From Cochliopodium minus (lineage: Eukaryota > Discosea > Himatismenida > Cochliopodiidae), in the NCBI GenBank assembly GCA_024220525.1, contig JAMYWO010000014.1:243025-307024 (forward strand): a DNA stretch of 64,000 nt, given 5' to 3'. Position 1 is the stretch's first letter, and each line of letters begins with the position of its first letter. The notes beneath the pieces are model-generated. The model was not told the origin of the DNA. It ran no database searches and saw only the letters and a program-made list of their open reading frames with translations. Positions 1-64,000 of the stretch are shown one piece after another. The position numbers were made by a program, and so were the translations under genes.

Positions 1-608
1 TTTTTTTAAAAAATTTTTCTTTTTTTTTTTTTTTTTTAAATGATCATTCTTTATTTTTTTAATTATTCTCAACCTTAGTTAATCTTTTATTTCTCTAAAT
101 TTTAAATAAAAAAAGAAGAGTAAATCAGGTTGATGGAAAAGATTTTATATTTTAGAGCAATAAATTTATTTGTGTTTATGATGTATATCATTCTTTTTTT
201 ATTATTTTTTCAAATATTAAAATTTGTGGAACATATACCTTTGTTTGAAAGAAATATTTCATTATATTTCCCAAGATATCTTATCTAGATGTTTACATCA
301 TTTATCTCAATGGAATATTAATAGTTTGTATGATCTTTTTGTTCCAATAAAAAATTGTCCAACCATCAAGATTTAATAAGTTCTAGAATAGAAATCATCT
401 TGATTTGCCTTTGAAGGAAATATAATTAGAGACTCTTTTGCTTTGTTGATTAAATATAATCACAAAAAAATATCCTTTGAATATAAAATGATGTGATTTG
501 TTTGGGAAATAAAAAAATAGACAACATAATTTGTGGTACTAATTTTAAATAAGAAAAATTAAAGGGTTAAAAAAATAAAAAAAAAACTTTTTAAAAAACG
601 AAAACCAT
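1..608. other. Intergenic region without recognisable gene
   Basis: Very AT-rich sequence with no reading frame of credible composition on either strand and no RNA gene I can recognise. It lies upstream of the GLUG-protein gene and should hold its promoter, but I see no distinct element. Confidence 0.5.
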
Positions 609-3065
609 ATGAAAGTAATTCTTTAATTTTTTAGAATTATTTTTAATTAAATTTATTTAGTTCATCTCTGTCATCTTTGTTTTGGTTTCTTTCATCTTTC
701 TTTTTCTGATGTCAAGTGCAAATGGACAGATAATTATTGTTCCTGATTGTGCTTTTTTGCAAAACAATATCATCTTCAACGATTCTAATGTAGAATATCA
801 ATTAGCTTCGAATATTATAAAAAAAAAAAATCAATTTGAAATATTTTTTTCACTTTATAAATTTTAATTTGAATAAAAAGATCGTATTGTTTAAACAATT
901 TAATTCCAAAATATTCTAAAGCAATCAATTTTCAAATTTATTTTTCTTTTTTTCAAAAAAAATATTAATTTAGGATTGTTCAACAGTGAATCCTTTCGTA
1001 CCTGGAACCAATACATTCAAAGGGATATTTGATGGAAAGGGATTTAAAATAATGAATCTTAATATCACCAATTTTGATCCTGGTCCGATTTTAGGTGTGG
1101 GACTATTTGGTATCGTTAATCAAGCTACATTCACCAATTTGACATTGCAGGATGTTTCTTTGGATACAAGTAAATCTAATGCGGGTTTCTTAGTTGGTTC
1201 ATGTAATGGATGTTACATTGGCAACATTCATATTACTACACACATCCAAACTCAAAACATCATCCGAGGATTAAATTTTGTTGGTGGAGTAGTTGGAATA
1301 TTTGGGAATGGTAAATAATTTTTATTCATTTTTATTTTTATTCATTTTTACCTTTTTTTTTAGATTCAACTATTACAAATTGCACTGTTACTAACACAAC
1401 AGTATATGGCTTTGGTGGTGTTGGTGGTTTGTTTGGTGGTTTATTTTTTGGTTATACACAAGTAACGAATGTTTACAATCATGGGTATCCATCTGATCCT
1501 AACAAATTGATTGTTAATGGAACAGGTAATATTTTTATTTCTAAAAATTTTTTTTTTTGATTATTATAAACGAAATTTCTAGGTAATTGTGGAGGAATAG
1601 TTGGTTTTTTTCAGGTATTTTTTAATTTTTTATTTAAATTTAATTTTCTTAATTTTCTTTAAAGAGGGTTATATTACCAAATCTGGTGTTTCTAGGGGTA
1701 CAATAAATTGTGAGGTTATTGGTGGTGGTAAACAAAAGTTTAAATAAATTTATTTATTCTTATAGGTAATTTGATTCAAAAACGTAGGTTTCGGAGGTCA
1801 GTTATATAACTCATTTTTTGATCAAATTTATACAAGACCTGAAGTTAATGTTTTTGGAACCAATCAAGTAATTTAGATAACTTTTTATTTTCTCTTTTAT
1901 TCAAAATTTTTTAATAAGTGTGGGGGCTTGTTTGGGTGCGGTACGATAAATCCTTCTAATCGTGGGTCATTTTTGAGAAATTCTTATTCTAGAACTAACA
2001 ATGTTAATTGTACTGGCTCTAAAATTGGAGGTAAATATTTTCAAAATATTTAAAAACAATTTATTTTTTTTTCAAAAATTAATTAAATCAAAAAATTTAT
2101 AATAAAGGGCTCTTTGGTATTATAACTATTAGTTGGGAAAATTTAGAAATATCTAATATTTATGCTGCTACAAAAGTTTCTACCTCCAATTCTTCGTCAG
2201 CTTTAGTAAATTTTTTATCAAAACTCCAAAAAATTCATCTTAAAGAATTTCATTTTTAATTTATTTAATTCATTCATTTATTAATTTATTTTATTTTAAA
2301 TTTTAGTTTGGGGCTTATTTTAGTGTTTCAACAAATATTACCAATTTATTCTACGATGAAACAATTGCAGCTGGTAGATTTGGTCAAGGTGTTGGAATGA
2401 ACTGCGTAGATCTTTTCAACAATGTCAGTTCTATTTATCCACAAAACACAATATGGGGAAAGGATAGGTTGTTGATTGAATCCAACTATTCTCCTGGTGT
2501 TCTAAATTGTTCTGGTAAGATATAATAAATTATTTTTCAAAAATTTATTTAAAAAGATTCTTTCAACAAACATTTTATTCATTTTTAAATTTATTTTTTG
2601 ATTAAAAGTTGACTTTAAATTTTTTTAATTTTTTTTTTTATGAAAGGAGTACCTTCTACATTAATACCTTCAATTTTATCTTCGACACAAATACCAACAA
2701 CTTCTCCATCAACGAATTCTCCATCAATAATAACTCCATCAACAATAACTCCGTCAACAATAAGACCTTCCACGATCATTCCATCTACCATCACTCCATC
2801 AAGCATCACTCCCTCCAATCTAGTTCCAACAAGTAATCCTTCGAATACTCCTTCTGTAACAACTGCACCTTCCACTATTTCTCCAACAACACTTCCAACA
2901 TCCATTCCAACTCGTTCTCCGTAATCATCATTTTATATTTTATCTTTTTTAGTTTTATTTTTATTTTTTTTTTTTTTTCATTTTTTTTAAACCTCTAGAT
3001 CAATTTCCAGTGTTGTTTCTTTTTCTAGTTTTCTTCTTTTCTTTTTGATTCTCATACTTTTTTGA
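609..3065 (+). CDS. Secreted/surface GLUG-repeat protein with Pro/Ser/Thr stalk
   Basis: Probable cell-surface or secreted protein. An ATG AAA mini-exon (609-614) spliced over an intron at 615-660 gives a good signal peptide (MKFISVIFVLVSFIFLFLMS). Further exons at 974-1310, 1364-1525, 1584-1615 and 1667-1727, then others to 2514, join in frame at GT-AG sites. They encode repeated Gly-rich units such as VGGLFGGLF, CGGIVGFF, CGGLFGCG and GGLFGI, which resemble GLUG motifs of beta-helical adhesins. The last large exon (2647-2920) is a PSTxxPS-type stalk. Splicing 2921-2998 out, instead of stopping at 2924, adds a hydrophobic tail (SFSSFLLFFLILILF, stop 3065) that looks like a GPI-attachment signal. 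It is paralogous to the gene at 23213-26517. Function in adhesion is inference from the family. The donor of the second intron is uncertain (see findings). Confidence 0.72.
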
Positions 3066-3245
3066 GATCTATCAAAAACTATTCTTAATTAAAAACTTAA
3101 ACTTTAAAATTTTATTGTTCTGTATTATATAAAACCTTTTTCAATTTCAAAATAAAATTTTTGAGTATAGAAATCTTTGATCAATCTACCCAAAACATTC
3201 TATCAAAGAGAGGGATTAATTTTTTTGAAGATAAAAAAAAAAAAA

Positions 3246-4861
3246 ATGCGGGAACTGTTTATTTTTCTCCTATTTTTTCTCCTCGCTTCCTTTGTGATTG
3301 AAGTGAGATCTCATATCGTGTTGAAGGAGAATTACTCCAACAGAATCGATCTGATGGAGGGAAAATATTTTTTTTGTTGGAACATCTTGCCCAACTCCAT
3401 CATTGATATTGGAATCATAGCTGAATCTAAATCACCTGTATAACAAAATATTCCCGTTTTTATTTTTGAATCTATTAAAGAGTTCTGTATGTATAAATAT
3501 TCAAAATATAATTTGGATATTGATATATAGTATTCCATTAGTAATATCACATCTATCCATTCAATACTATCGATTTATATTCATCAGCATTATGTGTTCC
3601 CTTTTTATTAATTTCAAAAATTAAAAATATATATTTTTCAGGTGTTGTTTGGAATAGATAATGGAGATCGTATCGAAATGATAATATCTTCATTTCAAAA
3701 TGGAAAGGTATCAATGGAAGAGAAATGGTAAAAAATATTTTAGCTATAAAAAAATAAATAAATAATAATGCTGCATACAAGGATCATCAATTCAAATACA
3801 ATCATAATGAACAATCAAGGTGAGATATTTCACATTGAATAAAATTTTTATATTTTCATTCTCTTCCATTTTCAATTCAGAGGCATCTAAGATCATGGAT
3901 TTTGAAGGTGAATATATGCATGGGTATTTCAATCTCAAATTCAAAAAGAATTTCAACACGATTGGTAAAAAATAAATGACAAAAAAAATAAAAACAAATT
4001 TCAAAAAAAAAAAATAAAAAGATTTGACACTAAGAAAAATAACAAAGGTATAAAATATTTTTTTATATTATTGTTATTTGTGTATTTATTATTTATTCAT
4101 GATTTTAAATTATTAATTTTAATTTAAAAACATTTTTGAAAATTTTTTTTTTAATTAATTTTAAAAATATATTTTTTGTTTATAAATTTTTTTATTTTAT
4201 TTTTATTTTTTAAAAACTTCTAAAGATGATTTTTGGGATCGAAATAAAAGACGAAGAGAACATAGAAGAAAATGTAAATATAATCAAAAGAAACATGGTA
4301 TTCGGACAATTGTCTCCCACGCTGATTCCTTCAGATTACAAGTTTAACTTGACACTGTTTGGAGGAAATTACAAAATGTACTGGAATATTGTCAACCAAA
4401 CCATTTTTGATGTGGGGATTGTAGTGAAAGGGAATGGATGGGTTCAAAAAAAAAATTTCAAATATTAAAAATTAAATAAAATAATAATAAAAATAAAAAA
4501 TAATAAAAAATGAAAAAAAATTTAAAATATTAAATTAAATAAACTAAAAATAATGACAGGTTGGTTTTGGATTGAATAATGGTTCATACATGAATAATGC
4601 AGGTAAATAATTTTTATTATTTTATTTTATTTTATTTTATTTTATTTTATTATTTTTTATTTATTTGTTTCAAAAGATTTTGTTATGGGGAGATTAGTCA
4701 ACAATACTTTTTTGGTTGAGGATAAATGGTCCAAAACAGGCACTCCCATTTTGGACGTGGATTTAGGAGGGAGGGACAACATTTTGGAGTATGGTGGAGG
4801 AAGAAACAACAGCATTACTCAAATCAAATTCAGAAAATATTTAAATACTGGAGATAGATAT
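3246..4861 (+). CDS. Secreted protein with two DOMON-like domains, 3' end lost
   Basis: DOMON domains are beta-sandwich modules that bind haem or sugars in extracellular or membrane redox proteins. Here the start MRELFIFLLFFLLASFVIEV is a signal peptide. Two related halves follow: one with YFFCWNILPNSIIDIGIIAE then VLFGIDNGD, and a second (from about 4226) with MYWNIVNQTIFDVGIVV then VGFGLNNGSYMNNADFVMG and LNTGDRY. The second has the usual DOMON order W-x-x-x, VGFG, A-D-x-V-x-G. All exon joins keep frame at GT-AG sites. After GDRY the gene enters an intron full of ATTTTTT repeat, and the next exon (5053-5113) is ankyrin, so the true 3' end is missing through a probable mis-join. No cytochrome b561 segment is visible. 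Ligand unknown. Confidence 0.65.
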
Positions 4862-4919
4862 GTAAAAATCTTATTAAATTTTTTATTTTTAATTTAATTT
4901 TTATTTTTAATTTCTTATA

Positions 4920-5050
4920 TTTTCAAATTTTTTTTAATTTCTTATGTTTTTATTTTTTATTTTTTATTTTTTATTTTAAATTTTTTATTTTTTATTTTTT
5001 TATTTTTTATTTTTTATTTTTTATTTTTTATTTTTTATTTTTTATTTTTT
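4920..5050 (+). repeat. ATTTTTT heptamer microsatellite
   Basis: Near-perfect tandem copies of the 7-mer ATTTTTT fill what reads as intron sequence between the DOMON gene and an unrelated ankyrin exon. The same repeat lies right of the N at 5114 and left of the N at 27719. Such identical tracts are likely places for assembly collapse or mis-joining. Confidence 0.9.
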
Positions 5051-5052
5051 AG

Positions 5053-5113
5053 TATTTACTTGAAAGTGGTGCAAATCCTAATTATCAAAGAACAAACTCT
5101 ACCAAAACAGCAC
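5053..5113 (+). CDS. Orphan ankyrin-repeat exon (fragment)
   Basis: After a TTTTTTAG acceptor, 61 nt encode LLESGANPNYQ followed by a Thr/Ser-rich stretch and KTA. This matches the end of one ankyrin repeat and the start of the next (LLExGAdpN...G.TaL). It stops at the single N at 5114. It fits neither the DOMON gene before it nor the F-box gene after it, so it is probably a piece of another gene placed here by the assembler. The ankyrin gene at the right end of the window is of the same type, but I find no identical exon there. Confidence 0.55.
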
Positions 5114-5114
5114 N
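5114..5114. other. Single-N assembly join
   Basis: One N separates the ankyrin exon from ATTTTTT repeat. Gene identity changes across it, so it is best read as a contig junction of unknown size rather than one ambiguous base. Confidence 0.85.
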
Positions 5115-5214
5115 TTTTTATTTTTTATTTTTTATTTTTTATTTTTTATTTTTTATTTTTTATTTTTTATTTTTTATTTCAAATTTTTTATTTCAAATTT
5201 TTTATTATTTGTAG

Positions 5215-5761
5215 AGAATTGGGATCATCTCATCAACACAGACTCCCAAAAACCACTGTCAAAAGAAACACCCTCACTCAATGAAAACTTTTCTCTTCCA
5301 GAACAAAGAGGGCTAAGAGTAGCAATATTTACTGAAATATTCAAATACTTGCCCGCCAAAGACACTTTGAACTGTTCACTCGTCAATAAAGAGTTTCTTT
5401 CCGTTTCAAGAAATGATAAAGTTTGGAAATCTCATTTTCAAAGAGATTTTCAGGAAGATTCTCTTTCTAATTCCAGCTTTTCTTCCAAAGTCCCCTTTTT
5501 CGTCTCTTATTACCGTTTTTTAGACCAAAAGCTTGAACTTGAAGCTCTTCTGGAAAAACCTCGCCCTAGAATGATGAGATGTGGTGTAATTTTTTATTTA
5601 TTTCATTTTATTCTTATAATTCATTCTTTTTTTATTTATTTTACCTAAATCATTCCTAAATTTTTTTCATTTCATATTTTATTCATTTCTTTTTAATATT
5701 TTACTTATATTATTTATTTTTTATTTTTTATTTTTTAATATTTTACTTATATTATTTATTT

Positions 5762-5792
<31 letters not shown>

Positions 5793-6128
5793 CTTGTTGG
5801 TCTTTTTATTTTTTAGATTGATGCATTTCCCAGAAACGAACAATTAACAGAAAAACTCACAAACAACGAAATTAAGACGGAAGAAAAGGAGATGGTTGGA
5901 TGTTGTCATGACTCAGTCGAAATAATAGCCCAAAAGTTGTTCTCCAAAAAGTCGTTCATTTCTCTTTCTAAAAAACCATTGTTTGAAGATGAAAACCAAC
6001 TTGAAGAATGGAAGAAAAACTTGGTCAAACAAGTCAGCTTGGAGTGCATGGTTGATGAGATGGAAGAAAATTTGATTGAACATCGTATTTCTGATTTGAT
6101 AGTCTCAAAACTTTTCAAAACTTATTAA
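5215..6128 (+). CDS. F-box protein, 5' end missing
   Basis: The first visible exon contains an F-box: LRVAIFTEIFKYLPAKDT, then LNCSLVNKEFLSVSRNDKVW, the helix pattern that binds Skp1 in SCF ubiquitin ligases. A second exon begins at 5818 after an intron that starts GTAATT at 5586, and runs to the TAA at 6128. It adds a charged C-terminal region (QLEEWKKNLVKQVSLECMVD) with no recognised substrate-binding repeat. The first exon opens with an acceptor (TTTGTAG) and phase 2, so the start codon lies upstream, beyond the N at 5114. It converges on the minus-strand gene ending at 6267. Target unknown. Confidence 0.62.
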
Positions 6129-6266
6129 AAAGGAAATTTAATTTTTTTTTTTTGTAGACATGTCCAAAATTGACAACTTTATTAGCGGATATTAATTTAT
6201 AACTTACAAAATTCAAACTGTTGTAAAATTTTGAACATCTCTATTTTTTTTGAGAAATTTTTTTTT

Positions 6267-9082
6267 TTATTTAAAGATATTAATAAGTAATTTTTTGAAG
6301 GAAGAGAGATAGTTAAAAACTTGGGAGTTGTTCCACTGCCCTAATAAACTTTCATTCTTGTTTTCCAAACTTTTAAAGTTATTCTTTTCTCCAACAAAAA
6401 TCTCAATTCCGTCAAAGTTTTCTTTGGGGTTGGCTTGGACATGTAATTGGAGGTTTTTGTCTTCAAAGTTGAGGATGATGTTGTTTTGGAAAATCTCATT
6501 TTTGAATTCATTTACTTGCGCAAAATTTTGGCATTCATCTGATCTAAAAAAAATTAAAATTAAAATAAAATAATAAAAAAAAAAAAAAATATTACAAGTT
6601 AAGTAAAATGTATTCGCAGAATTTGTTGAGAATAAAGGAGAAACATTCTTCTATGGTGAGATTTTGGAGGTTCTCTCTTTCTATCTCTATGTTGGAGCCA
6701 GTGATTGAAACAGTGATTTCCAAACTTCCAAAAAAATAAAGTTGAAATCCAAAAACATAAATAACATAAAAATAAAAAATAAAAAATAAAAAATAGTAAT
6801 ATAAAAAATAAAAAATTTGAAATAAAAAATTTGAAATAAAAAATTAAATTTAAAAAATAAAAATAAAAAATAAAAATTAAAAATTTTTTTTTACTCTTCA
6901 AAAGTGATTAAATAAAAACAAGAACTCTTGTTCAAAAACTTGTAAGAAAAACTCAAATCAGCAAAACAAGAAATTAACTCCAAAAGCTTCTTCTGGAAAC
7001 TGACCCTGAGGGTGTCGAATTGAAAAATGTGGAGGGTTTCTGTCACGATCTTCTTTTCCCTTTCAAAGTTGACGTTTTTCTTTTGTTTGAGATCTGTTTT
7101 TATTTTCTTTCTCATTTGGTTTTTGAGAAAAAGTTCTATTATTGTTTCATGGCTTTCTGTTTTTTGATAATAAAAAAAAATGAAATAAATCAATCAAAAA
7201 TGTATAAAATAAATATTTTTAAAAAACAAAAAAAAAAAATAAAAATAAGAATAATAAAATTTTAAAAAATTAAATGAAAAAAAATGTGAATAAAATGAAA
7301 CGAAATAAAGTGAATTAAAAAATAAAAAATAAAAAAAATAAAAAAATTTTATGAAGAAAAAAAAATAAACAAAATTTTATTAAAATTAAAAAAAATTTAC
7401 TGTTGGAAGGAACACTAGGATTGAAGAGAGAGGAGTTATTTTTGGCAGAAAAAACAACATCAGCTTCCAAAAATCGGGTAAAGAGAGACTTGTAAGTGTC
7501 AGGCAAAGAATCAGCATTAACATTGGAAGTGATGTTGACCTTCTCCGTATCATTGCTGTTTGTTTCTCCCAAGAAAAAAGGAGAAGAGATGTCGCCCAAA
7601 GAAGATTGCCTTAACTTCTTACCTTGGGAGGAGATTTTCGGAGATTTTTTTTCTCCAAAGAAAGAAAAAGTTCCTGAATTGTCAAGATCGTCCTCATCAA
7701 TCATATCATCCAAATCATCACTTTTATCATCCTTGCTATCTTCATTTTTTTTATCTCCGCTATCTATTTTTTTCAAATCTTTATTTTTACTTTCATTTTC
7801 ATCTTTTTTTTCATTTTCATTTTCATTTTCGTTTTCGTTTTTTTCTTCGATTTCTTCGAATGATCTCTTTTTTTTGCTTCCCTCCTTTTGTGGGTCTTCT
7901 TCTTTCTTTCCTGTCTTCTTCGCTTGCATGTCTTCTTCCACCGTGTTGAATTTGATGTAGAGCTCTTTTTCTTGGAAGGACATCATCGCTGTTTCTCCCA
8001 GAATCGAAATTCCTTCTCCCTCTCTTCCTATTGCTCCTCTTTTTATCTATTTCAAAAAATAAAATAACAAATATGCAAAAAAAATAAATAAAATGAAAAT
8101 AAAAAAAATAAAATGAACAATCACAAAATAAAATATAAAAAATAAAATTATAAATAAAATAAATAAATAAACAAATAAAATAAAATAAAATAAAATGAAC
8201 AAAATGAACAATCACAAAATAAAATTAATTAAAAATAAAATTAAAAATAAATTAAAATAAAATTAATGAAAAAATGAATAAAAAATAAAAAATTTTAAAT
8301 ATAAAAATGAATAATAAGATTGTTTACAATCTCAAAAATGTTGGCAGATTCACTAAAACTGAACAAAGCACACAACAACTGATGAACCTGAAGAGCACCC
8401 ACAGCCACAAAAAAATGTTCCTTCTTGGTGTTGCCAATCTCAATATACTCTTTGACCGAAACTTCCGAAAAACTTCCGAAACGCAGTTTTTTGAGAAATC
8501 CTTTGTTGAGAAACAACTTTAGAGATCCTTCCTTCCCTTTCTCTTTTTCTATATGCAGTGGAATGTTGTCGAAGCATACCACGAAAAGTTGACTGTCTTT
8601 GGCGATTTGGCTGTATTCCGAAAAAAGGTTCCAGCTTCTCATTAAACTTTTCGTTTTTTTATTTTAAAAAAAATTTAAAGTAAAAAATAAATGTTAATTT
8701 AATAACTAATTTAATTTTTATAAAAATCAAATAAATTTATTAATTACAAATAACTGAAAAAATCAACAAATAAAGAAAAAAGATAAAAATAAAAAATAAA
8801 AAATAAAAAATAAATTAAAATAATAAAACAAAAACAAAAAATGAAATTCAAAAAATGTTACCATTGAAGATCTTTGAAATAGTTTTGTTCATTTTTCTCT
8901 ATTTTCTCAACCATTTTCAAAGACTCCTCTTTTAGTTTCTCGGAAGAAGACTTGAGGTTTTTGATTCTCTTGTTGAGTTTGATGGCGTTATCTTCCGTCT
9001 CTTTCTCCACGTGAGGAAATCTCTTTTTGATATGCTCTAATCCCAATCTATTCTCGATAAGGTAACCATCTATTGTTTTCAT
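6267..9082 (-). CDS. Uncharacterised acidic multi-exon protein (possibly Mediator MED17-like)
   Basis: Six exons on the minus strand join in frame: 9082 to about 8861 (MKTIDGYLIENRLGLEHIKK, coiled-coil rich), about 8645-8326, about 8047-7402, about 7162-6899, about 6729-6603 and about 6545-6267 (ending LLINIFK). The third exon carries a low-complexity Glu/Asn/Lys/Asp tract. The start at 9082 is preferred to an upstream in-frame AUG because that would begin with a poly-Lys run. I do not recognise the family with confidence. The order N-terminal coiled coil, central LLCALFSFSESANIFEI, then a late beta-rich region loosely recalls Mediator subunit 17, but this is a weak guess by eye. The short exons and clean splice frames argue that the gene is real. 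Confidence 0.55.
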
Positions 9083-9409
9083 AATGGTGTACACAAAATA
9101 ATTGGATTGACTAAATAATTTTAAAGTAAAATTTGTTTTAAAAAATAAATTTTGTTTCTTTTCTTTTTTTTTCTTTTTTTTCATACTTAAAATGATTTTT
9201 AATTTAAAATTTATTTTGGATTATGATTTTTAATCTGAAGATTATCACTATATTAAAGAAATTTGTTGATATATGTAATGTATAACATATATATGACAAT
9301 ATACAATTTTTCATGTTGAAACTATATTATGTTATTTTCAAATAAATGAGAAATTGATAATCTTCTAATCAAAACATTCCAAAATAATATCAAATTATAA
9401 ATTTTTTTT
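9083..9409. other. Intergenic AT-rich spacer
   Basis: Upstream of the acidic-protein gene and downstream of the small gene at 9410-9736, both on the minus strand. No reading frame, RNA gene or repeat beyond general AT-richness is visible. Confidence 0.5.
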
Positions 9410-9736
9410 TTACTCTAATTCTCTCAATATCTTTGTTATCTTGTGTTCTTTTTGCTTTGACAATTTATTTTGATTCAATCTTTCTATCATTTGATTATAG
9501 ATGATTTCTGTGTTCATATCTCTTCACATAAAAAAAAAATATGGTCAAAAATTTTTACAATAAAAAATAAACTGGGATGTACGATATCCTTTTTAAAGTA
9601 AATATTTATCTTACTCCTCTATTTCAAATTCTCCATTATCTTCGAATTTTAGGATGCTTGGTTGTCTGATGTAATCGAGATCAACCTTAATCTTCTTTGT
9701 CTGTTGCTGCACATTCTCTGCGATATCATTATCCAT
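9410..9736 (-). CDS. Small two-exon hypothetical protein
   Basis: A protein of about 77 residues, assembled from exon 9736-9615 (MDNDIAENVQQQTKKIKVDL...) and exon 9521-9410 (ending KITKILRELE). The donor is GA|GTAAG and the acceptor GAAG|A, and together they keep frame (phase 2). It is hydrophilic, with a probable helix at the C-terminus, no signal peptide and no motif I recognise. It was missed by simple ORF length because the intron divides it. It shares a 164-bp divergent upstream region with the RCC1-like gene at 9901. Confidence 0.5.
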
Positions 9737-9900
9737 GTATATCTATCTATATGATAAGATTATGATGTTCTTATGTGGATCTGATTTTAAGCAGCTATTT
9801 TTTTTTAATTTAAAAAAAAATTTACGTTAAAATTTTGCCAATTTAAATTGGATATACCATTCACATATACCAGATCTATTTATCTATTCAATATAAGAAG

Positions 9901-12245
9901 ATGAATGAGAAAGATTATTTCGATAATAAAGGTGAATTCAAATTAACTAAGAAAATGGTCAGAAGCATACCTTCAATATCTTCAGTTTCATGCACTACAT
10001 GGGCCATCAATAAACAAGGTAAAGTTGTAAAAAATTTGAATTACTTTTATAAAAGTTTATATGGTGTTTGATTAAAAATTAATGAGTTTCATTAAAATTG
10101 ATTGACTTCAATATGATCCATTCTTACAAATGGATCATTGAATTTGAAAAACACATAAAAATAAATGAAATTTTTTTTGTTAGAATTTAATCTGACTGCC
10201 ATATAGTTTGGATCAATTTTATATCTCAACAAATGAAACCATATAATTGATCAATATCATATATCAATACTAGAGATTGATTAATATTGATCCACATAAT
10301 TAAATAAATTAAAAATATAAATAATTAAAAATATAAATAATAAAAATAAATTAAAATAATTAAAAATAAATTAAAATTATAATTATATTTGTTACATTTT
10401 ACAACAATTTTTAGGAAAATTAGTTTATTGGGGAAACAACGTTCAACCTTCCCCTGGAAATAGTGCAGAAATACACAAAAAAGAAGACATAAAAATAGTG
10501 ATGGGAATGGAGAACGAGAATGTAGTTGCAATGTCTGCAGGTGACACCAGTGCAGTATTCGTCACAAAAGAAAACAAAGTTTTTTTGAGTCACCCTGATA
10601 TAAATGTTGAACTGTAAATTTTGTTTTTATTTAAACGAAAAGAAAAAAAAATTTAATTCGTTTGGACAATATTTTTTTTTTTTAATTTTATTTATTTTTG
10701 TGTTTCTTTTTTTAATTTTATATTTATTTTTGTATTTCATTTTTTATTTATATTTTTATTTTTTAATGTTTTTATCATTAAATATATTTAAATTTCAATT
10801 TAAATTTAAATTTATTAATTATTAATTTTTGATTTTTAATTCATAATTTTTATTGTTTAATGTTACCATCAAATATATTTTTAATTTTTAATTTTTAATT
10901 TTTAATTTTTGATTTTTAATTTTAATTTTTTTATTTTTTTATTTTTGATTTTTATTTTTTATTTTTTTCGTTTTTTATTTTTTATTTTTAAATAGTCCTA
11001 AACTCCTCATACAACCCAAAGAGAAAATACTATGCGTTGGAAGCACCCAAACAGAAGTGTTCATAGTATGTGTAAACTCAAAAGTCTACCATTTCAACCA
11101 AGAAGATGATTTTACGTTGTGTAAAACATTAACCAAACTTTCTGACAAGAACATCAACATTGTTTCTTGTGCATCTTATATGTAAAAAATGATTTTAAAA
11201 TAATTTTTATAAAATTTTTTTAATTTTTCATTTTTATTTTTTGTTTATTGATTTTTATTTCATTATTTTTTAATTTTTAATTTTTATTTGTTTATTGATT
11301 TTTATTTCATTTTTATATTTTATTTATTTTTTTTATTGATTTTAAGTTTTTATTTTTTATTTTTTTATTTTTTAATTTTATTTATTTTTGTTTACTTTTA
11401 TTTTTTATTTATATAATATTTTTGATTTAATGACAATTTTAATTTAAATCACTTTTGATTTTTTTTTATTTCAAATTTCAAATTTCAAAATTTTTTTTAT
11501 TTTTATTTTATAATAACAATAATAATAATAAATTTTAAATTTTATTTTTTTTCCTAAAAGGATCATATTTGCTTCTTTGTACAACGAGAAAAAGAGCCAG
11601 GACAAAATATACGAGTTTGTCGACAACAAAGAGTTTGTGGAGATTAAATCTCCTCTCTTTGATATGAACGAAAGGATTGCAAATGTATTCACTGGTGCAG
11701 GGACTCTATATATAATTTTGGGTAAATAAAAATAAAACCATTTAAAATATTTATTTATTTTAATTTTGATTTTTTTTAATTGTCAATTTTATTTTATTGC
11801 TAATATTATTTTTTATTTTTTATTTTTTATTTTTATTTTTATTTTATTTATTTTTTATTTTTTATTGTGTACTGTCTTATTTTCATTTATTTATATTATG
11901 ATTTATTTTTATTTTTATAATATTTTTTTATTTTTTGTTTTTTATTTTTACTCTAATTTTTTAATTTCATTTAGAAAATGGGAGAATGATGACAAAAGGA
12001 GACTATGGAAACGGTTCGATTGGGAGAGAGGTAAATGATGAAGAAATAGATTTTGTCCGAGAAGATAACCTCAAAAACGAGAAGATCATTGCTGGAGGTG
12101 GTTTATGCTATGGAGGTAAAAAAAAAAAAAAAAAATTAAATTAAAAATAAATTAAAATCAAATTTATTTTTTCCAAAGCCATTATTTTGGCTTATTCCAA
12201 TGAAACTCCTAGTAAGTTTTTCGGTTTTGGATATAACGTGAATGG
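9901..12245 (+). CDS. RCC1-repeat protein, 3' end missing
   Basis: Beta-propeller protein of the RCC1/ATS1 type. Exon 1 starts MNEKDYFDNKGEFKLTKKM at 9901. Later exons contain RCC1-like units: GKLVYWGNNVQPSPGN, VVAMSAGDTSAVFVTKENK, ENGRMMTKGDYGNGSIG, IIAGGGLCYGG and FFGFGYNVNG. These show the alternating G-x-x-x-x-W-G and A-G-x-x-x-x-x-x-L pattern in divergent form. All five introns are GT-AG and keep phase. After the exon ending at about 12245 the sequence enters a TTTATTTTAT repeat and the N at 12370, beyond which there is ammonium-transporter sequence, so the rest of the propeller is missing. RCC1 proteins act as GTPase exchange factors or adaptors; which role applies here cannot be told. 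Confidence 0.65.
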
Positions 12246-12254
12246 GTATTTTTT

Positions 12255-12369
12255 TAATTTACTTATTTTTAATTCATATTATTTTATTTATTTTAATTTA
12301 TTTTATTTATTTTATTTATTTTATTTATTTTATTTATTTTATTTATTTTATTTATTTTATTTATTTTAT
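12255..12369 (+). repeat. TTTATTTTAT-type tandem repeat at contig end
   Basis: The unit TTTATTTTAT is repeated many times up to the single N at 12370, within the truncated intron of the RCC1-like gene. It marks the end of one contig. Confidence 0.85.
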
Positions 12370-12370
12370 N
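12370..12370. other. Single-N assembly join
   Basis: The RCC1-like gene ends on the left and ammonium-transporter sequence begins on the right. The 77 nt right of this N are identical to the 77 nt left of the N at 33915, so the right-hand contig very probably belongs after 33914. Confidence 0.9.
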
Positions 12371-12375
12371 TTTAG

Positions 12376-12893
12376 TTCCTCATTTTTTGGATGAAGCAGC
12401 TTTGTCTCCACAAAGAGGGGGAGGTATCTTTTACGGTTATGGACTCAACTTGATCATTCAAATCATCAATGTGGTTATCATCATCATCTGGTCAATGGGA
12501 TGGACTATTGTCACCTTTGGAATAATGTAAATTATTTATTTATTTTTAATTTAAAATTTTTTATTTTTAAATTAATTTTTTAAATTTTTATTTTTATTTT
12601 TTAAATTTATTCATAAAAGGTACTATGTTGATAAGGATAGAGGCACAAACGCTTATTTCTTTGTCAGAGGTCAACAAAACTTTGGTTTGGGATTCGGATA
12701 TCATGATCCTGAGAACATTACAACTAAATTTACAAACGCTAATGAAGGAACGACAGGTTGGGTCAATCCCAATATAGGTAAACAATTTAATTTTATTTAA
12801 ATTTTTTTTAAATTTTTTATTTTCATTTTAACTTTTTTTTTTTGATTAGAACTGGACGAAGTTGAAAGCAGCAACAATAATCAAGTTAATTAA
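12376..12893 (+). CDS. Ammonium transporter C-terminal exons (probable 3' end of the gene at 31720)
   Basis: Three exons encode the last transmembrane helix and cytoplasmic tail of an Amt/Mep ammonium transporter. The first has GGGIFYGYGLNLIIQIINVV and then a hydrophobic helix to FGIM. The second starts YYVDKDRGTNAYFFVRGQQN. The third gives ELDEVESSNNNQVN and the stop at 12893. The same tail with few changes ends the complete paralogue at 31474. The first 77 nt of this block duplicate 33838-33914 exactly, and the codon phase continues correctly from there. I therefore infer that this is the true end of the transporter cut at 33914, not a third gene. It converges with the RNA ligase gene, which ends at 12989. 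Confidence 0.8.
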
Positions 12894-12988
12894 TAGCTTT
12901 TTGTATTCATAAATGTGTGTAAAGTTAAATTAAAAAGTTTAACAATTAAAAGAGAAAAGTAGAAAAATAAAATTTTTTTTTTATTTAA

Positions 12989-14730
12989 TCAATCATAAAA
13001 TGAGATATTGTTGACCAAACTTTTTATACTTTCCACTCCTTTCTTCGTTCCACAATTATTCTTCATATAATCTAATAAACAAAAGTATGCATTTCCATCA
13101 TTCTTTTCACTCAACAAATCTTCAATTTAAAATAAAAATATAATTAAATAAAAATGAAAGATTAAAATTAGTTTCCTCACCATTGTAAACTTGAATGTGT
13201 TCAATGAATGGAACTTTTTTTATGTTAGCCCATTCATAGAATTTCTTTTCTTGTTTGAGTTCTTTGAATTCTTTGACAATATTTGCAATTATTTTTGAAT
13301 TTTCTTCTACAATGCTCAAAAAAGTTTTTGTGAAATTTTCAACACGATTTTTTAGAACCTTTAAAAATAAAAAAAAATAATGAAAAATAAAAATAAAAAA
13401 AATGACAAATAAAAATAAAAAAAAATTAAAAAATAAAACTTTTTTGATTAAAGTGGATTTGAAATCATCCACATTTTCGTTTAAGATGAGCTTGAAAATA
13501 TGCCAATCTTGAGCAATGAGATCACAATTTACTGTACTATTAAAATAAAACTTGGATTTCAACTTGTAAGTGTTTCCATTAGCCAAACGAAGAACATACC
13601 CTTCAAAGAAAAAAAAAAAATTAAAATTATTTAAAAAAAATATCAAAAATATTGTTACCTTCTATTTGTTCATTGGAATTATTTATGTAATCTTTCAATT
13701 CTTTAACATTGTTTACTTTTTTTTCTTTCACTTCAACAATCTTGATATCCATTTCATCAGCAGAAAGTTTCATCTGATCATAACTCAAATATTCTCCGCT
13801 GTCCATTTTTCTTAAAGCAGTCAAAACCAACATCTCACTTTTGTATTCTATAACTCTTTTCTCATTGGGAGACACATGTTCAAAGATAGGTGTGTATCCC
13901 TTCTTGATCCAATGATGACAAAAAACAAAGTAATTTTTATTTTTTTCAACAAAATTTTTCACATTTTTGCATTTTTTTGATATTCCCGTTTTACTAGAAA
14001 ATTCTAAGAAAAATTGAAAATTTAAACCAATTTGAACTGAAAAAGTTTTATTTTTTATTTTATTTTGAAGAAATATTAAAAAAACTTCAAAATAAAAAAA
14101 AACTCTAAAAAATTATTTTTTTACCTAATTTTTCATTTAATAGAAAAGGAGCAAATGGTGCTCCGTCAAGTTTTTCTAATAACACGTACCCATCTTTAAG
14201 AGAAATTTCACTATCATCTGTCTCATCCAGTTCTCCCACGTTAAAGAATTTGTGGTAGGGACGGCATAATAATTTGCCTTCTTTAGAAAAGATCAATCCT
14301 CTGCATTCTCTTCTAATCTGTAAGATAATATTCAAATTATATTTTATTTAATTTATAATTTATTATTTTTTTTTTTTTTTTTTTTAGCTGAATTTTTTTT
14401 TCTATCTATTTTTTTTGTTTATAAACACATTCTCAAATAATTCTCTTTCATACCTTTAATTTCTCCCTTTCCTTTTCATCTTCTGTGGAATATGGATTGG
14501 GAAATGATTCACTATTATTGGAGAATCTGTAATTGAACACCAGATAATCACCCTTATCCATTTTATAAAACTCTTTTAATCCTACAATAGCTTCATCCAC
14601 TTTTTATAAAATTCGTAAATTAATTTTAAAAATGTAGGAGTTGATATATTTAAAGTTCAATTATTTCTTGGACATATATACCTTGTTTTGAATCATTTAT
14701 GTTTGCAAAAATTCCCTCATTTAATTTCAT
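12989..14730 (-). CDS. T4 Rnl1-like ATP-dependent RNA ligase
   Basis: Joins RNA ends through a covalent lysyl-AMP intermediate. The seven exons, in minus order, start MKLNEGIFANINDSKQ (14730) and end NNISFYD (stop 12989). Visible nucleotidyltransferase motifs: RRECRGLIFSKEGKL and LCRPYHKFFNVGE before motif I, YVLLEKLDGAPF with the catalytic lysine in KxDG, EGYVLRLANG (motif IV) and YKLKSKFYF (motif V). Estimated length near 390 residues compares with 374 for T4 Rnl1, and the arrangement fits the Rnl1/RNA_lig_T4_1 family rather than Rnl2 or DNA ligases. All joins are GT-AG and in frame, so it is a resident spliced gene, not phage contamination. Possible roles are tRNA or other RNA repair; none is shown by context. 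Confidence 0.8.
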
Positions 14731-14851
14731 TTTTTTTTTTGATTTAAATAAAATATATATTATTATAAAAAATAAAGTTTCAAGAATTGTATCTTAAACA
14801 ATTAAAAGATTGAATTTTATTCCTATTAAGTAAAAAATCTATCTTTTTTTA

Positions 14852-15720
14852 TTAGTTATATGTCAATTTATTAACAGTTTTGTTCCATTCAACAACTTTT
14901 GGTAGGTGGTGCACAACCTCAAATATTTTCTTGAGATTAGGTGCCACATCAAAAACAGAAGATGGAACTTCCTTAAAAAAAGGTCTTTCATAAAAAATAC
15001 CAGAAAAGGTTGCATACAACTTAAAATCAGCTATGGACAATTCTGTAATTGAATGACCGTTTGATCCTACTCTCTTTTCAAGGAATCCTAACCATTGCGG
15101 AAGAATTTCTTTGTTGAGTTTTTCCATGAATTGTTTTTTGGTTTCTTCGTTCTTTTCAAAGAGTGCTTGGAAGATTTTTAGCTGAATATCTTCAGCTGCA
15201 TCCTAATTATGAAGATTTTTAAAATAAATCAGAAATTTCAAAAGAAAATTAATTTTTTTTTACAATCAATTCATCAACTTTTGCTGCTTGAAGATTATCA
15301 GTTGGATAAAGCTTTGCCATTTTCTAATTTCAAAAGAAAAAATAAATAAATCTAAATCTAAATTTTCCAGTATTTTGCTTTACACCACAATATCTCAAGA
15401 TAGAATTTGATTGAGCAAGAGTGACATCACCTACAGTCAAGGTTGGAACAGATCCTAACAAGATAAAAAAAATCAAGAATAAATATAAAATATTTTGAAG
15501 AATATTCAATTTATACCATATGGGAATTCTCCTTCTTGTTTTTTCTTTCCAAATTCTGGAAATCCAATTCTAAAATCAAATGAAATAAAACATGGAATTT
15601 GAATCTTTATTTCTTAAATTTTTACCTATCATCTTCAAATTCTATTTGAGAATGAGTGAGAACCAGTCTTGATTCTGCCCTTCCATTAAGATCAAAATAA
15701 GTGATTTTTATTTTGCTCAT
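14852..15720 (-). CDS. Sigma-class-like glutathione S-transferase (array copy 1)
   Basis: Cytosolic GST that would conjugate glutathione to electrophiles. Five exons; the start MSKIKITYFDLNGRAESR at 15720 carries the N-terminal Tyr (Y8) typical of sigma/alpha/pi classes. The thioredoxin-fold part shows FPEFGKKKQEGEFPYG, SVPTLTVGDVTLAQSNSILR (the cis-Pro and the glutathione-binding Q-S) and YCG. The helical C-terminal domain ends KVVEWNKTVNKLTYN. It is the most divergent of three tandem copies. It reads GRAESRLVLTHS where its neighbours read GRGEPSRLALAIG or GRAEPIRLALAIG, and it lacks the GDSTTIADL segment, having SITELSIADF instead. Substrate preference may therefore have changed. Confidence 0.85.
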
Positions 15721-15876
15721 CTTTTTATTTTATTTTAATTCCACTAACTCCTTTTATATTATAATGAACTATCGAATGTATGGTATCTGATAAGGACAAA
15801 TATGAATGATATAATCACCCAATTAACCTTTTTCATTTGATGGAAAAGAAAAATAAATATAAAAAAAGAAAATGTT

Positions 15877-16760
15877 TTAATTATATTCGATTTTGTTTTT
15901 AGTCTTGTTCCATTCAACAACTTTAGGAATGTTGTGAACAGTTCCAAAGATAGTCTTGAGATTTGGAGCATTATCAAAAGTAGAGGAGTTGAGATCCTTG
16001 AAAAAAGGAACACCAAAAGCAATACCTGCAAAGGTAGCATACAATTTGAGATCAGCAATAGTGGTTGAATCTCCAACAGAAAATCCTTTGGATCCTACTC
16101 TCTTTTCAATGAATCCGACCCATTGTGGAAGAATTTCTTTGTTGAGTTTTTCCAAGAGTTGTTTTTTGGTTTCTTCGTTCTTTTCAAAGAGTGCTTGATA
16201 GATTTTAGGGAGAACATCTTCAGCTGCATCCTAATTATGAAGATTTTTAAAATAAATTAGAAATTTCAAAAGAAAATTAATTTTTTTTACAATCAATTCA
16301 TCAACTTTTGCTGCTTGAAGATTATCAGTTGGATAAAGCTTTGCCAATTTCTAATTTCAAAAGAAAAAATAAGCATATAATAAATATTTTTTGAAATATT
16401 TTGAAAAATTCTTTACACCACAATATCTCAAGATAGAATTTGATTGAGCAAGAGTGACATCACCTACAGTCAAGGTTGGGACAGATCCTATCAAGATAAA
16501 ATAAAAGAAAATAAATTTGCCAACAAAAAATTTTTATTTTTATTTATACCATATGGGAATCCTCCTTCTTGTTTTTTCTTTCCAAATTCTGGAAATCCAA
16601 TTCTATAATTTTTAAAAAAGGTTCGAAATAAAATTTTGTATTTATTTATTTTGTTTTTTTACCTCTCATCTTCAAATTCAACACCTCCAATTGCAAGTGC
16701 AAGTCTTGATGGTTCTCCTCTTCCAGTGAGATCGAAATAGGTAAGTTTAATTTTGCTCAT
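15877..16760 (-). CDS. Sigma-class-like glutathione S-transferase (array copy 2)
   Basis: Second of three tandem GSTs. The start MSKIKLTYFDLTGRGEPS at 16760 is followed by SRLALAIGGVEFEDER. Exons then carry GFPEFGKKKQEGGFPYG, SVPTLTVGDVTLAQSNSILR and a C-terminal domain with GDSTTIADLKLYATFAG and PKVVEWNKTKNKIEYN. Intron positions match the flanking copies, and some introns are near-identical in sequence, showing recent duplication or conversion. The catalytic Tyr near residue 8 and the Q-S pair of the glutathione site are present, so an active enzyme is expected. It lies 156 bp upstream of copy 1 on the same strand. Confidence 0.88.
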
Positions 16761-17214
16761 TTTATTCAAATATTTTCTTTCTTTTTTTTTTTTTTTTTTA
16801 TATTTTATTAATAAATTTTTTTATTTAATTTTATTTTTATTTAATTGATTCTGAAATTTTAAAATGGTAAAATTGGAAAGAAAAATGGTCTAATAGGTTG
16901 GTTTGATCTATTTCGGGAATTTATTGATTTTTTGGGGAATTAAAACTCCAATCTAATTTGTTTTTTCGGGCATATTTAAAATATTTTAAATTGGTAAACC
17001 CCCTCAGATAACTATTTGAAAGTTTTACTTGAGTTCGTATAAAAATTATTTTATAGTTAGATTCTTAAACTTCCTAGAAATCAAACCACCCACAAATATG
17101 AGATTCACCTTTTTCTTTCAGTAGGGGTTTTGGTGGTTTTTAAGAATCTTTATAGTTGTGATGTCAACTAAATTGAAAATCATGTTTTTAATATATTTTA
17201 AATTATAAAAATTT
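16761..17214. other. Intergenic spacer between GST copies 2 and 3
   Basis: About 450 bp, less AT-skewed than the introns nearby, with short C-rich and G-rich patches (for example around 16970-17130). I see no open frame, GST remnant or RNA gene. It should contain the promoter of the GST starting at 16760. Confidence 0.45.
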
Positions 17215-18082
17215 TTAATTGTATTCAATCTTGTTAACAGTTTTGTTCCATTCAACAACTTTGGGGATGTTGTGAACATTCACAAAAATTTTCTTGAGAT
17301 TTGGAGCATTATCAAAGGCTGAAGAATCAATTTCATTGAAAAAAGGTACATTGAAAGCAATACCTGCAAAAGTAGCATACAATTTGAGATCAGCAATAGT
17401 GGTTGAATCGCCAACAGAGTATCCATTGGATCCTACTCTCTTTTCAAGGAGCCCAACCCAATGTGGAAGAATTTCTTTGTTGAGTTTTTCCAAGAGTTGT
17501 TTTTTAGTTTCTTCGTTTTTTTCAAAGAGTGGTGGAAAGATTTTAGGGATCACATCTTCGCTTGCATCCTATTTTTATTAAATATTTAATATTCTTTGAA
17601 AATTATCATTAATTAACAATCAATTCGTCAACTTGAGCAGCTTGAAGATTATCGGTTGGATAAAGCTTTGTCAATTTCTAATTTCAAAAGAAAAAATAAA
17701 TAAATCTAAATCTAAATTTTCCAGTATTTTGCTTTACACCACAATATCTCAAGATAGAATTTGATTGAGCAAGAGTGACATCACCTACAGTCATTGTTGG
17801 AATAGATCCTATCAAGATCAAAAAAATCAACAATAAATATAAAATATTTTGAGAATATTCTATTTATACCATATGGGAATTCTCCTTGTTGTTTTTTTTG
17901 TCCAAATTCATTGGATCTGAGTCTTTATATATTTTGAATATATATTATTTGATAATAAAATTGATCATTTATGCTTATATTTACCTCTCATCTTCAAATT
18001 CAATTCCTCCAATTGCAAGTGCAAGTCTAATAGGTTCTGCTCTTCCAGCAAGATCGAAATAGGTGATTTTTATTTTATTCAT
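17215..18082 (-). CDS. Sigma-class-like glutathione S-transferase (array copy 3)
   Basis: Third tandem GST. It starts MNKIKITYFDLAGRAEPIR at 18082 and contains SVPTLTVGDVTL-like sequence changed to SIPTMTVGDVTLAQSN, then the helical domain with GYSVGDSTTIADLKLYATF and PKVVEWNKTVNKIEYN, stop 17215. The five-exon structure equals that of copies 1 and 2. Exon 2 differs more from its neighbours (SNEFGQKKQQGEFPYG against FPEFGKKKQEGEFPYG). The short 106-bp divergent region to the kinase gene at 18189 is shared by both genes' 5' ends. Confidence 0.87.
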
Positions 18083-18188
18083 TTTTTTTTTGAATTCCAC
18101 CCAAAGAGAAAATTGAAACATAATGTTAAAGGATAGAAATCAATGAGATGTTGATGAGGATCAATGAATTCATTGAAAAAAAAAAAAA

Positions 18189-21100
18189 ATGAAACTTTCT
18201 TCTAAATTCAAAAAAGTTGCGAATTGGATAGAAGCTAATTCTGGGGGATCAAATACATCATCCAATTTCGTATTCAATCAACAATACATCATCACGACGG
18301 AGAGTGATTGCGAGATAATAGTATCCTTGACAATAAATAATATAAATTTGAAAGGGGGTTTCGTGATATCAAAATCAAAGGGTGAATATTAAGATCGATT
18401 AGATAGAAATACAATAGAGCATTCTATAAAGCAAAAATTGTTTAGATTGAATATATTTATTTTATTTTTTTAAAAGGGGTCAAAAAACAGGTGGAATCAT
18501 TGAAAGATGTTATTGAAAAATGTGAGAAAGAAAGTGTGATAAACGATAAATTGGTGTATCAAAAGAATATAAAGATGAAGAATGCAGATAAATATGTGGT
18601 TGTTCCTTATACACTCAAAGATGGCCAATTGGGAACATATGAATTGGAAATATCATCAGATAATGATCAATTGAAGGTGATAGAACCAAAAGAATTCCAG
18701 AGGAGATATGATATAAGTAAGAAATGAATAGAATAAAATAAAATAATCATTTAAAATTAATTTTATAGGTGATGAATGGTAAATTTTTTTCAATTTAAAA
18801 TTATTTTTGAAAAAAAAAGAAATTCAATTTGATTATTTAATTTATAAAACTAAAAAAAAAATTTCAAAATATCTTAATCATTGAATAAAAGGTTCAGTGC
18901 TACAGCAGGGGGATCTTCTGAATTTTTGTTTAACAATCCCCAGTTTTATTTAGATACACCAAAGGCTTTGACGTGTTACATTATAATAACGATTCTCAAC
19001 AATAACGAAGAGATGAAAAGTAATGTGGGGTTGTTTATCTTAAGACCAAAAGATATGAAGCCAATTTTAGATAACGAAGTGATGGAAGACCAATCTCAAG
19101 TAATATATAAACCCAATTTTGTTTCAGAATATAAAAGTGGAGGCAAAAACAAATTTATTTATTTTTTTATTATTCATTTATTTTATTTTTTATTTTATTT
19201 TTTATTTTATTTTTGTTTATTTATTATTTTTATAATTTTATTTTTTATTTATATTTTTTATTATTTTATTATTTTTTCTAGTTGTTATACCATTGTCAAC
19301 ATTAGAAAATGATAAATTAGTTTTGATTCCTTGTACAGAAAGTGCGGGATGTTTTGCGGAATTTAAAATTACTGTTCTCTCGAATTCGAGACTAAAACTG
19401 GCCGCTTTTGCCAACACTTGCCACAAAATTAAATTGCTTGGAAGTTGGGAGAATGACAGATGTGGTGGGTGTTTAAATTTTGCTACATGGAGAAACAATC
19501 CGCAATACATGTTGTATGTACACGAAAAAGTACCAATAAATATTAGGTAAATATTTTTAAAACAAATTATTTGAATTAGAAATATTTTATCTTTTTATAT
19601 ACTTTTTATTTTCATTTTATTTTCCATTTAAAAAGTTTGTCATTTAGATTTTTTTTTATTCATTTGTATTTTTTAGTAATTAGTTCGTTTTGTATTTTTT
19701 GTATTTTTTTTATTTTAAATTTTTTTTTTTGATTAATTTTGTCATTATTTATTTTTTATTTTTTCTTTTTGAATTATTTTATCTTGTATTTAAAATTTTT
19801 ATTTTTTTATTTTCATTTAACATTGATTTATTTTTTGATTATTTTAATTATCATTTTATTTTTGTAACTTGTAGAATTAAACAAACGAAAGGAGAAAAGC
19901 ACAAAATAGGGTTTTATGTGGCACTCAATGAATACAATACCTCAAAAGTGATGGTGCTGACAACAGACAATCTCGTTGCCAAATCCAATTTTTCAAGCAA
20001 ATCCCTCGTCAAAGCAAGAATGGAATTGGAGCCAAAAGGAAACAATCCTTATGTTCTCATCCCTGTTTGTTTCAACCCTGGTGAGAGCGGAGATTTTGAG
20101 ATTGATATTACTATTATGTCCATTCATTCTTCTAATCCTAAGGCTGCCCTCCAAGTTTATCCTTCCACTGTTACTTGGTATTCCCTTCGTTTTGATGTAA
20201 CTTTTTATTCTTGTTTTAATATTTTATTTTTATTTTTTATTTTATCTTTTTATTTTTTATTTTATCTTTTTTATTTTTTATTTTTAATATTATTTGTTTA
20301 TTTTTCACTTTTATTTTGTTAGGGTGCTTGGAATCATAAGTTATCAGGAGGATGTAAAAATAATGAAACCACATGGCTCAAAAACCCTCAGTTCAATTTT
20401 AAAGTTCTAACTGGTATAAAAAACAATTCAAATCAAAAATGAAAACAAAAATCATCAAAAAAAAATTTTAATTTTAAAACAAAAAAAAAAAAAAAAAGAG
20501 TGTACAACATACATTCTTTTAAAACTTGAGGGAGATTCAACAGAAAGTGTTGGGTAAATTTAAAAAAATTTAAAATTACATTTATTTTTATTTTTTTATT
20601 TATTTTTTATTTATTTACTTTTATTTCATATTTCATATTTTTTTTTTTATTTCAAATTTTTTTTTCTTAAAAAAAGATTTTATGTGGTGAGTGATCAACG
20701 TATTTTGCATCATACTTCTGAGTTAAAAGAAGAAGATCTGAAACATACTAATTTGGTTTCCAAAACTGATTTCGTCAACAGAAATGAAGCATACATAATA
20801 GGTGAGCATTTATTAAAAATAATTAAAAGGAAAAATAAAAATTAATAAAAATAAAATTTTAAAAACAAAAAAAAAATAAAAAAATAAAAATAAAGAAAAA
20901 TAAAAAAAATAAAAATTATTTAATAGCAAAATATCCAACGGGTACATACAAAATTATTCCTACCACATATTCACCGGGCATTCACAAAAAGTTTTCTATT
21001 TATGTGTATTGTGACTCGAAATTCTCTCTAATCAAAGCAGAGTCTGTTGACAATTTGAAAGACAAATTCTCTAAATCGAGGACTGCTGAATGGGAAATGG

Positions 21101-22997
21101 ATGAGTACTCTCTTGATGTAAACAACGCTAAAATTATAGGTAAACATTTAAATTTCTTTTATTTTTAAACAACCTTGATTATTTTAAATATATTTGATAG
21201 ATTAACAAATTTTTTAAACAAGAAATTAATTATTTTGATTTCTATTAAATATTTCTTTAAAAAATTTTTTATTAATTTTCAATTTTTTAAACCTATTATT
21301 TTTAGTGTAAACTTTGATTTTTTAAAATCAACCATAATTTTTGATTTTTTTTCAAATTTTTTTAGACAATTTTTTTTTTTTTTGATGAATTTAGTTAAAT
21401 TTATTTTTTTTGTTTTTTTTTTGAAAGGTAAGGGAGGTTATGGAATAGTTTACCACTCCGTATATAAAGGGAAAGAAGTTGCTCTCAAGAAAGTGAATCC
21501 CAAATTGGTAACCAACAGTGAAAGGCTCACATTGAGGAAAGAAATAGAAATCATGGCTCTTTACAAACATCCTTGTATCGTAAACTTTTTGGGAGCAAGG
21601 GTAACAACAAAAATGAATAAACTGAAAAAAAATTAAATTTGATACATTTTTAGAAATATTTTTATTTTAAATTTATTTATTTTTAATTGCAAAAATATTT
21701 TTTTAATTTTATTTTTCAAATCTTTTTTTTAAATTAATTTGATTTTTTTAAATTAATTTTGATTTTTTTAATTTAATATTTCTTAAATTATTTAACATTG
21801 TTTATTTGAAGTCCTTTTTTGATTCATTTAATTAATTTTGATTTTTTTAATCTGTTATTATTTAATTTTTTTTTTTTAAATTTTTTTAGGTTTCCGACGA
21901 TGATGTGATTTTTATAGTCACAGAATTTTGTGAGTACGGAAGTTTGTCAGAAGTATTACAACAAAACAAGCCCAAACTTGACTGGGTTAAAAAACTCAAA
22001 TGGTCCATTCAAACAAGCAACGGAATGAATTATCTCCATTCACAAAAGCCTGCAATAGTACACAGGTTTTAAAATAAAATTTGTTTTATTTTTTATTTTT
22101 TTTATTTTTTCATTTTTTTTATTGAATTTTTTTATTTTTTTTTATTTTTTTATTTTTTGTTTTTTTATTTTTTTATTTTTTTATTTTTTTATTTTTTTAT
22201 TTTTTTATTTTTTTATTTTTTTTTTGAATTTTTTATTTTTTTGTTTTTTTTTTATTTTTTTTTTTATTTTTTAAAGAGATTTGAAGTCATTGAATTTGTT
22301 GATAGATAAAGAAGAAAACTGTAAAATATGTGATTTTGGATTGAGTAAGTCAACAAGTGGAGAATCCATGAACACTTTTATGGGAACTTTGAATTGGTGT
22401 GCTCCCGAAATACTACGTAAAAAATAAAAAATAAAAAAATAATTAAATAAATAAAATGAAAAGTAAAATTTATTGAATTTTGAGAAAAAATTAAAATTTA
22501 AATAAAATTGAAAAAATCAAAATAAATTCATTTTTAAATTAAAAATTAAATTCATTTTTAAATAAAAAATTAAATAATGAAAATAAATAAATCGAAATAA
22601 TTTTAAAATATATAATTTTCAAAAATATAATTTTCAATTATTAAATAATAAATATTAAATAAATATTTTTAAATTTTCAATTTAAAATTTTTTTTATTTT
22701 TTTTTAGTTGGACAGTCTTTCACTAAAAAAGCGGATGTTTATTCAATGGGATTAGTTTTGTGGGAAATAATAGCACACGAAAAACCTTACTCTGGATGGA
22801 AGGTTCTTGACATAGTGGAGCATATCAAAAACGGAGGTATCCCTGATTACCCCTCTGACAAGTTGGTTGCGGATGGTTATAAGAAGGTCGTGGAGTCTTG
22901 TTTGAAGAGAGATCCCAATGATCGTCCTACTTTTGAGTGGATTGAGAAAGCTTTAAAAACTATTAATCCATTGGATTTTGAAAAAAATAAAAACTAA
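18189..22997 (+). CDS. Calpain-III/C2L-like repeats fused to a protein kinase
   Basis: A long multi-exon gene. The N-terminal half carries repeated beta-sandwich units with the calpain domain III/C2L signature (GG..., W, NPQ-Y/F): SGGSNTSSNFVFNQQYIITT, ATAGGSSEFLFNNPQFYLDT, SWENDRCGGCLNFATWRNNP and WNHKLSGGCKNNETTWLKNP. No calpain protease core is present. The last exons form a full kinase: Gly loop KIIGKGGYGIVYHS, lysine EVALKKV, HRDLKSLNLL, CDFGLSKS, GTLNWCAPEI, DVYSMGLVLWEIIAHEKPYS and a final KRDPNDRPTF, the order seen in tyrosine-kinase-like kinases. The Gly loop is split by the intron joining the two halves (ATTATAG|GTAAGGGAGG), so the fusion is real unless the transcript says otherwise. 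C2L domains bind Ca2+ and lipid; a Ca2+-responsive kinase is inference. Confidence 0.78.
22120..22276 (+). repeat. Intronic TTTTTTA tandem tract
   Basis: Poly-T with an A roughly every 6-8 bases fills the kinase-gene intron between the exon ending IVHR and the exon beginning DLKSLN. It is T-rich on the coding strand, as in all other introns here. Confidence 0.85.
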
Positions 22998-23212
22998 GAA
23001 TGAATTATTTCATTTTATTTTTTTTTATTATTTTTTTAATTTTTTATTTAATATTTTTTTGCATTATTAAATTTTATTTTCATCTTTTTTTTTTTTCAAA
23101 TGTTTGATTAACATATATTTTATGTTTATTAATCAATATCCCTCTCTTAAAATTAATTCAGCTCAGTGAAATGGGTTTTGCGGGAAATTAAAAAAAAAAA
23201 TAATAAAAAAAA

Positions 23213-26200
23213 ATGAAATTAAAATTTTGTCTTTTGTTTTTAACAATTTTTTCTTTGGGATGTTGCCTATTGAACATAGTTAATTGTACAGATCTACTGA
23301 ATATAGTTGTGGAACCAACAGATACTTATCGATTACAAAACAATATCAATTGTTCTTCTCAAAACATAACCACTATTGAAACTTTTAGAGGTAAATTATT
23401 TTTAATCTTTAATAATCTTTATCAGATCGAAATGTATACGTTTGTATTTTAATTAAATAAAAAAATAAACTCTTTTTTTTATTTTCTTTAATTATTTTTT
23501 ATTTAGGAACTTTGGATGGGCAGGGATTCTCAATAATCTTCAATAATCTCCTGACTGATCAATATTCTGGATTATTTTCAATAGGATCATCTTGTACAGT
23601 GAAGAATTTGACAATATTGAATATAAATGTGAATTCCTCTATCAGCAATGTAGGGATATTATTTGGTACTTGCACTGGATGCACAATAAGTGATGTGATA
23701 ATCAATACAACTTCTCCATCCATAACGTAATAAATAATTAATTTTTATTTTACTGTAAATATATCAATTGATTGAACATTCAACTATCTATTTTCTTCAT
23801 TTCTAATCTATTCCAAAGAAATACAGTTAATGTTGTTGGATCAAGAAATTATATCTCAGTATTTGTTGGAAATCCAAATAATTTGATGATATCAAGATGT
23901 TTGATCCAAAATACGGTTATCTATGCACCAGATAGCGATTATGTTGGATTTTTTGCAGGGTAAAATATTTTTTTCTATTTTTTTTTTTAATTTTTTAATT
24001 TATAAATTAATTAAAAAAGAAATATTGGAATTAATGTGGACATTGATAATTGTCATATATTAGGATTTCCAAGTGACTCTACCAGATCATTAATAACAGC
24101 CTATAATTACATAGGTTAATAAATAAAATTTTAAAACTTTTTCTTTCAATACTTTAAAATGTAAAAGGTGGATTTGGAGGAAGTGGAAGTGGGTATTTGA
24201 ATGTAATTAATAGTGGAATCAGCAATGGAGTGATTTCGGTTAGAAATTTTTGATTTTTTTTTTTAATTTTTTTACATTTTTGATTTTTATTTATTTTAAA
24301 TTTAAATAGTCTTCAATTGGTGATTATGTTGGGGGTATAGCGGGATCTTGTCAGCCTTCAGTTGTGAGTGGTGTGTATGTGAAACCAACCGTTTCAATCA
24401 ATGGAAATAGTAATGTGGGTGGGTTGTTTGGTTACACTGTTAGTTCAGGTGAGCTTTTTAAATAAAAAAAAAAAAATTTTATTTTTAAATTTTTTAAATT
24501 TTTTTTAATATTACAGGAGATTTCAATATAACAAATGTTTACAGCAAAGCTAATATTCTTGGTAAATTTTTACACAACTTATTTATTATTTTAATCTTTC
24601 AAATAAATTAGCCCTAAACGGAGTTGGTGGATTGATAGGGGTAAATATTTGTTGTTATTTTGTTTTTTTGTTTAAAACTATTTTTTTTTTATGAAAAAAA
24701 AAAAGGTTGCAGGAAATGGAATAATATTTATGGAAAACAGTTATTATTCTGGAGTTATGAGTGCTGGTTCAGATGCTGGTTCAATTATTGGTGAACTTTT
24801 AGGTAAAAAATGATTTGAATAATTACTAATAAAGAAAAATAAAAATAATTAATTTTTTTTGGATCAAACAGTGAGTGATTGTAAATTTTCTGGAGTTTAC
24901 TACAATAATGAAACCAATGTACCTGGTATTGGAAGTTCATCACTTATATGCGGTGACTTATCTTCCCCGTAATTTGAAATGTTTTTTTTATTTTATTTTA
25001 AAAACTTTTAAAATTTCTTCTTATTTTTAAATATTTATTAAAGAGAGGGACTAAATTGTGGAGACCTTTTCAACGTTGTATTAAGTTTTGAAAATGACAC
25101 TTGGACAGGAGATAATCTCATTATAGAAGTTCCCTCCACTTATGGAGTTTGCAGCTGTAATAATTCTTGTGTAATTTTTACTCCATCCACTTTACCTCCA
25201 CTAACATTACCTCCATCAACTCTACCTCCGTCAACTCAATCACCTACAATTAATCTTCCTTCATCAGAAACTCCAACAACTTTACTTCCCTCCACAATCA
25301 TTCCCTCTACAACTTTTCCTTCGACGAATGATCCTTCAATCACAACTTCTGTAGTTCCCTCTATAACATCTGCATCAACCGATACTCCTTCATCAGATAT
25401 TCCATCTTCCGATATTCCANNNNNNNNNNNNNNNNNNNNNNNNNNNNNNNNNNNNNNNNNNNNNNNNNNNNNNNNNNNNNNNNNNNNNNNNNNNNNNNNN
25501 NNNNNNNNNNNNNNNNNNNCAACTTCTGTAGTTCCCTCTATAACATCTGCATCAACCGATACTCCTTCATCAGATATTCCATCTTCCGATATTCCAACAA
25601 CATCTTTCCCTTCAACAAATATCCCCTCCAGTTTATTCCCATCAACCAATATTCCTTCATCCGAAATTCCAACAACTTTACTTCCATCAACAGTATTACC
25701 TTCTACTAATTATCCTTCTACAACATCTATTTCCACTAATTCTTCTTTAAATTGTTTATATATTGTTCCTGATTGTGAAAAATGTGGAAAAGATGGTCTA
25801 AAAGTGGAAGATTCTTCTCTTTTCAACATTCTTTGTGTTGAAACTTCCATTGGTTGGGTTTATTTGTTTTCTGGTAAAAATAATACAAACAACATCATAA
25901 TTGATGGAAATATTTCGTTAAATACCACTGTATTGATTGAAGGAAATTTAAATTCAACAAAAAACTCAACAATTTTGATAATTTTAAATGAAAATAATTT
26001 GAATGACAAAAACAATCCACTTTTTAATGTGAAAGGATGTTTGGATTTACTTGGAAATATTTCTTTGATTTTGAATGAAAGACCCAAAAACACTTCATCT
26101 AATGGAGTTCTTCTTTTCATTTATAATTGTACTCAAACTTCTTCTTTCAAAGAATCACAATTATCTTTAACACCAACTTATAAAAAAAAGGAATGTGATA

Positions 26201-26517
26201 AAATTGATTCGTCACTTGTTAATCAACAAAACTCTCTTTCTGTTTCTATTTCAACAAGTTTAAATGCAAATTGTAAATCTAGTTTGGGATTGATCATTGG
26301 TCTTTCTGTTGGAATTCCTTTACTTTTGCTTTTCATTGTTGCTATTTCTCTTTTTCTGATGAGAAATATTTCAAAGAAACAAAACTCTGAGTATATAAAC
26401 ACACACAACAATCAAAACAATAATTTTAATGAGAATCAATCTTTTGAACAAAATACAAAATGGAATTCTTTTTCTACAAAATCAAAAATTGAAAATGAAA
26501 TGAAGGAAATCAACTGA
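23213..26517 (+). CDS. GLUG-repeat surface protein with PST stalk and transmembrane anchor
   Basis: Type I membrane protein, paralogous to the gene at 609-3065. Signal peptide MKLKFCLLFLTIFSLGCCLL at 23213. Exons 23213-23390, 23507-23726, 23819-23959 and from 24020 onward join in frame and give GLUG-type repeats (SGLFSIG, VGILFGTC, VGFFAG, VGGIAG, VGGLFGY, VGGLIG). Conserved GTLDGQGF aligns with the paralogue's GIFDGKGF. A repetitive Pro/Ser/Thr stalk spans about 25177-25740 and is interrupted by 100 Ns with duplicated flanks. It is followed by a Cys- and Asn-rich region with many N-x-S/T sites, a hydrophobic helix (LIIGLSVGIPLLLLFIVAIS), a basic stop-transfer (RNISKK) and an Asn-rich tail. 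A role in adhesion or coat formation is inferred from architecture only. Confidence 0.78.
25343..25596. repeat. Exact 77-nt duplication flanking a gap
   Basis: The 77 nt at 25343-25419 recur exactly at 25520-25596, directly either side of the N run. The real sequence is probably one copy, with the gap caused by unmerged overlapping contigs. The stalk length of the GLUG protein is therefore overestimated here. Confidence 0.9.
25420..25519. other. 100-N scaffold gap
   Basis: Run of exactly 100 Ns within the Pro/Ser/Thr stalk of the GLUG protein. The length is a placeholder and does not keep the reading frame by itself. Confidence 0.95.
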
Positions 26518-26706
26518 AAAAACTATTGACTTCATTTTATTTTCAATCCAAAATATCTTTTAAATTTAATTTTTCCTCTTTTCAAAAACTATCCAAAACA
26601 AATTTGAAAGGGAATCAATCTTTTCATCAAAACAACAATTAAAATAATTTTTCCGAAAAGCTATCTCTTTAAATAAAAAATAAAAAAAAATAAAAAATAA
26701 AAAAAA

Positions 26707-27557
26707 ATGAAGAATTTTGAGTTGGAAGAAATTATTAAGGAGAACATTCCTTATGGTGAAAAGATTGGAAATAAGAAATTGAAGGAGATTTTCAATATCC
26801 TATCTAAAGAGAAAGAGGAAATCGAGAAGATATTGTTCCTCCAATTCTTCCAAGTTTTCCATTCGTACTTCAAGCTTGATACATCGTCCAAAAATTTAAT
26901 ATGGGATGAAAAACAAGCTTTAATGGTAAAATATACTTCTATCCAAAAAGAATTAAAAATAATATTTCAAAAAAATTTATTATCCTCCAAATAAAATAAA
27001 GAAGGATAAAAGTATTTTCTTATTATACATTTATACTCAATAAGATCTAAATTTTTTCCATTTGTAAAACTGAAGATTAAATGGTCTATCAATTACATTG
27101 TTAGGATTGAAAATTTTTAATCTCCCTATTATTATAATGCAATATAAAATACAATAATATGACTCTAAAAGAACTTTTTTTTTTTTTTTATACGAACATT
27201 TGTAAAGATGAAATACAAATTATTCAATATAAAAAAGTTTTTATTTTTAGAAGATATATAAATTTTTCTGTTCCATTTTATAATTTAATTAAAAGAGTTA
27301 CAACTACAAACCTGAAAAAGTGAGTTTCAATATATTGGAACAAATCCAAAAGGAAATTTCGACAAAGGGAGGATCAGAAATGAACTACAACCTCCATCAA
27401 TTTAGAAAAGCGTTGCTCTACACTGTACACTACCAAAATATCAATAATCCCACGAGGACTTACCCTTTCAAATTGTCCTCATCAATCATTACTTCTTTGA
27501 TGATTTTGAATCAAGATGATCCTTTCAAAAAGAAAATCATCATGAAAAAAAAATTGG
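26707..27557 (+). CDS. Hypothetical helical protein, 3' end missing
   Basis: Starts MKNFELEEIIKENIPYGEKI at 26707. Read unspliced, it gives 95 residues ending at 26994. A GT donor directly after ATG at 26925 and an AG acceptor at 27295 join two frames in phase 0 and extend the protein with SYNYKPEKVSFNILEQ, then FRKALLYTVHYQNINNP. The downstream exon is a clean coding frame that has no start codon of its own, which favours the spliced model. After 27557 (donor GTAAAT) comes ATTTTTT repeat and the N at 27719. No family recognised. The predicted protein is helical, charged and has no membrane segment. Confidence 0.42.
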
Positions 27558-27599
27558 GTAAATCCTGAACAAACTATCAACATTTTTAGTTTAACATTT

Positions 27600-27718
27600 T
27601 TTAACATTTTTTTTATTTTTTAACATTTTTTTTATTTTTTGTGTTTTTATTTTTTATTTTTTATTTTTTATTTTTTATTTTTTATTTTTTATTTTTTATT
27701 TTTTATTTTTTATTTTTT
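27600..27718 (+). repeat. ATTTTTT heptamer tract ending at a contig join
   Basis: Tandem ATTTTTT copies within the truncated intron, ending at the N. The unit and orientation are those seen at 4920-5050 and 5115-5178. Confidence 0.9.
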
Positions 27719-27719
27719 N
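27719..27719. other. Single-N assembly join
   Basis: Repeat on the left, unique sequence with a short terminal coding stretch on the right. Treated as a contig junction by analogy with 12370 and 33915, although no duplicated 77-mer is visible here. Confidence 0.75.
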
Positions 27720-27721
27720 TG

Positions 27722-27801
27722 AGGCTAAATATCAAGAACATATTTTGACCTACTTTTGTTTCTGCTCTTTGATTCTTAATAAAGTGGGGAGAAGTACTTG
27801 A
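27722..27801 (+). CDS. Possible last-exon fragment
   Basis: Directly right of the N, a frame reads EAKYQEHILTYFCFCSLILN then KVGRST and stop. Its base composition is coding-like (higher G and C than the surroundings). It could be the last exon of the gene cut at 27557 or of another gene. Too short to identify. Confidence 0.22.
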
Positions 27802-27987
27802 ATTATTCCCGTGGGGAATGATTTGAACCTTCTTCATTTAAAAAAAAAATTTATGTTTTCTTTCTAAAAAAAGAAATAAATTTTTTTTACGAAGAATCAA
27901 ATTATCTTTTAATTACAACTACAAAATTTAAATTATTTTTTTTTTTTTTTTTATCAAAAAGATAACTTGTTATATATACATGCTTCC

Positions 27988-28389
27988 TCAATTATCTGAT
28001 TTGCTATCTATTTCTTTGTTATTAATATTCTCCTCTTCATCTAAATATTCCAAGGCTACTTGTGGGGAAACCAATATCTTCTTTTTTCTCTTCAAGATAG
28101 ATTCCTTGTATAATTCATAGATATTCTCTCCTATTATATTCAAATCATCTTTCTCCAATTCTTTTTTTCCTGTTTTTTGTTCATTTGTTTGAATCCATTC
28201 ATTTGGAGGTGAACTATGATCGTTAATATATTATTTTTTTTTTTTAGTGTATTTATATTTTATATGCCGTGTGATAAATTATTTTCATTACCTTGGAGGT
28301 GATATCAGAATTTTATTTTTATCAAAAGGTACCTTCAATTTATCCTTTTCCAATTCTTTATTATCTTCTTTATTATTCTCTTTTTTCAT
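27988..28389 (-). CDS. Short calcipressin (RCAN)-like protein
   Basis: Two exons, 28389-28292 and 28213-27988, join in phase 2 (CCAAG|GTAATG ... ATAG|TTCACC) and give a protein of about 107 residues. At the junction it reads ILISPPSSPPNEW, which is the FLISPPxSPPxxW signature of calcipressins, regulators that bind the phosphatase calcineurin. After it come DDLNIIGENIYELYKES and VSPQVALEYLDEEENI, roughly where RCANs have their NYDLLYA segment. The normal N-terminal RRM-like domain of calcipressins is absent; instead there is only a Lys/Glu/Asn-rich lead (MKKENNKEDNKELEKDK). Either this is a minimal RCAN or an upstream exon has been missed. Calcineurin binding is inference from the motif. Confidence 0.58.
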
Positions 28390-28973
28390 TTTTTTATTTT
28401 ATTTTGTTTGCAAATCTTCACCATAATCTTATATTTGGATGAATGTCTGATGAAAGATTATTATCAAGAAATTAATTGAATATCTTCATTTAATAAATTT
28501 TACCTAAATCTTTCAAATTATTTAATGTTTATTGTGAAATCAGTTTAATATTCAAAGTTTTTCATCACTCTATCTTGAATCAACATTTTGAAGAAAGATT
28601 TAATTAGTTTATTTCAAGAAATTGCCAATGTTATTAATATTTAATTTTTTTTTATTTTAAATATCCTGTTAATTTTATATTTTCAATAGTTGAATGAAAT
28701 TGATTAAATGAAGATGAGGAAGGTTATTTTGTTGATATCACTTAGTTTTAAACTTTTTTTTTTTTTTTGAAAAATGGAATATTGGCAAGAGATAGGTTTA
28801 AAAGTCGATGGAAGAATTCAAAGAAGTTCAGGTTATGAGGAATAATATTGGGAAAATAAAAAAAATTTTAAATTTTGGAGTGAAAATATAAAGAAAAATT
28901 TAAAAAAATATTTAATTTTTTAAAGAGATTTTAAATATTTTTAAAAAAAAGAAGGATACTCAAAGAGGAAAGA
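28390..28973. other. Divergent intergenic region
   Basis: Lies between the calcipressin-like gene (-) and the first ammonium transporter (+), so it should hold both promoters. A 23-codon frame at about 28775 (MEYWQEIGLKVDGRIQRS...) has plausible composition, but I could not connect it to either gene. No RNA gene or repeat recognised. Confidence 0.4.
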
Positions 28974-30998
28974 ATGGTGAATGTTGTTGGTAAAAATAGA
29001 AAATCAAATAATCAAGAGATAATTAGAATATAAAAATCGTTTCGAAAAAAAAAGTTTTTATAAATATTTTAACAAAATATACCTTAAAGATCCAGGAGAT
29101 TTAGATAGGTCAACCAATTTTAAAAATTACAATCATCATAATATTTATCATAATTTTAAAATTTTTTATATATAACAAAAAGATTGTTCCTTATTAGCAT
29201 GAGTGTGACAGTATTTTTAATGCAAGCAGGATTTTGTAAAGAAACACAGAATTCTCACAAAAAATAAATTTTTTTAAAAACTTGATTATAGGCATGTTGG
29301 AATCAGGGTGAGAATATCTTTGAATGGAAACATCTCTTTATTTAAATATAAATTTGTTAATTTTTTTTTTTTAAAAAGATGTGTTACTAAAGTTAACACA
29401 GATACCATCATCTTCAAGGTAATGATCTATTCATCTCATCTCTTTTAATTCTCAATTTAAAATCCTAGTGTGTGCTCGACATATGCACGGGTGCTCTTGT
29501 CTATTGGTCAGTAGGATTCATGTTTGCCTTTGGAGGAGACTATAACAATAATTGTGGCAATTGTAATGGATTCATAGGTGTAGAAAATCCATTTTTGATA
29601 GGTTTAACAGATAAAGCCTTTATCTTTTTCTTCTTTGGTAAAATTCCAACAAAATAATCATTTTTCAACAAAATTCTAAATCTTATTCTTTATGAATCAA
29701 ACAAAACAAGAATTCTGTTTTTGTGGTGCATGTAAAGATTTTCCCATCTCCTCAAATTTTTTTGTTTTGAAATTTTCACAATTAATTTCATCATTTTTTT
29801 TTTTATATATATTATTTAAGCCTCAACTATTGTTTCCGGAGCAATTGCAGAACGTATGAAATGGCAAGGTAAAAATCAAATTCAATATAATAATTTTTCA
29901 AATCAATTTGATTTTGATTAAATATAATTATATAATTTGCATATGAGAGCACATAATTACAATTCATCTTAATCATATCAACCAAAATCTAAACTACATT
30001 TAGGATATATCTTGCATGTTATCTTCATGTCAGGATTGATTTTTCCAGTAGTAGCACATTGGTTTTGGAGTCCAAACGGATGGCTGTCCATCACGGGAAA
30101 AGCAGAGAAAGTACTTTTCCAAAGAGGAGCAATGGATTACGCAGGATCAGGAGTGGTGCATCTCGTAGGAGGATCATCCTCATTCATTGCAGCAAAAGCA
30201 GTGGGTTACAGAAACGAGTTTTTGACGGATGAAGACAGAAGAACTGCAAAGAATGCAAAGTTGTATGTGCCCAGGTTTGAGTGGGATCCCAAGAATACTG
30301 TTTGGAGGGTCAACGAGCTTCCTCCTAGTGACAAAAACATTGCTACTCTTGGTGTATGGCTCTTGTGGTTTGGATGGTAATAAAAAGAATCACAAAAAAA
30401 TCTTTAATTTTTTTTTTTAGTTTTAATTAATAAATTTCATAAGGAAATTTCTTTTTTTAAATTATAATTCATTTTTATATTAATTTTTTTTTTTATTTGT
30501 AGGTATGGTTTCAATTGTGGATCCATCATTGTTTTAAATGGAAAAACAGGGCTTATTGGAAGAGTCGCAATCAACACAACTTTGGGAGGATCTTCTGGCG
30601 CTATCATTGCTATTACTATTGGACGTATAATGAATCGTGACCAGCTCTACTTGAAATACGTAAAAAATAATTATTTTTTATTTTAATTGTTTTTTATTTA
30701 ATTTTTATTTTTTATTTTTATATCGCATTTTTTAATTATTTTTAGAATCTTGGAGACCTTAATAATGGTGTACTTGCAGGTATTGTTTCCACCACTGGAA
30801 ACTGTGCTTATACTCATCCATGGGCATCCATAGCGATAGGAGCAGTGGGAGGATTCATTTTCAAGCTTTCCTCCTCTTTCTTGTTGCATCCCAGAATAAG
30901 GATTGATGATCCCTTGGATGCTTCTCCTGTCCATGGTTTTTGTGGAGCATGGGGACTATTTGCAAATGGTTTGTTTGCAGGTAAAGAAAATAATTTTA

Positions 30999-31042
<44 letters not shown>

Positions 31043-31474
31043 ATTTTTTTATTTTGTATTCTATTTTTATTTTGATTTATTTTTTAGCTCCTAATTTAAT
31101 GAATCAAGTTGCTCAATCATCCGCAAGGGGAGGTGGTCTCTTTTATGGCTATGGACTCAACTTAATCATCCAAATCATTGCCATTTTATGTATTATTTTC
31201 TGGGTAGTGGCCTGGACAGTTGTTTCATTTGGAATAATGTAAAAATATTTTTTTAATTTTTTATTTTATATTTTAAATTTTTTTTAAAAGGTACTTGTTC
31301 GACAGGAATAGAGGCACCAACGCTTATTTCTTTGTTAGAGGTCAACAAAACTTTGGTTTGGGATTCGGATATCATGATCCAGACAACATCACTACCAAAT
31401 TTACTAACGCTAATGAAGGAACAACAGGTTGGATCAACCCTAACGATATCCTTCTCAACAGTGTTGATGATTAA
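28974..31474 (+). CDS. Ammonium transporter, Amt/Mep/Rh family (complete copy)
   Basis: Integral membrane channel or transporter for ammonium. The first exon MVNVV (ATG 28974) splices to DPGDLDR, as in copy 2. Later exons give LMQAGFCMLESG (split Cys codon T|GC), CVTKVNTDTIIFK, WSVGFMFAFGGDY, FIGVENPFLIGL and IVSGAIAERMKWQGYILHVI. GSGVVHLVGGSSSFIAAKAV carries pore His 1, LWFGWYGFNCGSI follows, and PLDASPVHGFCGAWGLFANG carries pore His 2. The twin-His pore of Amt proteins is thus intact. An insert after the first His, of about 45 residues (RNEFLTDEDRRTAKNAKLYV...), is longer than the usual GPRxGRF loop. The C-terminal tail ends DILLNSVDD. All introns are short and GT-AG. A 154-nt stretch is identical to copy 2. 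Confidence 0.9.
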
Positions 31475-31719
31475 TTTGATCTCAAAAGAATATTTTAAAA
31501 TTAAAAAAAAATATGTATATTTATAAACTCTGTTGAATGATATGAACTTTGTTTTTATATCGGGTTTGTATTTGAACGATCACTTTCAAAAAAAAAAAAT
31601 ATCAAATTTTTTTGGTAAAATTTCAGAACAAATAAGAAAAAGAAACTAAAATTTTGATTATTTTTCAAATTATATAAAAATAATAAATAAAAAATAGGAA
31701 TAAAAATAAAAAGATAAGG

Positions 31720-33914
31720 ATGGTTGGAATTGTTGGTGAATATATTTTGAGATATTCAAATTGATTATTAATATTTATACTTAAAAATAGATCCGGGCGA
31801 TCTTGATAGAACTTTTTTGATTGTGATGGCTATTTTTGTCTTTGTGATGCAAAGTGGCTTTTGTATGTTGGAATCAGGGTAACCCAAGTTTAACAAAAAA
31901 AAAGATATCAATATTGAATTATTTTCAATTGACATAAATTACTTAACTTTTTTTTATTTTAGATGTGTAACAAAAGTGAATATAGATACCATTATCTTCA
32001 AGGTAAATTATATTTTTCTTCTTTGCAAATTTATGAATTCCTTCATGTTAAAAAATAAAATCACAAATATAAATTATCTTTTGTTAAAAATATTAGTCAG
32101 TGTTGGATATATGTACGGGAGCTTTAACTTATTGGTCTGTTGGGTTCATGTTTGCCTTTGTAAAAAAAATTTCTAAAAAAAATTTTTGAGGATTTTAGTT
32201 AATAATCAATCTTTCTTAGGGTGGTGATTTCAATTCGAATTGTAAAAATTGCAATGGATTTATTGGTGTAGAAAATCCATTTTTGATTGGATTGACAGAT
32301 CTAGCATTCATCTTTTTCTTTTTTGGTAAACTTCCTTCCCACCTTTCAAATATAATTTTTTTATTTTATAACGAATTATTTTTATTTGATGTCATAAATA
32401 GAATTCTGCTTTTGTTCTGCATGTATACCTCTTTCTTTAATTGTTAAATAAGGTTGTTGAAAAAAATTTTGATTTTTTTTTTTTCTCAAAATTATAGCAA
32501 CGACAATCGTTTCGGGCGCAATTGCAGAACGTATGAAATGGCAAGGTAAAAAAATATAATCTTTTGCGATATTAAACAAATCTATCATCCTTATTAATCA
32601 TAATTTTGAATTATTTAATACTGATGATATCCAAATAAACACAAATTAGGATATATCTTGCACGCAATCTTCATGTCTTCTTGGATGTTCCCAGTGGTAT
32701 CTCACTGGCTCTGGAGCACCAACGGCTGGCTCTCCATCACCAGCACGACAGGAAACGCGCTCTGGCAAAGAGGATCAATGGACTTCGCAGGATCAGGAGT
32801 GGTGCATCTCGTAGGAGGATCATCCTCATTCATTGCAGCAAAAGCAGTGGGTTACAGAAACGAGTTTTTGACGGATGAAGACAGAAGAACTGCAAAGAAT
32901 GCAAAGTTGTATGTGCCCAGGTTTGAGTGGGATCCCAAGGAGTCTGTTTGGAGGGTCAACGAGCTTCCTCCTAGTGACAAAAACGTTGCTACTCTTGGTG
33001 TGTGGATTTTGTGGTTTGGATGGTAATAAAAAGAATCACAAAAAAATCTTAAATTTTTTTTTTTAGTTTTAATTAATAAATTTCATAAGGAAATTTCTTT
33101 TAATTTTATATTAATTTTTTTTTAATTTGTAGGTATGGTTTCAATTGTGGTTCTATCATAACTTTGAATGGAAAAACAGGGCTTATTGGAAGAGTCGCAA
33201 TCAACACAACTTTGGGAGGTTCCACTTCTGCCATTGTATGTATTGCCATTGGACGTATAATGAATCACGACCAGTTGTACTTGAAATACGTATAAAATTT
33301 TTTTTTTTTTTGATTTCTTTGTTATTTTTTATTTTTTATTTTTATATTTTGTTTAATTTATTCTTTATTTTTTTATTTCTTTGTTATTTTATTTTATTTT
33401 ATTATTTTCTTATTTGAATTTATTGTATTTTTAGAATCTTGGAGATCTTAATAATGGAGCACTAGCAGGTATTGTATCAATCACAGGAAACTGTGCTTAT
33501 ACTCATCCATGGGCATCCATAGCGATAGGAGCAGTGGGAGGATTCATCTACAAGCTTTCCTCCGCTTTCTTGTTGCATCCCAAAATAAGAATAGATGATC
33601 CCTTGGATGCTTCTCCTGTCCATGGTTTTTGTGGTGTTTGGGGTGTTGTTGCAAATGGTGTTTTTGCAGGTAAAGAAAATCAAATTTTATTATTATTTTT
33701 TTTTTAAAAAAACTTTAATTTTTATTTTCTATATTTAAATTTTTTTTTTTTTTTAGTAATTATCTTTTATTTTAAATTTATTTTTGTTTGTTAATTTTTT
33801 TTCATTTTTATTCTTTTTTATTCTTTATTTTGAAAAATTTAGTTCCTCATTTTTTGGATGAAGCAGCTTTGTCTCCACAAAGAGGGGGAGGTATCTTTTA
33901 CGGTTATGGACTCA
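31720..33914 (+). CDS. Ammonium transporter, second tandem copy, cut at a contig join
   Basis: Close paralogue of the gene just upstream (245 bp spacing). It starts MVGIV at 31720, splicing to DPGDLDRTFLIVMAIF, then FVMQSGFCMLESG, CVTKVNIDTIIFK and GGDFNSNCKNCNGFIG. The pore histidines are kept in GSGVVHLVGGSSSF and SPVHGFCGVWGVVANGVF. The last exon ends abruptly at the N at 33915, inside GGGIFYGYGL. Its continuation is almost certainly 12448-12893, because the last 77 nt here equal 12371-12447 and the phase continues. It differs from copy 1 mainly in the external loop before W-S (STNGWLSITSTTGNALWQ). Having two copies may give different ammonium affinities, which the sequence cannot show. 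Confidence 0.88.
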
Positions 33915-33915
33915 N
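33915..33915. other. Single-N assembly join (mis-join)
   Basis: The left side is an ammonium-transporter exon and the right side is mid-gene sequence of a two-pore channel. The left 77-mer is shared with the right flank of the N at 12370. Both genes are interrupted in coding sequence. Confidence 0.92.
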
Positions 33916-36900
33916 TTCAATTTCTTCCGTCAACATCCTGCTCACAACTTGGTAAATAAAATTTTATTTAAGACAATTTTAATCATCAATTTTATAATGA
34001 AAATTTCTAATATTTATTTTTTTTCTAAAAATATTTTTATTTTTTTGTTTCAAATTTTTTATATTTTATTTTTCATTTTTTATTTTTCATTTTTTATTTT
34101 TTATTTTTTATTATTTATTTTTTATTTTCTATTTTTTATTTCAAATTTTATATTTTTTATTTTTTATTTTTTATTTTTTATTTTTTATTTTATTTCAAAT
34201 TTTTTTATTTCATTTTCATTTAACTTCTTTTATTATTAAAATTAACTTTTAATTCATTTTCCATTTTCATTTAAAAGTTTTAAAGTTTTTAATTTTTAAT
34301 TAATTTTTTTTTTATTTTAATTTAATTTTTATTCAATTCTATTATTATATTTTAATTCTTTTATTTTTTATTTTTATTTTTAAAAGTAATTTCCCGGATG
34401 TGATGACGCCATTCTACCAAGTTTCATGGTGGAGTTTCCTCTTCTTCATCTCCTTCTTCGCCTTCGGATACTACCTTTTCCATCCCATCGTATTGGCAGT
34501 CACCTACCAGTCCTACAAACTCAACATGAAGACTCAGAAAACTCGTAGGGAGACTCGTCGAATTGAATATTTGACTCGTGCTTTCAAACTTCTTGACCCT
34601 GGTGATACTGGTGAACTCAAATTGGGAACTTTTTCTTTGGGTAAATTATTTTTCGAATTTAATTTTAAATTCAACTTTTTTATTTCATTTTATTTTTTCA
34701 TTTTCCTCCTCTTGATTTTTTTGTTTTTTAAATGATTTTTAATTTAAATTAATTTTCCAATTCATTTTTCTTGATTTTTTTGATATTTTTAAACTTACAA
34801 TTTAATTTGTTAAATTTAATTTGTTTCATTTTTTAGATTTTAATTTTATGTTTGTTTTTTCATTTCATTTGGGTTCTTTATTTTTTTAATTTGGTTTTAA
34901 CTTAGTTTACATTTTTTCTTTTTAGAATTTTTTTGAATATTTTATCATTTTTTTTTAATTATTATTTTTTTAATATGATTTTTTTTTTTATCAAAAAATA
35001 GTTCTTGACGAATTGGCAACATACTCAGACTTACCAAAAATCAAAACTAAAAATTACAAATATTTCTTCACCTACACGGCTAACCAAAAGTCCGCCATCT
35101 CTTTAAACAATTTTCTGGAATTTCCCCGCCATTTGTCCAAAAAGTTTTTCTCCAAAAGAGATCCCGTCACACATTCTCTCTTTCCCACGTTTTTTAATTC
35201 TAATGCTGGAAAGATCTTCATCAAACTTTTCACCAATCCTATTTTTGAGTAAATTTTTTTTATTTAAATTTGTTTTATTTAAAACATTTTTTTTTGTTTA
35301 TTTCAATTTATTTTTTTTCGAGTAAAACATTTTTTTGTTTATTTTTTTATTTATTTCGCTTGATTTTATTTTTATATGATATTTGTTTTAATTCATTTTT
35401 TTATTTTAAAATTTAAATTTTTACATTTATTTTCAATTAATTTTTATTTGATATTTTTCGAGTTTTTATTCAATTTTTTATTTAATTCTATTTAATTTTG
35501 TTTTTTGTATCAATTAATTTATTTTATTTATTTTTTTTTTAAAAAAAAATCAGTACTTTGTATCACTCACTTTTGTTGGTAAACTTTGCATTGGTGCTTT
35601 ACGAAACATATTTATTGTTGAACGGAAAGAGTTCCTCATACGCGGTGGAATGTATCGAACTCACTCTTTCTTTCATTTACGCTGTTGGAATCCTTTTAAA
35701 GGCCTTTGCCTTTGGTTTCAAAATTTACTTAAGATCCTTTCTCGCGTAAAAAAAAATGAATAAAATTAAAATTTTTCTTAATTAAAATTTTATTAATTTA
35801 AAATTAAAAGAAAACTAAAGAAAAATAAATAATAAATATTGATTTATTTATATTCCAATTAAAATTAAAACAAAACAAAATAAAAAATAAAAATAAATAA
35901 ATAAAATAAAATTATTTAAAATATTCCAAAGATTATTTCAATCAACAATAAAAATTTTCAAATTAAAAATTTTATTAATAAAAACCAACCGAAAAATTTA
36001 AAATAAAAATTCAATTAAAAAAATTAATTTTTTTTTTTAGAAAATTAGAGGCATTGATAGTGATCGCAAACATAGTGGCACAACTTGTATTCATAGACAG
36101 CATTCACAACAGAATAGGGGTGGAGGAATACAAGACGTTGATCGTCTTGCGTATTTTACGTCTCACCAAAATCATCACCATCATTCCCATCTATCGTATG
36201 TTGTTTGAGGTTCTTGCTGGTTTCAGTTTGTATTTTGGAAGTATTTTGACCAATTTGGTCGCTGTATATTTTTTCTTCACTTATGTTGGTAAAGAAATAA
36301 TTTTTTTTATTTTTTATTTTTTATTTTTTATTTTTTATTTTTTATTTCAAATTTTTTATTTCAAATTATTATTTCAAATTTTTTATTTTTTATTTCAAAT
36401 TTTTTATTTTTTATTTCAAATTTTTTATTTTCTCGTTTTTATTTTTTAATTTAATTATTTTTTATTTTATATTTTTTATTTTTATTATTTTCTTCTTATT
36501 TTAATAATTTGATTTTATTATTTATTTTATAATAGGGATAATGAGTTTTGGAGGACTTCTTTACATAAACAACTCTGATTTGACAGGAAGTGTCTACGGG
36601 GCATCAAATTATTACTACTTTAATTTCAACGATTTTCCATCAGGCCTCTTTGTCAATTTTAACTTGCAAATCACGAATAACTGGAACAACATGTTCGAAG
36701 GGCTCGAGAGGGTCAGTTCTACTTCTGCAAGGTTGTACTTTAACATCTTTTGGACTTGTTCTGTTATTATTGTCACAAACGTATTTGTTGCTGCTTTGAT
36801 TGAAGTAAAATTTAATTTTTTGTTTCTAATTTTTAATTTTAGTTTTAATTATTATTTTTTAATTTTTTCATTTTTTATTTTAAAGGGTCTGCTACCTAGA

Positions 36901-37074
36901 TGGGAAAACTTGAGAAATTACACAATAAAACAACAAAAAAAGAAAGAAGAAGATGAAGAATCTGGCGAAGATGATGACAGTTCCTCTTCTATTGACATCA
37001 ATGAAGACTTGGATTTTAAAAAAGATATTACTTTCGGAAGTAATTTGGAGTATAACTTGGATTATGATGATTGA
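33916..37074 (+). CDS. Two-pore-domain cation channel (TPC), N-terminal part missing
   Basis: Voltage-gated endolysosomal or vacuolar cation channel with two six-helix domains. The visible part begins inside the pore of domain I: NFPDVMTPFYQVSWWSFLFF matches the TPC filter NNPDVMxPAY. Next comes a cytosolic linker with an EF-hand-like loop (AFKLLDPGDTGELKLGTFSL). Domain II follows, with S1 LYHSLLLVNFALVLYETYLL, an S4 LIVLRILRLTKIITIIPIYR with spaced Arg/Lys, pore II FNDFPSGLFVNFNLQITNNW and S6 RLYFNIFWTCSVIIVTNVFV. The acidic C-terminal tail ends EYNLDYDD. Domain I S1-S5 is missing because of the mis-join at 33915. Exon joins keep frame. It converges on the Sel1 gene, 47 bp from that gene's stop. 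Confidence 0.83.
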
Positions 37075-37121
37075 AAAATAAATTTTGAAAAAAAAAATAT
37101 TTTTTGAATTTTTTTAATTTT

Positions 37122-38658
37122 TTAATCATCTTCATCTTCTTCTTCGTCTTCATCTTCTAACATATCAAGATCATTTGGTTCATATCCTTCCAACCTGTAA
37201 AAATCTCTCAAAATTCTTTTTGCTAGTTCTTGTCCTTTTTCTGCTGCTTCTTTAAATAAAGTTATGGTAGTGTATTTGTCATATGAAGGATCAATTTCAT
37301 AATCTTTAATTTGCAAATAACCAACTTTAAGAAGAGAATAACCTTTAAAGAAAGAAAAATAAAAAAAATATAAAAAAAAAAATGATAAATTTTACCATCA
37401 GTTTCGAATTGACCAATCTGTAAATATATACAAATAGATTTATCTTTATCGTTTTCTTCATACAATTTAGCAAGTTCATAAGAAGAATCCAAGTCATTTG
37501 CCTCGTATCCTTTCGTGAAACTGTCAATGGCACTTTGTATATTATTTTGAGAAAGATAAAGTTTTCCTAAACCAGCATAACCTCCCAAATTTCCCTTTTA
37601 AAATTGTTTTTATTTTTTATATTTAATTTTTTATTATAATTTAATACCATTTCAATTCCTTTTAAAAAATATTCTTTTGCTTTTTCTTCATCTTTTTTAA
37701 TACCTATTCCATTTAAATAAAATAATCCAAGTCTAGTCAAAGCATCGGGATCTAGAAATGAGAAAATAAAAAAAATTAATTGGATGAAAAAAAAAAAACA
37801 ATATTTTTTTCTCACAATTTTTTTCGGCAGATCTTTCCCTGTTAAATTGAAATAAATTAAATTTTTTTATTTTTATTTTTATTTATTTGTTACACCAAAT
37901 CTCTTGCATAGTTTAAATCTACTTTCACATTTTCTGTACCAAATTGATAAGCAAGCGAAAGCTAAAAAAAAAAAAAAAGTGAAAGAATTTTTAAAAGAAA
38001 AAATAACAATACATAAAAAAAAGTCTTTTACATTGTATAACGCAACAGAATGACCCAATTCTGCAGATTTTTTGAAATATTCGAATGCTAAAAGTGCATC
38101 CTGCTTCACACCATCACCATCTAAAAAAAAAAAAAAAAAATTTTATAGAGAATAAAAAAAAAAGAAAAAAAAAATACCTTCATATAAAATTCCGATATTA
38201 TTTAAAGCAGATCTGAAATTTTTCTTTTCACTTATTCTGTAATATTTCAGAGCAGTGTCTGTGTTTTTCTCAACATGATAGCCAAAATCATACATTCTCT
38301 TTTTTAAAAAAATAATAAAAATAAAAATAATTTAAAATAATTCAAAAGTAATTTAAAAATAAAAAATAAAAAATATTCTTTATTACTCCCAAAAAAAAAG
38401 AACAAGTTTCATCTAATGGGTCTAAATTGAATCCCATTTGAAAATAGTGATGTGCTTTTTTGTGATTCTCTTGTTTCACTCCGATTTTCTCCAAATAACA
38501 ACCTTTAGATTTTAATATGATTTTTTTAAAATTTTTTGTTTTTTTTGAACAAAAAATTTACACCTAAATTTAATAAAAAAAAAATTGAATAAAAAAATAA
38601 AAAAAAATTTGAATAAAAATAATTTTTTTTTACCCAACAAATGAACATAATAATGCAT
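37122..38658 (-). CDS. Sel1-like repeat protein
   Basis: Tandem alpha/alpha repeats of the Sel1/TPR type, used as protein-protein scaffolds. A short first exon MHYYVHLLG (ATG 38658) is followed by exons with AHHYFQMGFNLDPLDETCSF, ALKYYRISEKKNFRSALNNI, LLAFEYFKKSAELGHSVALY, LTRLGLFYLNGIGIKKDEEK and YAGLGKLYLSQNNIQSAIDS. This shows the A-x-x-x-x-G/L-x-x-x-Y-x-x-G pattern with roughly 36-residue spacing. The C-terminus is strongly acidic (EDEDEEEDEDD). There is no signal peptide, so it is unlike secretory-pathway Sel1L and is probably cytosolic or nuclear. Seven or more short introns, T-rich on the sense strand. Confidence 0.68.
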
Positions 38659-38715
38659 CCTCTTTTAATCAAATTTTTTTTGAATTAAATTATTTTTATA
38701 TAATTTAATGTTAAT

Positions 38716-39176
38716 TTAATTTTTAAAACCTTTATTTCCTTTGATGGAACTCTTTACAGACTTTAAAAAAGATCTTACTGAAAAATTGTTAACTTTTGAT
38801 CTGTTGGGCCATATTTTGAGGAAGATAGAGGATAGTTGGCAATTCTCCTTTTTCATTCTTTCATTTGCAATATTCAAAACGTGATCCATCAACTCTTTCA
38901 TGCCTAAAATTTTTACAAATAATGTATTTCACTGAAATAAAAATTTTTTGAACTTAAATATATATTTTTTTGAAATATGTTTTATATTTTCACTATAAAC
39001 TTAAAAGAGAAGAGATATTTACAGTTTTTATGCATTATATTCGATATTTTCAATATTGAGTGATATATATTTGAGAGAGATCTTTCCACATTTGAGCTTG
39101 ATTCTGATTTTTTGGTTATCTCATTCAACAAATTGTTTATTTCCAATGAATCTTTATTTTCATCGATGGTATCCAT
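38716..39176 (-). CDS. Small two-exon hypothetical protein
   Basis: Exon 1 begins MDTIDENKDSLEINNLLNEI at 39176 and ends at T|GTAAAT; exon 2 begins T|GC ATG AAA GAG after TTTTAG. Together they code about 113 residues ending SSIKGNKGFKN. It is hydrophilic with two likely helices and a basic C-terminus (RSFLKSVKSSIKG). No family recognised. It is tightly packed, 57 bp upstream of the Sel1-repeat gene. Confidence 0.48.
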
Positions 39177-39485
39177 CCTCTAAATTGAGCCTCCCCTTTT
39201 ATTTTTTATTTTATTTATATTTTTTTCATATTTCTTGGAGGCAATGAATTTTGAAGTTATTATCTTTATTGAGTAAGGTTATTATGTGTCTTAATTTTAT
39301 TTTGGATCAAAAAACAAAGGAATGTAAGTGAGGATAACTTAAAATGAAAATTTTTTTTACAATTATGAGAAAATATATTCGTAAAAGAAATTTAAAATAT
39401 GAATCAAAGTGAATTTTCAAGATTTAATAGAAGAAGCTTTAAATAAAATAATTTTGTGTAAAAATATTAATTAGAAAAAAATAAT
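39177..39485. other. Intergenic spacer
   Basis: AT-rich, between the 3' end of VWA8 and the start of the small gene on the same strand. No coding or RNA feature is visible. Confidence 0.45.
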
Positions 39486-42400
39486 TTAGAAATCCCTCAA
39501 CATCTGATCTGTGAAAATCTGTTTTATGATCAAGGGCAAGTTTTTGGTGTTCTCACAGATGTGAGATTTTCCTAGAGGAAGGATCTTTTGATATCTTCCG
39601 CTTCATTACCGCTCGATATGAAAATGATGGAGGTGTTCACTTTTCGTTTTTCTGCATAATTTCAGAAATCTTCTTGGAAGAGATATCATATCTATTTAAT
39701 TTTAAAATAAATTATTGAAATATTTAAAATAAATTAATAAATTTAATATTAAAATAGAAAATAAAACCTCTTTAAATTTGCATCTGATAAAACAAAGCAA
39801 AAATAATCATCTGCTTCTTTTTCAAAAAACCAAATCTATTCCCATATCTATAGCTCTAAAATAAAAATAAAAATAAAAATAAAAATAAAAATAAAATAAA
39901 AAATAAAAATAAAAATAAAATAAAAATAAAAAAATAAAAAATAAAAAATAAAAAATAAAAAATAAAAAAATAAAAATAAAAAAAATAAAAATAAAAAAAT
40001 AAAAAAATAAAATAAAAAAATAAAAATAAAAATAAAAAAATAAAAATAAAATAAAAAAATAAAAATAAAAATAAAAATAAAAATAAAAATAAAAATAAAA
40101 AAATAAAATAAATAAAATAAAAATAAAATAAAAATAAAAATAAAAAATATTTTTTACTCTAAAGTCTTGTCTCTCTGAAGAACAATACTCAGTATGTGCT
40201 TGAATTTTTTAAGGATTTGAAACTGTGAAGGAAATTTACTTTATAGTTATAAACTATTTATTTATTTTACAATTTCTTTCCGTCTTTGGGAGGTTTGTCG
40301 AATGGTACAAAAACAGATGAAGGGCTGTCTCCAGAATGACCTTGTTTAAAAAATAAAAAATTATTTGTAAAAAAAAATTGAAAATAAAAACTCTTTAAAA
40401 TAAATCTAAAATAAAATAAAAATAAAAAAAATTGAAAATAAAATATTAAATAAAAAAAATTTTTTTACGGCATATTCATATTTATCATTTTTTGAATTAA
40501 ACGAGTGAACAATCAACAAAAAATATTGACAAAGTCTATCCAATCTTCCATCCTCACTGTTGAACCTGTACATTGAAGCAGAAACATCGAAAACGAACAA
40601 AATTCTTTTTTTATTTTGTTGGAAGAAACTGCTTTTGTTTTCATCTTTGCCTCTTTTCTTGTAAACATTTTTCTCACCAAGAACATTCTCAACAAGCCTC
40701 ATTTCATCGATTTCTTCATTATAAAATAAAAAATAAAAAATAAAAAAGAATAAATAAAAAAAAAATGAAAAATTAAAAATAAAAAATAAAAAATAAAAAT
40801 AAAAATAAAAACTGTAAAAATAAAAAATAAAAAATAAAAAATAAAAAATAAAATAAATTTAAAAATAAAAACAGTAAAAAAAAATTAAAAAAATAAAATA
40901 AAAAATAAAAAATAAAAAATAAAAAATAAAAAATAAAAAATAAAAAATAAAAAATAAAAAATAAAAAATAAAAATAAAAATTTGAAATAAAAAATTTAAA
41001 ATAAAAAATAAAAATAAATGAAATAATAAAAATAAAAAAAAACAAAAACAAAAAATTATTTAAAAATGAAAATAAAAATAAAATATTTAATTTATATTTA
41101 ATTTATATTTTCTTCTACCTCCTTCATTTTTTCTTTTTAACCAAGTTCTTTCTTTTTCTTTACTTTCAACTCCATCTAAAACAAGTTTAAGCTGATTGAT
41201 TTGGGTTTCAACTTCCTTCAAGTAGTTCTCGTACAAAGATGCTTCAAAATTGGAAAGCTCAATTTCGGAGAGTTTCTTTTGGAGAGCCTGTTGTGCCATT
41301 TCTTTTTGCACTTTGAGAATTTCTTCGCTTATTTGTTCTTTTTCAGATTCTGAGATTTCTTCAATGGGCTTTCCTGTATCAACCCTTCTAATCCCCATTT
41401 TACCTCCAATTCCTTCTCCTATTCAAAATAAAAGAAAAGTTAAAAAATGAAAAAATAAAAAACAAAAATAAAATTTATAATAAAAAATAAAAATAAAAAA
41501 TATTAAAATGAAAAACAAAAAATGAAAAACAAAAAATTGAAAATTGAAAAATAAAAAATGAAAATTGAAAATAAAAAATTGAAAATTAAAAACTTAATAG
41601 TATAAAAGAATAAAAAATAAAAATAAATTAAATAAAAACAAAAAATGAAAAATTAAATAAAACTTCACCTTCATTCCCTTGACTTCCTTTTCCATTATTT
41701 CTTTTCTGTTTGTTTGGAATTGAAGAACCTCCTCCTTGTCCATCACCATCTCCCTCTCCGTCCATTTGTTGTTTATCATTCTCTGTAAATTGTTCTATGT
41801 TTCCACCCTCATATTCGGTAACCAAAGTCAACAATTTTTGGTTGTTTTGTCCAATAATTTGCCTCCACTCTTGAAGTTCTTTTTCCAAAGCAAGTGGATC
41901 TAATTGGAAATACGAAATCAACCCATCTTTTTGTAGAATGAAACAGTTTCCATTTTTATGTTCCTGAATTGAAATAATCAAGTTTGGTGATCCTTTGTGA
42001 ACTGGATTGGGCAATTTGATAACTCTTAAAGTTTCTAAATTTTAAATTTAAATCAATTAACATTTTAAATTTTTTTGTAAAAAATATTTTTTACTTCTCT
42101 CAAAGTGAACAATTTCCAGGTACAATTCTTGTTTGTTGCCTATTTCTCTTTTTCTTAGATGAACTATTTGGTTGGTTTTCCCAAGAAAAAAAGATTGCAA
42201 TGTTGCTTCCTCGGAAACCTTTTCTTCTTCACTCTTTCTAACACAAGTAAATATTTGGGTGCTTGTAGGAGAAAAATGAGTTAAATTGGAAAATGGATCA
42301 GAAACAAAATTAAACAAAGTTTCGTTTGAAGTAAGAACAGTTTGACCCAAATTATTGTTAAATAAAGAATGGATATTTCTTGGAACGTATGATCTATTAT

Positions 42401-45400
42401 TTTTGACTTGCCAAGAATCAGTGTCGTCTATTGCAATTACTTTCTTGAGAGAAAGGAGATTGAAGATCCCACCTGAAGAGTTATGCTCCAAGATCAAAGA
42501 AAATTTAGAAGAATCTTCTGTTTGTAAAATCCAAAAGTTTATGGATACAAAAAATAAAGATTTTATCTTTTGATCAAACTCTCTAGGGAATGTGATATCC
42601 AATATTGTAACTTGACAGTTTTTGTCCCCAAAGTCCATGATTAAAACTTGATTTCTAGACTGAGTATCTAGCACAACCAAGATGTCGAATTCAACAAGAT
42701 CTTCGTAAATGATGGAATAATCCAAGAAGTTGTTTTGTTTTTGTTTGTAGAGGTTGTTTTCAAAGAATATTTTTTCACTGAATGTATGAAACTTCTTGTC
42801 TTTTTGAGGAAAAGATATTGGTTGAAGAGAATTGTTGAAAGGATCCACCAGAATGATAATATCATACACAGGTACAAATATCACCATTTTTTTAGAAGTT
42901 GGAAGTTTTATCAACTGAGGATTGATAGAATTGGAGTAGAAATGAGGTATATGAGATTCAATGTCCACAACTTTGTATTCAAACAAATTTTCATTGTAGT
43001 AGTGCAATTCCATAGGATTGTGAGTCAAAACAAACAAATTGTCATCGATAAGAGACATACCCTTCACTCCTCCTTTATTAACTGAATTCCAAGAAAATTT
43101 GAGCTCTCCAAACTCTTTTATTCTCCATTCTGTTCTTCCTTTTATCTCAAAAGTGTTCTTCATTCTGAACTTCCAACAATCTTTGTTTTGGAGAAAAAAA
43201 TTTTCTTTCAAAACAGATCCCGAGAATTCATCTCCACTAAAAAGATTCCAAAACTGAGAAGAAAAAGGATTCATGAATTTGTATTCTTTTGCTATGGAAA
43301 TGGAAAAATCAATTGTTTTTTGAAAGGGGAAGCCATGTTGGTTAAATACTTTTGATAATTGTTCAATTAACTGCCTATCAAACACATCAAATGAAAAGAC
43401 ATTGTTCATTGCATCTATCACAGTGTCCTCTGGGTAGTTCTCCAAATGTTTTACAATGTTAACAAGTTCTCTTGTAGACAAAGGATAGTTCAAAACACCA
43501 TTGTTAACAAGTTCTCTCAAATCAGAAAATAAAATGGATAATCTTTGTTTTTAAAATGATTATTTCTTTACTTTTTTAAAATAAATTAAATTGTTTACCT
43601 TCTAATCAAGGTGTCTGATACATTTGGAGCATATTTTTTGAGGAGAATTGTTTCTGAAATAATATCAGGGGAATCTATGATGTGCTGAGAAAAGATGTCT
43701 CCAATTTCAGAGAAAAAATTGTTTCCAAGAAAAGGAAATCCTTTGATTTTTTAAAAAATAAAAAAATAAAGAATGTTTTTAATTTAAAAAAAAATAACCT
43801 GGCCTATTAGCAAGAAGAATTATTTGAAAATCAGGATGTATTTCAATAATAGAATCACTATGTTTGTCATTCTTTTTCAATTTCAATTTAAATTATTAAA
43901 GTATTAAAAGATTAATTTTTTTTTTTACTTTATTTCTTGGTAACAGTTTAGTTCCATTGGGTAGAATCATTTGTCTATCTTCAATTAGCCCCTTGAGAGA
44001 AGAAAGAGTTTCGGGAGGAGCTTTATCTGCTTCATCAATTATTAATACTCTTATTTTAAATATAAAAAAAATTAATATTTTATAAAATTTAAAATTATTA
44101 ACATTAATATTACCTCCCATGTTTTACAGCTAAAATGAAACAGATAAACAACCAAATTTGTTAAATTTGTTAAAAAAGTTAATGGGTTTACCCAATATCA
44201 AGGGAGAATCTTCCCAAACTATTTTCCCATTCACCAAACTTGGAGAAGCGACAATAGAAGAAACAGTAGTATCTCTGTGAAGTTGGATCTGTTTCAAAAA
44301 AAAAAAAAAAAAAAAAAAAATTTTTGGTTTTAAAATAAAAAATAATTATCAATAAAAAAAACAAATTGGTACGTAATGTCTTTCTTTTTCTAACATCTGT
44401 AATAGTTTGTCTATCAATTTGTTCTTCCCCACGCCTTGATTTCCAATCAAAAGAATATTTTCTTTCAAAAGAAAATCTTTCAAAATTTGTCTTAACATAA
44501 TATTGTGTTTGGGAATTTCAAAAAACAGAATGTTAGGAACTAGAGATTGGTTTTTTGGTTGATGGATGTTGGCACTGACATTTCCTATCGTCAAAATTCT
44601 TCCTTGTTTGTCTATTTTGATTTGATAATCTTGGTCTCTATCAACTGTTTGCAGAATGTTACACTCAACAATCATTTTATCAATTGTTTCTTTGATAAAA
44701 CTTGGAAGAAACTTTGAAACGTATGTACTATTTTATTTAAAAATAAAAATTAAATGAAGAAAAAAATTTAAAAAAGATAAAATTTTTAACCTGTGTATAC
44801 ATTCAAATAAATCCTCTTTTTAATAAAAATAAATTAATAATTTAAAAAAAAAAAAAAATTTTATTTTATTTTACCAGGATATTTCTCTATTCTCTTGCAA
44901 ATTCTAAGAAATTGTCTCAAAGAAAGAGGGAAAAGAGACTTTGAAGGAATATTTGACTGTTCAACACAAAAATCTCTCATTTTGTTTTGAAACAAGCACA
45001 TTTGGTTTAAAACTTTCAAATTTAAAAGAGGGAAAAGAGAAAGAGAAATTTCTTTTTTCTGAGAATCTGCAAAGGGGTTTAGATAATGAAATGAAAACAA
45101 AGATATTATCTCAGGTGAAAGCCAATTTTTCCTGTTTGAGTTCTTGATGGGAGGACAGCTGGTAGATAATACCCTGAAAGATTCTGATATTCTCAACAGT
45201 TTTTCTTTCTTCATGAATTCTTCTCCCTTTTTGTTTTTTATGAAATCATATTTGTCCCATTTCAACAACTTTGATCCGTCAAACAAAGAACCTAAATAAT
45301 AAATTTATTAATTTATAAAATATTTTTAAAAATATTTTTTTGATTTTTTAATCAAATTTAATTAATTTAATTTAATTTATCCAAATTTATTTTTTTACAT

Positions 45401-46323
45401 TCTCTGTCTTCCAACAATGTGTTCAAAACTGAAAGCACTTCTGTTCTCACTAAATCAATTCCTTCCAAAATCAATAATCCCCCATTCAATGCAGCATTTA
45501 TAATTGGTGTACGTTGCCTATTAAAAGTTTTTTATTTTGCTGAAATAAAGATAAAATAGCACGTACCAATCAGTATCTCCATTTGGTTTTGTGACTCTTC
45601 TCTGAAATAAATCTCTGTATTCAAAATTTTAAAAAATTTTTAAAAAAAAAAATTAAAAAAAAAAAGATTTTATAAAAAAAAATAAAACAAAATAAAAAAA
45701 AATAAAAAAAAATAAAAAAAAATAAAAAAAAATAAAAAAAAATAAAAAAAAATTTATTTTCGGATTCACCTTGAAGTCATGTCTTTGTAAAGGTGCAAAA
45801 TGTATAAGTCATTTTCATTGTATTGCAACAACTTTGAAAACATTTTGATGAAGAAAGATTTTCCCTCCCCTTTTTCACCTACCAAACAAACGTCAGCCCC
45901 AAGAATCATATCAACCAAAATATCGGAACAAAGTTGTTTATGCAAAGGAAAAATAAATAAATTCTCGTTTTTCTTTTGATACAGCTCAAAAAAATCCTCC
46001 AAAACAATTTTATCTTCAGGAATGAAAGAAGAATTCACCTCTATTGTATTCAATTTTTCTCCTATCTTAATTTCTGCTATAATTTTTTTAGAGGAGTCTT
46101 TTAAATTGTCCAACCACATAACTTCTATCTGATTCAACTTTTTTTCTGATTGTTTGTCCAACAAAGAAAGCTTTTCAAGTCCTGATTCTATGGTTTGTTG
46201 TTCGATTTCAGATGTAATAAGATGATAAGGATAAACTATTTTCAGTATTTCCCAAATAGAAAATGGAAATTTTTCATTCTCTATTTATAAATTTGATTAA
46301 TAAAAATAAAAAATAAAAATTTG

Positions 46324-46356
<33 letters not shown>

Positions 46357-48097
46357 TGAAATAAAAATTTGAAATAAAAATAAAAAATTTGAATAAAAAA
46401 TTTGAAATAAAAAATAAAACATAAAACATAAAAATAAAATAAAATAATAAACCTCCAAAACTTTCAAACAGACTCAGATATCTTACAACATACAACAAAC
46501 TTTTGTCAGGAAAATGAGGTAAAGGATTGACCAGTGATTGGTTTGTAAATGCCCCGTTTTCAATAGTCCTTATAGCTTCTCCGATCGAAACTAGTTTTCG
46601 AATTATGTTGATATCAAGATTAGGAGCTACATTGCGGTAACAATGTAACTGTGAAGATACAGATGGAAAAGGAATGTTCCTACAAGAAAATCTGGATCTA
46701 AAAGGAGGATCTATTATTATTAAAAAAAATGGTTCCAAAAATAATTAATAAAATAATTTAAATCAATTACCTAGTGGATTCCCATTAAACTAAAAATAAT
46801 TAAAAAATTTTTTTACTAAAAAAAAAGTGTTTTATACTTTGGGAACAGGAACTCCTAATGCAATCACTCTAAATCTTTTTGAAACTGAAACTAATTTTAA
46901 ATTTTGGAGTTTTTCAGTTCCCTCTTCATTAATCAATTGTTCATATCTCTCGGGATTTGTTAAAAATCTCCCGTCCTCTAATTGCATTTCCCTGTTTTCT
47001 ATTATATAAATTTAAAGATAAAATTTTTTGAATAATTTGGGACAAATTTACCCAACAAATTGTTCAAAATTGTTATTACTCCTCTTTCACATTTTTCAAT
47101 TCCTTCCAAAATTAAAACCTAACCAAAAATTACTCCATAAAAAAATAAAAACCCTCTTTTTTACATTTCCATTTATTGAAGCAGAAATTGTGGGAGTATC
47201 TTTATTTAAAAAAAAAATAATTTTAATGAAAAATGACATATTTTATTATTTTTTCCAAACCCAAATAAACTAATGAACCATCTTTTATTTCTCTTGAACT
47301 TTTCAAATCATTTTCAGTTACATCAGGTGTCAAGCAAATGTACTCAGCTAAAAAAATTATTTTAAAAAAATTGAAATCAAAATGAATTTAATTTACCTTC
47401 CCTTTATTAAAAAACATATTAATGTATTCTTTTAAACAATGATAAATTTTTTCATTACCTTAAAGTAACTTCACAAAATCTAAATGCAATCCAACGCTAA
47501 AAATATTAACTTTATCTCAATTAATAAAAAAAAATTTACTTTTAAAGATCCTAAAAAAATGTAAATATTAAATTAAAATTTATTTATTGATTATTTATTT
47601 TTTTTACCAGGAGGTCCTTTAAATTTAATTTTTAATTCAGAAAATTTTTATTTATTTTTTTTTTACAAAATTTTTTTACCAATCAAGTACATGTCTTGCC
47701 CAAGTAAATCTTTTTGTATCATCCATCTCAAATGTTGAAGCATCTCTTGTGTATTTTCATCCACAAAAAATTTCTTGTAGAGAGTAAAAGGGATGTTTTC
47801 TGGATGCAATGGTTCCTTTTTTTGATTTTTAAATCGAATTATATAAAAAAAAATTTATTTTTATATTTTCTTATTTACTTTCAAATCTATTTGAACATCA
47901 TTAAGGATTATCTTCTTTGGGAATGTCTTTCTATCAAAATAATCAATTGTATTATTTTTGGAATCTTCATCATTCGAAGAGGATGTGAGATATAGACCAA
48001 TCAATTTGTTATTTCCAGAAGGAGAATTGTTGATGATATTTTTGATATGGAAAATCCTTCTCTTTGCTTTAAACAATCGATCGTTATCACAATCCAT
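39486..48097 (-). CDS. VWA8: VWA8-like AAA+ ATPase with von Willebrand A domain
   Basis: Large AAA+ protein of the VWA8 (KIAA0564) family, a mitochondrial ATPase in animals. It starts MDCDNDRLFKAKRRIFHI at 48097, followed by PLHPENIPFTLYKKFF and LLGQDMYLIG. Later come LILEGIEKCERGVITILNNL, LRSRFSCRNIPFPS, Walker A CLVGEKGEGKSFF, a second P-loop LLIGNQGVGKNK, Walker B VLIIDEADKAPPETLSSLKG, and FPFLGNNFFSEIGDIFSQH. The long exon 43520-42057 (LVNNGVLNYPLSTRELVNIV) follows, then the VWA MIDAS ILFVFDVSASMYRFNSEDGR. The C-terminal exons read GHSGD, CFVLSDANLKRYDISSKK and end LPLIIKQIFTDQML (stop 39486). Below about 40460 the conserved protein is recoverable only by allowing several one-base indels. 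The N-terminus is not an obvious mitochondrial presequence. Confidence 0.85.
39857..40149 (-). repeat. ATTTTT/ATTTT simple repeat in a VWA8 intron
   Basis: Nearly 300 bp of AAAAT/AAAAAT units on the plus strand, i.e. T-rich on the VWA8 coding strand. It lies between two 3' exons that carry frameshifts, so local sequence quality may be poor. Confidence 0.9.
40755..41045 (-). repeat. AAAAAAT heptamer tract in a VWA8 intron
   Basis: Tandem AAAAAAT on the plus strand is ATTTTTT on the transcribed gene's sense strand, with TTTGAAATAAAAAA variants near 40980. It is the same family of repeat as in plus-strand introns, with the strand reversed to follow the gene. Confidence 0.88.
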
Positions 48098-48291
48098 ATT
48101 TTTTTTATTTTAAATTTTTGGGATTTTTTTTTGATAATAAAATATTTAAAGATTTAATTACAAGTTTTATTTACTTTTTTGTTAATTTCCTCTTTTTTTT
48201 TTTTTTGTAAAAAGAAGAAAACAAACAAAGAAGAAGAAAAAACATTTATATAAGCAAGAGATCTTTTTTAAAGTTGAGAGAAAAAAGATCA

Positions 48292-50742
48292 TCATTTCTT
48301 TTCTAGTTTTGGTTCAATCATCAAAGAAGTTTTGTAAGCTTCCTCTTCGTCAAGAGGTTTAGAATAAATGATCATGTTACACAAAATAGGAACAGGAGTA
48401 AAGTTGTAGCCAATCTCCTGGAAGATGTTGACCTCCTTGATGACAGTAGCACATATGATTCTCTTTTCAAAATTGTGCAACTCAATGTTACTTTTAGTGT
48501 TGGACAAAAAGTCTTTGTTACCAACATCGATAAAAGTGATGTCAGTAAGATAAAGACCCACATAAGGTATACAAGGAGGCTCGACTAATCTGAGAGACTC
48601 ACGAAGCTTGGAAAAAGATTTTTCGTGTGAAACGATTTGAGATAATCTGAGGTAAGTTTGGTAGTCTTTGTTTCCTGTTTCAGGATCGACGGATTCCTCC
48701 AAAATCTTCCACGTTTTTTTCAAACGAGTGATGGGAGAAGAGGAGAGAGAGGAAACGATTTCCATTATGGTGTTGAAATTGTTGGACTGTCTGCAAAGTT
48801 CTCCTATTTGAATCCACTTTGCTAATATGGCAGCTCTGCAAGAAAGATCCCTTGTTCTGACAATAGTGGTTGTGATAAATCTGCTTGTTTGGTTAAATCT
48901 GTCAATCAATTTTGAAATATTGGGAGAATCTGTCAATTTAGAAGATCTGTTCCACCCTATTCAAAAAAAAAAAATGATTAAATTCTTATTTAAATAAAAC
49001 AAAGTTCTTTCAATGGAAAAAAAAAATAAAACAAAGTTCAATTTTTTTTTTTTTTTAACCTTGATTATGAAACTCTTTTGGATGAATGTTTTTGTAAATT
49101 TCAAATTCGGTCAAACAAAACTGTCTGGCAATTTCCGTAACACTAAAATCGAAAAAATCAAACTCGGTATCAGGATACAAAGTAGGAAGGATAGAAGGAG
49201 GAGCCAAACTAAGAACAGAATGTTTCTTCTTTGAAGCCAAAGTACAAACCTTCTTAATAGTGTTGTTAAGTTTGTTGGCTACTTGAGTGTTTTCTATCTT
49301 TGAAGCAAAACTGATCAAATTTTGGAGCATAGTTTTGTCTCTGATGAAATCACGCAAATGTACTTCCATCCACTTTGTCAAAACGACAATGATTCTCAAT
49401 TGTGCTTTGTTCAAATTTCCCTTGTTTGGTTCACTTTCACCTTTGCTCAACAAAGACTTTGGAGGCTTGTAGTAGTAAGAAACAAGTTGGTCGAAAAGAT
49501 TCACAGGCTCTAACATGGAGTGCATGGTGAGTAGAAAAGCCAAGATGGTAGAGTTATCCACTATGACTTCGTCCAACAATTTTTCAACGATCTTTTCAAC
49601 TGTACCTCCTATGAGCCTTGATTTGGTGTCGTTCATTTCGATCACTATGTTTTGATTGAGTAGATCATCTTGATAGTATGCTTCGCTGAATGATGGATTG
49701 TAATCTTCTGGTTTGATATCTGATCCCAAGGTACTTGGCTGTCTTATCAACTGTCCCACCAATTTTTGGCTTGTGGGAGGGATCTGATAGCTGAATCTCA
49801 TGTTCATGAACTTCACCTTTGCTGCTCTCATCACTCTTATCCACTCTTTGGTTACATCCAATGATGGTGCTTTGAATATATAGCTCACTTTGGAGGATCC
49901 CCACAACACTATTTCGAATTTCCTTTCTTCTCCTTCATCGATCAAATTGATATGACAATATTCTAGTTTTATTTGTCCTAATGGTTCATCATTTTCCTTA
50001 TAATATGATGATTATGTTTTATAATTTGATGATATTTAAGATTATTGCATTTTTTTGATTTATGTTTTTACTTCTTTATTCGAAAAATAATACAATCTAT
50101 TATAGTATAGTATACACCATCTTGTTTTGAACCCACTCACTTTCACTTTCTTCAATCCCTGATTTATCTTTTTCTTTTCTAAAAATCCCATCTTTGTTGG
50201 ATTCTTTATTGATCCCAATGTGGGCTATAGATTGGAAATGATAAATATTTAAATTTTAATCCGAATGTATAAGTGAATGGAAAATAAATATATTTATCTT
50301 ACAGATGTTTTTGGGTCAATAAATTCCACAAAGAATGTGGTTTTTAAAATCTTTGAATCTGAGCAACAATCGTCTAATAATTTTTGGCATAATTGTTTGA
50401 ATTCTTCATTTATCTTTGTCTTTTTGATATTTTGTCTTTTTGTTTGGGGTATAATCACGGTTTTTTCAGGATATTCAACCTCGATCTTGGAGAATTAAGA
50501 ATTTTTATTAATTTTCTGTTATAAATTTATTTTGATAGAGGATTTAATTTTCTTCTTGATAATATTACCATGTGTTGAAGTTCAATAAATTGATTTGGTT
50601 TTCTTGATATATAAAATCTCAATGGCTTTGAAGATATCACTTCTACCAACAAAAATGAAACTAATTCTCCTTTGGATTTTGAAACTTCTTTAATTTGAAC
50701 TATATTGCATTTCAATTTGAAATCAGATTGATTCTCATTCAT
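48292..50742 (-). CDS. PX-PH-RasGEF exchange factor
   Basis: Guanine-nucleotide exchange factor for Ras-family GTPases. Exon 1 (ATG 50742) and exon 2 form a PX-like domain: FYISRKPNQFIELQHM, IEVEYPEKTVIIPQTK, then INEEFKQLCQKLLDDC and TTFFVEFIDP. Next is a PH domain: MGFLEKKKINQGLKKVKVSG, FKTRWCILYYNRLYYFSNKE and SLDVTKEWIRVMRAAK. The RasGEF N-terminal module (RLIGGTVEKIVEKLLDEVIV) follows. The catalytic Cdc25 domain has FDFSVTEIARQFCLTEFEIY, FITTTIVRTRDLSCRAAILA, WIQIGELCRQSNNFNTIMEI and IPYVGLYLTDITFIDVGNKD. It ends PKLEKK at 48292. All domains are complete, so an active, phosphoinositide-recruited Ras activator is expected. The target GTPase is unknown. Upstream lies a 341-bp divergent region shared with the EGF/PPC gene. 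Confidence 0.83.
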
Positions 50743-51083
50743 TATATTTGGTGAGAGAATTTAAAAATACGATTATTTTTAAATTTGAATTTTTTTTTTT
50801 ATTATTCATAAAGGATCAAAAGACCGAGAAAGGAATTATATCTTCAAAATAAATGATTTATAAAGACCAAACATCTTCAAAATTCTCAATCAAATATCTT
50901 TTTTTTCATTGTGGACGTTTAAAAAAATAAAAATAAAAGCCAAAAATTGTTTTTAATATTTCCTTTTATTTCTTTGTATTGATCCTATCCACAATGCATA
51001 TTGACCCTTTAAATTTTGAAAAATATTAATTTGAAACATCTCTTTTTTTTCTATTTCAAAACACAATCAAATTATAAAAAAAA
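50743..51083. other. Divergent intergenic region
   Basis: Separates the RasGEF gene (-) from the EGF/PPC gene (+) and should carry both promoters. Only AT-rich sequence is seen. Confidence 0.45.
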
Positions 51084-54000
51084 ATGCTTTATAAATTTAC
51101 CTTAAAGTTATATTTGCTTATATTCTTATTGTTAATTCAAGGTATTGTAAGTTGTCCAAATGATTGTAGTGGACATGGAACATGTGTTGTATTTTGGTAA
51201 GAAATATTGAAAAGAATCTCAAATATCCAATTCAAAAATAAATTACACCACAAAATACAATCAAAAGGTGCAGATGCAATCAAGGTGAAATAAAACAATA
51301 TAAAAATATAATATTCTTCATCTTTTTCAAATTCAATGAAATATCTTGAAGAAAATAAATATTCAACTCTATTTTAAACAATTATAGATTGGACTGGTAA
51401 TGATTGTTCTATCCAAACAACTGTGATGGAAAATGCACAAGTATATAACGGAACTGTCCAACAACATAGATGGGCATATTTCAGATATCCACGTAAAAAC
51501 ATTCATGAAAAATTACTTTCTTAATTATAGAAATCAAAACTAAATAATAACAACAAATAGTTCTTGGTAAAAAAATCATTTTAATAAAAATTTGAACTAA
51601 TCAAAACAAAACTCGAAAATTTTTTTTAAAAAAAAAAAAAAAAAGATGAAAACCAAGCACTTGAAGTAAGAATGAATGAAACAAGCCAAGACACATCAGT
51701 TGATTGTAAGTTTATTATCGGAAATTAATATGAGGAAACTAATTTGTTAATCATTCAAATAATTCCTTAAATCTATTTTTAAAAAAACTAAAACAGGTGA
51801 TTTGTTTATTCGTCTCAGAAACTATCCAACCACCAACCGCTACACTTATTCTGAAGTTTCCATCAACCAAAACTCAAGCATTAGGATCGGTGCTACTGCT
51901 CCAAGAGGAAACTATTTCATTGGAGTATATGGATTTCAAAAGTGTGAGTTCGTTATTGTAAAAAAAAAACAAATTTTTTATTTTTTATTTTTTATTTTTT
52001 ATTTTCTTTTCAATTCATTTTTTTGATTTATTTTTATTTTTTATTTCAGGAAGCAATTCAAAAAGGACCTTGCCCAAACTCTTGCTCGGGACACGGTTCT
52101 TGTGACACCACCACCCATATATGTACATGTAACTCAGGGTATGCAGGAACTGACTGCTCATCACCTGTCACCCAAATTAATAGTGGAGATGCATTACAAG
52201 GTAAAAAAAAATTTATTTCTTTTTTATTTTTTGTTTTATTTTTTAAAATTTTAAAATTTAATTTTATTTTTAATATTTAATTTTTAATTTTTTATTAGTT
52301 TAATTTTTTATTTTTTTTTTTGTTTTCATTTTTATTTTTTAAAATTTTAAAATTTAATTTCATTTTTTTATTTTTATTTTTATTATTAATTTAATTTTAA
52401 ATTTAAATTTTTTTTAACAATTTTTATTTTTATTTTTATTTTCAGGAAGCATCCAAGCTAGTCAATGGAGTTATTATTATTTCGACATTCCTTACGCTGA
52501 TGGATTAATCAGCATTTCCATGACTTCCAGTAATGACGCAGACATCTATGTCAAGAAGGGTGAGTTGCCAACTGTCTTTTTTTGGGATTATGCAAATGCG
52601 ACTGATGCCACATTAAGGTAAAATAAATTATTTTTTTTTATTTATATTTTATTTTTATTTTTATTTTTATTTTTATATTTACATTACATTTATTTTTATT
52701 TTTATTTTTATTTTTATTTTTATATTTTAATTTTTTTATCACTATTTTATTTTATTTTTTATTTTCTTTAATTTTTATTATATTTTACTTTATTTTATAT
52801 TTTAATTTTTTTATCACTATTTTATTTTTTTATTTTCTTTAATTTATATTTTACATATTTTTTTTGTTTTTAAATTTTTTATTTTTTTGATTTATATTTA
52901 GCACAATTGTTATTCACAACTCAGTTGTAGCAAGATACTATATTGGTGTCTTTGGATACGTCGCTTCCACTTTCACTGTGACTCTCAATTCAGTTGGTAA
53001 AGAAGTTTTAATTCATTTTAATTTATTAAAAATATTTCAATTCATTTTATTTGATTTTATTTTAAAATTTTCTTTCATTTAATTTTTTAATTTTTTTCTT
53101 TCATTTAATTTTTAAAATAACTGTTTTTAAATTTTTCTTTAGTTTTATTTTTTAATTTAAATTTATTTTTACCTTTAATTTTATTTTTTATATTTAATTT
53201 TATTTTAAATTTTTCTTTCGTTTAATTTTTTTAATTTAATTTTTAATTTTATAGAACAAAGTTGCCAATCGAAATGCTCTCTTCATGGAAATTGTGTAAG
53301 CAACGTCTGCCAATGCCAACAAAACTTCAACGGAGAAATGTGCGAAAACATGACAACGCCTCTCCAAACAGGTCAAACCGTCACCGGTTACGTTGACATT
53401 AACGTTTGGAACTACTTTTACTTCACTTCTAACACTGAGACCAACCTCATTTTCACTCTCGACACCTTGACTGACAGGGGTGATGTGGACATTTTCGTAG
53501 AAAGGTTTTTTTTTTATTTATTTTCATTTTTGAAATTTTTTTTATTCCAATTTTGTTTTTTTATTTTTTCATTATTTTTTTAATTTATTAACTTCAAATT
53601 TTTTTTTTACTTTTTTTTATCTATTATTTATGATTTAGATTTCGTGTTTTTGTGTTTATTTTTCAATTATTTATCATTTATTTTATTTTTTATTTTTATT
53701 TTAAAAGTATTTATTTTTAAATTTTTTATTCTTTATTTTTTAAAAAAAAAAATATTTTTTTAATATTTGTTAATTATTTATTATTTTTTAAAAAAAAAAA
53801 ATTTTTATCATTTTTTTTTTTAAAGAGATGGTTATCCTAATGTAACAAATTATGATTACGTTAACACATCTGCATTGTACACAACCACCATAGTGGTAGA
53901 TCAGCCAGGAATAAGAAACTGGTACGTGGGTGTCATCGGATGGACCAACTCCAACTATTCCATCTCCGTCTCTTCTTCCACCGTATGTAACTGTGTTCAT

Positions 54001-54765
54001 GGAACATGTAACGCAGAGTAAAATTATTTAAATCTTTTATTTATTTTATATTTTTTTTTTTTTTAATAAATTTTTTTTTATTAATTTTATATTTTTTTCC
54101 TAACATTTTTTTTTTATTAAATTTTTTTGTCAAATTAATTTCAAATTAATTTTTTCATCATTAAATAACAAATTTTTGATTTTTATTCATATTTTTTTGT
54201 CAAATTAATTTTTTGATTTTTATTAAAATTTTTTTGTCAAATTAATTTTAAATTTTTTATTATAAATGTAGTGGGGTTTGTTCTTGTGACTTGGGATTTG
54301 CAGGAGAATTTTGCGATCAACAAGCAGTGTTGGTCACAAGAAATACAATCTACAACGGCTCCATCAAAAAGGGAGAGTGGCTCTACTATTACTTCAACGC
54401 ACAAATTCACGACGTGGCTGTTGTTATGAAGGAGACTTCCACCAGCGGTTTGATTTGGGCTTACTTACACAGAGACACCTATCCTTCTTTGAGACACTTT
54501 GATGCAAGTGACACTAACACATTATCTTGTAAAAAAATCAAAATTAATTTTAATTTTTTAATAATTTAATTTAATTTTTCAATTTTTTAATATTTCTTTT
54601 TTTCTTTTTTAATTTTTTTAATTTTTTTTTTTCTTAGCTGTCCATATTATCGAAGATTCACAAAATCCTAGCCGTCAATATTACTATTATATTGCTTTTT
54701 ATGGTTCTCCTTTCATTGAAGCTAACGCTACTCTACCATTTCAATTTGATCTTTGGTATTATTGA
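51084..54765 (+). CDS. Secreted EGF/PPC-repeat protein
   Basis: Signal peptide MLYKFTLKLYLLIFLLLIQG at 51084. Then come four alternations of a tenascin-type EGF unit and a beta-sandwich unit. EGF units: CPNDCSGHGTC, CPNSCSGHGSC with ICTCNSGYAGTDC, CQSKCSLHGNC with VCQCQQNFNGEMC, and CNCVHGTCN with VCSCDLGFAGEFC. Each is followed by a domain with a W-Y/F-Y-F core, such as SQWSYYYFDIPYADGLISIS, VWNYFYFTSNTETNLIFTLD and GEWLYYYFNAQIHDVAVVM. These continue with aspartate-rich DADIYVKKG or GDVDIFVER and a YYIGVFGY-like strand, which resembles the pre-peptidase C-terminal (PPC) fold. It ends FQFDLWYY without a membrane anchor, so it is probably secreted or matrix-associated. Partner unknown. Confidence 0.75.
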
Positions 54766-55008
54766 GAAATAACTTGTAGTGAAATAAAATTAAAATAAAA
54801 AAGTGAAACAAAAAAACTTTTTTTTTTTTGAATAAATTAAATTTTTTATTTTTTAAAAACCCAATAATCACTTGAATAAAAACCCTTTTTGTAAAGAAAT
54901 AAAAAAAGAACAAACAAGTTTTTTTTTTTTAAAAAAATTATTTGTACTTTCAAAAGAAGGTAAATAAATATTAAAGAAAGTAGAGAAGAATAAACTTGTA
55001 AGAAGAAA

Positions 55009-56891
55009 CTAATTTTGAAGTTTGGCTTCTTGATTATAAAACTTATCGTTGCTGACTATTGTAGAAGAAGAGAGGGAATTGTTGGAAGTAGACAAAGAAC
55101 TAGAAGAAGTGAAACTGGATAAAGAGTTGCTCTCGCTAGGGTTGTAATGAGAATCATCATAGCTGCTGGAAGAAGGAGGATAATTGTAATGATGCTTATC
55201 TTGATCGTGAAGTGGTACAAGCCCGTTGTGATCGAGATCGCCATATCCATTGCTGTGATGATTATGGTAATGGGAGGAGGATGGATAACCCTTGTCACTG
55301 CTGTAATGGGGCGGAAGATCTTCGCCATATTCGGGGAATCTCTTATCATCATAGGGATAATCGTAGTATCTATCACCTCTATTCTCCTCATATCTGTAAT
55401 CATCGTACCTCCTATCTTGATAATATCTTTTTTCTGAGAAATATCTTCTATCATCGTGATATTGAGACGAACTCCTTTCATCTAATGGCTCATAATATCC
55501 CCTATCATATCTTTCGTAGTCTTCATATCTCTCGTTAGTATAGTAAGGGTCACTATAATATTTCTTATCATAGTCGTGATAACTATCGTAATCCCTTCTA
55601 TCATAATATTTTCTATCGTTCCTCTTCATCTTTCTATCGTAATCCCTATATCTTTTATGCCTATGATCGTCATAATCATCACGATCCTTCCAAAAAAAAA
55701 AAAGAGAAATTTAGAAATTGGAAAGAAAAAAAATGATTGAATATGTTTTGATAAAAGTTCAGAATTGCGAGATAATAATTTCTAATTGTAAAGTAAAAGC
55801 AAAATAGAAAAATTATAAATTTGATTTAACTTGATAATACTTTAAATTATAAATATAATAAAGAAAATAAAAAAAGATGATATATATCAAATCATCAACA
55901 AAGTAATATCTTTCAAGAAAAAAATAATGTGTTTTACATCTTCATAATCCCTGCTATATCTATCTCTCTTCTCATTTCTGTGTGGAACATCTCTCCCTCC
56001 AGAAAATCTTTGACCACCCTTTGCATCTCCAAATCTTCTGGGAACCCATCCCTCTATATTCTTTCCCCTCACGAAATCCACTAAGATCTCCCTTCCAAAC
56101 AAAATTGTCTTGTGTGATTTCTCATAAGCAATGACAGCATCCTCCAAAAACTTAAATTCGATGAATGCATAGCCCTTATTGACACCTGATCCTATATTCT
56201 TTGGGATGGTGATCCTTTCTATCTCCCCATACTTTGAGAAGAACCCTTCCAATTCACTATTCTTGATGGAATCAGGCAATTTGGACACAAAGATGGTATT
56301 GTTGGCATATGCATTTGATACATTCTTATCTTTGAGCTCATTGGTTGATGATCTATTTGTAGATTTGTCGTGTAATTCAAAATCAGTGCTATCAATATTT
56401 CCTAAATGAGTTATTTGTGAATTCAAAAAGAAAGTGAGTGAATTGGAAACAAAATAAAAAATTAAGTGCAAAAAATTAAAAGAGAAAGAATTAGCTATTT
56501 CTTTTTTTTTCTTTTGATATAAATAAACATTATAAATTATTCAGCTACAAATATTCTCTTTTGAAGAGATTTTTTAATGTATATACACCAATCGCGAAAC
56601 CCCTTTCTTATTAAATAACAATTATTTTTATTATTTTTTGTGTGTACCTGATATTATTGGATCGTAATGATGCATACTGAATTTTTGAACTAGTTTTTCG
56701 TGCATTTTGAATGTATTTTCGTCATTTGATATGAATGGTTCTTTTTCTCTTCTTTTTATCAATATATCGAAATTTGGTGTTTCTATTGTTGTGTTTGATG
56801 TGGTTTCCATGAATACTTTGTCCTTTTCTGTGAACATTTCAGTCTCATTCAACATCTTGTATTTTTCTTCATAATATTTTCTCTCTTTCAT
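55009..56891 (-). CDS. SNRNP35: U11/U12-35K-like minor-spliceosome RRM protein
   Basis: Three exons: 56891 to about 56649 (MKERKYYEEKYKMLNETEMF), one ending near 55939, and a final exon ending at 55009. At the first junction the protein reads HHYDPIISGNIDSTDFELHD, close to the YDPxxAGSIDGTDxxPHD lead of U11/U12-35K. The RRM follows (TIFVSKLPDSIKNSELEGFF, RNP1-like KGYAFIEF). The post-RRM segment GREILVDFVRGKNIEGWVPR, RFGDAKGGQRFSGGRD is shared by U11/U12-35K and U1-70K. The lead sequence and lack of an obvious U1-70K N-terminal domain favour the 35K protein. The tail is Arg/Asp/Tyr-rich (KYYDRRDYDSYHDYD) instead of RS-rich, then Ser-rich. It would bind U11 snRNP at U12-type 5' splice sites. 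U1-70K remains the main alternative. Confidence 0.68.
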
Positions 56892-57801
56892 TTTTTAAAT
56901 TTTTTTTATTTTGATTGGGTTTGAATGGTGTTGATGGGTGTTGAAATATTGATTGAAATACTTGATTGTTGATTAAGATTTTTTTTTTTATATTATTATT
57001 TTTTTTTATTTTTTATATTTTTTTTTGGTTTTATTGATTTAAGAATTAGTCTTTCTATCTTTTGAAATATCCATTCTAATGATTGAAAATTGAATTTGAT
57101 TTTTGTTTGATAATTTGATTTTTTGTGTCTCTTGATTTTTTTTAAACCTTGTATTTTAATGAGTTTTTAATTTTGTCAAAAAAAATATATTATTTTTCTT
57201 TCTATATTTTTCTCTGTTAGGATAATCAGTGACATATTTTCATAAATATTGATTGGATTGATCAATTTTATGTAATTTATATCTTCTATCTTATTTTTAT
57301 AATGATGGGATGATATTGAAAGGAAATGATTTTCATTTTGATAAATAATTGATAATCTGAACTTGGATGAGATGATTAATAAAGACAATAGATAAAAAAT
57401 TATAATTTAACTACTTTTTTTTTTATTTTTTTATTTAATTTTAAATATATCCCTCTTTTTTTCTTCATTCCCAACCCAAACTGCCATCAAAAAAACTAAA
57501 TTTGGCACTCCTCACTTTAATAATTCATTTTTTTTATTTTAAAAAGTTGAATTTGAGGGAAGTTTGTGAGTTCAATTTTTGACAAAAAGAACTTTATCAT
57601 TCGAATTATGATTGTGTTATTTATAAAGAAATAATTTCATTCTTTAAAATAAAACAAAATGAAATAAATATCAAAAATATCACTTTATAACATTCAATCA
57701 CCATGGTGGGAAAACATTAATTTGTTTTGTGCACAAATTTAAATCTTTTTTCATTGATCAAAAGATTTATTAAAAAAAAATCACTCAATAATCATTCAAA
57801 A
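56892..57801. other. Long divergent intergenic region
   Basis: About 910 bp between the RRM gene (-) and the F-box/LRR/ankyrin gene (+). A minus-strand frame of 70 codons (57388-57176) is Ile/Asn-rich and unsupported. A palindrome-like CACCATGGTGGGAAAACA at 57700 is the only compositionally distinct patch. No RNA gene seen. Confidence 0.4.
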
Positions 57802-60800
57802 ATGGACTTTATTGGATTGATAAACACGAATAAGAACATTGCTGCACATATCTTTTATTTTTTGCCATTATTCGGTGATTTTGAATAAAATTTTTTTATA
57901 TTTTTTCTTATTGAAATCAAACAACCATCATAGACAAAATGAGATTATTGATGGTAAGATCTGAATCTTTGAATCAATTTCAAAGTAATATTTCCAATTA
58001 AATAAAATAGGTGAACAAAAATGTGAGGAATATAGTGCTATCTAAAGGAGTTATATGGATGAATATATCACTCCAGAAGATTGAATGTTTCTCAATGAAT
58101 TATCATAATTTATTGTTGGTTAGAAATCATCAAGATTATGAGGAAAAGGATGAAAATCAATTACAAGAATTGACAAAGAAAATGAAACAGTTGGAAAATG
58201 AAAGGAATAAGAAATCGATATTCACTTTGGAATCGGATAACGAGGTCAAAAAATTTCTGAATTATCTGATCCATTTGGGATTAAACAAGATGGTCAAAGT
58301 AAAATCAAAACAAAGCAAATATATAACCATTATAATCAAAATCTATTTTTTATAAAGTCATTGGATTTGAGCAATACTTATTTCACAAAAAACGATAAAA
58401 CTATATTTTGGATAACAAAGAATTTTCCAAATTTGGAAGCATTATCTCTTGCTGATTGTGGTAATTATTAAAAAATAAAAAATAAAAATAGAAAGATACA
58501 ACCAACATTCAGTATTTATTTCTTAACATTTCATCAATAAAGAAACACCAACAAACCTTCAGTTGTCACAACTTCCAGAAGTTGAGCAAAATTTATCCAT
58601 GAAAGTACTAAATTTAAATGGAGCATATGTGGAAGATATAATGTGAGATTATCATTTATAATTATTTTTTTTTTTTTATTTTCCAAAAAAAAAAAGGGAT
58701 TGGTTAAAACCAATAACAAAAATTTGCCCAAACCTTGAAAGACTTTTTATATCTGGTGTTAATGATGCGGAATACGAAAGAGAAAATCCGGTGTACTTAG
58801 AAGAACTCAAAAACTTGAAAAATCTCAAAGTTCTTCAATTAGGAGATCCTTTGTTGAACTTTGACGTAGTAAAAAAATACATTGCTGTCCCTTCTCTGGA
58901 AGTACTATACTGGAATGGTGTTAATATAGGTAAAATTAATCTCGATAAATAAATATTTATTGATTAATAAAATATTTCCAAAAAATTAATTGATTTTAGG
59001 AGAAAAACCTGACACTACTTACACTATTATTGAAGCTGGTGTCCCTTTTGATGTATTCCCTCCTAACCTACAATACTCCAAACCATTTATTACTGCTCCC
59101 AACAGCATCATACATGGGATGAATCTACTTCACTTGGTCCTCGAAAAGAGCACAATACCGATTGAATCTCTAAAAATATTGGTAGAAGAAATCAAAGTGG
59201 ATTTGAACGTACCCATTCTACAAACTGACAGAAACAATTTTTATGGAGACATTAAATCTAGACTTTCTGAATCCATTTACTTTTTGAAATATTTCCCCAA
59301 AGTCCATCCCTTTTTGGCTTGTTACCCATATTACAACGGTCAAAAAAAATTTAACCATTATGATTTCTGAAAAAAAAAAATTAAAAAAAAAATTAATCTT
59401 TCTTTTAGAACCAATTGACTATAGAGGGATGAATGATAATGCAAACACAGCCAAAAACGGATTCTTCCCAATCCATTTGGCTACTCTTTCGGGAAGCGAA
59501 GACGTAATATCCTATCTCGTACAACATGGAGCCAATATCAACTCGGGCGTTTTAAAAACAGGAGTCACTCCATTGATGTTTGCTTGTTTGATGAAAAACT
59601 ATCAGCTCATCAAACTGTTGATAAAGTTGGGCTCTGACATTAAAATTTTCGACAAGAAGAACAAGTGGAATGCTGGATTTTATTTGTTGGCCAAATCACA
59701 GGGAACAGAAAAAGAGTTAGATTGTCTTAAATTATTGATAAATGCAGGATTAGATCTAAATTGGAAATCTGGAAATTTAACAATGTAGGAATTTTTAATT
59801 TTCAATTTTTTTATTAATTCTTTTTTTTTTCCTATTTAGTTTCTCTTTTTGTGCTTCACAAGGTAATTTGCGTGTGCTCGAATTTTTACTCGAAAATGGA
59901 AGTGGAATCGATAGCTGTGGTCCGGATCTCATCAACTTTGCTGTGTCCAAGCTCAACAAAGTAGATGAAAGGAAACAAAAAGAGTTGGTTCACTTCATCA
60001 CTGAAAGACTTGAAAAAATTGGAAAATTAAAGTTCAAATCTGAGGAGAATGTGGACACCCCTCTGTCCGTTGCTGCCATTACTGGTAATGAAAATCTGAT
60101 TCAGTTCTTGTTGGAGGAATGCGATACAGAGATTTTTCTTTCTGCTATTAACCAATTAGGTAACAATTTTTTTTTTAATTACAAAAATCAAAGAAATTAA
60201 CTTTTTTTTTTTGGAAATTAAAAGACAGTTATGGAAAATCTCCCCTTCATTATGTAATTCAATTTTTTTAAAAATTTTTTTTTTTTTTTGTAATTTAATC
60301 TTATCCTAATTTTTTGTAGGTTTGTTTGAACATCTTGAAGTTTACAGATGGATTGGCAGTTGCGCAAAAACTGATAACTTGTGGAGCGGATATTTTCTTA
60401 AAAGACAAAAAATTAGGAGCAACTCCTCTTCTCTTTTCTTGTCTCGTGAAAATGTCAGGACAAGCCCAACAAAACCAAGGTTTCAGAAGGAACGAAAGAA
60501 ATGAAATAGGATATAACACAGTCAAGAATGCAGAACTTTCATTAAAATTGGTTAAATTGTTATTAGAAAACACTAATGAAGCAAAGAGAAAAGATTTGGT
60601 CAATTTAGGTAAAATTTTTTTTTAATTTCTTAAATTTTTGTTTTTTTGTTTTTTGTTTCACATTTTTTTTAATTTCTTATTTTCTCTTTTAATTTATTCT
60701 TTAAATTTTTATTTGTTTTTTTAATTTCTTATTTTTTAAATAGGTGATGATAGAGGATTCACTCCACTTCATGCTGCTTGTTTTTTGGTCAGTCCTGATC

Positions 60801-63800
60801 TTGTCAACCTTTTGATTCAAAATGGTGCAGATGTTAATGCTTTGGACGAGTTGGGACAAACTCCCGCCATCATTCTTTGTAGAACCATTTCTAATCAAGG
60901 CCAAGACAATAGATATGAGTAAAAAAAAAATTTGAACTTCACTATTTTTTCAATTAAAGTTTAAAAATTATTTATTTAAAAAAATTTCTATTTAAAACTA
61001 ATTTGTTTTTCAATTAATTTTTTTGGATAATTTTTTTTCAAATATTTTTAGTAATTTAAATTTTTAAAATTTGTTTTGTTTTCAATTAATTTTTTTTTCA
61101 AATATTTTTCATAATTTTAAATAAATTTTTATAATTTATTCCTGTTTTTAATTAATTTTAAATCACTATAATTTAATGTTTGAATTTTTCGTCAGCCGAA
61201 ACGTTGACAAAGTGGTAGTAAACCAATTCGAAGAACTTCTGTTGATTCTCAAAAAAGCAGGAGCCAACTTCAAAATAAAAGACAAAAGAAACAAAACAGC
61301 TCTCCTCCACCTCTCCTCCAACAACTTCAGCGAACCCGAATGGATCGACATCATGGAAATCGATTCGCAAGATCAGTTGGATCATCAGGACAATAAGGGT
61401 CGTACTCCTTTGCTTAGATGTGTTCATCATTCCAACGCCAATTTCGCTGTGGGTTTGGTTAAGAGAGGTGCTAATGTCAATTTCGTTAATAAATGTGGTA
61501 CCACTCCTCTTTTCTTCTCCATGATCATTCAAGGTATTTTTATTTTTTATATTTTGATTTTTTTTTTAAAATTTAATATTTTTTATTGTTTAATTTTCAA
61601 TTTTTTAATTTTTATTTTTTATATTTTTATTTTTTTTATTTTTCATATTTTTAATTTATTTTCATTGTTTATTTATTTTAATTTGTTTTTTAATTTTATT
61701 TAATTTTTTTTTAATTTTTTTTTTTTGTTTATTTTTTTTTTTGTTTCATATTTATATTTTATTTTTATTTATTTTTTACATTTTACATTTTGTTTTAAAA
61801 CTACAAGCTTTTAGTGGAACTACAAAGTTATTTTGTCCAATCAAAAATTTAAACAACAGAAAATGTGATTTCCAAAAATCTTTTTTTTTTGTAAAATTAA
61901 TAATAAATCAAAATAAAAAAAGATTGGGAGTATCCATTCGAATCCAATTTATTCTCCATTTTGTTTCCAATCTCATGGTACAAGTCAACTGTCCCTGTAA
62001 AATTTGATTTAAATTATTTTTATTTTTTATTTTATTTTTTATTTTTATTTTTTATATTTATATTTTATTTTTATTTATTTTTTATTTTATTTTTTTATTT
62101 TATTTTGTTTTATTTATTTTTTATTTTTAAGAAATCAAGGAAAACAAATTGGTCACCTCCAAGACATTACTCTTCAAGGGAACTGATCCTGTTCTTTCTG
62201 GACAACTCTGACCTCGAACTAGAATTCAACAACTTTTTGGGAACCACTATTCTAATGCTCTCAAGTACAAAAAATACTTTTTTATATATTTTTTTTTTGT
62301 TTAAATTTATTTTTTAATTTTTAATTATTATTTTATTTCTTCAGTTATTTTATTTTTTCATTTTTTTATTTTTCTTTAATTATTATTTTTTTTTAATTTT
62401 TTATTTTTTATTATTATTTTTTTTTTAGTTATTATTAGTTTAATTTGTTTCAATTTTTTTAGTTTAATTTGTTTCAATTTTTTTATTTTTTATTTTTCAT
62501 TTTTTATTTTTTATTTTTTATTTTAATTTATTTTTACTTCTATTTTTATTTTTCTTTATTAGGCATGGTTGATACTCAAGATCCTAAGATTTTCGAAAAA
62601 ACGATCAAAATTTTGTCAGAAAAGGTGAACATCAAGGAAATTTCGAAAAAGGTGGACATCTTTGGATCGAACGTTTGTCACTATACTTCTAGGCTTCCTT
62701 CCAGCTATTTCTTCGAGCTGACAAAAGCATCAAACAGTAATAAAAAAAATATATTATATTTATTGAATTAATTTTAATTTATTTTTATATTTTTTAATTG
62801 TTTTTATTATTTATTTTTCATTTCGTTTTAATTTTTATTATAATTATTTTATTTTTTAATTTACATTTTTGAAATTTTTTTGGAAAATAATTTTAGCAAG
62901 AACAGTTAATTACATTGATGAAGTGAATTGTAAACTAATTGCTAAATCTTTCTTACTGAGCATTGAAAAAGGTTGAAAAAAAATATTTATTTTTATATGA
63001 TATATTTTTTCTCATTATTTATATTTTATTTTATTTTATTTTATTTTATTTTATTTTATTTTATTTTTATTTTTATTTTTTTTAGCTGGAGGAGATCCCA
63101 ATGCATTGAACCATTCTTCTCACAACGCCTTTTTCACATTGGCAATGTCCAATGCTGGGTCAAGTATTCTCCATTTTGTTTTTAAAAGTAATCCCATTTT
63201 AGAGATTCATAATGTAAATCATCAAGACTTTGGTAAACAAAATTTCATTTTATTTATTTATTTTTTATTTTTTATTTCAAATTTTTTATTTCAAATTTTT
63301 TATTTTTTTTATTTTTATTTTTTATTTTTTTTAATTAATTTTTGGAACAGATGGAAACACTTTGGCAATGAAGATTCTGTTGAACAACAACTGCAAAGCG
63401 TACACATCTGAAAAATTTTTAATCACATTATTGGGTAAAAAAAAAATTTGTCTTTTTTTATTTTTTAAATTTATTTTTTTTATTTTTTCTATTTTTTGTT
63501 CATTTTTTTAGTTTTGATTTTTTATTTTTTAATTTTATATTAAAAAAAAATTGTTCTTTTTTTTTATTTTTTCACTCATATTGTTAATTTATTTATTTTT
63601 ACAGAAAGAGGTGCAGATTTTTCCATCAAAAACAAAAGTGGGGAATCAGCGTTCATGTTGTGCTGCAGAGAGGGAATGTTCAGACTGATCTACAAAATAT
63701 TTTCAAAGTTTCCCGAATTCGACATCAAACAGAAAAACAGTTTGGGAAGGAATTGTCTCGACTATTTGCTTGTCAGCTCTCCTTGGTTCAACATTGACCA

Positions 63801-64000
63801 CAGAATTGTTTGGAAGCTATTTTCAGAAAAAGGTGTTGACTTCAGTTTGTTGGATTCTTATTATAGGTCTATCATTTTGAGCGAAATTGAAGGTTTACTT
63901 TTTATGTTTATGTTTTTTTTATTTCAAATTTTTTATTTCAAATTTTTTATTTCAAATTTTTTATTTCAAATTTTTTATTTTTTATTTCAAATTTTTTATT
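57802..64000 (+). CDS. F-box-like / LRR / ankyrin-repeat protein, runs off the window
   Basis: Starts MDFIGLINTNKNIAAHIFYF at 57802. The first exons, spliced at G|GTGATT and ATG|GTAAGA, give an F-box-like helix set (LPLFGDKMRLLMVNKNVRNI). Removing an intron at about 58301-58356 gives leucine-rich repeats: LGLNKMVKSLDLSNTYF, FPNLEALSLADC, MKVLNLNGAYVEDI, CPNLERLFISGV and LKNLKVLQLGDP. From about 58998 a long ankyrin array follows, e.g. GFFPIHLATLSGSEDVISYL, GVTPLMFACLMKNYQLIKLL, GFTPLHAACFLVSPDLVNLL, GRTPLLRCVHHSNANFAVGL and RGADFSIKNKSGESAFMLCC. The gene still reads at 63892, so it is partial. Such a protein would be an SCF-type ubiquitin-ligase receptor, by inference. Exon assignment between 61534 and 62120 is unsure. 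Confidence 0.75.
63905..64000 (+). repeat. TTTTTTATTTCAAA 14-mer minisatellite
   Basis: The unit TTTTTTATTTCAAA (ATTTTTT plus ATTTCAA) is repeated about six times within an ankyrin-gene intron up to the window end. The same 14-mer occurs at 63265-63305, 5170-5210 and 36340-36430, and in reverse orientation in minus-strand introns at 6815-6845 and 46315-46415. Confidence 0.88.

Follow-up and report, generated by a model that had tools for sequence, protein, structure and literature searches.

The gene at 18189-22997 of the forward strand is predicted to encode a single protein in which four calpain-type C2L domains, placed one after another, precede a protein kinase of the tyrosine-kinase-like (TKL) type, and its presence was confirmed at the level of the predicted coding sequence. 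This C2L-kinase gene lies in a window of 64,000 nucleotides from Cochliopodium minus (C14:243025-307024), which is the whole stretch of DNA that was analysed and to which all coordinates refer unless another contig is named. The right end of the window is the end of the contig (307024), and the assembly comprises 44.65 Mb in 598 contigs. A universal SSU stretch of 23 bases is absent from this assembly when up to 1 mismatch is allowed. The N-terminal two thirds of the protein would be formed by four C2L beta-sandwiches in tandem. The main features of the locus are the following:

17983..18082, minus strand: start of a divergent GST-like gene, placed by eye; its C-terminal exon matches GST_C_3
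18189..22997, plus strand: whole gene, four C2L units followed by a TKL-type kinase, 14 exons, 845 aa (splice model, Pfam)
18189..18697, plus strand: C2L unit 1 (aa 1-138, cut by the authors), the most divergent, with GG but NQQY; Calpain_III 28.9 bits
18698..19424, plus strand: C2L unit 2 (aa 139-277, cut by the authors), containing the 10-nt exon 18769-18778; Calpain_III 31.2 bits
19425..20181, plus strand: C2L unit 3 (aa 278-420, cut by the authors), with the full GG...W..NPQY; Calpain_III 45.2 bits
20182..21066, plus strand: C2L unit 4 (aa 421-562, cut by the authors), with the full GG...W..NPQF; Calpain_III 56.7 bits
20927..21139, plus strand: exon 10, with the end of C2L-4, the linker and the first kinase residues (..EWEMDEYSLDVNNAKII), stop-free (translated splice model)
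21140..21427, plus strand: intron 10, dividing the codon of G587; its retention leads to a stop at 21166-21168 (splice model)
21124..22940, plus strand: protein kinase domain (Pfam aa 582-827), with the motifs GKGGYG, VALKK, RKEIEIM, HRDLKSLN, DFGLS and APE

Gene prediction and genomic surroundings

The splice model was obtained with a script that admits only GT-AG introns and keeps one frame open, with junction ranges set by hand, so the GT-AG ends of the introns are imposed and offer no independent proof. Four open models were found for 18189-22997 (+), which disagree on two splice sites, the intron 3 acceptor and the intron 4 donor. The model chosen, a prediction of 14 exons and 845 aa, retains a conserved tryptophan (SDEWFSATAGG) and excludes a stretch of low complexity; since it was picked to keep this tryptophan, the residue is not independent evidence either. 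An exon of only 10 nt at 18769-18778 (+) preserves the frame in the chosen model and gives two bases of the codon for W148, in C2L-2. With regard to base composition, the coding sequence has a GC content of 35%, the 13 introns range from 4 to 19% and the exons from 31 to 40% (for the 13 of 14 exons with printed values). An in-frame TGA is located 12 bases upstream of the ATG. There are no Ns in 18189-22997, and elsewhere in the window single Ns occur at four places, in addition to a gap of 100 Ns at 25420-25519.

Upstream of the gene, three tandem GST-like copies were recognised by eye on the reverse strand (14852-15202, 15877-16230 and 17215-18082), and the C-terminal exon of one of them matches GST_C_3 with an E value of 9e-17. 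Downstream, 23213-26517 (+) appears by eye to encode a secreted-looking protein, the first part of which has only a sub-threshold Pfam match; it includes a Ser/Thr/Pro-rich stretch that holds the 100-N gap and a transmembrane-like stretch near its end. Two tandem ammonium-transporter-like genes are found at 29973-31072 and 32628-33704 (+), one exon matching Ammonium_transp at E 6e-16 and the other copy being similar by eye, and a RasGEF domain is encoded at 48295-48960 (-; Pfam E 7e-47).

Four C2L units and no protease core

The preliminary description of this DNA, made from the letters alone, had proposed an array of calpain-III-like repeats fused to a kinase, and had suggested a profile search of the spliced protein as a check. 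This search returned both families, Calpain_III (PF01067) with an E value of 6.4e-40 in four stretches and Pkinase with 9.9e-58. All four units, when scored individually, lie above 21 bits, the cut-off for Calpain_III (28.9, 31.2, 45.2 and 56.7 bits for units 1 to 4), and the Pfam stretch of unit 4 spans aa 424-543, that is, 20191-21009. Searched alone against the PDB, the array matches calpain-7 (E 1.1e-5) and calpain-2 (E 6e-4). A profile built from the four units together with a C2L from a local calpain gives 1.8e-9 against m-calpain, a value less clean than the single-sequence ones because the fifth sequence helps the profile.

The signature GG...W..NPQ(Y/F), which had been attributed to all four units, is complete in units 3 and 4 and incomplete in units 1 and 2. 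The GG pair is found in 4/4 units and NPQ(Y/F) in 3/4, unit 2 having GG and NPQF without the W and unit 1 reading NQQY.

The claim that no papain-like protease core is present also holds. Peptidase_C2 (PF00648) was not among the four Pfam families retrieved at E up to 1 with the whole 845 aa, and the classical C2 domain (PF00168) was absent both at E up to 1 with the whole protein and at E up to 10 with the units. Moreover, 106 bases upstream of the ATG of the kinase gene, at 18082, the divergent GST-like gene begins on the opposite strand, and a protease core is therefore not hidden directly upstream.

A complete kinase of the TKL type

The kinase domain extends over aa 582-827 according to Pfam and carries all the hallmarks of eukaryotic kinases, namely the glycine loop (GKGGYG, from 587), the VAIK lysine (VALKK, 604), the glutamate of helix alpha-C (RKEIEIM, 623), HRD (HRDLKSLN, 702), DFG (DFGLS, 722) and APE (to 747). 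Since these motifs are intact, the predicted enzyme looks active.

Among the best 60 of 2697 PDB matches, the strongest single-domain structure is that of CTR1 (3ppz; 148 bits), a plant MAP3K of the TKL group, followed by MAP3K12 (135) and TAK1 (131) and then by MLK kinases, TNNI3K, 7t6f (named 'Tyrosine-protein kinase'), B-Raf (119) and ABL1 (118). The entry ranked first among these 60 is an EGFR chain, and it owes this rank to two copies of 89 bits in one chain, which sum to 180. CTR1 thus stands clearly above the tyrosine kinases, but lower in the ranking the margin is small, B-Raf and ABL1 differing by a single bit. The catalytic loop in the TK group reads HRDLAARN or HRDLRAAN, a form that this kinase, with HRDLKSLN, does not have; we take HRDLKSLN to be the form of the TKL group. 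The motifs, the Pkinase match and the position of CTR1 agree with the earlier assignment of a complete kinase of this type, and 'tyrosine-kinase-like' is right as the name of the group to which the predicted domain belongs. With regard to substrate, Ser/Thr activity would be the default guess, and some Dictyostelium TKLs are described in the available text of PMC1420674 as having tyrosine or dual activity.

Possible role of the array

We hold with about even confidence that the product is an intracellular TKL-type, MAP3K-like kinase in which the four-C2L array acts as a Ca2+-independent module for docking and autoinhibition. The array would bring the kinase to a docking site, either on a protein partner or in association with a membrane, and, by means of the linker of about 38 residues, would keep it off until docked, without direct sensing of Ca2+ by the array itself. 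Autoinhibition through such a short linker is probable by analogy, general kinase practice being the sole argument. Docking or targeting is preferred to Ca2+ sensing because the acidic loop and clusters of acidic residues are missing from the units, and because calpain-6 and the kinesin KIN-E provide precedents. In calpain-6, as described in PMC6823460, VEGFA is bound by a domain III that is likewise without the acidic loop. In Trypanosoma brucei, as described in PMC5993322, the two domain-III-like domains of KIN-E are required for this protein to reach the flagellum. Against the docking view, its domain-III-like part did not bind the cargo FLAM3, and its authors suggest that it may bind Ca2+ and lipid.

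The preliminary description had assumed that such domains bind Ca2+ and phospholipid, and that they would here tune a kinase as they tune a protease elsewhere, which amounts to a sensor kinase that is switched on when Ca2+ and membrane lipid bind to its C2L units. A parallel in the way of working is protein kinase C, where C2 domains bind Ca2+ and membrane lipid and activate the kinase, so that a C2-type fold regulates a kinase; unlike the protein described here, protein kinase C is an AGC kinase and not a TKL, and C2L is a Pfam family separate from C2. All units are members of Calpain_III, and in the classical calpains, according to passages of PMC10380737, domain III binds Ca2+ and is bound by phosphoinositides, while an acidic loop ties it to the protease until Ca2+ neutralises the loop. 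The possibility of Ca2+ or lipid binding that the authors of KIN-E allow for its domain-III-like domains (PMC5993322, available sections) also speaks for a sensor. Against it, the acidic loop of this electrostatic switch, as found in domain III of m-calpain, is an insertion relative to the profile of the units and is absent from it, the densest acidic 12-mer has four acids in each unit, with the acids unclustered, and the Pfam C2 family does not appear at E up to 1. Tuning by Ca2+ and phospholipid is therefore unsupported, and we regard a sensor kinase of this kind as possible and on balance unlikely, although other Ca2+ or lipid sites may exist in C2L domains. Furthermore, the premise that C2L domains tune a protease is not general, given that KIN-E carries two domain-III-like domains on a kinesin (PMC5993322, available sections).

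It is decidedly unlikely that the array is a structural spacer, which would serve only to extend the kinase or to pair it as a dimer and would sense nothing. Identity to unit 4 is 19-31% for units 1-3, which as a set are no closer to it than the C2L of a local calpain (26%), and a tree of the four units with seven C2L pieces of local genes leaves the units of the kinase gene ungrouped, with several long branches and 0/8 inner branches well supported; this low conservation and lack of resolution would fit a spacer. All four units nevertheless still score as Calpain_III, and low identity does not disprove a function.

The junction of array and kinase

The junction falls within exon 10, which is translated as KYPTGTYKIIPTTYSPGIHKKFSIYVYCDSKFSLIKAESVDNLKDKFSKSRTAEWEMDEYSLDVNNAKII and contains the end of C2L-4, whose Pfam stretch reaches aa 543, then a linker of 38 residues and the five residues that open the Pfam kinase stretch; the alignment with CTR1 begins upstream of that stretch, also within exon 10. 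Intron 10 (21140-21427) interrupts the codon for G587, the glycine with which GKGGYG begins, so that the glycine loop is split by the connecting intron, as had been noted before.

This arrangement might also allow the locus to yield two further products besides the fusion, with regulation through the choice of product. If intron 10 were retained, translation would end after the array, and a start at the in-frame ATG at 21097, within exon 10, would give the kinase on its own. The stop at 21166-21168 and this ATG are both in frame, yet early stops are expected by chance in AT-rich introns and a single ATG before the kinase is weak evidence, which makes regulation of this kind highly doubtful. 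That two neighbouring genes were read as one, or joined in the assembly, is extremely improbable: the script imposed the GT-AG ends and the window has its 100-N gap and four other places with single Ns, but the gene itself is free of Ns, its introns are far poorer in GC than the printed exons, and exon 10 alone encodes, stop-free, parts of both domains, so the fusion is hardly the product of merging two genes, as the preliminary description had argued.

Occurrence of the combination in the genome

The combination of C2L and kinase was found once in the 44.65 Mb genome, in an exon-by-exon search in which 30 of the 135 kinase matches were examined. These 30 matches were cut out as loci and, with two longer refetches (L076 and L077), gave 32 loci for comparison. 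In a tblastn search with the array, five of them match and are pieces of the C2L-kinase gene itself, while none of the other 27 (25 places) matches at E up to 1; in 25 of these 27, the flanks on either side of the kinase match are about 1.5 kb at most. Conversely, a search with the kinase in 11 overlapping C2L loci, from four contigs, gave a single match, with an E value of 0.38, that is, chance. As controls, the kinase finds 32/32 kinase loci and the array finds 11/11 C2L loci, the latter only weakly (best E 2e-5 to 0.01), so a divergent C2L beside a kinase could be missed.

A genome-wide search for Calpain_III at E up to 10 gave eight exon-level matches on five contigs, three on C14 (the C2L-kinase gene), two on C419 and one each on C399, C45 and C19. 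Peptidase_C2, at E up to 0.1, gave 20 matches on C256, C19, C399, C105, C114 and C288. Because both families match on C399 and C19, these two loci are taken as calpains. On C45 and C419 there was no Peptidase_C2 match at E up to 0.1, but the C45 locus is broken by an N and simple repeats and the C419 locus runs off its contig, so that either may still include a protease part. The latter (L021, reverse strand 52-2562) shows about three C2L-like units by eye in an array that leaves the contig end, and two of the four pieces tested exceed the Calpain_III cut-off, the other two having no match. At L020 (C45, ~4400-6500), pieces of a C2L gene with a His/Ser-rich linker are found next to genes that by eye are tandem and F-box-like, the first exon of the C2L gene being broken by a single N and AT repeats.

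The closest other kinase found in this genome, with 40% identity, belongs to L076 (C6:188600-192900), a putative ankyrin-TKL gene which, unlike the C2L-kinase gene, has ankyrin repeats in same-strand upstream exons. Elsewhere, L077 (C158, 1925-4300) has in one open frame matches to a kinase, an F-box and WD40 repeats, together with a sub-threshold PB1 match, an architecture reminiscent of Dictyostelium MEKK-alpha and no more than a slight pointer to an amoebozoan.

Comparison with known proteins

CTR1 (PDB 3ppz) and other Raf-like or MAP3K TKL kinases share with the C2L-kinase the type of kinase and its C-terminal position; their N-terminal parts are not known to be C2L. Calpains of the CysPc-C2L(-C2L) type have C2L units, also in tandem (PMC3563603, available text), whereas the C2L-kinase is without CysPc and has a protein kinase instead. 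The same survey distinguishes 41 calpain types, and no fusion to a protein kinase is mentioned in its main text, where the word 'kinase' occurs four times, as adenylate kinase, guanylate kinase (twice) and protein kinase C; as the survey concerns calpain genes, genes without a protease core may fall outside it. KIN-E (PMC5993322) resembles the C2L-kinase in that domain-III-like units in tandem are joined to a non-protease enzyme. It differs in having two of them, at the C-terminus of a motor protein that also has an importin-alpha-like domain. In Entamoeba histolytica, EHI_146330 is listed in PMC3149018 as a 'calpain large subunit domain III-containing protein', a name that refers to domain III and not to a protease.

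No fusion of C2L and kinase was found among the best-ranked matches in the open-access literature, in agreement with the earlier remark that the architecture did not seem to have been described. The Dictyostelium kinome paper does not use the word calpain in its main text, and its domain figure is in the supplement. Against viral and prokaryote contigs, C2L-3/4 gave no confirmed relatives, a result that says little, and a query of C2L-4 with the kinase matched 41 phage records, the best eight of the 41 matching the kinase part alone (query 176-423).

Implications

The association of C2L and kinase looks unusual, while the parts and the general plan are familiar. The TKL kinases of Dictyostelium are known for their many accessory domains, so the acquisition of a new N-terminal module by a TKL kinase is a known evolutionary route in that organism, and the C2L-kinase is new in its combination of domains but not in principle. 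There are likewise precedents for C2L outside active proteases in the kinesin KIN-E and in calpain-6. As a more speculative idea, to which we attach a low probability, the protein could be the founding member of a subfamily of kinases that arose when a calpain regulatory module moved whole onto a MAP3K-like kinase, and a single C2L-recognised partner or membrane site could then address both calpains and the kinase. If the docking role of the array is borne out, the C2L domain of calpains would be a docking module that can be carried to proteins far removed from proteases, a kinesin and now a kinase, and the C2L-kinase would offer a way to study C2L alone, with no protease to confuse the assay.
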